This document shows positions 1 through 64,000 of a stretch of 64,000 nucleotides of DNA, piece by piece. The stretch's first letter is position 1. Each line of letters begins with the position of its first letter. The translations under genes were made by a program, and so were the position numbers. Origin of the DNA: Lineus longissimus (taxonomy: Eukaryota; Nemertea; Pilidiophora; Heteronemertea; Lineidae); contig NC_088308.1 of assembly GCF_910592395.1 (NCBI RefSeq), positions 18,677,501-18,741,500 on the forward strand. The letters run 5' to 3'. The notes beneath the pieces were generated by a model that was not told the DNA's origin, did no database searches, and worked only from the letters and a program-made list of their open reading frames with translations.

Positions 1-93
1 CCTCAGCATAGATTTCAAAGATATACAGATATTTTTTATATTACAATTTTGTCACAACAAGATCAACAAGACGTATCATAATTTGTGAAACAC

Positions 94-378
94 CTACTCG
101 CTGTCTGCCTCGCCACCAGCGTACCCAATGCCAGTAATAATCCCACCAGGCAATGCCATCAAACCACCCAAGACCATGATCTGGGCTGAACAGCGACCAA
201 CATCTCCTCCAATGATGGGTCTAGTGCCAAGAATGGTCGATCTAGAAGACATCATAATTCCTCTTTCTCCACGATGACAACCTGAAGTAACATGGACACC
301 TTTCAATTGCAGACAAATATTGCTGGCTTCCGAAAATGTGTTGTAAGCTACATCATTCCCTGGCCTTTCACTCGGCAC
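94..378 (-). CDS. Probable last coding exon of an unidentified membrane protein
   Basis: An open frame of about 94 codons on the minus strand ends in TAG at 96-94. It begins at a plausible acceptor (CATAG before GTGCCGAG), so it reads as a terminal exon rather than a whole gene. The protein has five cysteines in its N-terminal two thirds, then one hydrophobic stretch (AQIMVLGGLMALPGGIITGIGY) that could be a membrane segment close to the C-terminus, then a short acidic tail. I do not recognise the family. A further minus-strand exon candidate at 1131-1186 does not join it in phase, so a middle exon would be needed. It could also be a chance open frame. Confidence 0.35.
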   Translation of the reverse strand: MPSERPGNDVAYNTFSEASNICLQLKGVHVTSGCHRGERGIMMSSRSTILGTRPIIGGDVGRCSAQIMVLGGLMALPGGIITGIGYAGGEADSE

Positions 379-1930
379 CTATGACCGACCTTATTTAAGG
401 TGTCCGAGGAGTGGATCATTTATACGACTGACCCTGGAATTCGATGATGTTACAAAAAGTCGGTGAAGAAGAGGTCTCACCGGGCGTCACGATGGCTTTT
501 TCGGAGCAAAACCTGGACATGCCCAGACTGACCGAACTGGTTTTTAATGTTGGATAAAAATTTAATTACACCAATTTTTCTCAAACGCGCACTATCTGCT
601 GTCAGCCCGCCATACCAATCACTCTATCTTGACAAGCACGTTTGTCAAGTCTTGCCACTCGGATACTCCGAAGTCCCACCCTTTTGTCTTCATCCTCTCT
701 AACAAATTCCACTTTCAAGTCTTTCCATTGGTTTTTTTGAGTTACTTGATAAGCTGAGTTGACAGAAATTAAGTCCTTGAGACTGCAGTCCTTTCGAGCA
801 ACAGGCGAGGTTTACTGAACCGGCCAAAAATTATCATCATTTGATCACAACTTCCCAAGATCACAACCATGTAAATATTTTTTTTGTGTACGAACTAGGC
901 CCTACAAATGCTACAATGTATTTATATGAACGACCCGACTCAACAGGCACAACCTTGTACCATTAAAAGTTTAGGAATAAGAAAGGAGAACTTTGTAAAC
1001 ACACGGTAAGTAGGCCATTAAAGCCAACAACGCCAATACACGAAAAATATCCTGGGTCAATGATATCAAGACACAAGTTCAACGGCGAAGTATATAGGCT
1101 TATTTGAAGAACATTCTAAATTGTACTCACCAAGCTCAGATAGCACTGTGTTCATATACCCATAGGCACCCGTAAAGTTTAAAAGTCTGAATTTTCAGAT
1201 TTCCTCACATGTTTTGCTTTTTGCTTCATTCACGACAAAAGGCTCCTTCTTACAAACCTCTCTACAAAACCGACTTATGAAATGTTTGGCGTGTGCTGCC
1301 ATCTCTCCTGTCCATCGAAACGCTTTGAATTGTTACTGTCGCTTGATAACCAACCCGGGGAAACCAGAGGCGAACATTGTAAGCGCCCCTAAGTCCCTTT
1401 AGAACCTTGGCATGAGTCCCTGTCTTCTGATTGTGACTTTGTCCTCATCTCATCCTACTACTATTTCGGAATGTATAACGGCACGGATGTGATGGCGCTG
1501 ATGGATGTTTGTCCGCCTATCAATGCGATGCTCTCTTCTGACAAAATTTCCCGTCTTGGTGGACAACAACTGGATGAGACGTGGAAAACGGGAGCATTTC
1601 GGAGAAGAGAGCAGTAGGCGAACAAAAAGTTACATATTCCGTAGTCACTGCATACAACAATTTAGGATGAATGGAAATGATTACAATGAAACACACGCAC
1701 TAATAACAGAAATTGCAGCGTATGTGATGCCGATGAACACTCCAGCCCTCGCAGTCCAAGTACACCAAACAAAAATATGACAAAGAAGTGGCGCAAAAAT
1801 GTATTCAAACGACAATGAAGACAAACTTGGGCAGATTTGAGTTGATTTTATTAATCCCTACCACGCGGCGTCTATGTTATGAAATTATCTTGATTTTGTG
1901 AAAACTCATTTGTCTCATCTGATTATTCAA
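379..1930. other. Stretch with no confident gene
   Basis: Apart from the small exon candidate at 1131-1186, I see no recognisable coding region, RNA gene or repeat here. Open frames on both strands are short and have no family features. The end nearest 1930 is probably 3' untranslated sequence of the minus-strand ODAD3-like gene. Confidence 0.5.
1131..1186 (-). CDS. Possible internal exon of the same unidentified minus-strand gene
   Basis: The 56-bp segment is flanked by a good acceptor (ATTCAG) and a consensus donor (GTGAGT) on the minus strand. One frame is open and reads LLNFTGAYGYMNTVLSELG. Entry phase is 2 and exit phase is 1. It does not fit the phase-0 start of the exon at 94-378 directly. 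I found no family match by eye. The support is splice consensus plus one open frame only. Confidence 0.25.
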
Positions 1931-1931
1931 G

Positions 1932-3707
1932 CTATTGGGCCAGCTTTTTCTTCCTTTTCTTTGGTTTCATCTTCGATTCCATGAGAAGCTGTGCTTTCAA
2001 CTTGATGTCATCTCTGGTCGGGACTTCCTCTGAATCGTTATGCTCGTACTCAAACTGGGAATGAACAGATGTCGTGCTCGTCTTAAACTGAACCCGGATG
2101 TTCTCATCGCCGAGCTGCTGCTCAAGAATTTCATGAAGATCAGGGAAATCGTTGATCTTCTTGGCGTTGTTGTCACCTAGGGATGCAAGCAGACGATCAA
2201 ACTTCTCACAGATGAGCCCGGTGTCCATTTCTACGTCCCCAGTCAGACGATCGTGCGTCGGCGGAGGGAGTTTGATGTCGACGAGTTTCTCAAAAATGGT
2301 CTTCAAACCTGTTGTCATCCCGATCAAAAGCTTTCCCTGTTCTTTCATGGTCTCTTGCGTTTTATCTCTAGTCTCTTTTCTGGATTCGCAATCGTCTGCT
2401 ATGGCTCCTAACCTGTCTTGACCTTGGGACAAACGCTTATGTAAACTGTATCTGAGTTCTACGAGTGCCTTTTGCATATCTTCCTTCTCGCGGCGAAGTT
2501 TGGTTGTGAGGTGTTGACATCTTGCCGACTGGAGGAGCAGACGATGTTGGACGTCATTCTGATTATGAAACCTCTCCACGAAATCCGCAAGCCTGGTCAG
2601 GCCAGTTCGGTGCTTAATCTCTGAAAACAAAGAATCGTACTTCAGCAATTGGAGCTGGTTTTCGGACTTGAGCTTTGCATGAAGAATAGCCTTCCTCTCT
2701 GCTTGCCCATCTTCAAGATGCGGTTGAGACTTGGTGGTTTTCTTTTCGGCCGGTTTCCCCAGCTCCTGTCGACGTCTTTCGACATCTTTCTTCACATTTG
2801 TCAATGTAGAATCTCGTTTTCTCTTGGCGCTATGGACATCTTTTTCGATCCTGAAGTGAAAGTACACAGTTTTAACCTCCGTTAATTTAAAAAAAGATTC
2901 TAGCAATTAATTGGCAAGCCGTACATAAGCTACGATTTGTTGGAGGTTGTCCAATCAACCGCACCCTGTATATCAGGAGCACTCTTACTGGGTCACTCTA
3001 ACTTACCTTGATAACTCTGTTCTCCCGAGGTCCCTATTCCGCTCAGCTTCCTTGTTCATTCTCTTCAGGTTCGCCAGCTCCTGATGCACCTCGATCACCG
3101 CGGCTTCCATGGTATCCAACCGGGCCGGGAAATACATGCTCTCCTCCTTCAGCTTCTTGATTACCTGCTTATACTGGTCCCCAATATTGTTAGCCGTCTC
3201 GACCTTCATACGGGCCTTGTCCAATGAGTTCTCCAGCCCCCTCAGGCGTTGCGCTAACGACAAGTGTTCGATGGGTTTCTCAAGAATCTTCCTCTCTTTC
3301 GTCAGCTGCGAACGCATATCTTTGAGCTTCTGTTCCCGGGTTCTCCGACAGTGGCGAAGGTCGTTCAAGATCTTTGCCCTTTCGCAGGCCTTCTGGTCCA
3401 TTTCAGCAACAGCTTTTTTTGCAGAGAGACGCTTCATCGAGAGTTGCTCCACACGTTTGTTAACGAAAGCATTCTTGATGACAATCGCTTCCGCGTTGAT
3501 GCTTTCCGCCAAGTCTACGCGTTTTTTCTTTACTTCATGTCGAAGCTGTATGATGGTGCCTTCGTTGACATGGCGTTCTTGCTCCGTCCAGGCGTAGAGG
3601 ACCTTTCTCTCACATTCCTCAAGGTGGAGTTTGCCTTTCATTTCCTCAAGCTTGTCCTGCATGGTCCTGCCAAGCCTTTCCTCTACCAATGTACTCTTGT
3701 TTTGCAT
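1932..3707 (-). CDS. ODAD3-like: ODAD3/CCDC151-like outer dynein arm docking coiled-coil protein
   Basis: Two exons, 3007-3707 and 1932-2850, join in phase (donor AAG/GTAAGT; acceptor before GATCG), giving 539 residues. The family protein helps dock outer dynein arms on ciliary doublet microtubules. The whole product is charged, coiled-coil-like helix. From memory of human CCDC151, two regions match well: LENSLDKARMKVE...LDTMEA before the intron, and an acidic SEEVPTRDDIKLKAQLLMES motif before a lysine-rich C-terminus (KMKPKKRKKK). The length is close to the human protein (about 595 residues), slightly short at the N-terminus. The ATG at 3707 is preceded in frame by TAA within the same exon, so it is the likely start. 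The related CCDC183 is an alternative. The gene implies motile cilia. Confidence 0.8.
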
Positions 3708-4280
3708 TTCTTAGATTCTATATTGCCCTGAAATTGAAGTTGTGAATTAGCAAATAGAACAACGAAATGAGATGACGGTTATTGATGGTTATGATGGCCA
3801 TTAAGCGGTCAGTAGACAATCCGCATAGTCACAACATCTCAACATAGTTTCCCCAACAGCTTCTTTATGACTGAGCGCAGGCTGACGGAAAGCTGCTTCT
3901 TTTCTTCTTGAATGCTCAGCGGATTCATTGAAGAAGAAGGTGCGTCTCTCAAACGTCGCAAGCTCCGGCCAACTGGCCACTTTGCAAACGAGAGGATAAA
4001 GTCGTATTCCATTGCCCCGTCCTCAGCAAAAACCTAGAAAAGAGAAGTAAGTGGCTCCAAATACTGTAGACCAAGACAAAATACCAAAGGCGACGGCGTG
4101 CTTCCAAGCGGGTCTATAGGCTTACAACTTCGCTGCAAAACATCAACCAGAACATAAACTTTTGTAATAATCATTCGAACTTACACTTTTTGACGCACAT
4201 GAGGTTCTTTTCGACGAATTCTTCCTTGCAATTTGCCAACGGAAAGACGGTATACGTCATTGACAAACTTGGTGAAAATG

Positions 4281-4368
4281 TTACGTCAAACACCAAGTTA
4301 CGGTAACCAAGTTGGCGTCAGCGTCATGACGCCATCATAATGACGTCATCAATGATAATGACGTCATC
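4281..4368. promoter_or_regulatory. Candidate ODAD3-like promoter: CRE cluster plus RFX-like palindrome
   Basis: Two perfect TGACGTCA sites lie at 4341-4348 and 4359-4366, inside a repeated 14-mer (ATAATGACGTCATC) with 18-bp spacing. A TTACGTCA variant is at 4281-4288. The palindrome GTTACGGTAAC at 4297-4307 resembles an overlapped RFX X-box, the usual element upstream of ciliary genes. The cluster is about 600 bp upstream of the ODAD3-like ATG and about 330 bp beyond the 3' end of the neighbouring receptor gene, so it most likely serves ODAD3. The sites are seen directly; the function is inferred. Confidence 0.4.
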
Positions 4369-4696
4369 GCACCGCGACTGATGCATCGTGTGACAAAAAT
4401 GTGACAGTTACGAGGTAATGAGTGTCTTTGTTCGTCTACAGCAGCGAAGATGAAATTCAAATCAACAAAGGCTCAACAAGGTTACCGGATGGTTACTTTA
4501 TTTTTAACTATGACTACAAAGTTATATGACCATGCGATAATGTTACAGTATCAGTCAGGGATCATCGGAATGCACAAGGTCAGAGTCAAGGGTAACCTCT
4601 TTTTGCCTTTCTGCTCGGAAATGTTCGGTTGTTTGAAGCTTTTATCAATGGCTTTGATCAAGCGTTGTGCATAGTGTTGCAATCTAGTGACTCGAC

Positions 4697-7600
4697 CTAC
4701 GACACCGACGAAATAGTCATACAATTTGATTTGGCACTATCATCAGATTTGAAAGAGGACGTGACGCTGTACTCACTGGAGTACATTCTTATTATACGCT
4801 TGTTCATAGAGAATCCTGCCCCAATCAACACACCCTGCGTGGTGTTAAACACAATGAAAACGTACCACAAGGCTGGTGAACCAACAAAAGAGGCAAGAAA
4901 CCCAAACATCCAGGTCAGACCCATCACCGATGATAACTTGACGTACAGCCAGATACGTTGGTGGTTCTCTTTCTCCGCTTTAGATAACTTCGCAACCTGC
5001 GTTACTCGAAATATGTTGTAGACGGTGTAAGAAAACATGAAAGTGTTCCCAAGGATTACGAGGCCTACTGGTAGGGCGAAAGCAAACAAGAGAGCATAAG
5101 GGTTAGAGATCCAACATACATCAGTATTGCCGTACCCGACTCGAAACCCACCTAAGGTGGTGAATTCGATGACAGCGCAAGCCATGACGATTAGACAAGG
5201 AGTGCCCCAGCTGTAAAGGATGCCAAAGAGAAGTGACTTTCTCTTCTTACTGTGGTTCTTCAAACCATTGGAGCTAAAGGTCTTCATAGTATTCCAAGAA
5301 ATGGCGTTCATCCAGAGAAACGATGCCAGCCATAGATAATGCTCGACCATAGCAATTGCCTTGCAGACTCCCTGGTCAGTTGTCCTATTGAGACCCGTCA
5401 GGAAGAGCAGTTGCGCCAAAAACAGCGCTACGCAAAGATGCATTAACATTTTGCCTGGGAGGGTCCTCAGTGGTGACAGAAGGGTGTATGTTAGAAAAGT
5501 ATACGCCAGGCCTGCTAAAGAAAGAGAACTACCAATCAGAGTTGCAATGCCTTGGATACGATCATCAGTCATAAACCCTTGAAATAGAGACCACTTCTCA
5601 ATGAGTGCGTCGCGACAGATGAAGACGTAGTCTTCGACGATTTCAAACTGATTCGGTTGAAGGTAGAACGATTGCCCAATGATAGGGGTGTCATCTTTCC
5701 ACTCGTAACTCTCCTTTGGGTAAAGAACTTTCGGGCATGATAGACTTGAGGCATTTGCACACAGGAATGATGTCAGATTCAGCGTAGCATCATCACCGGA
5801 TATTTTCCAAAAAGGTTCCTTGGAAATATTGGCCAGAATACCCCTATTCCGTCTCTCGCGAGAACCAAGGGCAACGTGGTGCTTCTCAGTACACTCCATG
5901 AAGGCCAATGCTGGATTTGAACGAGCCTCATACGCGACGACTCCAGCGTCTTTTCCACAAAAGAAAAAAGTGTTGAGGTTAAAAACAAGAAAATCCAAAT
6001 CAGAAGGACCGAATAACAGCGATTTACGAGAGAAGAACTCGACCAAGAATTGTGTTTCATTACCTGTATCGAGAAATGTGCTCTCCTTTGACCCTAATGG
6101 ACTATTTTCACTGCTACCAATACCAATGCTTTGCATTAATTGTCTCTCTAAAGCTGTTGTTTCTGTTGGCAACTGGGAATCGTTTGAGAAGTTCAATGTC
6201 AGATAGACTAACTTCCGGCAGTCTCCATTGTTGAAAATATATCCTTCGCTGCAGACGACTGGTTGACACTCGCCCAAGTCGACGTCGAACAGATCCCACT
6301 CGGTACAGACTGTTGCAGTGAGCTGTGAAGTATCCAAGAGGACCTTCAAGGATGTTCCTGAACCATGCCCTGCTGAGAGTTTTGCTTTAAAAACTGGTTG
6401 ACTACATGATACATTCGTGGCGTTGTTTAAGCCATTGCAAAGAAAACAATTGACATCTTTGTATTGAATCCCAAGTCTCTTTCCGTATTTCAAAGGTACA
6501 TTATAAATCCCACAACTCTTCAGTGAGCTTATTGGAATAGCATTCATCAAATGATCAGATTCGTTCATAGAACATTCCTGTATCGGCGTTGGCCGATAAA
6601 GGAAACATGGCCGGACTGCAATAGAGTAGGATTTGAAAATTGGTAAAGTTTCATCCGGTTCGTCATAAAAGTAAAATTTGCAATTAGTTGTGTTGCAGTT
6701 TCTCTTGAGCGTCCAGGGTTCTACATCTTTCCATTTCTCGTGACATATGGCACAGTTGATATTCTTAAAAGAAACAATACCATCAGTAAGGGGGACGCCC
6801 TTCCAGCCTCGAGGAGAAAAAAGACACCTTTTGGCGATTTCGTCATCGCGAAAACCTTTCGGACATTTTGAAATCAGCTGAAATTTGATATAGCCACGCG
6901 ATGTAATAATATCTTCGCACCTCATGTAAGGCAGAAATCGTGTCACATGTTCTAGGACACCAGGAGTTTCCTGAGTCACGTTGCGGCATATTTCAAAACC
7001 GTGACAACAATCCTTAAACTTGGTACATATTTCGTCACAATGACAATGCTTTTCCTCCACTGCGCTGTATGAATGACATGAATCTTCTGTGCAGGAGGCG
7101 TTGCATTTGAGAGTTTCGATTATGTCTGGCTCGAGATAGCTGTTAGGGTCTCCGGCGCCGACGTTCGAATTTCCATCAGTCGTTTGGCCTGTAATGATAA
7201 ACAACACAAAGGATTAGATCAAATCGGTGTTCTCAAGCATTCAGACACATTGAAAAGAGGCCAGCCTAAAGAAATGATGTTGGCGAAAGGTAGCAGTCAT
7301 ATTCCTTGGCCTACTTCAAATGAATTGGCAACTGTAGGCTAGTGTTGAGATCTTTTAAATCGGCATCATCCTTTCTTTTGCAGCAGCGAAAGGTATCGAC
7401 TGGAGTGATGGACTCTTGCAACGCTAAAGACCTATTCTACTCGAACAGCGAACGCGGAGCGCAGCTCGAATCTCACATGCGTTGTCTAAATTTAGGAACA
7501 AACGTTTTGCTTGGCGATTGTAGAATTGACCACAAAGCCTGAGAGGGTGCAAAACCGCGACGGAAAACTGCTGGAGTGGAATCTGCGGTACCCTATGACT

Positions 7601-7831
7601 CGTAGGATACTGCCGCTGTTGTGGTACTCAGAAGTTACCCAAGGCATGCAAGAAGGATTGTCACGACCAGAAGAGTTGAAGGTAAGGTAAAAGCACGGAT
7701 TCATCCGTCGGATACATCCGTGGTAAAAGCATACTTCTGAATAAAGTAAATTATCACTTACCTTTCGAATTGCTACAATTCTCCGTCAGAAGAAGGAACA
7801 TCAGAATGAAAGATTTCAACATCGCCCACAT
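4697..7831 (-). CDS. Methuselah-like / family B seven-transmembrane receptor with somatomedin-B-like N-terminus
   Basis: Two exons, 7762-7831 and 4697-7188, join in phase 1 to give 853 residues. Exon 1 encodes a signal peptide (MWAMLKSFILMFLLL...) ending at a GTAAGT donor; the large exon begins after ATTACAG. After the signal peptide comes a dense cysteine block (CNASC...CHC...CTKFKDCC...C) typical of somatomedin-B modules, then a long cysteine-rich, N-glycosylation-rich ectodomain. Seven membrane helices lie at about residues 555-810, with family B features such as LPGKMLMHLCVALFLAQLLF, SFLWMNAISWNTMKTF and LTWMFGF, followed by a short Ser-rich tail. I see no clear GPS cleavage motif before TM1, which favours methuselah-like over classical adhesion receptors. 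The ligand is unknown. Confidence 0.85.
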
Positions 7832-9635
7832 TTTCCAGTCTCCAGCGGTATTCCTGGGCAGTGTTCTTTGATGCCAGGGGTCTTCTCGTGTTGAAATCAG
7901 CACTGACTGAGTTACCGTGTTTCTGTTCACCACAAAGTCTAATCAAGTTCCATTGTTGATCGGAGGCAGGTCAGCAAGTTCTCTGCCATAAGGTCACACA
8001 ATAAGGTCATGTTAAACCTCAAATCCACGAAATAAATATGTATTACGTGACTCAAAAAAGGCGTTTAGCCGCTGAGCCCAATGCCTCCATAACATGAGCA
8101 TCATCAACGATCCCTGACCTGACTGTGCATTCAAAGGAATAGTTACCCTCATTTAAACCCAACGTCGTTCTAATCAAATACGTCCTGGTCAAGTTCGACC
8201 GCACCCACTTCTTCGAGCCCATATTCCAATCAAAAAATCCGATTCTGGATTAGTAATGCTATCTCGGCAGTAATTATCTTGTGATGGGTTCTCCTTGGTC
8301 TTTACCCCCCAGTCTTTACCAATGTTGCTAGTGATGGTTGTGTCCATCTTCAAATTACTTTACCTTGATCATTCATCATAACAAGCAGTATATTGTGCGC
8401 TTGTGCAGAATTTCAGCGATTTCTTCGTGGTGATTTCGGGAATAGGCACGACATTTCCAGGAAATCCTATACCTCAAACCTTAACATTCCCTCGGGGAAT
8501 GGGCTGCTGATTCGCCAGGGTGACTGTTGTTGGACTTAATCCCTTTATCTGATGTGAAAACCTTCTGTATCATGATGAAAGATTCGGGGAGCCTGAGGTT
8601 ACCCTTTCCTTGTTGCGGTCCAGGTAACAATACCTTAAAACCATAAAGGCCGATGCAGCCATTTCGTTAGTAATGAACAGAGTATTGGCTTTATTTTCCT
8701 TTGACTATGGTTATCAGACAGATAAATCAATTACTCTGAACGATAACGTTTACTGATTAATCAGTTAAAAGCCTTCGTATTTCACTTTCTGGAGACGCAG
8801 CCACGACAGAACGTGTTCAAGTGCCGTTTTCCACTTGCCACCTATAGTCCAAAGGATGTCATTAGGGCCCCGCTACTTCACCGAACTTATCAATTGGTAA
8901 AAAGAAATTCTCGATACGACGCGACTTGGTCAGTCACCTCTGTGTATGGATGGCTTACTGACAAGAAGACACAACCTTCAATAACATTTTTATTGGTGAT
9001 TGAACCGAGTCGGAAATACGTCGTAACATGATACACATCATTCGATCACAGTCATCTCTTTCATGTTCAGTAGTCGGAAAGGGGTGTACGATTCATATCA
9101 AATTACATGTAGTACAAGAATATGGCTTTTGAAGGTCTTTCAAATTGGTAATTAATAACCTGCCTTGAACACCGTCACCATGGTAATGTTTTGCTACCTA
9201 AACCCGCATATCAGCGTTTCAAAGTCAAATGCAACCATGGTTCGACATGGAATATTTTTCTACATAAAATTGGTCTTTAAAAGTTGTTCACAACAGTGAT
9301 TGTGGAAAAATGCTTAGAGAATTAATTAAAAATACATTCTGAACCTTCACCCATCATCGTCCTTCTGTGCTTTCCCCCGATGGTCCGTGCTAAAGTTTAG
9401 GACAAATTCAGTGTTTCACCTCTTTAAATCAAACTTGCATAGGTTAAAGTGATCATAAGAACGACTTTCCCTTTTAATATACTTCTTTGAAAATTAATTA
9501 TCTGGCGTGAAGAGTGATCTGTAGGCCCTAAATGGTTACATCTCAACAGTGCTGGTTTAAATATATGTTGCCTTCATATCATTTGTTCTTGATAGAAATT
9601 ATCTTGGCGTGCCTGCGTTTCATGAAAGTTCTCTT
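7832..9635. other. Intergenic region between the receptor and polycystin-like genes
   Basis: I see no coding exon, RNA gene or strong repeat here. It should hold the receptor promoter (near 7832-8100, minus strand) and the 3' untranslated region of the polycystin-like gene (just below 9635). No promoter motif stands out. Confidence 0.5.
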
Positions 9636-12600
9636 TCAATGTCTCTTCTTCTTCTGAATCTCTTCATCTTCGTCCTCGTCACTTTCATCCTCCTTCAATG
9701 TCATCTGGCTCTCCGACCTCTTCTCCTTCTCCGTGATCCCGAACATCCCCTTGAAGCGCTTCACCATGAAGCTCACCAACTCGTAATCGTTCGACTGAAG
9801 CGTCGTGTTCTCTTTGACCGCCGCGAACGAGTCATTGATGATGGTAAGGAAGATTGCCATCAGGACGAAGTAGACGATCCCTACGTAGAGGAAGAAGAAG
9901 ATCGGGCCGAGTATGGGGCTGGCGGACTTGAGCTCCTCGAAGTCAAAGTCGCCAAGCGCGAAGGCAAACAACGCCTCGACAGCGCCGATGAAGTTGTCAT
10001 ACTTGGAGAGCGTGCGCCCAAAGAGAAGGTAGGCGAATTGGCAGAATGCGAGGAAATAGATGAAGAAAGCTATGATGAAGACTTTCAGATCTTTCCCGGC
10101 TTGTGATATGGTGCTTCCAAGCATTCCGATTCGGCGGTTGAATTTGAGTATCTTAATGAACTTGATGGTCGCGATGAAGACAAGGCTGGACTGCAGGCTG
10201 CCGTAGAGTTCATCCCACAGGGCGATCGCTTGGAAGTTGACGAAGTCAGCTGAAATAATTCGAAATGGATTAACATCAAATGAGTTATCGTCGCGATAAA
10301 TGTCGTATTCTCATTATGCAGCGAAGAGACATAACTTGGAGTATTATGGCTTCAACTTACATGAGCCACTCTCCTTCAATGCATCCATCGCCACACTACC
10401 GAGGATCTTTTTCATGATGTACATAGCAACGCAGGTGACCGCCCCTGTCAAGGTAGCAAACTCCATCAGATTCCAGAAATCTTTGAAGTACTTCAGCCTC
10501 TGTTTTCTAATGTGGTTGCTCTCCCGGAAGAAGTAATAGATAACGAAAATGGCGAAGATGATCTCAGCGATCAGGACTACGATACCGAAACCACCCACGT
10601 AACTATAGAGCCGGAATATCTGAAAGTATTTGGGAAACAAAGTGGTTATTTTAACGACTTTTAAAATTGTGGACGTCCCGTTCACAAACCATTTCATCTA
10701 ATCAAATCGACCCAAGACCTACATGTATATTTGTCCTCGGAGGGCATATCTTCAGCGAATTTTTATTACCTTGTATTCTGTCGTAGGTTGAATACCACCA
10801 GCAGACATAAATTCCGCAACCATGATGACCGAGGCAAACAAATTGACATTGCCATTGTAGAGGGTGAACTCAATGAAGACAGCTCTTGTCCTCGCATCCA
10901 CCCAGTTCTCGTCGTGCAGTTCCTGGATTATCTTCTGTGTTTGTCCTGTGGTACGTCCAAGGTTGCGGGTGTAGCCTCCCCCTTTATACACACTGATCTG
11001 AAACAAAATGGACAAAAAATGATTATCAATTCAATAACAAAGGCCAAGTTGTTATGAACCGGTTCAAGAAACCGCAGTTGGCCTAGGACCAACACTTGAA
11101 GCAATTTGATACATGCAGCCTTACCTGGCCCACAAAAGGCGCATTCTTCAACTTTAAACCACTCTTGTAGACCCAAGGTGAGTTTTGTTTCTTCAGTTCG
11201 GTGATGTTCTCTTCTGGAGGTTTGACCCAGCCGGGGTAATAGGGTTTCGTGTCATCATCAGCCCAGTTGTAACTGTCTCGGCAGTGGTGGATGAAAGGGG
11301 CCATCTCGTCTTCCACGTTGCACGTATCTTAAAAGATTAAAATGTGCCAGATTGAGGAGGTTTCTTATGAGCAAACGATGATTCTAGTAGGAGAGGAAAA
11401 AGAAGAAAATGAAAATGAAAATTTTAATCAATAATATCTGATAACTCGACAAGATTGCTCGTAGATTTCTTACCATCTTTAATTCTCATCTGCCTCAACC
11501 TGGCTGCACCCACTCTGATCGTCTGGTAGTTGCCGTCATTGATACACAACCTCTCCCGCCAGTCAGTGATCTTGCCATTGTACCAGATGGGCGCGTACAG
11601 GCCACTGATGAATGTGGTGTTTAGATATTGGAAGAGACTATCATGTGTCTTTGGCTGTAGAGAAATAAACGCAGCAAGATCGGTCAACAGTAACCGCTAT
11701 TGTACCAGATGAGCGCGCACTAGCCAACTGATGAAGATAACGATTGGAAGAGATTCTCATGTCTCGTCTGCAAATGAATTAAAAGGGAACGTTTTGGCGT
11801 GTGCGCTTGCACACCAGTCCTTTGCCTTTCGAATAAAATATAAACACCAGTATAAAGTTTTGCAATCTCCAAAACTGTGAAAAGACTTACTATGAACTTT
11901 TTCATGAAGAGATTTTTCACGGTGCTGCCCAGCTTATAGCTGTGAGTACTCCTAGTCTGGTAGGACAGGAAGAAGATGATGATGATGAAGACAAAGTAGG
12001 CCATCATCTCTTTTATGATCGATTCCATTGCAATCTCCTTTAATCTAAGTTCTCTAGCTTCTCGGAGAGACGCCTGGTCGGGTGGTCGGAGGTTGTGTAC
12101 AGCATTACGGCGCTGCAGAATGATCTCTGAAATAGAAGAATAAACTTCCCTGTACCTCCAAAAGTGACATCTCATTTCGCCAGCAATCTTACAATCTACG
12201 ATCGAGTGGGTTCGAGTCAGAAGAGGCTCCGCCGATCAATTTATAGCACGTTGCGACTTTTTTGAAGGATCAACGCTGTGCCTATGTTACGTGGGACGTG
12301 TGATGTAAGCGAATGGACCGTACCAGAGACTTTATCAATAGAACTGTTAACATCATTTTGATATTCTTCAACCATTTCGAGGGTGCCATCATAACATAGT
12401 GTCAAACACCAGCTTCATGTGTATGTCTTTTTGAAGGTGATCTTTGAGCGTTTAGGTGAGATACTGTCATTGATATGTGAAGTTATGTTCGTATTGATCG
12501 TGCGCCTTACTGTCTAAATCCACCACACTCTTCCTCGTGGCTTCTTCATCTGGTCCAGGGAGATTGTTCATCTCTTCTACCCCTGGTTCATCATCATCAA

Positions 12601-15600
12601 GCTCAGGCTTCCTCAAGATGAACGAGATGAAAGCAGCTAGTAACAACACCTACAAAAAGAAAAATGGAAAGATATGCCCAGAACATGATCGCCAGAAGCT
12701 TGTCAAGAACCATAATCGAAACCATGAGCTGAACAGATTCGGAAATGTCTCCATGGTAATGCTGATGGTTGGGTCCACGTTTCTTACAATATTGGGAATT
12801 GCATTGGATCGGAATAACGGAAAACATACTAGCCGGATCTATACACGGAAAACGAATTTTCCGGCAAGTTCGGCATCGATGTACTTTTTTCAACTTGAAG
12901 GACTATATAAGAATTCTTTTTTCCGGGTTGAATCTACTCAACCTTTTTACCAATTATAAATCGAAAAAAACAAAGATACATGTACGTGCCAAACTAGTTA
13001 TTGTCTGGGTAACTTCAGAAATACAATTGACCATAATGATATTTACCTTGATTGGTTGGACGACGATGACCGATTGGAAGAACGACATCACGAAGGTTGA
13101 CAGCCATTCCTCTGACTTTTGCTTGCCCCATTCCATGCTGTACAGGATGGTGAAAAATGCCGAGCCAATTACACTCAGGAAGCATACTGAAAATATCAGT
13201 GAAGTGTTTTAACGGTTTTATACAGTAATATAATTCTGCATCATCGGTTCTGTCATCCGCAGTGAGTCAATCACTGAAGGTGTTCTTTTAAGGACACACG
13301 TAGGATGGCAAGGGTAAATATGGCTTACGAAAGTGGATGAATAGGTTTTGTTTTCAAAGAGTCCAGTCTCCACCGAGAGGTCAACCTGTTTAGGCTATGT
13401 GTCTAGGAAGAGTATTCTCTTACCAATCCATGCAACGTAAAGGAACCAGGGCGGGAACAGGAAAGGCTGCTTCTTTTTCTTTTTGGTCAAAGCCTCTGAA
13501 TCAGACGAATACTTCGACTGCTGATCCTCCGTGTTTTTCCAGAACAAAATCTTCCTCAGACTATCTTTAAACTTCTCAGACTTGGCCTTTTCGGCGTTCG
13601 TCCATAGTGCAGACCCGGGGTTAATGGCTTTCCATTGCTGTCTCTTGGACTTGGTCGTAAAGGACTGATTCTTCTGCGAAACGTTGTTCTTCTTTTGTTT
13701 GCATTTGCGGAATATGACCACCATGAGCAGATTCACCGGGAATACGATCAAAGTGCTGACCGTACTGATATACAGCTGAGCCATTGAGAAGCTGAATGGA
13801 CCAAGCGTCACCGAGGATGTCCTCTCGACTCTTTCCTCGCCTTTGAAGAACATGCAGTTGGTGATCATGGTTAGGAACAGTAAGGAAAGGCAGCAGGAGA
13901 CGCGCTGGCATCTCGTGAAGTTGCTCCTGGTGGGCCGTGAGACCACTGAGAACCAGAGGTGCTCGTTTGTCAGCTTCTTCCTGACGGAGCTGGAGAAGAG
14001 ATGGCTGAAGCTTGCCATGTCCGAGAAGCCCGCTACTGGGATGATCCGCTCAACCATGCCGTCGTCTTCTTCTACTGCAAGCCAACGGTCGTTCAAGAAG
14101 AAGTATCTAGAAGAGTAAATACTTTTTATGATAATTTTAAAGTTTAAACTCAGTTAATTTTAATTTCCTAGTGCCGTAAAAATACGAACCGTTAAACAAT
14201 GTGTGATCGGGTGTAAAATGACTTGACTTACTTGTCGCCAGTCTGCAGGTCAGTTACCTGGATCTGGTTCAGATACCAGCTCCTGGTTTTGCCCTTGCCT
14301 TGGTTATCGTGCCAGATTCGCAGGAATGTCAATGGGCCCAGGCAGTTCTCCACGCTCAGGATGAAGTTCATGACGGAACCACGCAAGAAACCCTATAGGA
14401 CATTGGAAAATAATGTTAAAATGAAAATAATGGTAGAATTGTTCTTGAAGCTTCCAGTAAGCTTGGCGTGACAAGCGGACACCTTCTATTACGAGAAAGC
14501 CAACAAAAGTCATGATAAGTTCCGAAATTAAACCATCACGGCCTTAAGTATTTAAGTGTATGCAACAACGATGAACATGTTACCATCGTGTCCCTCTTTT
14601 CCATACAAATCCCCCTCTACGTACTCATTTCGCAGCTTATCTGTGCATTAGGGTAAAATATACGCTCACTGCCGGGAAGCAGTGCATAGGAGACCAGTAC
14701 CTTCCGTTGCCCGTCCGACAGTTCCCTGACTCCCGTGTCCGACTCGTCCCCGGACAAAATGAGGCTGACCCTTGATTTGGTCCCCGCTCCCTTCCTGACT
14801 CCTGTGTGAACGGCCAACTGGTAGTGGTATGTGTCAGAGGGAAGGTTGTCTTCTAAGGGATGGGCGCCCCACTAGAAAAGAAATGCAAAAATACGTTGAT
14901 ATCCCAGAAGGTGCTCTACGTTTCCACTGAAACCCCTTTTATTAAATATGATGGTCATCTTCCTGTCACCTGCCGATAACGTATGATATAATAGTAAACC
15001 ACAAGAGCAGGTTTTAGAAAGAAAAAGAACAAACGAGTGCCTATTGCCAGGAAGCACACAAGGCTGTAGTTCGAAGGGGTTCCGGAGACAAAGGACCACA
15101 AGTCATAGATATTTGGGTCAATTTAGAATCCTACCTTAATTACATCCTTTTTATCCTTCCTCCTCGCCCAAATGAGCACCAACACATAGAGACACAAGAT
15201 GGTTACCACTGTAGCGAACACCGCTGCGTTCTCGTGAAGCGATTTAAATTTACTGAAGACGCTGCCAAAGTCGATGGTGTTTGGTGGAACAACGAAGTCT
15301 CCTCCGAATGACGTCAGATGGTTGCAGCAGCACACCGTGTGCTTCCATGTGGTTTCATCTAGCAACTGTCAATAAAGGAATCACTGATTATCACTGTAAT
15401 CTTTCTTTCTAAGCTCGATTTTTGTCCAACAATATCAGCTGCGTACGAGAAAATCTAGTTTGGAATTCAAAGCTTTATCTTACCTTGCATCCTTCGACTG
15501 ACCATGATATCGTTTCTGTGTCCCAGTATCTGCAGTCTGAGATATAGGATTGTATCGTGTAGGTGTGGTTGCTCGCACTGTCATCCACAGAAAACACAGA

Positions 15601-18600
15601 GGCTGAAAAATAAGTCAAGACATAAACTGTTGGCCTGTCATTTTTCGCTGGTGTTATATTCTAGCGATTTTCACTTGTCAAGTTGCGGTAGTCAACTTAC
15701 TGGTTAAATTTACGCTGTATCTATACGTTCCATTCCTGTTGGTGATATTCGCAGGTGGTGAGAAGGTGTAACGCATTTGCTCGTTGACGAAGAAAGGGTC
15801 CACGTCCTTGCTCTGGTCTTTCATCTCTGTCGCCAGTTGAGTCTCTTTGAGACTCTTTGGTAAGACCTCGCAATACAGGGCATTGGTGTCATTCGGGTAA
15901 TCCTCGTAGACGATGCACAGCCTGAAGAAGTCCTGGGGGTTGGACGGTCTGAACACCACCCTGATGGTCTTGTTGGGACCGGTCAGGTTCACGTTGTGGT
16001 TGATGGTCTTCGGTGCTGTGATGGAGGTCATCAGGGCGAACATACTGACGTTTGGTTCTTGTTGGTTTGCTGTAATAGAAGGAAAGACCTGTTCTTACGA
16101 CCACCTGTAGTTCTGTTTTAAGGATTGCTTAAGTAAGAAGTATACTACCCCTCCTCCTTTAAAAAGTGTATTTCGGAAAGTGAGATGATCATCCATATAT
16201 TGTTTCGGTAGACCGACCAGAGCAAGTCTAAAGATACTATCATCTAATACGATAATATATATGTAGTTTATATTGCATCATATAAATTTAAGGCCATTAG
16301 TTTCTGCATCTGTCCGCCACATTCCAATTTGGTAGGGTAAATTCTCTAGGAGACTTGATTCTCCGCGGTCCGACTGTTTCTCTTGCACTTACTTGGGACG
16401 ACCAGAAGAGGTGAGTCTTCTTCCGACAAGTTTTTCATTATCAGCTCGGACCCGCTACTTCGGAAGTCAACCGAAAGCACACCAGTTTTTGCGCCAGCAT
16501 TTTGAGAGTCGAAATACGGATTTTTCTTTGCCACAGTTTTCTGAAAGAGAATACGATGTTTGCCTCAACTATTAAACTTCCTAGGCCCCAAAGTGAGTTG
16601 GCGGCATGACATTGCAAAATATGTACAGTACTGTTTTGCGTACGGTGTCCTTTGGATCAAACGACCATTTTTTTCCGGAAACAGTCCTCGTGCTTGATCA
16701 GAAATAACTGCCACCGAGTCGCGTTTTTAGCTTTTCAAAGTACCTTAATTAAAAAAGTGTGGGCTCTTGCAATTCGGGCAATTAGCATTGCTTCTCAAAT
16801 GCATTTTTTTTCCGGATAGGAAATGCATCTACAGGCTTGATTAGAAGCTTACCTGGATTTGAACATCTTCTTTTCCTTTTGGAACCTTGAAATCTCCGAC
16901 CCCTGGACTGCCGGGTTTACCGAACACGGCTTTCAGGCTGTCACTCTCCAATTCCACGGGGTCCTTGGGATCTCTCGCTCCGAACACGTCACCAACTCCT
17001 TTCAGGGCATTTTGGCAATCCATCGCAACCTTGTTGTTCTTAAAAAAAGATGTGCTTGATAAGTTCATACCCTTCTCATCTCGCGATCGTAATGCCCTTG
17101 CTAATCGGTGTGTTATTAGGACGATATTCAATTTGCGAGAAAGAAGACTAGATTTCAAAACACGCATTTTACCTAGAAGATTCAAATTCACCTTTTACCA
17201 AATACATGTACATGTATAGGAAAGACCTTACCATTTCTCTCAACGCCGTCATGTCCTTGTCAATCACCGCCTTCCTTGCCGCCAGAACCTCCTTCAAGTC
17301 ATCCGGGTGCATCTGCGGGCATTCCGCCTTCTCCGCCTCTTCAAGCAAGGCGTATTCCTCATCAGTACACATACAGTTTGAGGGTCTCACAGCCGGGACC
17401 TCGGGTATGTTTGACAGAGATCGCTTCTTCCTTTTCCGTCGCTGCTGTTTAGCTCTCAACTCGGCCCAATCATCCGACGGGTCTTTCTTCGGAATAATGC
17501 TCCCAGCAGTTTTCAGCATGTCTGGAAAAAAGGTGCACTTGTGTTGATAATTTAACGGATATTAGGAGAAGTTATTTGCTGATTGTTGTTGTTTTCTTAT
17601 ACCAGTTTCGCTCCATCCCGGGGTTGCATTAAACCAGCAGTTAGGCTATTGTCATTCACGAAAGACAAGAAGGAAATGTCACCAGTGTTTTGAAAAATAT
17701 TTTTTTTATTCCGAATGCATTGTTTAATACGACAGGGACTGATGGGCTGATGCATTTATTACTTACTCAGACTAATCTTATAGACCTCATCATCGGAAAC
17801 GTCTGCACTCTTCAACATGTCGCCATTCTTGGCAGCCGTAATAAGTGTGTCGCCACATTTCCCCTTTAAATAGAGAAACGTGTATCAACATGTTAAAAGT
17901 ACACTCCGGACGCAGTGAACCGGCCTCGTTCCTCACCATAAGGAGACCAAAATAGGATGACGCGATGGGCTGCCCAGGGAGTCTAGTTAAAAGAGGTAAG
18001 GCAAGGTACAGTACAGTTATAGCTTCTGGACTTTTATAATGTGTACTGTCAGCTTTTTTCAACGCTACAGGGGCTTCACTGGTACAACTTAAAACTATCC
18101 TACGATCATCACCGAGAAGAGAAGCCAAAGCTCCAAGTTGTTCGCTTACTACAACTTCTTGTTCCTGTTACTTGAGAATATGCCGTAATGGTGGACTTGG
18201 GCCGTATAATAACTATATCTTACCTTAGCGTTATGATCAATTTCATCCTCTTTCTGCGTGACAGTAGTCAAGGCGCCAGTCAACATGTCCAACTGGCCCG
18301 GCGATTTCGTCTGATCCGCACCCTCGCTTATTGCGTTGACAAGAGTACTTCGAATCTGATATTAAAGGGAAGTGAGAACAAAAACGAGAGCTGTTCTTGT
18401 GAGCTTCTTTCTGGACAAAATACCGGTACTTGATTTTCTTTACATTAGAAAGCAAAACATTGTCTCTTTCGATGAAAACTCGCAGCTATTAGTCGCTTTA
18501 GAGGGCTGAAGAAATTCAACCTAACGTTTTTTGGCAATAACTGATAGCCTTGCCTGATATTACATCCCCAATGAGATTTTCCACTGTGGCACCATAAAAT

Positions 18601-21600
18601 CTAACTTGATATCAACAACAGACTGCAGATATTGTTAAAAGTTTGGCTAATGTATCAAACATACCTCTGTGTTCTTTTCATTGTTTTCGTCGCCGTCACC
18701 CTGAAAATAAGATAAGCAGTCGCCGATGTCAAAAAGAAACCAAAGGAAACTGAACCGGTCAAATTGCCTTTTCTCCGATGAGATTGCGGTTAAATCATAT
18801 TCATCTGTGACGACGTTATATGCCTTTCTAGTCAACATAACAATTGCTACCGGTTTAAGAGTCGAAAAGAATGAAAGAATGCCACTTTTGAATTCCGCCC
18901 GTCGCCAGAAAGAAATTGGCAAAGGAAAATTGGAGAATGCCACCGTCCTTTCGATGCGTTCCCGACAGTAAGCGGGAAAGTGACGGGAATGAATCGGGCG
19001 GGCGGTTTCACTCGCATTATACAATCACTTACCGAAGACTGCTGATTCAACTGATTGGCCACGTCAAAGATGAGAGCACTCTTTTCCCCGATGTTGGTAA
19101 TCTCGCCAAGTTTGTTAGCTAGCGCTGCGATATCAATGCCGTTTACGTCTATCTTCTCAATGATTTTGATCGTCTGGTCCCGGATTGCTCTCCACCTCGC
19201 CCCCTTTGTGACGATGAGTCGCACAATGTACGTAGCGTTAGTACTCAGGAATGAGGAATTCGCTGTGAGGCAGAGACCATCGAGGGTGAATTTCATCTGT
19301 TCCGTGAAGCAGTGTTCCATGTAGTCATACAGCCGGATCCTCGGACCGTAGCTTCTTGGCGTCGCCTTCTTCATAAATTCATCCAGATCTTCCTGTTGCA
19401 TGGGGTTATCATCGTCCCTTCTGAAGCAGATGAGGTTCAGCTCACTGGTGTCGTCTGCACTCACTTTGATATCCGGGTCACCTGACCCTGTGATGTTGAT
19501 GTGGATTGGCTCTTTCTCCATGATGTAGTTTAGTTCCGGTATGCGTGCTCGCAGTTCAGATGTATTAATCTGTATTTTGAAGCTATCGCAAGAGAACTTC
19601 ATTTCATTGATAGCCAAGCCCACGCAAACCTCAGCCTTGTACAACCCGTACGATAGGGTCAATGGTTTCACAACCAAGGTCTTGTTGCGATGTCTCGTCA
19701 CACACGGCGTCTTCATCGGGCGTTCGATTGCTGTTCCGTTAACCTGTTTCATTTGATAAAATTTCCAAGTATAGGTGGCACTCTGATTGGTCGCACAATC
19801 CACAGTGGTGTTGACAGTCATGGTGATATTTTGCGACATTGGTCTCGATAAAGTTTTATTGTTAGATACACCATGGAACTTGATTTTGGGAGCCCTACAG
19901 TACGCCTCGGTCGGATTAGTAGGCTTACTCTCAATTATAACAGGAGGGCATATAGAATTGTTTACGCTCCCAAATGTGTTCGAGACCCTGACTGAGATGG
20001 TGTACTCGCCCTCGTTAGCATAGCTGTAGATCACAGAGACGTTCCTCGGTGTGAACATGACCACACGTGGCAGTGTATCTTTTTGCGGCCCTTCAGATAT
20101 CATGAGGACCTTCCCATCCTTCTCACCGAAGTCCAACTCATAGATGGGAGTTGAACCCGTTGGCGCAGATAACCAAATCATTACTTCTCCACCGGCCACT
20201 TGCCTTCCGTTATTCTCAACATATATATCAACATAGGAGAGATTTTGCCCAACCTGAACGATCGTAGAAACGTTGAACGTGCTGATGTTATTGAAGACCA
20301 CGGCGTGCATCTTATACATTCCGTAGTACCCGTATTTTTGGTCGGCGTATAGGTCTGTGGCTTTCTCTTGTTTGTTTTCAAGAAAAAGTATCTCTTTTGC
20401 CTCTATATTTCCATATCCTGGGTCCAATTCGATGCTTATTCTGTCAACAAGTAAGGATGTTGTTGGGTTTACCCTGAAAGTTATTTTGACAAGCCCGGGA
20501 CTGCTGATGTCAGAGGCAATCATGGCAACCTTTTTGATAGGATTCTCGACAGATGCGCCTGTGCTGAAGTTACTGCATCCCAGTCTGTTGCAGAGGCGGT
20601 CGCTGATGTGGTAAAATCCCAGCTTTTCGTATTTGACAGCGTGCTTGAGGTCTGTTGGCTGTTTCGGATGTGGCAGGTAGTAGAGAACCACCTGTCCTCC
20701 GCCGTAGTCAGTTCTTCCAAACGCCACATCGCCCCTGACTTGATTTACGAAGCCAAACGAATCAGTTAGTTGGCCGAATTGCTTACCTTTGGTGAGAGTA
20801 CTAGCGATTGCGCGTAATCGCATTATGAAGAACTTGAGGAGTGTGACCTTACCGCTGACAACCGTAACAAAGTAGTCCTGACTGCTTGGGAAGTTTGCCA
20901 TTCCGAGGGATAACTTCCCTGCTTGGTTTTGGTAATACAGCTTCTTTCCGCCCTCCAAAATGTCAATCGCATTATTTCCGTTCCCGGTTTCGATTGAAAT
21001 TGGCATGCTCGTCTCTGAGCGGATCATATTGTGGTTTTCCGTATCTCTGACTGCCACTTCAGTATTGTAAAGCTTGAAGGAATACTGGTTGGAACAGTTA
21101 ATTTGTATTTGATAGAATCCAGGCAGCAAGTATTTGTGATCGAAAGACTTCGTAAAGAGCGGAGTCGCCGTATCCGTCGCCCCGAGTGATTCTGCAGCTG
21201 TGTCGTCACCGAAGTCAATAACACATTTCAAAGGTTGCAACCCAAAGGCGCTGATGCAAAATTGCAATGTCATTTCTGTTGTCTTCGACTGCGAGGCAGA
21301 CAATCTGACAGCTTCTGGGCCGGCGCCTTCATCTTTGTCAATAACAGTGACCTTTGTTTTTGTTTTCTTCGATGCCTTCCTTGCCTTGGCAATTACAGCC
21401 ACTTCAAATTCACCCGCGGTGTTGTACACATGTTCGATGTAGTCACTTTTCGTTTTCATGGTTTTGTCGTCTCCAAAATCAACGTCGTACAACAGGTCTA
21501 TCGTTTGACCTGTTGTCGGCTTAAAGGTGAAGGTCACAGCTTCGTTTGATCGCAAATATGGTTTTCCGGTTGCCATCTTTGTTTCAATGGTGAAGTCAAT

Positions 21601-24073
21601 CTCGTGTGATTCTTCGATGTAATTGGATGCTGGGTAGAGCTCCATTTCTCCCGCAGCTCCAGTGCATGATTTCGGTTGCACATTGGATGCAGTGGCACTG
21701 CACGTACACTGTAATGTCACTGGATTAAAGGCGACGACACGGACAGTTGTGTCTGTCCGACAGGTCAACCTGCAGTCATTCATACTTTTGCTGTTCTCCT
21801 CCGTGGTGCCACCGAGGTTAGCAGAGGTACACCCGATGCGCAACAGATGAGTGAGGGGACTGCCTGCCTTAGTCCTTCCTGCAATGGAAAGGAGATGTTT
21901 CTTTTTACTCTTACGGTTACATCAAACGCGTTCGAAAACCTTCCTGTTCTATCATCTGTACCCTATCTTTTACTCTTACATAAAGTGCGTTCTAAAACCC
22001 TTCTTTTCCATAAACATGCTAGTATCTTTCATTTTATACTCTTACATCAAGGGCGTTCTAAGAAACGCACTTCATGTAAAAAATAGGCCTATACATGTAC
22101 ATGTATTTACCATTTGTAAGTTTGTTGAGTATTTGAAGCGCCGGTAGGACTTGATCATCGAACTCCACACCAAACACTTCATAGTTGCTGTAGGATGGTG
22201 TAGATCCGTCATTGGCTTTCCCGACGAAGATATTCTGGAATGGATCGTACTTGGGTCTGTTGTAGGTCCTCTTGTTTGGCTTGCTCAACGACTGAGCAGT
22301 GGACTGTCCGTCTACGTAGATCGTGATGCGGTTGTTCCACGTGAAGGCCAGGAACACCCACGCATCCGTTGAGACATTGAAGGTTTTACTCCACAGATCG
22401 TCACCGCTGGCCACTCCTATCTCCAGCTCGGATCCCGCATTCTCCCTCAGGTAAAATCCATTGGATATGTAGGACTGTCCACCACTTGATAGGATATATT
22501 CATAGGGATAGCTAGGGTCGTATTTTGGATTTGGGTAGGCCTTCCGCCTGAGCCACAGGCTGATGGTTGTGCCATTGGAGCATTTCGAGATGTCAGCGAT
22601 GCAGTGGCAGGACTCGTAGCTACCAAGGTCCGTACCGGTGGTTATCGGTAACTGGTCATTGCTTAGCTTGGACCATTGGTAGACCGTTCCTGAAGAAAAA
22701 TACGGAAATGGTTTTTGTTTTTTGAAGAGCGATGTACTGTCCGGCCGCCCATATGGCTTCACTGCCGGTGCAAACATGGATGATACATGTATCAGCTATC
22801 AACTGGTGATCGAAGTTGTTCTCACCAATAAACCACGAAACAATAATCTATCTGAAATTAAGCTAGCTTTCTCTTTAGTCTTTATCAAGCACGCTCTATA
22901 ACCATCCTTCTCCATACATGTTCCCTTCTTTATACTCGTACATCAAGCGCATTCTAAAATCCTGTTCCCTTTTATTTACTCTGTAAATTATACTAATATA
23001 GCCCCAACAGTGTAAAGAAGAGCTGACAGTACACATGAATGCACACAGAGGCTTTAACTGTACCGGAGCTATAACTGTACCTTTTACATCAGGCCTACAT
23101 GCGAGGCGTACGCCAAATTGGTGATCAGTCTTGTTTTGAACCAACGATCTATCGGCCAGACCACGGCGCAGTACCTAGCAATTGTCTGTTCGATTATTAT
23201 TTGATGATCGGGCGATCCATAAAATTTGTTGAGAATTTCTTTTGGACGAGCCAATATTGACTATGAATTATTGAAATCGTACCGTGTCGCGGCTGATGAA
23301 AGTCTGCCGGACACGCAATCTGAATTTGCAGCTTCAAATATTTAAGCGATCAATACGGAATCTTTTATCTATTCGTTCTAGAATCTGATCGCTGATGCAA
23401 AGGCCACGTATAACCTGGGGACCTCTGGGGCGTCACGAAGGTGAATATTCCACCCGAGACGCGCCGACATCCTCGGGTCATGTTGTGCCCGTCGCAAAAT
23501 GTCTCACAGCACGGACATTGTAGCGCACCGCTGCAAAACATCACTCGCCTTGTCACAAGTGTGGGGGGTCCATCAGGTTTTCAGGGCCGTATTTAACGGG
23601 GAAAGGGCTCCCAGGCGTCGGCGAAAAGCATGTTCTTCATGAGATTTTGTACGAAAAGTGGTCCCCCCATGGCCCTGATATGGTGGTAATTTAGCCAAGT
23701 AGTCAACAATAAACCTATGTTTTAGATGATATGACTACATCAGACAACGGCATCTTGCTAATGACTTCATTAACTGAAGGAGGCTTCTCGTGGTTGTATC
23801 TGGTAAAGCCTGTCCATTTCAATAGCACAAGTACAATTTCAGATGATAAGAAGAGGCCAAAAGTCCTGGTGCTCGGCTGATATCCTTTATTAAGTTCTTC
23901 CCTTATACATGTAGTAGAGACCGTGATTTGATTCAAAGATGGATGTTATGACTGAAGATATCTGCCGTGCAATTTTTTTGAGAAACAAAAGGAAGTTGTA
24001 AAAACTGCCGAGGCCTACCTTTCGTCCCCGACAGAAATGCAAGGATAAGCGACAGGAAGCACAGATGTATCAT
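9636..24073 (-). CDS. PKD1L-like: Polycystin-1-like 11-TM protein (LamG, WSC, PKD, REJ, GPS, PLAT, PKD channel)
   Basis: I joined 23 exons, all with GT-AG sites and continuous phase: 24019-24073, 22111-22689, 19033-21878, 18665-18700, 18224-18355, 17767-17863, 17232-17521, 16853-17038, 16393-16540, 15701-16069, 15484-15602, 15135-15365, 14701-14871, 14232-14392, 13424-14106, 13047-13186, 12511-12649, 11891-12126, 11474-11654, 11125-11327, 10770-10997, 10361-10619, 9636-10249. The product is 2700 residues. Order: signal peptide (1-18), LamG-like (about 60-200), WSC-like Cys module (about 220-280), PKD-type repeats (WDFGD-like DVDFGDD, CVIDFGDD), REJ (about 830-1500), GPS (CRYWD, WSVEGC, then CNHLTSFG with the HL/T cleavage site), TM1, PLAT (about 1700-1806), further TMs, the extracellular polycystin domain (YKGGGYTRNLG), and TM7-11. 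The pore keeps ALGDFDFEEL, like PKD2 and the channel-type PKD1L proteins. The tail is acidic, then KKKRH. It is probably a sensory or ciliary membrane receptor-channel. Extra 5' exons between 22689 and 24019 are possible but not needed for phase. Confidence 0.9.
21886..22075. repeat. Degenerate tandem repeat in a polycystin-like gene intron
   Basis: The intron between exons 2 and 3 holds degenerate copies of a unit of roughly 65-75 bp. Each has a CTCTTACATCAAG(C/G)GCGTTCTAAAACC-like core followed by a pyrimidine-rich stretch. Related copies occur at about 22905-22970, in the intron between exons 1 and 2. This looks like a local minisatellite family. I see no coding content. Confidence 0.5.
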
Positions 24074-26302
24074 TTTCGCTTAAATTTAGCGTATCCGAGT
24101 CACATCGTGAAATTTTGAATCACTTAATCTCCAATAAAAGGATAATTTGCTTCAAAACAAATTCTTAATGCGAAGTCCGCTCCCTATTCCGGAGGTGCCT
24201 CGACTGTGTCAAAAGCTGCCTCGGGTAAATTCGAAAGCTTTTCCAAAGTAAGTATCGCACGCTTCTTAGTGGAGCATATTTTGAAGACAACTTTAATTTG
24301 CCGCACAACATAAACCTCTCTGGTAAGATTTGTCAACAATTTCGTCTGACTTGCAATCTGCAGACGTCATAGTTGATAAATAATTATAATGTAATTAACT
24401 GTAAGTGATTGTTTTACACGCAAAGGTGTGGTCCCCAGGGTATATGTATATAATGATGAAAGAATGGGTGGCCCGATTCTAAATAATTGAACACGCAATG
24501 TATTCATGAACCAACCCTCTGACCCCATGAGTAACTATTCGCATTACACCAAGTATGATAACGACAATAACAACAAACACGACACTCCCCCAATTCTGGC
24601 GCTTTTCGGTGATTCATGATTGTGCTCCCTTTTCTCCTCGCGAAATCGCTGTTCTATCAGAGGGAGGGGACATAATGGGTAGCACACTTTACTGGTGTCG
24701 GGCCTTGGGCAATATATTATTACTAGCATTGTACCCGTGGCGCAGGCAGGTTCAAATGGGCTATACCTTGAATAGATTGAATTGCAATGAAAATATAATG
24801 CAATATCAAAGGAGCAATATCGAAGAGACAAATTAAACCAACCATTTGTCCACAGACTCGGACCCTGTGGCGTGCTGTATGCGTGCATATAAAAGTAAAT
24901 CAATTGGTCCGAATGAGATGATGAGGCAATGTGAATATACCTCGTTCCTTAGTCAGCAATATGCCCCTTTTTATACGGAGATGAAGGAGAACCCAGATAG
25001 GCCTTCACATGTCGGCCTCCAAATGGCTCGGACCAATTGCACTATCACTACTAAAACTTTAAAATGCGTGCTCCTCCTACATGTAGCATGATCTCGGGCA
25101 AGGCACTTAGTCGACAGGCAAGCTAGAAGTTCAGCACCGTGAGCAGCTCCTTGATAAGGCCATGCCAAGTTCAGAGTGCCTCTTCAGATACATCAAGTTT
25201 TGAAAGCTGTGGTGAGCACATTAACATACCATTGTAACCTTTAATTTGAAAATCCCTTCATAATCAAGGGCTAGCTCTGGCTAATACAGTACCAATATAC
25301 GATAGACCATCAATTTGACCCCAGCTCCTTACTGCGGGAAAACCCAAGTCCAGCAACCAAAAGTATCAAAATACATTTTTGTTTACATTTGAACTGCACA
25401 CATGCGTTTGTTTACAATTTCTTTCCCGCGAAATCTCGAAGATCAGGTGACCTACAATCGTGGATTGAAAATAACATTAACCTTGGTTCAGCAGGTCAAC
25501 ACGTGTACAGGCTGTTCCAATCATCCCCCTACAGCCAGCCGTTCAACAGGTAGTGTTATTCACCCCACAGGGAGTGCAGGTGATTCATTAATCCCCTGCA
25601 TAACTGAACAGCAATGGCTTGGCTTCCGTGAATGATAAGGAGAATTGACCGTGTCCGATTAAAAATCCCTCATTACTGCTCCGCTGAAGTAAATTTCCGA
25701 AAATAAACATGACGTTGCATCAGGATAACATATCACCTGCAAACGTGCAAAATTTCGAGACGAAACACGACCCCCAAATGGCACTTTAGCGAGCCGCCTT
25801 ATAGTATTATGATATAGATTCTTTCATCTCATTCATTGGCCGAGTATATGTATTGACCTTTGGGGAAGACATCACTTGGTAATTTACTTCCCCGGGTTCA
25901 CTACACTCCGGGCGCAGTGGACCCGGGCCTCGTCCGGAGGGAGGTTCTAAAAAACTTCCTTGTCCGGAGGACGGGACGATCGGGGAATATGAGTCTATAC
26001 TATAGATACAAAGCATCCCTTAATTCTGGTTGTGACCTCGTCATCAAAAGGCTACCAACAAAATACCAACTTTGGACAAGGAAAGTTAAGTAGTGATTAA
26101 GTATGTAAGATTTTAATGAGTTGCACATGGTGATAGTCAGGTCACGTCACTTTATTAGGGGGGGGGGGGGTAACATCTATAGGAGGCCTATACTGGGGTT
26201 GTGGGCCCAGGAGTAAACAATGTTTACTTTAGTCTTTAAACCTCCTTGTGTGAACTAGGTCTCTTATACCCGTACCCACCACATTGATTAGCCTGGATGA
26301 TA
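24074..26302. other. Intergenic region upstream of the polycystin-like gene
   Basis: No gene is recognised. The end nearest 24074 should contain the polycystin-like promoter. A short GC-rich segment at 25890-25960 (CACTCCGGGCGCAGTGGACCCGGGCC) resembles one at 17900-17940 inside a polycystin-like intron, so it is probably a dispersed repeat. A poly-G run of about 14 bases lies at 26157-26170. Confidence 0.5.
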
Positions 26303-27618
26303 CGAGTTTTGGTATCAGGCTGTTTCGCTACATTGCCAGTTCGCTACCAGTCGTTTCGCTACATGTGGCGGTCGTTTCGCTACATGGTAGGTCGTTTCGC
26401 TACATGGGTGGAGTCGTTTCGCTACATGATGGGTACGGTCGTTTCGCTACATGGAGGACGTTTCGCTACATGGGTGGAGTCGTTTCGCTACAGGGATGTA
26501 GGTCATTTCGCTACATCGTAGGTCGTTTCGCTACATGGGTGGAGTCATTATTTTTACTCTATTTTACCCTACTATAATTCCCGGTGGTGACTACAAATTT
26601 ATTATAGCACAGTTTGCCGGTAAAAAAACTTATACGGTTTGATGGCGCGCAAGGGGTTCTTGTCGTCCTGGCCTGGGTTAGGCCACATAAAAAAAAGAGT
26701 TGGTGATCGTCCCCGCCCGCCCCTACGAAAAACGCCCGGCCCCATTTTTAGTTAAAATCCTAAAAAAGTTGGTATATTATTCTATAGGGTCAGAATTGCA
26801 CGATTTATTTCTTTATTTTTATTACTTGCTTAGAAATATCTGTAGGTCATGCACATTTGTCTCTTTTACTTTTTTGAGGGCCCGGAAAAGGGCCGTATAT
26901 CAATGCTGCACCAAAGGCCTAGCGCCTCCTGAGGATACCGCCCCGGATTTCTCGTGCCAGTCAATGTTCTCCGTCGTCGTTGAGATGCACACCATCACTC
27001 TTCATCTGCGACTGCCGGTGGATAGACTTAAGTTCGATTAAGTCGATTCTCTTATCTTTTCTCAATAACGCGTTGATCTTGGCGACACATTTGTTGTACT
27101 TCTCTGGGACTCTGTAGCGACTCTTGCTTGTGTTGAATCTTGTTAATTTTGTTCACAGCCTTATAAGGCACTTGAGCGCAACGCAGTATTTCTCTGAAGG
27201 AGAAAAGCTTGATGGGTTATATCCGGTACGCGCGAGACTACCGCAAAGACTTATGGGTACGTACCGCCAGCTCCCCCGGTCTGTACATCTTGATTGTAGT
27301 ATATTCGAGCATTTTTTCCCTAAATTCACAACAAATATTAAGCCCGGAGTTTAGCACAAACTTGAAAAAATAATGACTCCACCCATGTAGCGAAACGACC
27401 TACGATGTAGCGAAATTACCTACATCCATGTAACGAAACGACTCCACCCATGTAGCGAAACGTCCTCCATGTAGCGAAACGACCGTACCCATCATGTAGC
27501 GAAACGACTCCACCCATGTAGCGAAACGACCTACCATGTAGCGAAACGACCGCCACATGTAGCGAAACGACTGGTAGCGAACTGGCAATGTAGCGAAACG
27601 ACAGTAAACCCGAGTTTT
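26303..27618. mobile_element. Foldback-like non-autonomous DNA transposon with 8-bp target duplication
   Basis: The element runs from 26311 to 27610 (1300 bp). Its ends are near-identical inverted repeats of about 245 bp (26311-26555 and 27366-27610). Each is built from about ten variants of a GTCGTTTCGCTACATG unit with changing spacers. The direct repeat CGAGTTTT flanks it at 26303-26310 and 27611-27618, which fits an 8-bp target duplication as made by hAT-class transposases. The outermost 20 bases match less well than the rest of the arms. The middle of about 810 bp has no transposase I recognise, so it is non-autonomous. The arms differ at only a few positions, which suggests recent insertion or gene conversion. 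Confidence 0.8.
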
Positions 27619-27764
27619 CGATCAATACACAGTGAGTCGAGTCAAGTGCCTTTACCGAGGTCACAAATTAAAACACCGCCCACAATCTCCCTCTAATGGA
27701 ATAGCCAATACCTCAATATCTTGGTACATTTTTGAAGAATCGCCAAAATGCAACCGAAACAAAG

Positions 27765-27963
27765 ATGGCAGCCTCCACGGAAGCAAAATTAGTGTTGGAA
27801 TTAGAAGAAAAAACACCCGATAGCGGCATTGATGCTGGTGCAGCCAACGTGACAATGTCCTCAAAAGTTACAGAAAATGATGAATGGCCAGCTCCGGTCA
27901 TTGCAAAGAAGGCAACCAAGTCGGCTGCAGAGAAAACACCCGAAAGATACCCAAAACGAATCC
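27765..27963 (+). CDS. First coding exon, possibly an alternative RUFY start
   Basis: The ATG at 27765 has strong start context (AAGATGGCAG). An open frame of 66 codons plus one base ends at a consensus donor (C/GTGAGT). The peptide is low in complexity, acidic at first (LELEEKTPDSG) and then basic (EKTPERYPKRI). No domain is recognised. The exit phase is 1, the entry phase of RUFY exon 2 at 35831, so a join would give a 672-residue RUFY isoform. That would require reading across the TRP-like relic and the GT31 gene inside the first intron. It could equally be the first exon of an unrelated gene whose other exons I did not find. Confidence 0.45.
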
Positions 27964-29079
27964 GTGAGTTTTTTCATGTGTACATTTTATTGTACATTCA
28001 GTGTGTACATGGTCGTTTGTTTACTTCCTAACTTAGTGACTAACTGTTGGTTCCCTTCAAGAAGTATCGGTTCCTGCTGCAATCTTTTTTCACTGGCTCT
28101 GTTCGTGTCTAGACCTGTCAGATATCATTGAGATGTATTTCAGCTTTTTTGATTCGGGGAGTTTCAGTCACAGTCGACTGCCAGGCATGATTGTTGGAGG
28201 GCAGAACAATCGTGCCCGACTTAACTGAACAAAATGCTGACAGGGTCATTTGGGCTTGCTTGCTTTTGTCTGTTCCTCCAACATGGCAGGCGATGATGTC
28301 ACGTGAAACCATCTATACGCCCTAATTCTATCTGACACAAACATGTCAAACTGATGGAAACAGTTGACCGGATTTTCTCCCGTATGTATTGCAAAATCCT
28401 CATGCAACTGTTCAATAGGTATTTCTTCTTCAAAAAGTTCCTGCGCTGTGTTTGACTCGGTCAATTGGCACTATTTTGGAAATTTACGAGACAGGAACAG
28501 TCATAAGGCATGCAAATTACATGAATACACCAGATTCTTGGGGTCATTTATTTGCGTCATATAGGAGTGACATTGCAGTTTTGATTTCTAGCTTTGGTCC
28601 ATCTTCTACTTGTTGATAAATACCCAAATTCAGGCCCCCTTGTTGAAAAAAACCATTTACACTTGTCCCCATGTGGACCTTAATCCAATGTGCCACGCTT
28701 GATATGGGCTCAATGTCTCACATGGCCTGCCTGGATGCTTGGTCTTCATCCAGGTCACTTCCAACAGGTCTTGTGTTGAGACAGGAGGTGAAGATTTACC
28801 ATGCAGAGCAATGTACATTTCATTGAATTTCCTCCTGAAGTTTGCCTATGTTAGTAAACATGGGTAGGCTGTGGCTTTAACTTGTGTATTGGACCTTAGA
28901 AAGAGTTTTTTAAAATATGTACACAATGCAGCGAATACGGTCATAAAAATGAAATTTGGAGATACAGATACTTTATAACACTATAGTCCTCTTCAAAGTG
29001 TGAAAACACTTGCTATGCTGTGTGATGGGACTGTTTTGAAAATGCCATAATATCTCCAATCAGTTAAGCTAGTGAAAAA
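27964..29079. other. Region with no confident gene
   Basis: Several short open frames on the minus strand at 28118-28464 overlap one another, and I do not recognise them. I see no strong splice-bounded exon. Part of this region is presumably intron downstream of the exon at 27765-27963. Confidence 0.4.
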
Positions 29080-30736
29080 TTATTTTGTTTTGTTCAGCAT
29101 TACTACTTTTATGATTTCTCTTTTCTTTTTGAGTTTGCGTTTGCATATCCAGCGAAAAGCCTGAATAAAAACTGCTATTCTACCCTTAACAGTCAAAGCA
29201 ACATCTAGCTGGTGCAACTTTTGGATAATGTCATCATGTGATGACAATTTTGCATAGTAATTGGTCATCACAGCCACAAGGAAATTTACAAGGAGAATTG
29301 TGACAACCATTATGAAGATGAAATGGAGAATACTAACATGTGTTGTTATGTTGAGTTGGGAACTATCCATTGGTAGCATGTTTAACATCATCAAGAATGT
29401 AGAGTAGAAGCTACTGAGAAAGCTACTAAAACTGTCACTCGTACAATTTACACTTAATATCTCTGTGAACGTAACAACAAACGATATGAACACTAGGAAA
29501 AAAAGAAAGGCAAATTCCACCATCTTTGAAAACATAAGACGAAAACCTATTACAAATTTACCAGAATAAGGGAGCAACTGAAAAAAGTACATAGTGGTCC
29601 ACACCATTAGAAATCGTGTCAAACAGTAGCTAACACTATAAATAACAAATCCCAATTGAAAAATTGTCTCATCATTCGAATCTATCATCATGGATCCAGC
29701 GAACCCAAAGATAAAACCAAGACAACTCTGAGAACTGACAAAAGCGATAGAATTTGTTGTTCACCACTCTGCTATTACTATGCATCTTCAGGTGTTTGAC
29801 ACCATGACTTCTCCGTATTACATATGAGATCATGTCAATGATGTCGAACAGAACACATAGAAAGCTATGAACAAGTACAATAAAAACAATGTGAGTCTCT
29901 GCAAATATGTATTCTTCATCGCAATATATGGCATTGATGTGCTGTGCAGCACACATGAACATTGTGTTGTTCTCTACATTCTGCACTGATCCTGATGTTG
30001 GCAATGGTCCATTACAAGTCAAGTCTGACCAAGACAGAGTTTCGTTCACTCCAATGACATCATTGATAGTCATCAATGAGAATGTTGCTGTTTGCCCTTT
30101 GCCGAAATAGACCATGGCATAGACGAACCACAGACGAGAGGCGCACCAGATGAGAATGAATGGAATGTTCCTGCAAATTGTCCGTTGAATCCATTCTCTC
30201 ATCACTGGATGCTCCATTATGTTGCTATCAGACAACCTCTGTAGCTGTCCACAGGAGACCTTCTGAAGGTCATGAAGAGGTGACTTGTCCACCCTGTTTC
30301 CTGATCCACCAAACGACCTATAATACTCAGAAATATCATACCTAGCCTACGTGAAATGGCCGATAGTAATCTCCTCCTTCATTAAGACACCTTCTGTCTC
30401 CAAGATTGCCAGAAACAGTTCCAACTGCCCACATTTTGATGCCAGTTCCAGCGGACGGAAACCGTTGGCATCTTCTGAGTGGAGGAGCTGCATCCGTTCC
30501 GATTCTCCCTCAAAAAATGTGACAATGTCCTTGTACATTTCCCTGTAAACAGCTTCTTTCTGAATGCCCAGCTCTTTGAGGTGTCCATCTTGGCTGGTGA
30601 CATATGCAACTTTTGATGGTTTGTGCGACTTGATTGCCGGATCTCGGTATTGGAGCTTTCGGCTATTTGTGACTGTAAGGGTCCCAACCTGTCTTAAAAA
30701 TGATGTTATATTTCTCACTGACAGTGTGGACTAGTA
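29080..30736 (-). pseudogene. TRP-like cation channel relic with in-frame stop and frameshift
   Basis: Three open blocks on the minus strand together look like one channel. Block one (30718-30350) has an ankyrin-like segment (NGFRPLELASKCGQLELFLA). It stops at TAG (30349-30347), and the same frame continues with RYDISEYYRSF into block two (to about 29740), which has an S1-like helix (IPFILIWCASRLWFVYAMVYF), a Cys-containing outer loop and an S2-like helix. Near 29740 the open frame moves by one base at a TTTT run. Block three then continues with S3-S6: two hydrophobic segments, a pore-like SFYSTFLMMLNMLPMD, and S6 FIFIMVVTILLVNFLVAVM. The sequence gaps are too short for introns. It is probably a disabled gene or a fragment; sequencing errors could explain one of the breaks. 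No intron interrupts the part seen here. Confidence 0.6.
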
Positions 30737-31945
30737 ATGTCTGGAAATGACAACAGGTTTGATGGATACAAATATCATAATATCAGCATTTAGCAAAATA
30801 AACAAGCCATTTGGGCCTCAGAAAGTTTGATAAATTTACCCTTACGCAACCATGCCAACATGAGTAAAGCTAGAAAACGAAATAGAAAGGCTTCTGCTGA
30901 TGCAGATGTATTCAAGCTTCGGTTTACATGGTTGTGATTACACAAGATCAGTTTGAAGGGAAATCCATTAGAAAATGATTCTATTTGCCTATCATTGTAG
31001 GTGTTTGTTTTTTCGGTATTCCATCAGGCCTGCTAACTATGTTGGATCTGAATTGATTTGATGCTAATTTGTCAGGATGTAAGTAATCAGGTATAAACAG
31101 TCTTTCATTGATGCTTCCATGTCCACAATGCAGTCACCAGAATAGCTGTGATTGCCTAGGGAGTTCAGTGGCATAGTGTTATAGAGTGCGGGCTCATAGT
31201 CAGGCAGTCAAACCCATGCATCACAAGTCCTGGTTGATACATACACAAATAAGCATTTTGAGAAACTAAATACAGAAGAAAGTAATAATGCACCTGCATG
31301 TACTTGACTTATTTGCCAAGTACATGAAGTACGAGAAATAGTCATATTTCTGCATTCAGCCAAACCTGGTCATGAGAGCTGAAATGGGAGACTTGATACT
31401 GTAACATGAAACTGAAGTGGTTCATTTAATGACCAGCTGATGTCAATAATTAGGTTACTACTTTTAAACATTGATTAGTGGACCCTGATGTGGATGTGGA
31501 GTTGGAGACCAAAATCCAGCTCATTTGCTTTTGACCTGTCCCTTAATGAAGAACATTGAGGAATACTTGCCAAAGGACACCACTTTTGGGAACGTTTGAG
31601 AAGAATGTTAGAAGTGGTTAACTCATCCTGCTGGGTTGCATACATTTTAAGGCCATTGGCAAAATATTTGGTTTTGTCGTCCCCTCCTGGAAAAATCATT
31701 CCATTCACGGCATTGGTAGGAAAGCAATATCATGGACTAACGCAGTTCTGGAGGAATCAGAATGACTTGGACACAAGTCTGTAGGAATTGAACAGACAGT
31801 GACATGGAGGTACATATTGGTAGGAATTGGAACAGGCAATGACATGGACAGGCTCAAATCGGTTGGAATTAAAAACAGGAAACTTCATGGACAGTTGCAA
31901 ATCGTTGGGAATTGAAGCATTCAGTGACATTGCTGTTTGGTGGAG
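30737..31945. other. Intergenic region with short imperfect tandem repeat before the GT31 gene
   Basis: No gene is recognised. At 31775-31935 three or four imperfect copies of a unit of about 45-50 bp (GGAATTG-AACAG...GTGACATGGA) run up to the GT31 start codon and may lie in its 5' untranslated region or promoter. Confidence 0.4.
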
Positions 31946-33133
31946 ATGAGGTCAATTTTTCTGCGGTTAGTTCTGGTCATTTTGGCAATGAACGTTTTGT
32001 GTTATTACTGGATGGATTCATTTGTGCACCAGCTGGTGCCCCATCGAAGTGAGTGGAGGAGGCTTGAGTTGAGTGCTTTGGAACGAACTGAAAAACTATT
32101 CAGTTATTCGCGACATGTAAAGACAAATTTGGCTAAAAAGCAGTCGTTGGGAACAGGGGAAGTCCAATCACAATCAATTAAACTAAAACCAATGAACTTA
32201 CAAACTATAGATCAGAAGACAGCTGACATGTTGCATCGAGCATCACTCTTAATGGATGATTTGATTCTGTCACCTCCCCCATGTGAAGACAGTATCTATT
32301 TGCTCATTATGGTCATAAGTTCAGCAAAGAACTTCAATCGCCGTACAGGGATGAGGGATTCTATAAAGGTTAGGCCCTATCGGGGGAAGAGTGTTCGATT
32401 TGTTTTTGTTACTGCAAGAGCAGATGACCAAATGACAGATGCCAAACTTCACTATGAAAGTCTAAGATATCGAGACATTATCCTGACTAATCATAAGGAT
32501 GCCTACCGAAATATGACCTATAAGGCTCTTGAAACTCTAAAGTGGAAGCTGACAAAATGTCAACATGCAAAATTCTTGTTAAAAATGGATGACGATGTGT
32601 TGGTCATCTATGAAAACATTGTAGACTACGCTATAGATTTAGAGTTGAAGAATCTAACCGTTGTCTATGCAGGTATGCGCAATAATGTCAAAGTCGTTAG
32701 GGATCCCAAAAGCAAGTGGTACATGTCCCACAAAGATTATGCAAATGACACTTTACCACCCTACATTAGTGGATATGCTATTTTATTTTCACAAGTCGCT
32801 GTTCGGGAGATTTATCGTGCGTCTTTCCATGTCTCACGTGTTTACAAAATACCAAGGCAGACATTCCCAATCGATGACGCTTTCATTGGAATCTGTGCAC
32901 ACTACGCGAAAATAAAACTAACGAAAATGCGATGGGCGTGCTTGGTCTGGAACTACCTGAAACACGCTGTCACTAAAGAAAAATGTATCCTGGTGAAATT
33001 AAAAGTTGTGCATCAGATACCTGGTTACCGAAGCATGAAAAGGTATTTGAAATGGCTACAAACTAGGAGTGTGCATGAAAGGAATGCTTGTCGAAAGAAG
33101 GATATAACACTTACTAAAACTTGCTTTTGGTAA
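31946..33133 (+). CDS. GT31 family beta-1,3-galactosyltransferase / N-acetylglucosaminyltransferase-like protein
   Basis: This single-exon gene of 395 residues starts at ATG 31946; the frame is open slightly upstream, but only with a TTG. It is a predicted type II Golgi protein: a short N-tail, one membrane anchor (IFLRLVLVILAMNVLCYYW, about residues 4-24), a stem, then a GT31 catalytic domain. Motifs in order are NRRTGMRDSI (the usual R..IR.TW site, altered), FVFVTA, YRDIILTNHKDAYRNMTYKALETLKW, the metal-binding KMDDDVLV, PPYISGYAILFS and IDDAFIGICA. The last usually reads EDV, so the first acidic residue is changed to I. The donor sugar and acceptor cannot be told from sequence. Intronless structure is common in this family. 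It may sit inside a RUFY intron if the exon at 27765 belongs to RUFY. Confidence 0.88.
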   Translation: MRSIFLRLVLVILAMNVLCYYWMDSFVHQLVPHRSEWRRLELSALERTEKLFSYSRHVKTNLAKKQSLGTGEVQSQSIKLKPMNLQTIDQKTADMLHRASLLMDDLILSPPPCEDSIYLLIMVISSAKNFNRRTGMRDSIKVRPYRGKSVRFVFVTARADDQMTDAKLHYESLRYRDIILTNHKDAYRNMTYKALETLKWKLTKCQHAKFLLKMDDDVLVIYENIVDYAIDLELKNLTVVYAGMRNNVKVVRDPKSKWYMSHKDYANDTLPPYISGYAILFSQVAVREIYRASFHVSRVYKIPRQTFPIDDAFIGICAHYAKIKLTKMRWACLVWNYLKHAVTKEKCILVKLKVVHQIPGYRSMKRYLKWLQTRSVHERNACRKKDITLTKTCFW

Positions 33134-33758
33134 ACAGTGCCATTGTATACTATGACAGATAGTTTAGACACCTATTATAATTATCAGATTGGTGTAACCA
33201 AATCAGGACTATTTGGCTCCTCACTGTATAGTGTCCCTTTAAGAAAATATGAATACATGTATAATTTTTTTAGTTTGAAGTGATGAACGATATAAAACTG
33301 AATGATTGACTATGGACTTAGATGAGAAGTTTGCAGATTACTTTGAAAATATGATTTATTCAGGTTTCAGGTATTTTTAAACACTCAAACTTGTAAACAT
33401 GCTCTAATTTCCAATCAATCATCTTAAGTTTGCCACATCACTTTTCATCTCCCATTATAGACTGGCCTGATTAGAAACTCAGCAAAATATGCAATCTCAT
33501 TGCAAATTGATGTAGACAGTCCGGGAAAAATCAATACTGCCTGCACCAACACAGCTAGCGCCATGCTATACCCATGCTACTTGGTACATAAAAACAATGA
33601 TAGCATTGATATCTCGGCTAACTACAAATGAACGATACTGTGGCGTTTCGGCAGCATAATTCACCTGGGGGGAGAATTGACGTCTGATTGTCGATGATAG
33701 ATTATGTTGATACCATAGGATTCTGGGTAATCCAATGATTTCTAGCCCTGAATTCAAA

Positions 33759-36700
33759 ATGGCTGAGGAGACAATTTATCTGTGTAATTTCCGTGTTTCC
33801 GTGGATGGAGAATGGCTGTGTCTGCGGGAACTCACCGATGTTCAGTTGGACATGGCATCTCTCATGCCGATGAATTCCCCTGAAGAGGTCGAAGATGGTT
33901 GGTATTTATGTCTTCGCTAAGTTATGTTTGCATTCTCGTGCTAGCATTAGCAATGTAGCGAACACAGACATGATACATGTATAGTGGATCTGATACATTA
34001 GCTGGTGTACATTTTCATGGATGCTAACAGATTGTATGTATAAATGACATCATGGTCCATTGGTCTCCGTTTGGAATTGTTTATTGAGTAATTAGCATGA
34101 AGCACTTTGCATGGTAACGATACTTTGTAGCAGTAGCATTGTTAGCACAGCTGAGTTGATGCAGCAATATTGAATCTACAATGTACAAATGTATATTGGA
34201 TGTATTAGCCTTCACTGCTGGTTGTATGATCGGAATGTAGCTTGTAATTGCTGTCAATATTGGTTGGGTTAGGGGTTGGTGATGATAGGATAGGGGTGGA
34301 GAGGGATACTCATGAGAAATGTGCTAAATAAAAACAAAGGAGTACATGTCATGATGTGGTGTGTGTTACTGTCAACCATCTCAATTTTATCAGATAGATA
34401 TAGTACAGGGATCATATCGACTAGAGATCCTGCATTTGGAAAGTTCTAGGATGCATCAGAAAATGTACACAGAAATTCTACTAAGTCCGAAGCAGCCTCT
34501 TTCCAGGAACTCAGCAAATTTGCATGTACATTAGTGACATCCAACTTCAGTTACCTATGAAAGGAGGCTGAACATATTTAGCCTGAGATTCACTCCTTGT
34601 CTACCTCAGGTGGCGATTCTCATACTACTGTACTGTGTTTGTGAATTTCTTTAGGCCAACACTCTACAAATGTACTTGGATTTCTTGCTCTGTGGTGGTA
34701 AATAAAAGTAAGCTATGGAATTTACGGGTTTTTTTTCAATTGATGGAGTTATTCCAGTTTCTGTTTTATATCCTCACCTTAGTCCCACAGGCTTACAAAA
34801 TATGCAGGAATGCTAATCTTGAACCTTAAAGGTAGATTAGCTTGAGGTATCGCCCAGCTGTTGACACTAATGTACAGTGTTCTTGTACTTGTACTGATAT
34901 CAGTTTTTAAATGCATCGGGAAATGTACAGAAAGATTCTTCCACCTGTTTGTATATACGTTCATATGTTTACCTGTGCTGCCAGGCGCACTGGAACTCTC
35001 CCAATTTCTTACTTGTAAAAAAGTCCACCTGGTCTGGTAATGAATGGATTGAAAAACGTTTCAAATACAACGTACTTGCTGATCAAGGTATCAGATGTAA
35101 GCTGAAACAGACAGCAAGGGTCGTTCTTAATCATTATAAAAAGTTTCCAGAATGCATTTACTCTAAGGTCCTACCAAAAGAACCCTTTTTATGGTTGCTG
35201 CCCTTACGTGCCCTTTTTGACAAAATGGCACCATGCCCTCTCAAAATCCTCAACATACCCTTCCGTTTGATGTGATTGTAGAACATGATTTGGTCCGCTC
35301 CATGATTATCGAATATGCATCATTTGTCACCACCGGCTATCGATTCTTTCAATTGCTTGATTGAGCACGACACTGCCACAATTTATTGGTTTATCCAACA
35401 GATGCCTGTTGTAGTTGCCATGGCAACCAACAAAGGTTGCCTGCCATGGGAATCGGAGAACTGTATGTTTACATATAAGAAAACTTTTAAAGATGATATC
35501 TTGCCACAGTTGCAAATGCCATTTTGCTAAGGTCGCCGTCTGTAACCAAGTATCAGTTTCTAAATTAGGTTTGCAGTAGAAAGCCTCTGTTCTGAGGTTA
35601 TGGCCAGGGATTGAGTCACAGGATCGACTTCAGAAGTTTGAACTAAAATATGGTCGGTTTTATCTACTTTGTTCGCTGTTGCGAGGACTACATAGCCTGA
35701 CATTTCAGCTGCGCAACAGACGGAGCCATTACATTCCTAATTTGCCCATTCATCCAGCCATCCTAAACGATCAATCCACCTTAACTTAAGGAATATCTTT
35801 GACCAGAATTCTGTCCTTGTATCTTTTCAGGTCGAGACCCCATCACAATCGAGAGATGCAACCTGCTCAATATGGCCAAACTAATAATCAAAGAGTTGAT
35901 TGACTCGTCATTATCCCACGGCCGCATGCTGGACGATGACCATGTACCGCTCCAGCAGTTCTTTGTCGTTTTGGAACACGTGCTCATTCATAGGTTAAAA
36001 CGTAAGTTGTTGTTGGCCCTTTAAGTTTAAAGGGGGACTATAGGCAGGAGCAGACAGGCTAATTTGGCCATCTTCAGGTGACTCATATACACAGTAAGGG
36101 CCCTGGGTCATGTCAGATTCAGCACTAAATATACAACCGTCTATCATTTCGACATACTGTGAGATGTGAAAGGCCCCTATTGGCGATTTCATGTTACTTT
36201 ATCTTGCCTGCCTAGCTGCTGCCTATATAGTTCCTTTAAAGGAATAGTAGAAAGAGTTATTATCAGGGACAGGGCTGGCATAATTCATTGATTTCGGAAC
36301 TGGTGCCATTTTCAATTTCTCAACTCTTCAGTTTCTTTGCTCGATACTACATTTTTACTTAGCGATTGATTGAGTGATTATGGTAACAGTTGCTATGGTA
36401 ACAGACCGAGTAAATACACTTCAGTGAATGACACTAGAGAGGTTGCCAGAATACTTGATGTGACTCCTGATTCCTGAGGTGTTAAGTGGCAGGGAGAATG
36501 TCTTGATTGAGATTGGAATGGAGTCTCAAGTCTGATCTGAGATTATCCCTTCATTTTTCAGCGAAAAAAGGAATTCTACGAGACAAAAAGGAGTTCTTTG
36601 CAGTGCTAGAGCAAGTTGAGAAGTATCTCCCAGAGGCTGCCGATATAACCACAAGTGTTAGAGATATGCCAAGTATAAAGTATGTTCTGCTGAAAGCGTT

Positions 36701-39700
36701 CTGTTGAAACCTAACTGTACCACAAAGTCAGAATTTAGAGAAGATTATGAGTGAAGAAATTATGTATACAACTAGAATGAGTTGAAAAGGAAATAAAATA
36801 AGATGACTTCCTTTTGAGAAACCTTGTGGAAGTGATATGATTATATTGAAGAAAAAAATATAGTTGTTCGCGCAATTAACATTGTATTCTAAAAACAAAC
36901 TTCTATTTCAGAACGCCATTAGGCAGAGGGCGGGCCTGGCTAAGGCTTGCGTTGATGCAGAAAAAGTTAGCTGATTACTTCAGATTACTGATTGATAGAA
37001 AAGAGGAAACGTTAGCGTGAGTATAATAAAACACAGAAGAAACTAAAAATTACATTGATATCATTATGAGGTGTAGGGGTCTTGCTCAAGGAGACAAAGA
37101 TTAAACAGGTATGGTACTTCTAATTGGATTCCTCTATTCATAACCTCTTGCTCAAGACAACAGCCTAGCAAAGCGGACATTGACGAATCCATGATTGGAT
37201 AGAACCTAGTTACTACATCTTCCTTCGTGGTTAGATAAGATTTAAAAACGCTTCTTCTTGTTTAAGGGATTGCTATGAACCTGGTGCTATAATGTTAGAG
37301 GAGGAGGGGATGGTGATCTCCGGCCTTCTCGTCGGACTCAATGTGATAGACTGCAACATGTGTATAAAAGAGGAGGATTTAGATCAACCTGTAAGTTGAC
37401 GATGTTGATCAACCTGTATGAGGTTGATGATAGGTGAACCTATATGTTGAGGATTTTGATCAACATGTTAGTTGATAATTTAGATCAACCTATAAGTTGA
37501 TAATTTAGATCAACCTGGAAGTTGATGAGTTACAGCAACCTGTAACTTGATAATTTAGATCAACCTGTAAGTAAATGATCTAGATCAATCTGTAAGTTGA
37601 TGATTTACATCGACTTGTAAGTTGATGACTAAGATCATGATTTGATCCACATTAGTGTTGATGACTTTGATGTACCCTTACATCTTGTTAAGTTGTGTCA
37701 TAAAATAACGCTGCCTAAAAGGCTCTGAAAATGTAAGTAAGAAGGATTTGCCAATCGTTTTTCAGATGGGTGTAATTGACTTTAGTTTATATCTTCGGGA
37801 TCAACGCAATCAGTTCTCTGACCAACTCTCCCCTCAGTCACCAGACATGGAAAGGTAAGGCATCAACGCTGTGAGTGCTTGTATACAGCAGTGGAAACCC
37901 CAACTGAAAACATCTACTAAATGTAAAAGCTACAAATGGCTTGATTGACACTAAGCCCTCATCTTAAAATCAATATTGTATAAATAATCCACATTCGAGT
38001 ACATGCACGTGTAGATATAAAGAAACCACTGCCTTCTTAGCGCCATTTTGAACTGGCTGCTACAGAGCTATGGGTCACCAATCTGACAGGACTATGGTTC
38101 CGGCACTGTTACTTTCTGTACATGAAGTTATATATTCTGGTGGTCGGAATTGTGTTTTGTCATTCATAGACTCGAACGTTTCATTTTTAATTCCAGTGCT
38201 GAAGGGCATGCAAATGCAAAAATGGCTGCTATTTTAGACCAGAAAAACTATTTAGAAGAGTTGAACCGACATTTGAAGTGAGTACTACATGTAGGTGGAA
38301 TGCATTAAAGATGTCTTATAGAAAGAGGATATCTCTCAAATAATGGGCAGGCACAGTGAAGGCCATGAAGCTAATTTTGTGAGAATATTAAAACATTACT
38401 GTCGGTATACCAAACAGGTATCTTGTTGACAAAAGGAAGAGCTTTATGACCTGTTTTTTGGTGCAAGTAGGTGGAGGTGCAGACAAATCATCATCTCTCT
38501 GGCTTGAGTCAATTACAAGGGACCCTGGCTACTTCTTATTGTAGGAAATAGTCCGATGGTCTAGTCTTTAATCTTCAAGTTAACCTATCCAAACTTCTGT
38601 TTTCAGTGCAACAGTGACCAACCTGCAACAGAAGCTTGAAACCTTCCAGACAACCAATGCCCTGATGAAAGAAGACCTCGCCATTTCAAAAAACACCATA
38701 TTAACGCTGCAAGAGGACAACACGCAACTTCAAGTAGAGAAAGAAAGTCTGCTTGATGCCCATCAGCGACAAATAGAGGTAAGATTACTTGAGATGTATT
38801 ATGCTTGTCCAGGGGTGTGTACACATGAAGTGTCAATTGTTAGTGCAAGCACAAGTATACATCATGCATGGTAGAGGTGAAGGTGATGCACTAACTGTTT
38901 TTGTGTGCGAGGTATAGCCAAAGCCTTTCTGTGTAGAATTGATTTTGAGATTCTGAATAAGCAATAAGTTTGAGGAATTGAGGAAAACACTTCCATCACT
39001 TGGCGTGAATCCCAAAAGAATGGAGCCTCAGATGCTGTTTGTCCACTGCTGCAGTCACTTCATCGTTGAACGTGATTAGCTTCCAAAGGATGGGAGATTG
39101 AGTAATCTAGCTAAGCAAATAATTTTCAACAATTGAACGGAAAGGATCCTGTTTTGTCCTTAACTGGGGTCTTTTTCTCATGGTAAATTCTCGGTGGAGT
39201 TCTTTTTTCTCATCTATTTGCAAAGTGGAGATAAAGTAACACTCCCATTTTCATTATCATACGATCATGCATTCTGAACTTGAACATTACTCTCTTGCTT
39301 TCTTTCTAGTATAATAAAATGGATAAGAAGGCAAGCTATGATGGGTTTTTCTTGTTGTACTTCTGATATAAGTCTTTACCTACAGTACCCGACATCTGTC
39401 ATGCTTGTGGTCATATCTTCATGCAGCATTCTCTAAAGTGTCACACAAACGACTGATTAAAATCGCTGCAACCTGTTGTTATAGTCATTGCTGTGCGCAA
39501 CAAAAAGATCCCTCATCTGCAGGTAAAACCGGTGATCCTTTAAATGGCTGCAATCATTGACTCTTGTCGTGTGCAACTGCGATGATCACTATAAATGAGC
39601 GATTTTTTCCTTAATCATGTTAATTCTAAATGTTGTATCATGGACTCAGTCTGAATTTGTTGTTTTCTGATAGATGTCTCTGTGTGTTATTATCAGCCTT

Positions 39701-42700
39701 TAAGCATTAGTTCAGTAGCTCAGGCACCAGATGGAGCTACGGACCATTTCAGATCTATTTATATTATGTATGCATGTAGCCGATTCTATTGTGTTCAAAC
39801 TTTGTCAGCTGTTTAAGTTTCATTTTAAGAATGCATTGCATCCATGTAAAGAAAGGGCCCTTGATTGTCAATGACAGCAAAGAGTCTGTATACACCTTTC
39901 CAGAAGTGAGGCGCTGAGTGTCCGAAATAGTGATGTCATAAGGGGAAACTATATTATGTGACAAAGTCTGGTCTTGGGGAAACAGATGCAACCGAAAAGC
40001 ACCCAAATAGCTGAAGTTACGTGTGTTAATCAGTGGTGATCCACTGAAATTCTTTCAAGGCTTTTGTGATGACAATTTCTGAAAGTTTTCTGCTTCTGTT
40101 TCTAGCTGACAAAAGAAGATATAGAAATCGAGAGGGGGACTTACCAGTCTGCCAGAACTGGCCTAGATTCCATGTTTGCTGATGCACAGAAAAAATTGAA
40201 TGATGAAACACAAATAAGACTGGTAGGTTGTTCTTATAGATGGCGAAATGGCAGACAGCATCAGAAAACTCTACAGAGTCACGTCGATTGTGACTTCCAC
40301 CAGAATTCTAGCATACGTTACAAGCGGTGCTCTCTGTTTCATTTCCTGATGCTGTCTGCCAATACGTCATGCTATCATCCATATCCGGGTGTGATCTGGA
40401 AGCCGGTGCTCTGACCTCTATCCCACTGATCTCCCTCTATAATGTACATGAGTAATGCATTAGAGCATACATTTCATCAAAGAGGAACCTCCAATCACGA
40501 TTTGGGAAGTTGACCAGAGATTTTGGCTCACGATTATTGTTCTTAAAAAATTCCAAGGACTCCATCCTTAAATATGTCATTTAATCTTTTCAGGATGTCG
40601 AAAAAGAACTTCAACTTCAAATTAGTATGAAACAAGAAATAGAGATGGCACTGCGATTGCTGGAAAAAGATATTCACGAAAAGCAAGACACGGTTGTTTC
40701 ATTACGAAAACAACTTGAAGAAATTAAAGAGATAAATTTAGAGATGTACAACAAGTTACAGGTAAGGATGAAGTCTTATCAGGATAAAAAACTGCAATGA
40801 GCGAATTCATTTTAAAGTGATCATGTGCAGCCACAGAAGATAAATGAAGGCTATTTCGGTCTTTTTCTTATCGCTAATAGCATCAAGAAGGATTGATATG
40901 TGAAATATACTTTCAAAGAATTGATACTGTTTTATTTTGAAAACACACATAACGTAAATGAATCTAACATGCTTGACATTTTCTCAATTTAAAAAGGTTG
41001 TTAAAAGGACTTTTTTACCAAAATGTTATCATGTCTCACAAATACTTAGGAAGCCCACATGTACAATACTATTTTAGTAGAGAAATAATAACCTGGAATC
41101 AGTTTTTGAAATGAGAGGTGGACTGAGGGCGCACGCCACCAACATTCGCTTCTATATCACGGTTTTCCTTTCATGACATATTAATGCGATTGTTTTGTGT
41201 GCGCTCTTGGGGCTCTGAGTTTTTCATAAGTTTATTCTTTGTGATAAAAATGAAATGTCACCTTGAATTTGCGAACTTACCCTTTTTACCCTCTCCCTAT
41301 TTCATATATTTCACGTGTGGGTTGAATTAAATCCTGAGGCGAAATTAAGTATGCTTATTGTGAATTTTGTTGAAACGTTACCAAAATAAGAGTGCTTTGT
41401 TTTGGACTTATATCTGTTGTCTTTTGTATCTATAAATTCTGTGTTTTTCAAAAATCCTTTCTGGCATTGCCTTTCCTCCTGATCAATATCTAAAGAAGCA
41501 ATTGTGATCTGAAAAGAAACCCTTTCAGAATTGTTGAACATTTTGAATGCTACATTTAGAAAATAAAAATGAAGGGAACAGTATGTTTATCAAACATTAA
41601 ATCATATTTGTGAGTTAATTTTGTATCGAAAGGTATTGTTCTTAATGTAGCTTAGGGTGTATGTGCATAGTTGATTGGACAAAATCTCTGCCAGAAGCAG
41701 GATGAAGTAAGGCACACCAAAGAAAGATATGAATTGGGTTTTGGTCTCGATTTCTGTTATTTAAGTGAGTTATAAACTCTCTGATCGCACTCCATCTTGC
41801 AACAGGCGAGCTGCAGCAAAACAAAAAGATTCAACTTGTGATGTGTAACTGTCATTTGTCACCTGAATACCAGACATTGCAGTGGCCACGCTGATGTTTG
41901 CCCACCTGACAATACTTTCAGCAACTGATTGATCCATCCTTGCTTCTAGTTAAGAGTGGAGGCATGATTTTTAAGGCAGGCGGCTTGTTGACTTTCTGAT
42001 ATTAAAGTGTTGCTTTTGGCATTTTTGGTCATAATGTTAAAAAAACTCAATTTGAGGGACCTTCCAGGATGAGAACTTTACTGAAATGTTTCTGGATGTT
42101 GGAATTAATGACAAGCTGTGTTCATACACTCATTTATGACCTCAGGCTGTCGTAAACCTGTGAGATAGATTTACAAAGTCACTCGATGAAAAAACCTTTG
42201 ATTTGTCGGAGTGACATGACATCGCTGAGGTGCGATAACGTCACCATCAGTAGGTGATGCATGGGAAGCTGGTGGGAAACTCTGAGCAGTTTCATTTGGG
42301 GCTTTAGACTGTGCTGGTCCAATTTGGTCAGCAACACTGACTTCTAGAGATCCGAACACTCGACTTTGACTGCACACCTCTGTTTCTTTGACCTTGGGAA
42401 GTGCACTTGACTCTCACTATTTCCTATGTTTTTCACTGCGCTCACAAACATCGCTTAGTGTTCCTTCTACATGACTTATGCTACCTTATCATAAAATATT
42501 GGTTTTGGTTCAATGAAAAACAACACAATAACTTATCATTGAGTGAATTTATTCATATGAAAATCATGTACATGTATATATGTCTTTCAAAATCATAAAG
42601 CAACATATGGTATATGTGTCGTCAGTGGCGGCGGAAAATAGCAGCCTGTTGTCGTATTAAAGATACAGTATAAGCATACATAGTTTTCTTTGATGTTCAT

Positions 42701-45700
42701 GAATAATTACATATTAGTCCTTTAGGGGCATTGGCAGTCGTAGAGGGTACACACGATCACATGTTTTTCATCATAATTCATGCCCTTTATGATAAGCAAA
42801 CACCCTCCTGCAAGATGACCTGTGGTACCATACTTGAAAAAAGCAATGCAACACAAGTTGGCTTTTATAAGCAAAGAAACCCAATCCTTATACAGGCAAA
42901 AAAGCATTCTGAGGCAACCTTTGCAAAGACGGTACAGTTCAGTAAAATAAATATTTGATACCAGTTGATTTGGATTCGCACTATGTGTGGAGCCGTTGTC
43001 ATGCCATCAGCTTGAATCACTTACCAAAAAAGTGTGATTTGATTCATAAATTTTCAATCACATTTTTAACTTCTTTATATCGTGTTATCAAGATTGATGC
43101 GTCCTAAATACCATGCGGTTATTTTGTTGCCAAAGCTCTTTCGTTTCAAAGGAGACTCTCTTTTCAATTCTATAAGGTAGATTATTTTCAGACAGCGGCA
43201 TCACCTGTGCGAGATTTAGATAACTGTCCATTTCATGAGAAAATGACACTGCCCTTAAAAAGCCTAAAAAAGTTTTTTGGTATATTGCTTAATAAACATG
43301 TTAAATCGCTCGTTCTCCATTCTAACGTTTGAAGCATTTGTTTCAAGTCAGTCTTTGAAATGTTCGATGTTTCTGACATCCGGTCAGCCATGTTATCAAA
43401 ATCAGCAAATGTTGACCCCCAAGTTTAGCCACTCAATCGCAAGAGACTCTATCCAAAGAGATCAAATTGAGTCTTAAATTGCATTCGACGAACAAGGTCA
43501 GTCAATTTGAACAACCCCCAAGAGTCTTTTATAAGCAAGGACTAATTCTAATACTGTCAGCTTTAATTTTCGGAAATAATCAACAGTTTACTTCAGCTGT
43601 GTCCTTAAAACCATTCAGACACTCAATATCATTGAAGATGGGTGCAAAAATAGAGGGTTTGACGCTACTTGCTGCATAACTAAACGCTCCTAATTTCTTC
43701 AATTTAAACTGAGTGTCACCGAAAAGACGACAGCATGTGATCCTTGGAACAATCACCTTCGTATTGTAAAATTTTCAAATCTTTATCTCCATATCAACAG
43801 ACGTCACATGATTTCATCTCCATGCTTGACTACATCAATTCTCCGATGAAATTTGCAGAGTAGACGAAAATTAAGGCGGAGAGCCAGTTTTCTTCCTTGA
43901 AAAATAGCTTTTGAAATGAGTTTTATGACATTGCAGCTGCACAGCACTTCAGAAATAAATGGTATCAATTGCTAATGTCCTTGATATCGTATCAAGTCAC
44001 ATATCCGCGGTTTGGGGCGTTGTTGTAATTGATCAAGGATCACCTGCAGACCCGGGCAGAAATCACTGATGGGAAGTTCACCTGCAGACCAGAATGCGAC
44101 AGATATCTGGCTTGGGGGCGACCGGTTGAGCTCGCTCGTAGACTTTGTGGTATTAGTCTTTCTTGATGTCTGTCCCAGCCACCTGGAAAAACAATGGAAT
44201 GGTTTGCTTGAGTTGATTGTTGCTGTTGGGGAATGATAACTTGTTAGTATTAAGACCCCGCCCTGGGCAGCGGATACTGAAATATTTAGCTTGGTTGTGG
44301 TTGAGGATTCAAATTTGTTGCATTGCTGAAGCAGTTTTCTGGAGATGCTGTAATTGTAAAGAGATGTTCTCAAATGGTTGGTTTTAGATTAAGTTGGATG
44401 ATGACGGAATTGGTGGGTTGGCCCCGCGTCCTGGTTGATCTGATGCTGATCTGATGTTCAATTGTTAAGGCCCGCTTCCACTGCATCGGCTTACTGTCAC
44501 TGTTTTGCTGCTTTGACAGGCTTTTTGGTCAGTTACAGTTGCTGAGCCAATACCCAACAATCTCGCAAACTTACATCAAATTCAATCCAATGCCTGTGAA
44601 AGTGACAAGGTTTCCAAAGTTTTTGGTAATTTCCTTTAGGCATTGCGCTATCTTAACAAACCCAACTTATTTTTTTACACTTATGGGACAATATTAATGT
44701 TTTAAGTGCATGTGGGAGGGCAAGTTTAATTCATTATGAAAACAGTCACATAATGACAATATCGTTTCACAGCTGTGTCACTGGTCTCAAGAGTTATTTT
44801 GAAACTTTCTTCGGCATTATTTCATTAAACGTACTAAAACTTTTCTTGTGATTTGATTTGATTATCAAAATCAAGTCTACTTTTGGGGTACTTTTTCATC
44901 GATTGTCCAACACTTTGCAAGTCTGATACTGTAATAGGGCCAAATACCTAAAGTAGGCAAACTTTTGACTTTGATGATATTTGCTATAGAACAGCCATGT
45001 TTTTCATAATCATTAGATAAATTATGTCATACCATAAATATTTTGCCCAATTTCTTTGGTCCTGTCTACAAGAAGTGATTGTAGGGCTCCTTGAGTGGGC
45101 ATCGGATTTGCAATACGACCATATCTGATGAATCGAAACATGATGGGAAGGTCTCCAGTTGAGACACCGGACATCTTGACTCGAATCTTGGACAGCTTAG
45201 ATCCAGGAATCCTACCAAATGTTTTCAGTTTTGGTGAATAATTCAGAGGGTTTGGGGCCAGAAGGTCGCCTCGCTAATGATTTTCACATACATATCAAGT
45301 AAAGGGGATAACTTGGAGTGTCAATAAGGTACCACTTCTCAGTACCAACTCCTTATATATCACCTTATAATACCAGCAGTCCATATGACATTAACCTAGT
45401 GATGAATAATCAATGCTTCCATTTGGCACCATTTAGTTCAATATATAATGGGATTTTTTGCCCCTCAGCCCTCCCCCACAAAAAAAATCTGCAAAATCAA
45501 AAATCAGAAGAGTGGGCAAGAAAGAGTGCACACCAATACCTAGTGTGAAAGGCTGCTGAAAATGCCTTTGAGGAACGGTATAATATGTCTTGTATATAAA
45601 ATCACAATTTAAACCAACTAGCTTAGTACAATCATTCTAATTTGCCGTTTCCGTCAGCCAACGCTTTGAAGTAATTAGGCTTAAGTATATTTGCTTTTAT

Positions 45701-48700
45701 CAACCCCAGGCGTTAGGATTTATATCAAATATCAAATGCATATCTCAATCGAAAAATCATCAAAATGCACGGGAGCTCGAAAATAATGTTGCATTTCGTA
45801 ACTTTCTGGTTTGAACCCTGGTGAGATTGTCTTTACTATCAGACGCTATCTGAAGACATAGTTTTAACATGATTAAAGTTAATTCTTTTCTTAATGAATG
45901 TTCCATCACTTGTGTGTAAAATTCATTTTCTCTAAAATAAATGGTGACTAATTCTTGCAATGACTATACAATACTGGTCACAATTGAAGAGGTTTAGTAC
46001 TTACGTTGAAAAGTGCTGACATGATTGCGACATCACTTCGGCAGAAGCTTCGACTTCGCTGAACCTCATCCTGAAATGATTAGGAATGAAAAGTGTAGGA
46101 GAAACATTAGCGACCAGTGGCTATGCTCTCAGCTATATGGACAAAAAGATTCGCCTTTGACAATCAATATCAAATAACATGGTCGGCCTTCTCAGGACAG
46201 GCCCATCATGATGTGTCTGTTCAGTAATGAGATTGGACATTCAACTACCATATCAACCTCTGCATTCTTTGAACTCTAACTCTGTCAAACTCGGCTTTGT
46301 GGGCTGTCCTTTCGATCAATTGATTTTTGAGCCAATGTTATTTCAGATTCCAAGTCAACAAGAGAAAACCCTTGAAAAAATTAGCCTGCAGACATATTGA
46401 TATACACTTTAAGGATAGTCATGCTCAGGCGTGTCTTGCTACTGATGTATGGATCTTTTGAGAAGCCGATTTTTTGGGGAGGGTAATATTTTGAGAAGCT
46501 TATTCTGGTTACTATGGGAATTCAGCTGTTTCATTTTTTCATGCTCTATTTGTCCAAAAGTATTTTTGGATTGATTGCCGCTAACTTGCTCTCACTGGTT
46601 GATTGCTGTCTTGCCCTTGGTCACAATTTATGTGCTTGTGTCAGGTATGAACCTACCGACCACACCCAACACATTAAGACATAATGACCCATAGACAGAA
46701 ATATCAATTTGATATTATTGAGTGAGACAATCGCTAGCAAAGAGAGGTCTCCTATCTCATGACCCCTTTATGAAATAAATTGTATAGTAATTCACAAGGT
46801 AATAAAAGTTCTGTTTCCCCACCCAAGGGAGGAACTCCTTAATAGACCATTTGATCAGTTCTAGCAGTCGTGTTCATCTCTGTGGGCAAAATATCACACT
46901 CCTTAATCAGAAATTGACAAAGTTGATGTTTAATTATGCTTCACTTTGGCAGGAATTTGTATTATATTAGTTTGAATTCCAAAATATCAAATTTATATTT
47001 GAATACTATATGACTAGGTATCAAGAATGGGAATCGAAGTTTTTAGCCAGACGAGGGTCAAAACATGGATCAGAAAGATCAGTGGTAAGCGTTGACCAAC
47101 TGAAGACTTTGAAAGGCTTTTATTGAGAACTAAAGAGAGTAGCCAGGTAGGCCATGATAACTTGCACCAAGTCGGCCGTTTAGCTGCCTCTGCTATCTCA
47201 GTGCACAATGGCACTCTTAAGTCAAATTACACTCGGGTCTCAAACTGCAGTCTATCACATGGAGGTCACTACTTCATCCCGTAGCTCCTTCCCCACTGGT
47301 ATCCATCAATGGTACTCCAGGACAGGACAGGCACCGACAATTACTGGCTACAAGGACTCCCTGTGTGCAATCACCCTGTCACCTAGAGATCAGGCTCTAA
47401 CTAGATGACAGTTCCCGTCAATTTCCAATTTAGAAATTTTTCAAAATTCGTCACCCATGGGTTTTTCAAAGTTGATGATGAATTAAACTTTTGCATCCAA
47501 CCATTCAGAACTTGTGGAATTGTTCACAATTTTGTATTCAAATTTTATATGTTGCAAATCTAATTATAAAACTGAGCTAGGAAGGCAATTTGGAACTGGT
47601 CTGGGGATAATTTATCCATCTCAAAGGAGCCAACATTGTCAGAATTTGATTGTGACTGACAAACTCTCCAAAGCTGTACGTGATGGAATCATATTTTTGT
47701 ATTGTTTATGACACCTGAACTTGGACCTAGTAGGTATAAAAACCTGTCATGGTATAGGACCGCCATCCATCCAGGGTCTGGGGTCTGTCTTGGGTCCTCA
47801 GAAGTGCTCAGATTTATGCATGAGAACTTTTTACTGGGTCCTTCAAAAACCTGTATGTTTTTCAGCGTTTTGTGTAAGGTTCCCTTTAAATTTTAACTAC
47901 CGGTACATGTAAATCTCAATATATTGTGGTTGGATGTAAGGGATGAGCTTTTCAGGTACTCTTCCTGCATATGCCTTCAAGGAGTGGTAATATAGCTTAG
48001 ATATTAACGATTTTGTGGGAAAAAACTCATGATAAGACATATCCTACCTGAATTATTTTCATCACAGCACCAGCGCCTTCTGGTGTCAAGGCGCATTTTC
48101 CACTATTCTCAACATTTCCAAGCGATGCCCATTGTCGCACTTTACCCATGATTTCGTTGTTGTTCATTTGCGATCGCTTGCCATTTGGTCGCCAGCTCTG
48201 ACTGAAATGGAATCCCTGACTGTGGACTGTCTGCGTTAGGGTGAAGGTGACCATCAGTAACACCAGGCTTTTTGTCACAATAGCTTCCTGCAAGAATAAG
48301 GAATCAGGCTGTCTTGTAAAAAAATTACATATATGCATGTTATTTCTCCTCTGTAACTGGTTATATCATTGTTAACGGCTCGGACTGAAATTTAATCCCT
48401 TACATTGGACTATCTGCTTGAGTATAAGAGTGACCATCAGTAACACCAGGCATGTTACAATGAAAATAAAGTGGGCAAAGTAGAATATAGACAAGCAAGT
48501 TGTTAATATTGTGATACTGTAATGAATATCGGGCAATTAAAGGGAGAAAATAGGCAAGCAAGTTGATGCCAATTATTTCCCAGTTACTCAAAAATGGTTT
48601 GTCTAGGAGGACTATGAATACATGTAGGTCTGTTATGGATATCTAGAACAATGTAGAATTATAAAGTATAACCTGTTTTAGGTGTGCCTAAAGAACATTT

Positions 48701-51700
48701 CTTTTTGAGAAGAACACATTTCGTCAAAATTTAATCAACTCCCGTTCATGCTTTGTTAGAATTTTGTCAAATTCCTATTTGCGTCCCATTTTATTTTTTT
48801 CTCCCAATATTTTAGCATAACCTTTGGAAGTTCATTATCTCTTGCAAAAAATTAAAAGTGTTAATTGATCAAAAAAATTACTCCGCATTGAATATTCGGT
48901 AACACTGATAGGCTTAGAGTTCCAGTCTTATTTGAACAGTATGCTTCAGGTCAAGGTATATTAAATGTTTACCTTGGGGCTAAGATTAAATATTAATCTC
49001 CAATGTTTTGGAAACTCTTTAATGGCATTGTAAAATTACCAAAAAGAGCTTATATATTTTTCATAGGTTCGTTTTGATGTTTCCATTTTAAACTTTGTAC
49101 CAGGGAATTAACGATTGTTTTCTAACTAAGGTGCATCATAAATTTTGTCTATTGAATATGAAGTTCTAATTGAAACTTTGGTATGAAAAATATTGCCCAA
49201 TTAAGTAAGATAGATTACATATATATATATATGTGTTTATCGTATCAAAAAGTTTAGAAATATGCAGCCTCCTACTCAAATTAGGAATGAGAAAATATTC
49301 CTTGCAAATCTCTCTTCTGCGAAGGCGAGGTGTGGTCAACTGATCACACAGATAATGACCAGGTTAGCTGTTATGAGACTGAGAAGAAATACATCTGTCA
49401 TTCACTTGGGAGCGGATTGTCGTGATACGAATGAACTAACATGACCAACAGAGTCCCTGAGCGCAATGGCCTACTTGTTAACATGTTTCAGCATCTGTCT
49501 CTATCCTATAGGGTCTTGCCTTCTAACCCTGGCGTGGTCATTGCTTCATTTTCCCAATGATCGAGCTCAAAAATGAGTCAATGGGGTATTGTATCTGCTC
49601 CTGCTCCTTGATACCAAAGGTCATCTTGACCATCAGGTGAGCGGTTGTTCAATTGCATGGTTCTCACACTGTTAAATAGTGTAAGAGGGTGCCACATGTC
49701 CCCAAACGGACCCGCATGAAGCATTTCCTGCCACCTCAAAATGGTCAATTCTGCTTCAAAATCGTTCCAATGACTGCCCTTAACCCAAAAATATGTCATT
49801 TTTTGGTGGAGATGCATGTAGCAATATCGGATACATTTCAGATTCTGTTGGCTGAAATTCTGAATAATTTCAACAACAGCTCCCCGAATTAGGCTAATAG
49901 ATGAGAAAAAACCCATGTCTCCAATATAGGCTAAAAGATAACAAGGTGAATGGGTGTACGAATACAAAAGACCTGGGTTTTTGACACCACCTTGTTGTCT
50001 CTGACTTTGTTGCCCCTCATATGTGGAGAGTAAATTACAAAGAGATACCTCTGGAAGTTCAGAATGACCAAAGGCATAAAACCTGAAGAGGCAATTAATA
50101 TTGTGAGAGCATTGGACCAGACACAGGTCGGTAAGAAGGAACAATCTAATAAAAAAAAGCTGCCATTACAGTTGCGTTTTAATCAAATAAAATTTTATCA
50201 ATTTTATCAAATTTGTTTCATCCAGATAAGGATTTGTGGTGGCCTGTGCCATCTGTCTAGGGAAATTATCTCAGTTAGATATGTGGTTTCGCCTTGACTG
50301 ATGACATGGGGTTCCCTAGATAAATACTAAATGCTGTATGGCCGTTCCATTACGATTGTAACGATGATCATGATGAGGAATCAGGGGTGATCGAGTGGAG
50401 AAAATGAACCAATTCTAAACTTCACCCTGTGGTCTGCTCATGTTATTTCCCATGACATGTTGCATCAGTATGGTTGTCGTAATTATTTGATAAGGGAATA
50501 TTCAGGCAGGCGTTAGGGGGTCAAGCACAGAACTTTTCAAAAGATTTCTTTAAAGTTTCTAAAAGACTTTTCTGTGAGAGCTTCGAAATCTGTATGACTA
50601 TCTCATTTTTGAACCAATGAGGAAATTGGCTTCAGGCAAGAAGACTTGTTCTATTTGTAGGATAACATCTTTAAAAACTTTCTGCAAATCTTTCCAAAAG
50701 GTTTCTGTAAAGTGACATCAGAAAGATTCTTCAGAATCCACTTTTGATAGATGTTCATCTTGTTCGTGTGTCAATCAATCACAAAGTTGCTATAAGTTTT
50801 CTTGTCATTACAAATGACAATAGCTCTGAAAGGTTCAAAATACGACAGAAAAAATGGACTCACCATGTTTATTTTGCGTTCGGCGCTCACTATCCTAGAA
50901 TTAGATGTAATCAGAATTTGATGATTCCCTTTGTAAGAACGTTATCCTTTGCTGTCAGCCCAGACCAAGTGAAAGTATTTCCGTGTGACCTTCAAGATAT
51001 AGGAGACTAATTCTTCCCTGTCTAATTAACATAACTTGCATATTCAATTAGCGCTAACTTGTTATGTGCTCGCGGTAAGGCCCCGCCTACTCCTTGTGTA
51101 TGTAATTCCAATACAGAGATCTTGGCATCACTTCAGTTACCACATTTTGCTGTTCCGATGATTGATCAACCCCCCTTCCGTGGCAGAGCTTGGTTTCCTC
51201 ATCAAGTTATCTATGAATTGAGCATTCATTAAAGTTTTGTCAATGGTGAATCTGATATTAGTAAAATGTTGGATCTGATGGGGGGGGGGGGGGGCGGCAT
51301 AGTTCTTCACTCTCTGCTGCCTTCATTTCATCTGACATTGTCATTCAAATCTACTTACATCGTTCAATTTGGATAGATAATCGGTTGGCTAGAGAAATCC
51401 GGTATTGCACATCCCCATTCGCCCAACACCTCCAGCCTACCTAGTCTACTTAGTTGTCCAATGGTCATGATTTGATGTTCCGGCTTAGCCTTTGGGTCAA
51501 TTTAGTAGTCATTGATAAAGCGGTCTTAGATTGGTGGAAATGGAGTAATTTCAAAATACTGCAGGTGTCATATATTTGCATTCCCACAGTCACAAATCAA
51601 ATCATCACCATGCTTGCTAACATCTTGCAGGATTTTCCATTTCTGTGATCTTTTGGAGAAATTTTCATAGAATGCGTTTAAGATTTAAGATATTAAACCT

Positions 51701-54700
51701 CAGTGATCAGCCACGACAACAGAGGATCTTAAAGCCAAGCTGCTGTATTCTCACCTTAAAAGCCTTGACAGAGGGCTGCATGTGACAAATCTTACGCAGT
51801 TTCTGAACCCCTCCAATGGATTGCTTGTTGTAAACCTCTCTCTGCCTCCTTGAGGTAGGTTCATGATTAATAAGGTTTAAGGTGTTCCTGCAACTCGGTT
51901 AAGGCGTTTTTGATCAGCGGGTACAGGAGCCCAATGTTTCAATTCATATTGCAGTAGGTATTCTCCATCTTCATTTAACAGAGAGGGTGTCCTACTGAGA
52001 GAGGTTTCACTGTAGTTATGTCTCTAAACAGCGATGAATTTCACTGGGTATTTTCATTTACACGTCATTGCCAATTCAAAGACCAGAAGTGCGTAGCCCT
52101 TTGCACCTTTAAACCACCTGCATTCCCTGAAGATGAAACAGTCTTTTCCGTTGAATTGCTCTGTTATTGATCACTTCATCTGAGCGTTCTTCATCAAAAT
52201 GATTAAACCAACATCAGAGGAACCAGCAGGTTTCAGAGTGTGTTACAGAGTGTGAAGAGAAAGGCCACTCCTTTAATTGCCATTGTAGCAACTTGAAATA
52301 ACATGGAAAGAAACTGATGAAAGGTCATGTGGTTCCCCCAGTCTGGGATTTCTGATAATTTGTATTCATATGGGTTATCCCCATAAGGGCTAATCAAATT
52401 AGCCTTGGGGGTGCAAAGAGCTGACCATCACCAAGATAGAATTGCTGACTTATTTGATCCAACCGTTTCCTGTGTCCCCAAACTCAAGTCCCCCGTGTTT
52501 GTTGTGTCCCCAGTCCTTCAGTCAGGGACTTTCCTTGTGATCTCATTCCCAGATTAGCTGGACTTGATTTGTCTTTATCAACAGTGCACCCTCTATGACG
52601 TAATCAGCAGTCGGAAGTAAAATTTCACGAAACAGCAAGAAATAAAATGACCATCATAACTTGTAAATTACAGTGGAACCTCCCTTAGCGGACATCTCAC
52701 TATTAAGGACACTAGTTTTGGTCCCAAATTTTTTGTTTCCATTCAATTTGACCTCTCTAATCTGGACACCTCTATTAAGGACAGCACTAGTCAGTCCCGA
52801 AGGTGTCCTTAATGAGAGGGTCTACTGTATAGAGATTTTAGTGTTGATCCATGCGGCATAGAACGTTACTTGAGAACAATTTAGCTGGAGCATGTAATAT
52901 TGAGAAAGAGCTGATTAATCCTTGGCTAAATTAGGCTAATGCTCCACAGAAGACCTGACTGTGACAACTAGGGAACTAAGTGACAAATTACTAAGGATTT
53001 GGAGCCGATGGAAAAGACAGACTTGAACAAACTCATGGGAGTTGACTGATCATGCCAGTGAAGTCAAAGTTTTTGGGGGTGGATTTTTTCTCTGGGGAAT
53101 ACTTTAAGGGACTTTTGGGAAACACCATGGCTGTCGGCCTAATCTGTATGGTCTCAAACCGTTACAGATCAAAGAAAGGGAAGGTTGGCTTGTGTTTAAC
53201 GTCCCCCGCACAAAGAGAGAAGTCGATGAAATCATGAAGGTTTTCGCAACATCAAATTGTGGACTATTCACTGTCTTGAAACAGGTGGTGACCATCGGTT
53301 GATACATTTTACGTACAGAACTTCTCTCTCAGTGGACGTGAACTCATTCTTCTGGAGAGATACGTTGGTTAAGGTGCTAGATGTGATTTTATCGTGGCTC
53401 ATGGATGTCTCCAAGAAAAATTATTTGGGAATGAAAAATAGGCGTGTTCCTTTCATGCAATGAGTTGGTGCTAAACAGACATGAAATCTAAATCTTAATT
53501 TGGAAAGAACTTGTTTGAAGTCCATTTGCATTAAAATGATGCGGAAGCAATCAAGAAAAAGGTGTATAGAAAAGGGATCATTAATTGAAGCGACGTTCAG
53601 TTTAACGCAACACAATCTCTCCTGATGATAAAGCGGGAGCATGGAAATTGTGGAATCTATTGCCAGGGTTGCTGCCGCCGTTTGGTAGTTCTGTTATAGG
53701 AAAGTGATTGGATGAGATCTCTTTAGCACTGAACCTTTGAAGTGCAGACTTAACCCCTTCAGGTTGTAGATAATCTGTTTGAATATTTTGCCAGAAACAA
53801 GGGCTTTTTGTTAGTCATTGTCAGTCAATGCCCCCCCCCCCAAGTTAGGTCTTTTTTGGGGGGATCCAGAGTTTGCAACACCGGCAGTTTCAAGGCTGAC
53901 CTTGGCCTCCATGTTGATTAGCAATGGTAAATATAGTGGTGGATTTGAATGTCCTACATGCTGCATATTATTGCAAATAAAACATCTTTACTCAGGAGGA
54001 TTTTTTTTTCATTTGCAATTAAATGAATAATTGAGACAGATAGTGAGCGCTAAATAACTGTGCTTTAAAGAGCATTAATTGCCTAAATTAAAAGTAAGCA
54101 GGTGCTATAATTGGCAACAACTTCCAAGATGCATCGACAGCGATTCACGTCAGCCGATCGGCGGTGCTATTGATGTCAGGCTTGACAAGTGTGCATGGTG
54201 TGAGAGGATGGGTTGGGTAATCTTGCCGTTAGTCAAGTTGAAGTGTTTTCAACAGCAGTGAAATTTGTATTGAACAGAAGTCATTCAACATCACGAAGTC
54301 TCCTGTAGCAGTATGCTTGGTGCAGTCTTCCAAGGTCTTGGCTTCCCGTCATACTCAAGACATTGTTATTACTATCACCCGGTAGGCGGTGGTTTTGCAG
54401 GTGCCCACGACAAGAATCATCAGTGATTGCCCGAATTGACCTGCCAAATCAGACCCATCGACTACTTGTTTTACAGCAGACCAGAGATCTTTTTGTCACA
54501 CACAGCAATATTTTGTCTGCAGTTCCGTATTTCGAAAAGCACATATTTTGTTTTCAGACCAATGAAGACTCTAAGAAGACTCTGAAACACACCTTACACA
54601 GGGCAAATGCAGAAGAAGATGAAGACCTGTAACCCCCCATTGACTCTGCATGGTGATGTCTTTATAATTGCATCACTAATGCCACTCGTCTCTTCACTAT

Positions 54701-57700
54701 CTTTCAGGCCAGTGAGAGCTCCCTACAGCATAAGACACAACTTGTTGCAAAGTTGGAAGAAAAGGTCAACCAAATGTCTGCGATGATGAAGGATTTAGAA
54801 GCTCGGTGAGTTCAGTGTGTGAAAAGTCATCGTGACGGAAATTATTTGTCCCCTGAACATACAATTCAGTGTATGTCAACATATCAGAATAAATGAATAT
54901 TCTCTTCATATAAGTTTCTTCCAGACGCAGTGTTTCATCAAAAACATAAATATCAGAATATAGAAAAATAGTTGTGGATGACTTTAATGCTGTACCAAAA
55001 AGACGTTTTCTATGCAAATTAATTTTTGAAAGTATTGATGTTGTTTTCTGTGATGCAGAATTTACATGAACATTTCTCACCAAAACAAGCAAAAAACCTT
55101 TTCAAAGATACAGAGAACTACCTCTCTTGGCACACACTTCTGTAAGCTAGACATCCTCAGTAAAATTGTTCTAAAACAAGAAACCAGATATGTGCATGCC
55201 GTTTTGTACTTGGTTGCTTGCAGCTTTTTTCATTACAAGAACCAGAACCAGACACTAAGACACATTTCAATTCAATATTGCTTCTTCTCTTCCTGCTTCC
55301 TATACTTCTTCTTGAAGAAGGTAAGGGTTGAGTTCCAGCGTCTTCGACATCCTTCGAACATTACCATAGGTGTCGCCAGGGGAGAGGAACGAGATTCAAA
55401 TGACGCCCCTTGTTGAAATTTGCCTTGAAAAGCCCTTAAGCTGAAATACAATATCAGATTTGAGCGTGCCCTTGTATTTTTTGGAAAACAACCCCTCCCA
55501 TTGGAAATCCTGGCAACACCCATGATTACGTCTCATTCCTTTCTGTTATTCTTCACAACTTTATAGAGGGCATGAAAAACATTAGCTCGAGTTTTGTTTC
55601 CCAAAGTCTTGTGGTATTAGTCACTCACAGTTGTTTGTTGTGTTTGGAGTCTCGTCCTTCAGTTATGATGCACTTAAGCCCAGAAGATTTCAGTTATGAC
55701 ACATTTAAGCCCAGATTAGTTCAGTTATGACACACCTTCCGTTATGCACACTTAAGCCTGGAATGGTTCAGTTATGTTATGTACACCTTCAGTTAAGACA
55801 CACTTAAGCCCACAATAGTTCAGTTATGACACACCTTCCATTATACACACTTAAGCCTGGAAAGGTTCAGTTATGACATGTACACCTTCAGTTCTGACAC
55901 AATTAAGTCTGGAATGCCGCCAATGACGAGAGGCTAGTAAGCCTGCAGCTGGCCATGTCGAGTACTTTGAGAAACTAGGTCATGTTGGCATTCCCAGCTA
56001 AGAGATAAAGGAAACACTTAAAAATTATGAATTAGTTTATTCAATAATGATATATCAAATATCAAATAATGACAATACTACAGTCTTCTCGGGTCTTCCC
56101 TTCCGGTTATCTGCCTGGTGTTTCTGAGAATGATGTAGCATAAAAAAATGTTGAACTAAAAAAATGTGCTGTTTGAGTGAATGATCAGTTGTGATAAATA
56201 TTTACAAGAGTCATGTACACTGTAGTTTTTTCAGGCTGATTCTGTCAAAAGATTTTGGTACTAAAAGCATGTCTCCTCTTTTTTGTGGGACGCCCTGACA
56301 CTTGCCGTAGATGGAAGAGATTTTGAACACTGATGGCTTGATACAGAATCCATTTGTCTATGAGGGCATGACCACTTAGCTGATAATAGCAACTGACTAA
56401 TGGGTTATTAAACTCTCAGAGTTTTAGCGCTGTCAGTCCTCATGCTAGCATATTGTCAAGATTTATAGTCTGATGTCCCAAGCAGTTTCCCTGGCTCTCC
56501 TGTGTCCCTTCTCGCTCCTGCCACACTCACTTGAGCCTCAGGCATACCCACTCCTGGGTTGAGAGGGATTTTGTCTTTCTCAAGGATCAGTTTGTGGTTC
56601 TACCAGGGAGTCAAACCCACAGCATAACTTGCAAACTGCCGTTAAACTTGCCTGATTCCCATCAAAGGCAATCACAGTGAGAAATGCCATCACAACAGCA
56701 ACCACATCTTCTTGCTAATCCAGCCTTTTTCACAATCATTCATGACAAGCATGATCTCCATGATACAAATTTGGAAAACCTGTTTTTTCCTCGCTCTCTA
56801 GGTGAGGCTGGTCTTTGACCAATCGTCGTACTCATCAAAAGTGTATTGGTGTGAGACAATCTTCGTGGCCATCACCACATTGGCATGCAGTGCTGCATTG
56901 GTACGGTCTGCTGTTTGAAGTCTGTGACGTTTGCTCTTTGGAGAATGCACGGTCAAGCATTTGTGGGCTAGAAAAAGGTTGGAAAAAAGTCAAGGTTGTT
57001 GTCCAGTATTCATGTGATGTTTTTTTTCTCTCCACCTGATAGTGTGTGTTTGGACACCTCTTTGTAGACTGGCAAACTTTTAGGCGTGTCAGATTTTCTT
57101 TGGCCCAAATTTGTTGGACGTGCTAGTAGAACATCCCAATGAACGTCAATGAATGCTTAGACTCTGGAGGCATTTATGTAAACATGTATTGATATATTCA
57201 TGTGTTCTGTAGCCTTGTTAAATCCCACAGAAATATATTTTTTGAATTACATTTGTGAGGCAAGAAGGACGAAGCCGTTAGCATCATCTCCCCCTTGCCC
57301 TCTTATCCACTTCAATACTATACCACAGTACTTAGAACATTATTGCCATTCTGCATCACAGAAACCAACACCCAATATATTGAAAATCATAAAGCCGGTT
57401 GCATGTTGCCCGTGTGGTTATTTCTGGTTCATCTGCCTAATACGGGCTTGCTGTTTTCATTCAAGGGGGATGACACTGCTCACAGTTGTCACTTGATTGG
57501 CGGTTTATTGGGCCTGAAAATACAATTTTCGACACTGTGATCGATGTCTTCGGCCTTGAACAAAAACGGCATGTCCCGCATCAATAAAGTACATGTTGCA
57601 TCAACGACCTTGGCTTCTTACTGCTACTGCTCTATCTAACGATCTCATTGCCGTTTCAGTGGATTGTGATGTGTTAAGTGTAGCTGAAGTTTGTTTGAAT

Positions 57701-58141
57701 TCTGCACCATTTTGTTAATTATGTCACTGATGTTCTTTTAAGAGACTAATGGCATGAGCCAGGCGGGCAAGATTATTACTGTCTCGTAGTATATCAGAAC
57801 TACTCACGCTTGTATAACTGATCTTTTATTCCTCTGTCATACCTGGCCCATCAATTGGTCACCCTAGCTCCTGCCTATAGTCCCTGATTTAACCCTTCAG
57901 TGTTTGCTGGCTGTTTGGGGTAACATCATTACAGTACTCAACTTCTTTGAACCACACTCATCTGTTAAAGGCAGAGTTGATTGGTTTTTGCACAGACTGA
58001 ACTTGGGAGCACTAAACGAGAAAGAAATCAGCAGTCTTTTATGATAAATTTGTAGAATTCTAACCTTGGGGAGATCACTGCCTTTTTGGCTCACCGTAGG
58101 GGAGTCTATACAATACCGCAGTGTCCGTCGTCCGTCGTCGT

Positions 58142-58188
<47 letters not shown>

Positions 58189-61100
58189 CGTCGTATCCTA
58201 GTTCAAAAACAGTGGCACGTTTCTTAACTGCTAGGCCTATGAACTTAAAACTTTGTACACATGACCCCCTAGGTCAGATGACCCGTGACACTAAATTTCT
58301 GTCCGATCTGATTCTCTACTTGGCCACCAGGGGGCCAAATGTGGATATCTAAAAAGTGTGATATCTCGCTTATTAGTGACTTGTTTTCGATGAAACTTTT
58401 GTTGTAGGTACTCATAGCAAATATACATCTTATATCATACGGGTTTTTAATTTGACCTACTTTTCAAGGTCACAGAGGTCATATGGCGTAAATTGGCCGT
58501 TAGAGTGTAAACTATGGCACGTTTCTTAACCACTAAAGCTATGAACTTGAAACTTGGTACATATAACCCCCTATATCACATAGCCTCTGGTGCTGAATTT
58601 CAGTTTGATCTGATTCTCAACTTTGCCACCAGGGGGCCAAAAGTGGAAATCTAAAAAGTGTGATATCTCGCTTATAAGTGACTTGTTTTCGATAAAATTT
58701 TTATGGTAGGTACCCTTAGGAAGAATACATCACATATCTTACGGGTTTTCAATTTGACCTACTTTTCAAGGTCACAGAGGTCATATGGCGTAAATTGGCC
58801 GTTAGAGTGTAAACTATGGCACGTTTCTTAACCAGTAAAGCTATGAACTTGAAACTTGGTGCATATAACCCCCTACATCAGATAACCTCTGATGCCAAAT
58901 TTTGGCTTGATCTGATTCTTTATTCGGCCACCAGGGGGCCATAATGGAAAAAGTAAGAAGTGCAATATCTTGCTTATTTTTAGTGATTCGTTTTCAATAA
59001 CATTTTTATGGTAGGTTCTCCTAGCAAGGATACATCACATATCATATGAGTTTTTGATCTGACCTGCTTTTCAAGGTCACAGAGGTCAAATGGCGTAAAT
59101 TTGTCGTTTGATTGTAACTATGGCACGTTTCTTAACCATTAAAGCTTTGAACTTGAAATTTGATACACATGACTCCCTACGTCATGTAACCTCGGACACC
59201 GAATTTCGATCTGATCTGGTACTCAACTCAGCCACCAGGAGGCCAAAACTAAAATAGGTAAAAAGTGCAATATCTCGTTTATTATTGACTTGTTTTTGAT
59301 GATATTCTTATGGTACTTACTCCAAGCAACGATACATCACATGTCATACCGACTTTGGTTTGACCTATATACTATACATGTACAATGTGTCTTAATCTGG
59401 ATGAATTACAAAGCACCAAATATCTATACGGTGAGCACAATGGCCCCTGGCCGTTTCATTCTCACTGTTGTTGTTAGCTTTTGTCAGGCTTTCGTTATAT
59501 TGTTGCCTTTCTTTTTTGCATGTTGCCCGTGTAGACTTAAACAGTGTAATATAGAAAAAACGGCAGCCGAAGAAACCGCCCGAAAACTTGGTCAGAATTT
59601 GGCTGAAAAAGATATTAGACGGTAAGGAAGTTAGCCACTAATTGAGCATGGTAGATTTAGGCATTTGTCTGGGGCTTCAATTCTTGGTAATCATACAGAT
59701 CCCATGATCTCATTGTAATTACCGGTACAATATGTGCTTATTATGTTGCCAGACCAATTTTTTTATCTTTTGCCCACGATCAATACTTGTTGATAATGAT
59801 AAAATCACTTTAAACCTTTGGAGCATAAATCTGCTATTTTCCATCTTACACTCGAGGTAGAATTTAAGGAACACCCTAGATGCCATAGCTGGAAATCTTC
59901 ATCTATTCTCTGCACTCTACAGGGTGACCTAGAATAATTTTCCCGTGCACAATAGAATTCTATTGTGTATCCATTGTGTGAGGGAAAATAATTCTGGGCC
60001 ACCCTGTATATGTTGTCTTATGGGTGAGCATAGTGTCTGTGAAAACTTCATTTTACTGCACTGTCAGTATCTATCCAGATTCAGAACTGCCATTTGAGGA
60101 GAGAAAAAAATTGAAGTAATGCAAAATACATTATACATGTACAGAATATAGTGACAATGATCAGTTATACTAGAGTTTTCTTATAACATCTATCTTACTT
60201 CTTCAACAGACAATGCTTGAACTTGGTCAAGTTTGTACGCTGGATAACATTTAGCCTTTTGGCATCTGTTAGTCCCTGTAGGCTACTCACTCTCAATTTT
60301 AGATAAGCCTAAAATACCCTGAGGAAGACTAGGTAAATGAGGATACATCCTCCTGGAAGTTACTAGATTATCAACTACTGAAATATTCATGGGGAAAGTA
60401 TTCTTGGTTCTTGAGTGGTCGGGGCAATGACTGGTGGATTTCTAAAAGAACGACTGGTCAGTTGTTGGAGTAAGAAATTATTTGTATGGTGAAAGAAAGG
60501 AATTGTTTGGCGAAAGAAAAGAATGGTGAAAGGAAAAGAAGATATTGTGTGGTGAAGGAAAAGAAAGAAATTGCTCGTATGTTGAAAAAGAAGGATGGTT
60601 AGTGTTTCACAAAAACAACAAACGAGCCAAACCAATTAGTCACATGAGATCCAGTGCATCGTTGTGATGTCATTTGCTGGCACTGTTACCACGAGCTGTG
60701 CTGTCAAACCACGCATATGTTTGGGTGGAGTCATAAATTGAAGCTTACTTTTCTAACCTCTCTACTGTCTCTTTTTACTTGCAGTTCGGCAGTCGAAACT
60801 GATCTAAAAATCGAAAGAGAGTGGCGGGCAGCGTTACAGAGTAACTTGGAACAGGAAAAGGAAATTGTTGCTCAGCTAAGCGCAGAAATAAACAAGTTAA
60901 GAAATACTAGTAAAGTGAGTAATGTCACCTTTAGAGCTTAAAGTTCCTTTTCATGATATCTACACAACATATGAACTGCTCATTCATGTGCTTTCATTAC
61001 TAACAACTAAGTACCTATTGTTGGACAAGGCTTTCTCTTCTGGAATCTTAAACTAGTCACGTGTGCTTGAACTCCCAAACTATATATGTGTTTTAATATC

Positions 61101-62125
61101 TATTTCAGGATTATGAACAATTAAAGGGATCGCATCAATTCCTGCAAAAGACATGTGATGACCAAGAGAAAGCACTGGCCGAGTTAGGATCACATCTCAG
61201 CGAGTAAGTTATATCGTTTGTTTGTTTATGTTTGTTTTTTTATAGTATCATCAAAAGAGTAGCGGCACTGGATGATGCACAGGCCCTCTTCTCTCCAACA
61301 TTGAGTAATCTGCTGTCCTCTGCGAGGATTACAACATGGTTATCCTCCATGGTGTTCCCAGCCATCCTTGTCTAGGCATCATCCTTCCTTCTATCAAGTT
61401 GCATATCACATCAGACCATCAAAGCTTATGTGTTTTGTTAGAAATATTTTTGGATGTTTGCATTGCTGGTAATCAGAAAATTACCACCCATCAACCTTGA
61501 GAACCTTGCAACAAACAAACAGTTATTTAAAATTGCTGAAAACAACATTTATCCATGACGATCATACTCGTTTGAAGAAGTTGAGATACGAATTCCATTG
61601 AAAAGTTCATTGCTGTTGCATTGGTCCCATGGTCTCTTTTATCATTTCAATAACTTTAACACATGACATTTAAAGTTTTTCTTCTTGTGTTTCAGTTCCA
61701 AATTGAAGATGGAAGACCTCATGGAAGCTCAACAAGCGATCAAAGAAGCCTCTTGGGCTGATGACAGAGAGGTTGCCAATTGTAAACAATGTCAGAAACC
61801 ATTCTCTGTCGCCAGGAGAAAGGTGAGCTTTTCTTTCAATATTCTGATAACTTTCACTTCTGCTGCTTATTGTGCATTTAGCTGTTAATGCTGGCCGAGT
61901 ATCCACTGTCATTTTGTTGCTATAGTGATTAGTTGTGACCAGGGAATCTCTCTCAAGACTACTTCTTGTACCATTTCACTATTTCAGCATCACTGCCGAA
62001 ACTGTGGCGATATCTACTGCAACGAGTGTTCGGACAACAAGATGCCTCTTCCTTCCTCCTCCAAGCCCGTACGCGTCTGTGACAACTGTAACACGCAACT
62101 TCTCCAGCGATATTCGGCCAAGTAG
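33759..62125 (+). CDS. RUFY: RUN and FYVE domain-containing protein (single RUFY1/2/3-type gene)
   Basis: Sixteen exons join in continuous phase to 652 residues: 33759-33897, 35831-36001, 36562-36679, 36912-37016, 37267-37390, 37766-37854, 38197-38277, 38607-38778, 40106-40222, 40594-40761, 54708-54805, 59535-59621, 60785-60914, 61109-61203, 61696-61822, 61988-62125. RUFY proteins link small GTPases to endosome, lysosome or axon traffic. Exon 1 ([22 protein letters not shown]) matches the start of vertebrate RUFY3. The RUN domain covers about residues 50-215 ([50 protein letters not shown]). Coiled coil follows ([36 protein letters not shown]). The C-terminal FYVE finger has WADD, RRKHHCRNCG, four CxxC pairs and RVC, so it should bind PI3P. 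The exon 1 donor (G/GTTGGT) is weak but is the only phase-1 choice seen. The 13.9-kb intron 10 hosts an antisense neuropeptide gene. Confidence 0.93.
37382..37631 (+). repeat. 25-bp minisatellite copying the RUFY exon 5 donor site
   Basis: About ten units of 25 bp follow the consensus GATCAACCTGTAAGTTGATA plus about five bases (ATTTA-like). The first unit straddles the end of RUFY exon 5: its GATCAACCT is the last nine coding bases and its GTAAGTTGA is the real donor. Later units keep AACCTGTAAGT or close variants (for example near 37561 and 37590), so the intron starts with a row of extra 5' splice-site-like sequences. The repeat seems to have grown from the exon-intron boundary. Confidence 0.85.
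40762..44152. other. RUFY intron 10, part before the nested gene
   Basis: No exon is recognised on either strand, and the open frames here are short and unsupported. Exons 10 and 11 of RUFY join without a gap relative to vertebrate RUFY proteins, so no RUFY exon is missing here. Confidence 0.6.
44153..51781 (-). CDS. GnRH-type neuropeptide precursor, nested antisense in RUFY intron 10
   Basis: Four exons in phase 0 give 120 residues: 51755-51781, 48048-48287, 46005-46070 and 44153-44182. Exon 2 carries the hydrophobic core of a signal peptide ([18 protein letters not shown]), then [12 protein letters not shown], then GKR, the standard amidation and dibasic cleavage signal. The predicted mature hormone is a 12-residue peptide with N-terminal pyroglutamate and C-terminal amide (residues 33-44). 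Cephalopod GnRH (QNYHFSNGWHPG) shares Q1, H4, F5, S6, W9 and P11. The remaining associated peptide has two cysteines (74 and 99, split between exons 2 and 3), as is usual in GnRH/AKH/corazonin precursors. Exon 4 ends with DIKKD and TAA. Exon 1 (MQPSVKAFK) is the least certain piece: it was chosen for its ATG, phase-0 end and GTGAGA donor. A corazonin-type hormone is the alternative. Confidence 0.82.
48371..48456 (-). pseudogene. Decayed tandem copy of the GnRH-type signal peptide and hormone exon
   Basis: This segment aligns with 48189-48275 of the hormone exon at roughly 70 percent identity by eye, including a shared run GTGACCATCAGTAACACCAGGC on the plus strand. The matching minus-strand frame reads [17 protein letters not shown], then [10 protein letters not shown] and a stop. 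This corresponds to [19 protein letters not shown] then [10 protein letters not shown] in the intact exon. The N-terminal Q, the tryptophan and the GKR signal are lost, so it cannot make a hormone. Confidence 0.75.
48457..54707. other. RUFY intron 10, distal part (includes intron 1 of the nested gene)
   Basis: Apart from the small exon at 51755-51781, I recognise no coding sequence. A 188-codon open frame on the minus strand at 49578-50144 has no family features or splice context and is probably chance. Poly-G at about 51280-51294 and poly-C near 53829-53838 are simple repeats. Promoter sequence of the nested gene should lie just above 51781. Confidence 0.5.
55658..55920 (+). repeat. Minisatellite with CAGTTATGACACACTTAAGCC-like units
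   Basis: Seven to eight imperfect units of roughly 30-35 bp repeat the words TTCAGTTATGACACA and CTTAAGCC(C/T)(A/G)GAA. Units alternate with a variant containing CACCTTC, which gives a higher-order period near 110 bp. It lies in RUFY intron 11 and has no coding content. Confidence 0.75.
58085..58195 (+). repeat. GTC trinucleotide microsatellite with conserved leader
   Basis: The leader GGCTCACCGTAGGGGAGTCT is followed by TATACAATACCGCAGTGTCC and then about 60 bases of GTC/CGTC repeats (about 58124-58194). It directly precedes the 302-bp tandem array, so leader, microsatellite and array probably form one repeat family. Confidence 0.8.
58210..59370 (+). repeat. Four tandem 302-bp units, each with a CTCF-like core
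   Basis: Copies begin at the word GGCACGTTTCTTAAC at 58214, 58516, 58818 and 59122, spacings of 302, 302 and 304 bp; the last copy decays after about 59350. Each unit has a conserved order: AGCTATGAACTTGAAACTTG, a Ca-rich stretch, CCACCAGGGGGC, GTG(C)AATATCTCG, and AAGGTCACAGAGGTCA. The CCACCAGGGGGC core occurs at 58324-58335, 58626-58637 and 58928-58939, with one change (CCACCAGGAGGC) at 59232-59243. No coding frame runs through the array. Confidence 0.85.
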
Positions 62126-64000
62126 TGAAACGGGCAGTTTGGTGCACCAGAATGACATTGCCAAAATCACTTTTCAAACTTCCGTTAAAAGCGGACTTGT
62201 GAAGAAGATTTGTACTTCTGTAAACCTGACCGTGTTGAGTGGCCGCTTGCTGTTAGCCGCCTGAGCTTTTTGCCAGTGACATAAAATGTGGTTGCAGAAT
62301 GTCATCTTCACAGGTCTGTTTCTAGGAGTATTGTATCATTCACAATCTTAATTTCATTCCATTCCTGAATCAGTCAACCACCATACCAGAAAAGGCGGAA
62401 AAAACATTGAAACCAAAAGGTTGGAGCGTCAACTAGTACCTTATGAGTTCTGTAAACAACATTAGGCAATTTTTAATGTAAGGTAGGAGGAAACTAGAGA
62501 CCTTGTATAAAGCCTACACTGTTCCTCTAATCAAGTAGCCATAGGCCTACTCATTTACTTGAATTGGGGCCCTGTCTTGAGCTTCTCTGTGTGTTTACAA
62601 GAAGCTTTTTAAACTATTAGATTGCTTTTAAGTGAAGCCAAACTGATCAATATTTTATCAAATTCAGCCAATCATATTCATGTACAGTGTATTCCAGTCA
62701 TTGCTATACAACATATATATATACGCAGATCTATTTTTTAGTAGAGAATGAAAAGCTTAACCAATATTAAGGTGGACCAGATCATACCACAGCCAAATTA
62801 TCTCGACATGTTTAAAGGCGAGAGCGGGATTTCTTTGACCGATGAGGTCACCCTAAACAGCATACATCAGCATCCAGTAAGGTTAAAAGTCACCAGAATA
62901 TTAAAACGTTTGTAATTCTAGACACCTGGTCCCATATCTTCCTCGCAAATGTCAGGAAATGTATAAAATGGCCTGCTTATTTCTTTTATGCAATTAAATT
63001 TTATTTTGTTGACTTCAAACCTTATTGAGTGCTGGTGGACTCTGGTGAACGCTAGTTGACGCTGTTTAGGATGACCTCAGCCAATGACGATGAACAATGG
63101 AGTTGGCATTTGCGCTTCAGGGTCTTTGGGAAAACACCGTATCAATGAGGTCTGTATATATAGATAGATCGAAATTACCATGTGAAGTTTAGAATCAAAA
63201 ATTCCAATGATGTTGTTCTACTGTTATCTGAAGCTGCCATATGTGAATAAACATTTAGTATAGTTAGTGAATTACTGCTTGATATAAAGGCGTTGGTGAC
63301 CCGCCAAATAAAAAAGCCAGTTGGGACAAAATTGTCAGTTTTGAGTCGATGGGAGACGGTGAAGCCATTGGGTTTGTATGTGCACAGGCTTTATAGTTCA
63401 GTGCGAGACTCGCCATGGGGCGGAGAAATTTGTTTGAGTTTGAGAATCAGATATTCTGACTAAATCATGCTGCCATTCAGCAAAAATCCTCTGAAATTAA
63501 GTTATTGCACCTGTTTTGAGAATTTTATATCAGTGTTATCTACAAAAGCTGTAGAAAACCAAAGTATTTTCATGGTGTATATGATGCTAACTAACATCAC
63601 CTCTGGTGCAAACACTGTAGACTCCTTTGCACAGATCTTTCTTTCTGTACAGTTGTAGCTTTTATTATGGCAGGTCCTGATATGATATATACTTCTATCA
63701 AAACCTGGGTGCCAAACAAAAAGGTTCAAAGTCAGGTGAAATAAATGGGGCATAGGAGAGTGTGTCAAATCATTGAGTCAGAATTCTGCGGAATTCAGGA
63801 GCAATAGACCTTCTGCCAAACATTTTGTCCACCTTGATTCTAATTGATATTTGAATCATCTTATGAAGAATATCAGCCTATCTTTATCTCATGCTCCATC
63901 GCCTAAAAGTTTTCGCCCAGGTTGGTAACCAGGACCTGTTAAAGAGAAAGTATAGGCATGAGTCAGGTCAGATTAAGTTACACGTATTTGACAATAGGGG
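62126..64000. other. Region downstream of RUFY
   Basis: This should begin with the RUFY 3' untranslated region. An AATAAA is present at 63246-63251, but I cannot tell whether it is used. No other gene or clear repeat is recognised up to the window end. Confidence 0.5.

Follow-up and report, generated by a model that had tools for sequence, protein, structure and literature searches.

Corazonin-type hormones are relatives of the vertebrate hormone that governs reproduction. In Platynereis dumerilii, the peptides formerly known as GnRH-1 and GnRH-2 are now classified as corazonins, on the basis of both sequence and receptor activation, and annelids possess several paralogues of the superfamily (Thiel et al., 2021; PMC8557429). 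Platynereis CRZ1 activates a corazonin receptor, and loss of crz1 results in later maturation and less growth; exon 2 of this gene, described as its first coding exon, carries the mature peptide (PMC6969523). For the nemertean Lineus longissimus, a heteronemertean, a transcriptome and larval peptides detected by mass spectrometry have been reported; for 18 of its precursors, corazonin included, mass spectrometry confirmed peptides (Thiel et al., 2021; PMC8557429).

We analyzed a window of 64,000 nucleotides of L. longissimus DNA, to which all coordinates below refer, and found in it a real neuropeptide gene on the minus strand. Joining the ATG at 50866-50864 to exons 2-4 yields 339 nt, the translation of which is identical at 112/112 positions to the annotated L. 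longissimus protein LOC135489852 (P0001, 112 aa), a match that excludes chance. The NCBI entry of this protein carries the name "uncharacterized". Judged by its sequence, the hormone belongs to the GnRH/AKH/corazonin superfamily, and we assign a probability of about 0.92 to the reading that the four exons make up the corazonin-type (lophotrochozoan 'GnRH') gene of L. longissimus, the precursor of which contains a single hormone. The features of the locus are as follows.

40594..40761, plus strand: exon 10 of the RUFY2-like gene in the 16-exon model, upstream flank of the host intron
40762..54707, plus strand: RUFY2-like intron 10, which hosts the hormone gene and measures 13,946 nt in the 16-exon model that gives P0003
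54708..54805, plus strand: exon 11 of the RUFY2-like gene in the 16-exon model, downstream flank of the host intron
51755..51781, minus strand: first exon as initially proposed (MQPSVKAFK), absent from the annotated protein
50864..50866, minus strand: start codon and last codon of exon 1; the coding sequence from this ATG through exons 2-4 gives P0001
48378..48456, minus strand: incomplete exon 2 copy, from the signal peptide as far as FSQS, read as decayed, 80% identical, in intron 1
48048..48287, minus strand: exon 2, residues 2-81 (tblastn 100%), with the rest of the putative signal peptide, the hormone, the cleavage/amidation site and the start of the associated peptide
48183..48218, minus strand: predicted mature hormone, residues 25-36, from the sequence; pyroglutamate and Asn-amide ends putative
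48174..48182, minus strand: GKR, residues 37-39, amide-donor Gly and dibasic cleavage site, from the sequence
48093..48095, minus strand: first Cys of the associated peptide (Cys66), position counted from exon 2
46005..46070, minus strand: exon 3, residues 82-103, matching P0001
46043-46041, minus strand: Cys91, in exon 3, from the sequence
44153..44182, minus strand: exon 4, encoding residues 104-112 followed by a TAA stop, matching P0001

All splice borders of the hormone gene are AG/GT and all three introns are in phase 0. Exon 2 encodes a hydrophobic stretch, then the 15 residues of the hormone and GKR, and then the first part of the associated peptide, so that the hormone motif and amidation site reported in the initial annotation were indeed read there. 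Its two-cysteine associated peptide was found as well (C66 and C91, spacing 25). The protein begins with M-EAIVTKSL, and the single hormone is N-terminal, directly following a putative signal peptide, which was judged by eye and is compact with the annotated start. Searches of the window by tblastn with P0001, P0002 and P0123 (E < 0.1) returned only exons 2-4 and the partial copy in intron 1, and no further hormone copy. Downstream of the stop, one A[AT]TAAA motif lies within 1 kb (ATTAAA at 43567), which is too weak to be called a poly(A) site. At gathering scores Rfam had no match in the window, and a bacterial promoter scan of 50800-51300 gave one site where 1.1 were expected, a model that is uninformative for an animal gene.

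The corazonin-type label was chosen because of the Trp at position 9, the peptide identities, the naming by Thiel et al. (2021) and the QAYHFSNGW of Platynereis crz1. Ten published peptides, the sequences of which were taken from PMC5592718 and PMC5024129, were compared ungapped with the Lineus hormone. The frame Q-x-[YFI]-H-[FY]-S-x-x-W, with Trp at position 9, is present in the Lineus hormone and in 7/7 distinct mollusc and annelid peptides of the PMC5592718 table, and these seven HxSxxW peptides have 5-7 identities with the Lineus hormone. The initial annotation had called the gene GnRH-type, a name replaced by corazonin-type under the nomenclature of Thiel et al. (2021; PMC8557429). That the hormone might nevertheless be a GnRH/AKH-type ligand, acting on an AKH/GnRH receptor, is suggested by the older literature, in which mollusc and annelid homologues are named GnRH (PMC5592718), and by the only Pfam match, to the AKH family (PF06377), which at 21.3 bits is below the cut-off of 22.9 (21.1 bits for a 120-residue form of the precursor); besides PF06377 no Pfam family matched at E up to 10. 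Furthermore, Andreatta et al. (PMC6969523) state that ligand sequences alone do not separate the subfamilies. Against this, oyster AKH (pQVSFSTNWGSa) has its Trp at position 8 and only 1/10 ungapped identities with the Lineus hormone, the same count as vertebrate GnRH2, and 'true AKH' is 8, 9 or 10 residues long (PMC5024129), whereas the Lineus hormone has 12. In addition, the TALEN target of Platynereis crz1 (PMC6969523), translated in our analysis, reads QAYHFSNGW, and its product acts on the corazonin receptor. We regard the GnRH/AKH alternative as unlikely and retain the corazonin-type reading.

Three further alternatives concern the structure of the locus. The initial annotation proposed four phase-matched exons, of which exons 2-4 (48287-48048, 46070-46005 and 44182-44153) were recovered, while the first, at 51781-51755, was rejected, as the annotated protein begins at another ATG, at 50866-50864; likewise, its 120-residue precursor gave way to the annotated 112 aa, which are devoid of MQPSVKAFK. 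Directly after the annotated ATG there is a GTGAGT donor, and the remainder of exon 1 upstream of it would be 5′ UTR. When ATGs with a phase-0 GTRAG donor no more than 150 nt downstream were listed mechanically over 48300-60000, 12 start candidates resulted, four of which share one donor, and both starts were among them. The choice between the starts therefore rests on the NCBI model, itself a prediction. Use of 51781-51755 as an alternative start of a 120-residue form is improbable: it has an in-frame ATG and a phase-0 GTGAGA donor, which in itself is no bar, but it is only one of the 12 mechanical candidates and is not used by the annotated protein. The stretch 51781-51755 is probably not an exon. 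A separate observation, overlooked in the initial annotation, is a second copy of 79 bp of the hormone exon, at 48378-48456, the start of which is 183 nt away from that of its counterpart in exon 2. The copy differs at 16/79 sites (K2P 0.236), with substitutions distributed 5/5/6 over the codon positions. It reads through 26 residues, then R, then a stop just past the copied part; this stop, two codons beyond it, lies within the would-be hormone, and neither the W nor GKR is present. We read it as a partial tandem exon duplication, which would have arisen in intron 1 and then decayed without constraint, and as dead. It is scarcely credible that it serves as a functional alternative exon for the hormone: the 26 copied codons still form an open frame, but the early stop, the missing W and GKR, the even substitutions and the lack of an AG acceptor at the homologous place, none being seen by eye, all argue for a relic.

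The remaining alternative gives a function to the location of the gene. As initially described, it is nested antisense in intron 10 of a RUFY gene: the coding sequence, 44153-50866, lies wholly within 40762-54707, the 13,946-nt intron of a plus-strand host. The RUFY2-like isoform X2 of L. longissimus (P0003, 672 aa) was reproduced exactly by a 16-exon plus-strand model, the sole solution when each border was allowed to shift by 40 nt about the tblastn matches. Transcription of RUFY across intron 10 could interfere with the hormone gene or lend it enhancers, so that the two genes would be co-regulated, a possibility already raised in the initial annotation; the nested geometry is real, and one nested antisense pair, tim2/2mit, is conserved among Drosophila species and in the honeybee, whereas four lepidopterans do not keep the arrangement (PMC3786989). 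However, nested genes are widespread and frequently on the opposite strand, amounting to ~6% of genes in D. melanogaster, 2.1% in C. elegans and 0.5% in human (PMC3786989), and RUFY intron 1 (27964-35830, isoform X2) also holds two ORFs, one for a galactosyltransferase and, antisense, one for an ion channel, so the large introns of RUFY appear to be permissive. We consider functional nesting very unlikely, and less probable still the specific proposal that long RUFY intron transcription gates the antisense hormone gene and that the nesting is therefore conserved among nemerteans. Among the matches listed, RUFY did not appear in the corazonin, gonadotropin-releasing hormone or nemertean literature. 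In the reading we prefer, the place inside RUFY intron 10 would be incidental.

Relatives of the whole precursor were few. A search of ~5.8 billion proteins (E up to 10) gave two matches from four candidates, P0001 itself and P0002, a JGI-sourced fragment of 73 aa, 83% identical to P0001. The two agree at 15/15 positions of the hormone and GKR and at 42/53 ungapped positions elsewhere, with one gap (one-sided Fisher p 0.0497), which is suggestive, not strong, evidence that the hormone and GKR may be the more strongly conserved part. P0002 runs beyond the exon 2 donor (…IIQ-VGHSI, where the Lineus DNA read through gives IIQ-VGYVLS), as is expected of an uncut genomic reading. NCBIfam had no match for P0001 and, for P0002, two irrelevant bacterial models, both below cut-off; the PDB sequences gave one chance match (E 1.1). 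A profile built from P0001, P0002 and seven peptides of molluscs and annelids, that of octopus among them, retrieved four proteins from 20 candidates: P0001, P0002, P0123 (the Octopus vulgaris GnRH-related precursor, Q8T8D2) and P0124. The E-values of the latter two were modest (2.0e-3 and 5.6e-3, respectively), and their retrieval is partly circular because mollusc and annelid peptides, the octopus one included, had gone into the profile. P0124 is the GnRH precursor of the cuttlefish Acanthosepion lycidas. By BLASTP, P0001 and P0123 are identical at 19/87 positions, with an E-value of 6e-9 as a single comparison. The associated peptides of P0001, P0123 and P0124 align over 31 residues ungapped, the two Cys of each, separated by 25, standing at matching positions, and the alignment scores were reached by 56 (P0123) and 2 (P0124) of 20,000 shuffles; as P0123 and P0124 are close relatives, this amounts to one comparison, not two.

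From these features a course of maturation can be proposed. The signal peptide of 24 residues would be removed, the N-terminal Gln would cyclise to pyroglutamate, and cleavage at KR with Gly-dependent amidation would release the 12-residue hormone with its Asn-amide end, for which the calculated ions are [M+H]+ 1472.68 and [M+2H]2+ 736.84. Once secreted, the peptide may activate a GPCR of the corazonin clade. Solely by analogy with Platynereis crz1, it might couple growth and sexual maturation to energy balance, and for Lineus such a role is a guess. The gene itself is an ordinary, well-formed corazonin-type gene, already annotated in NCBI, and its peptide has very probably been published already: the suggestion of the initial annotation that it may be undescribed is doubtful, given that corazonin of L. 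longissimus is one of the precursors confirmed by mass spectrometry (PMC8557429), and that corazonin is likely the peptide of LOC135489852. The string HFSQSW was absent from the main texts among the matches listed. What the analysis contributes is the exon-intron structure of a corazonin-type hormone gene from a nemertean, with the proposed first exon corrected and a name for an 'uncharacterized' entry, while the picture of the family is unchanged. The dead exon copy would represent a single unsuccessful step in the sort of duplication that diversified the superfamily.

Compared with known systems, the closest counterpart is the corazonin reported by Thiel et al. from the same species, with peptides confirmed by mass spectrometry in larvae (PMC8557429). 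Arthropod corazonin (pQTFQYSRGWTNa; PMC5592718) resembles the Lineus hormone in its aromatic residues at positions 3 and 5, Trp at 9 and Asn-amide end, but has 4/11 identities with it and 11 residues rather than 12. Like the Lineus precursor, the cephalopod GnRH precursors P0123 and P0124 have a hydrophobic leader, QxxHFSxxWxP, GKRS and two Cys 25 apart; they differ in having NG before the Trp, where Lineus has QS, and 19 fewer residues from GKR to the first Cys. The S-W in place of G-W, initially regarded as distinctive, already occurs in the leech Helobdella robusta (pQSIHFSRSWQPa; PMC5592718), which shares H-F-S-x-S-W-x-P with Lineus and, with 7/11 identities, ranks at the top of the ten peptides compared, but lacks the Asn ahead of the amidation site. 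Platynereis CRZ1/GnRHL1 (PMC6969523) shares the peptide frame, and the exon layout of Lineus resembles that of its gene because the mature peptide is likewise in exon 2; the Lineus ATG, however, sits in exon 1, whereas exon 2 of Platynereis crz1 is the first coding exon.

Besides the corazonin gene in its intron 10, the RUFY2-like gene (RUFY) seems to host further nested genes, because both a galactosyltransferase-like and an antisense ion-channel open reading frame (ORF) lie in its first intron:

27964-35830, RUFY intron 1 (isoform X2)
31928-33133, plus strand, galactosyltransferase-like ORF (PF01762)
29080-29760, minus strand, ion-channel ORF, antisense to RUFY (PF00520)

Intron 1 of the corazonin gene itself holds a partial duplicate of the hormone exon, 79 bp long and decayed (48378-48456, minus strand), which went unmentioned in the initial annotation.

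Elsewhere in the window, further ORFs with domain matches are encoded on the minus strand:

1932-2906, minus strand, coiled-coil ORF matching the ODAD1 central region (PF21773) with a score barely over the cut-off
4700-7213, 9636-10310 and 18847-21921, minus strand, ORFs with secretin-family 7TM, polycystin channel, and PKD and REJ domains

The latter three probably represent an adhesion-type receptor and one or more polycystin-1-family genes.

Immediately 5′ of RUFY exon 1, two segments separated by about 1 kb (26254-26577, plus strand, and 27416-27667, minus strand) share a near-identical repetitive translation (FRYIASSLPVVSLHVAVVSLHG...) on opposite strands, and the pair resembles low-complexity units arranged as an inverted repeat. 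While isoform X2 of the Lineus RUFY starts at 27765, a plus-strand stretch at 33759-33896 encodes a match, at 78% identity, to the N-terminal residues 1-43 of P0004, the RUFY protein of Tubulanus; this stretch is probably an alternative RUFY first exon.
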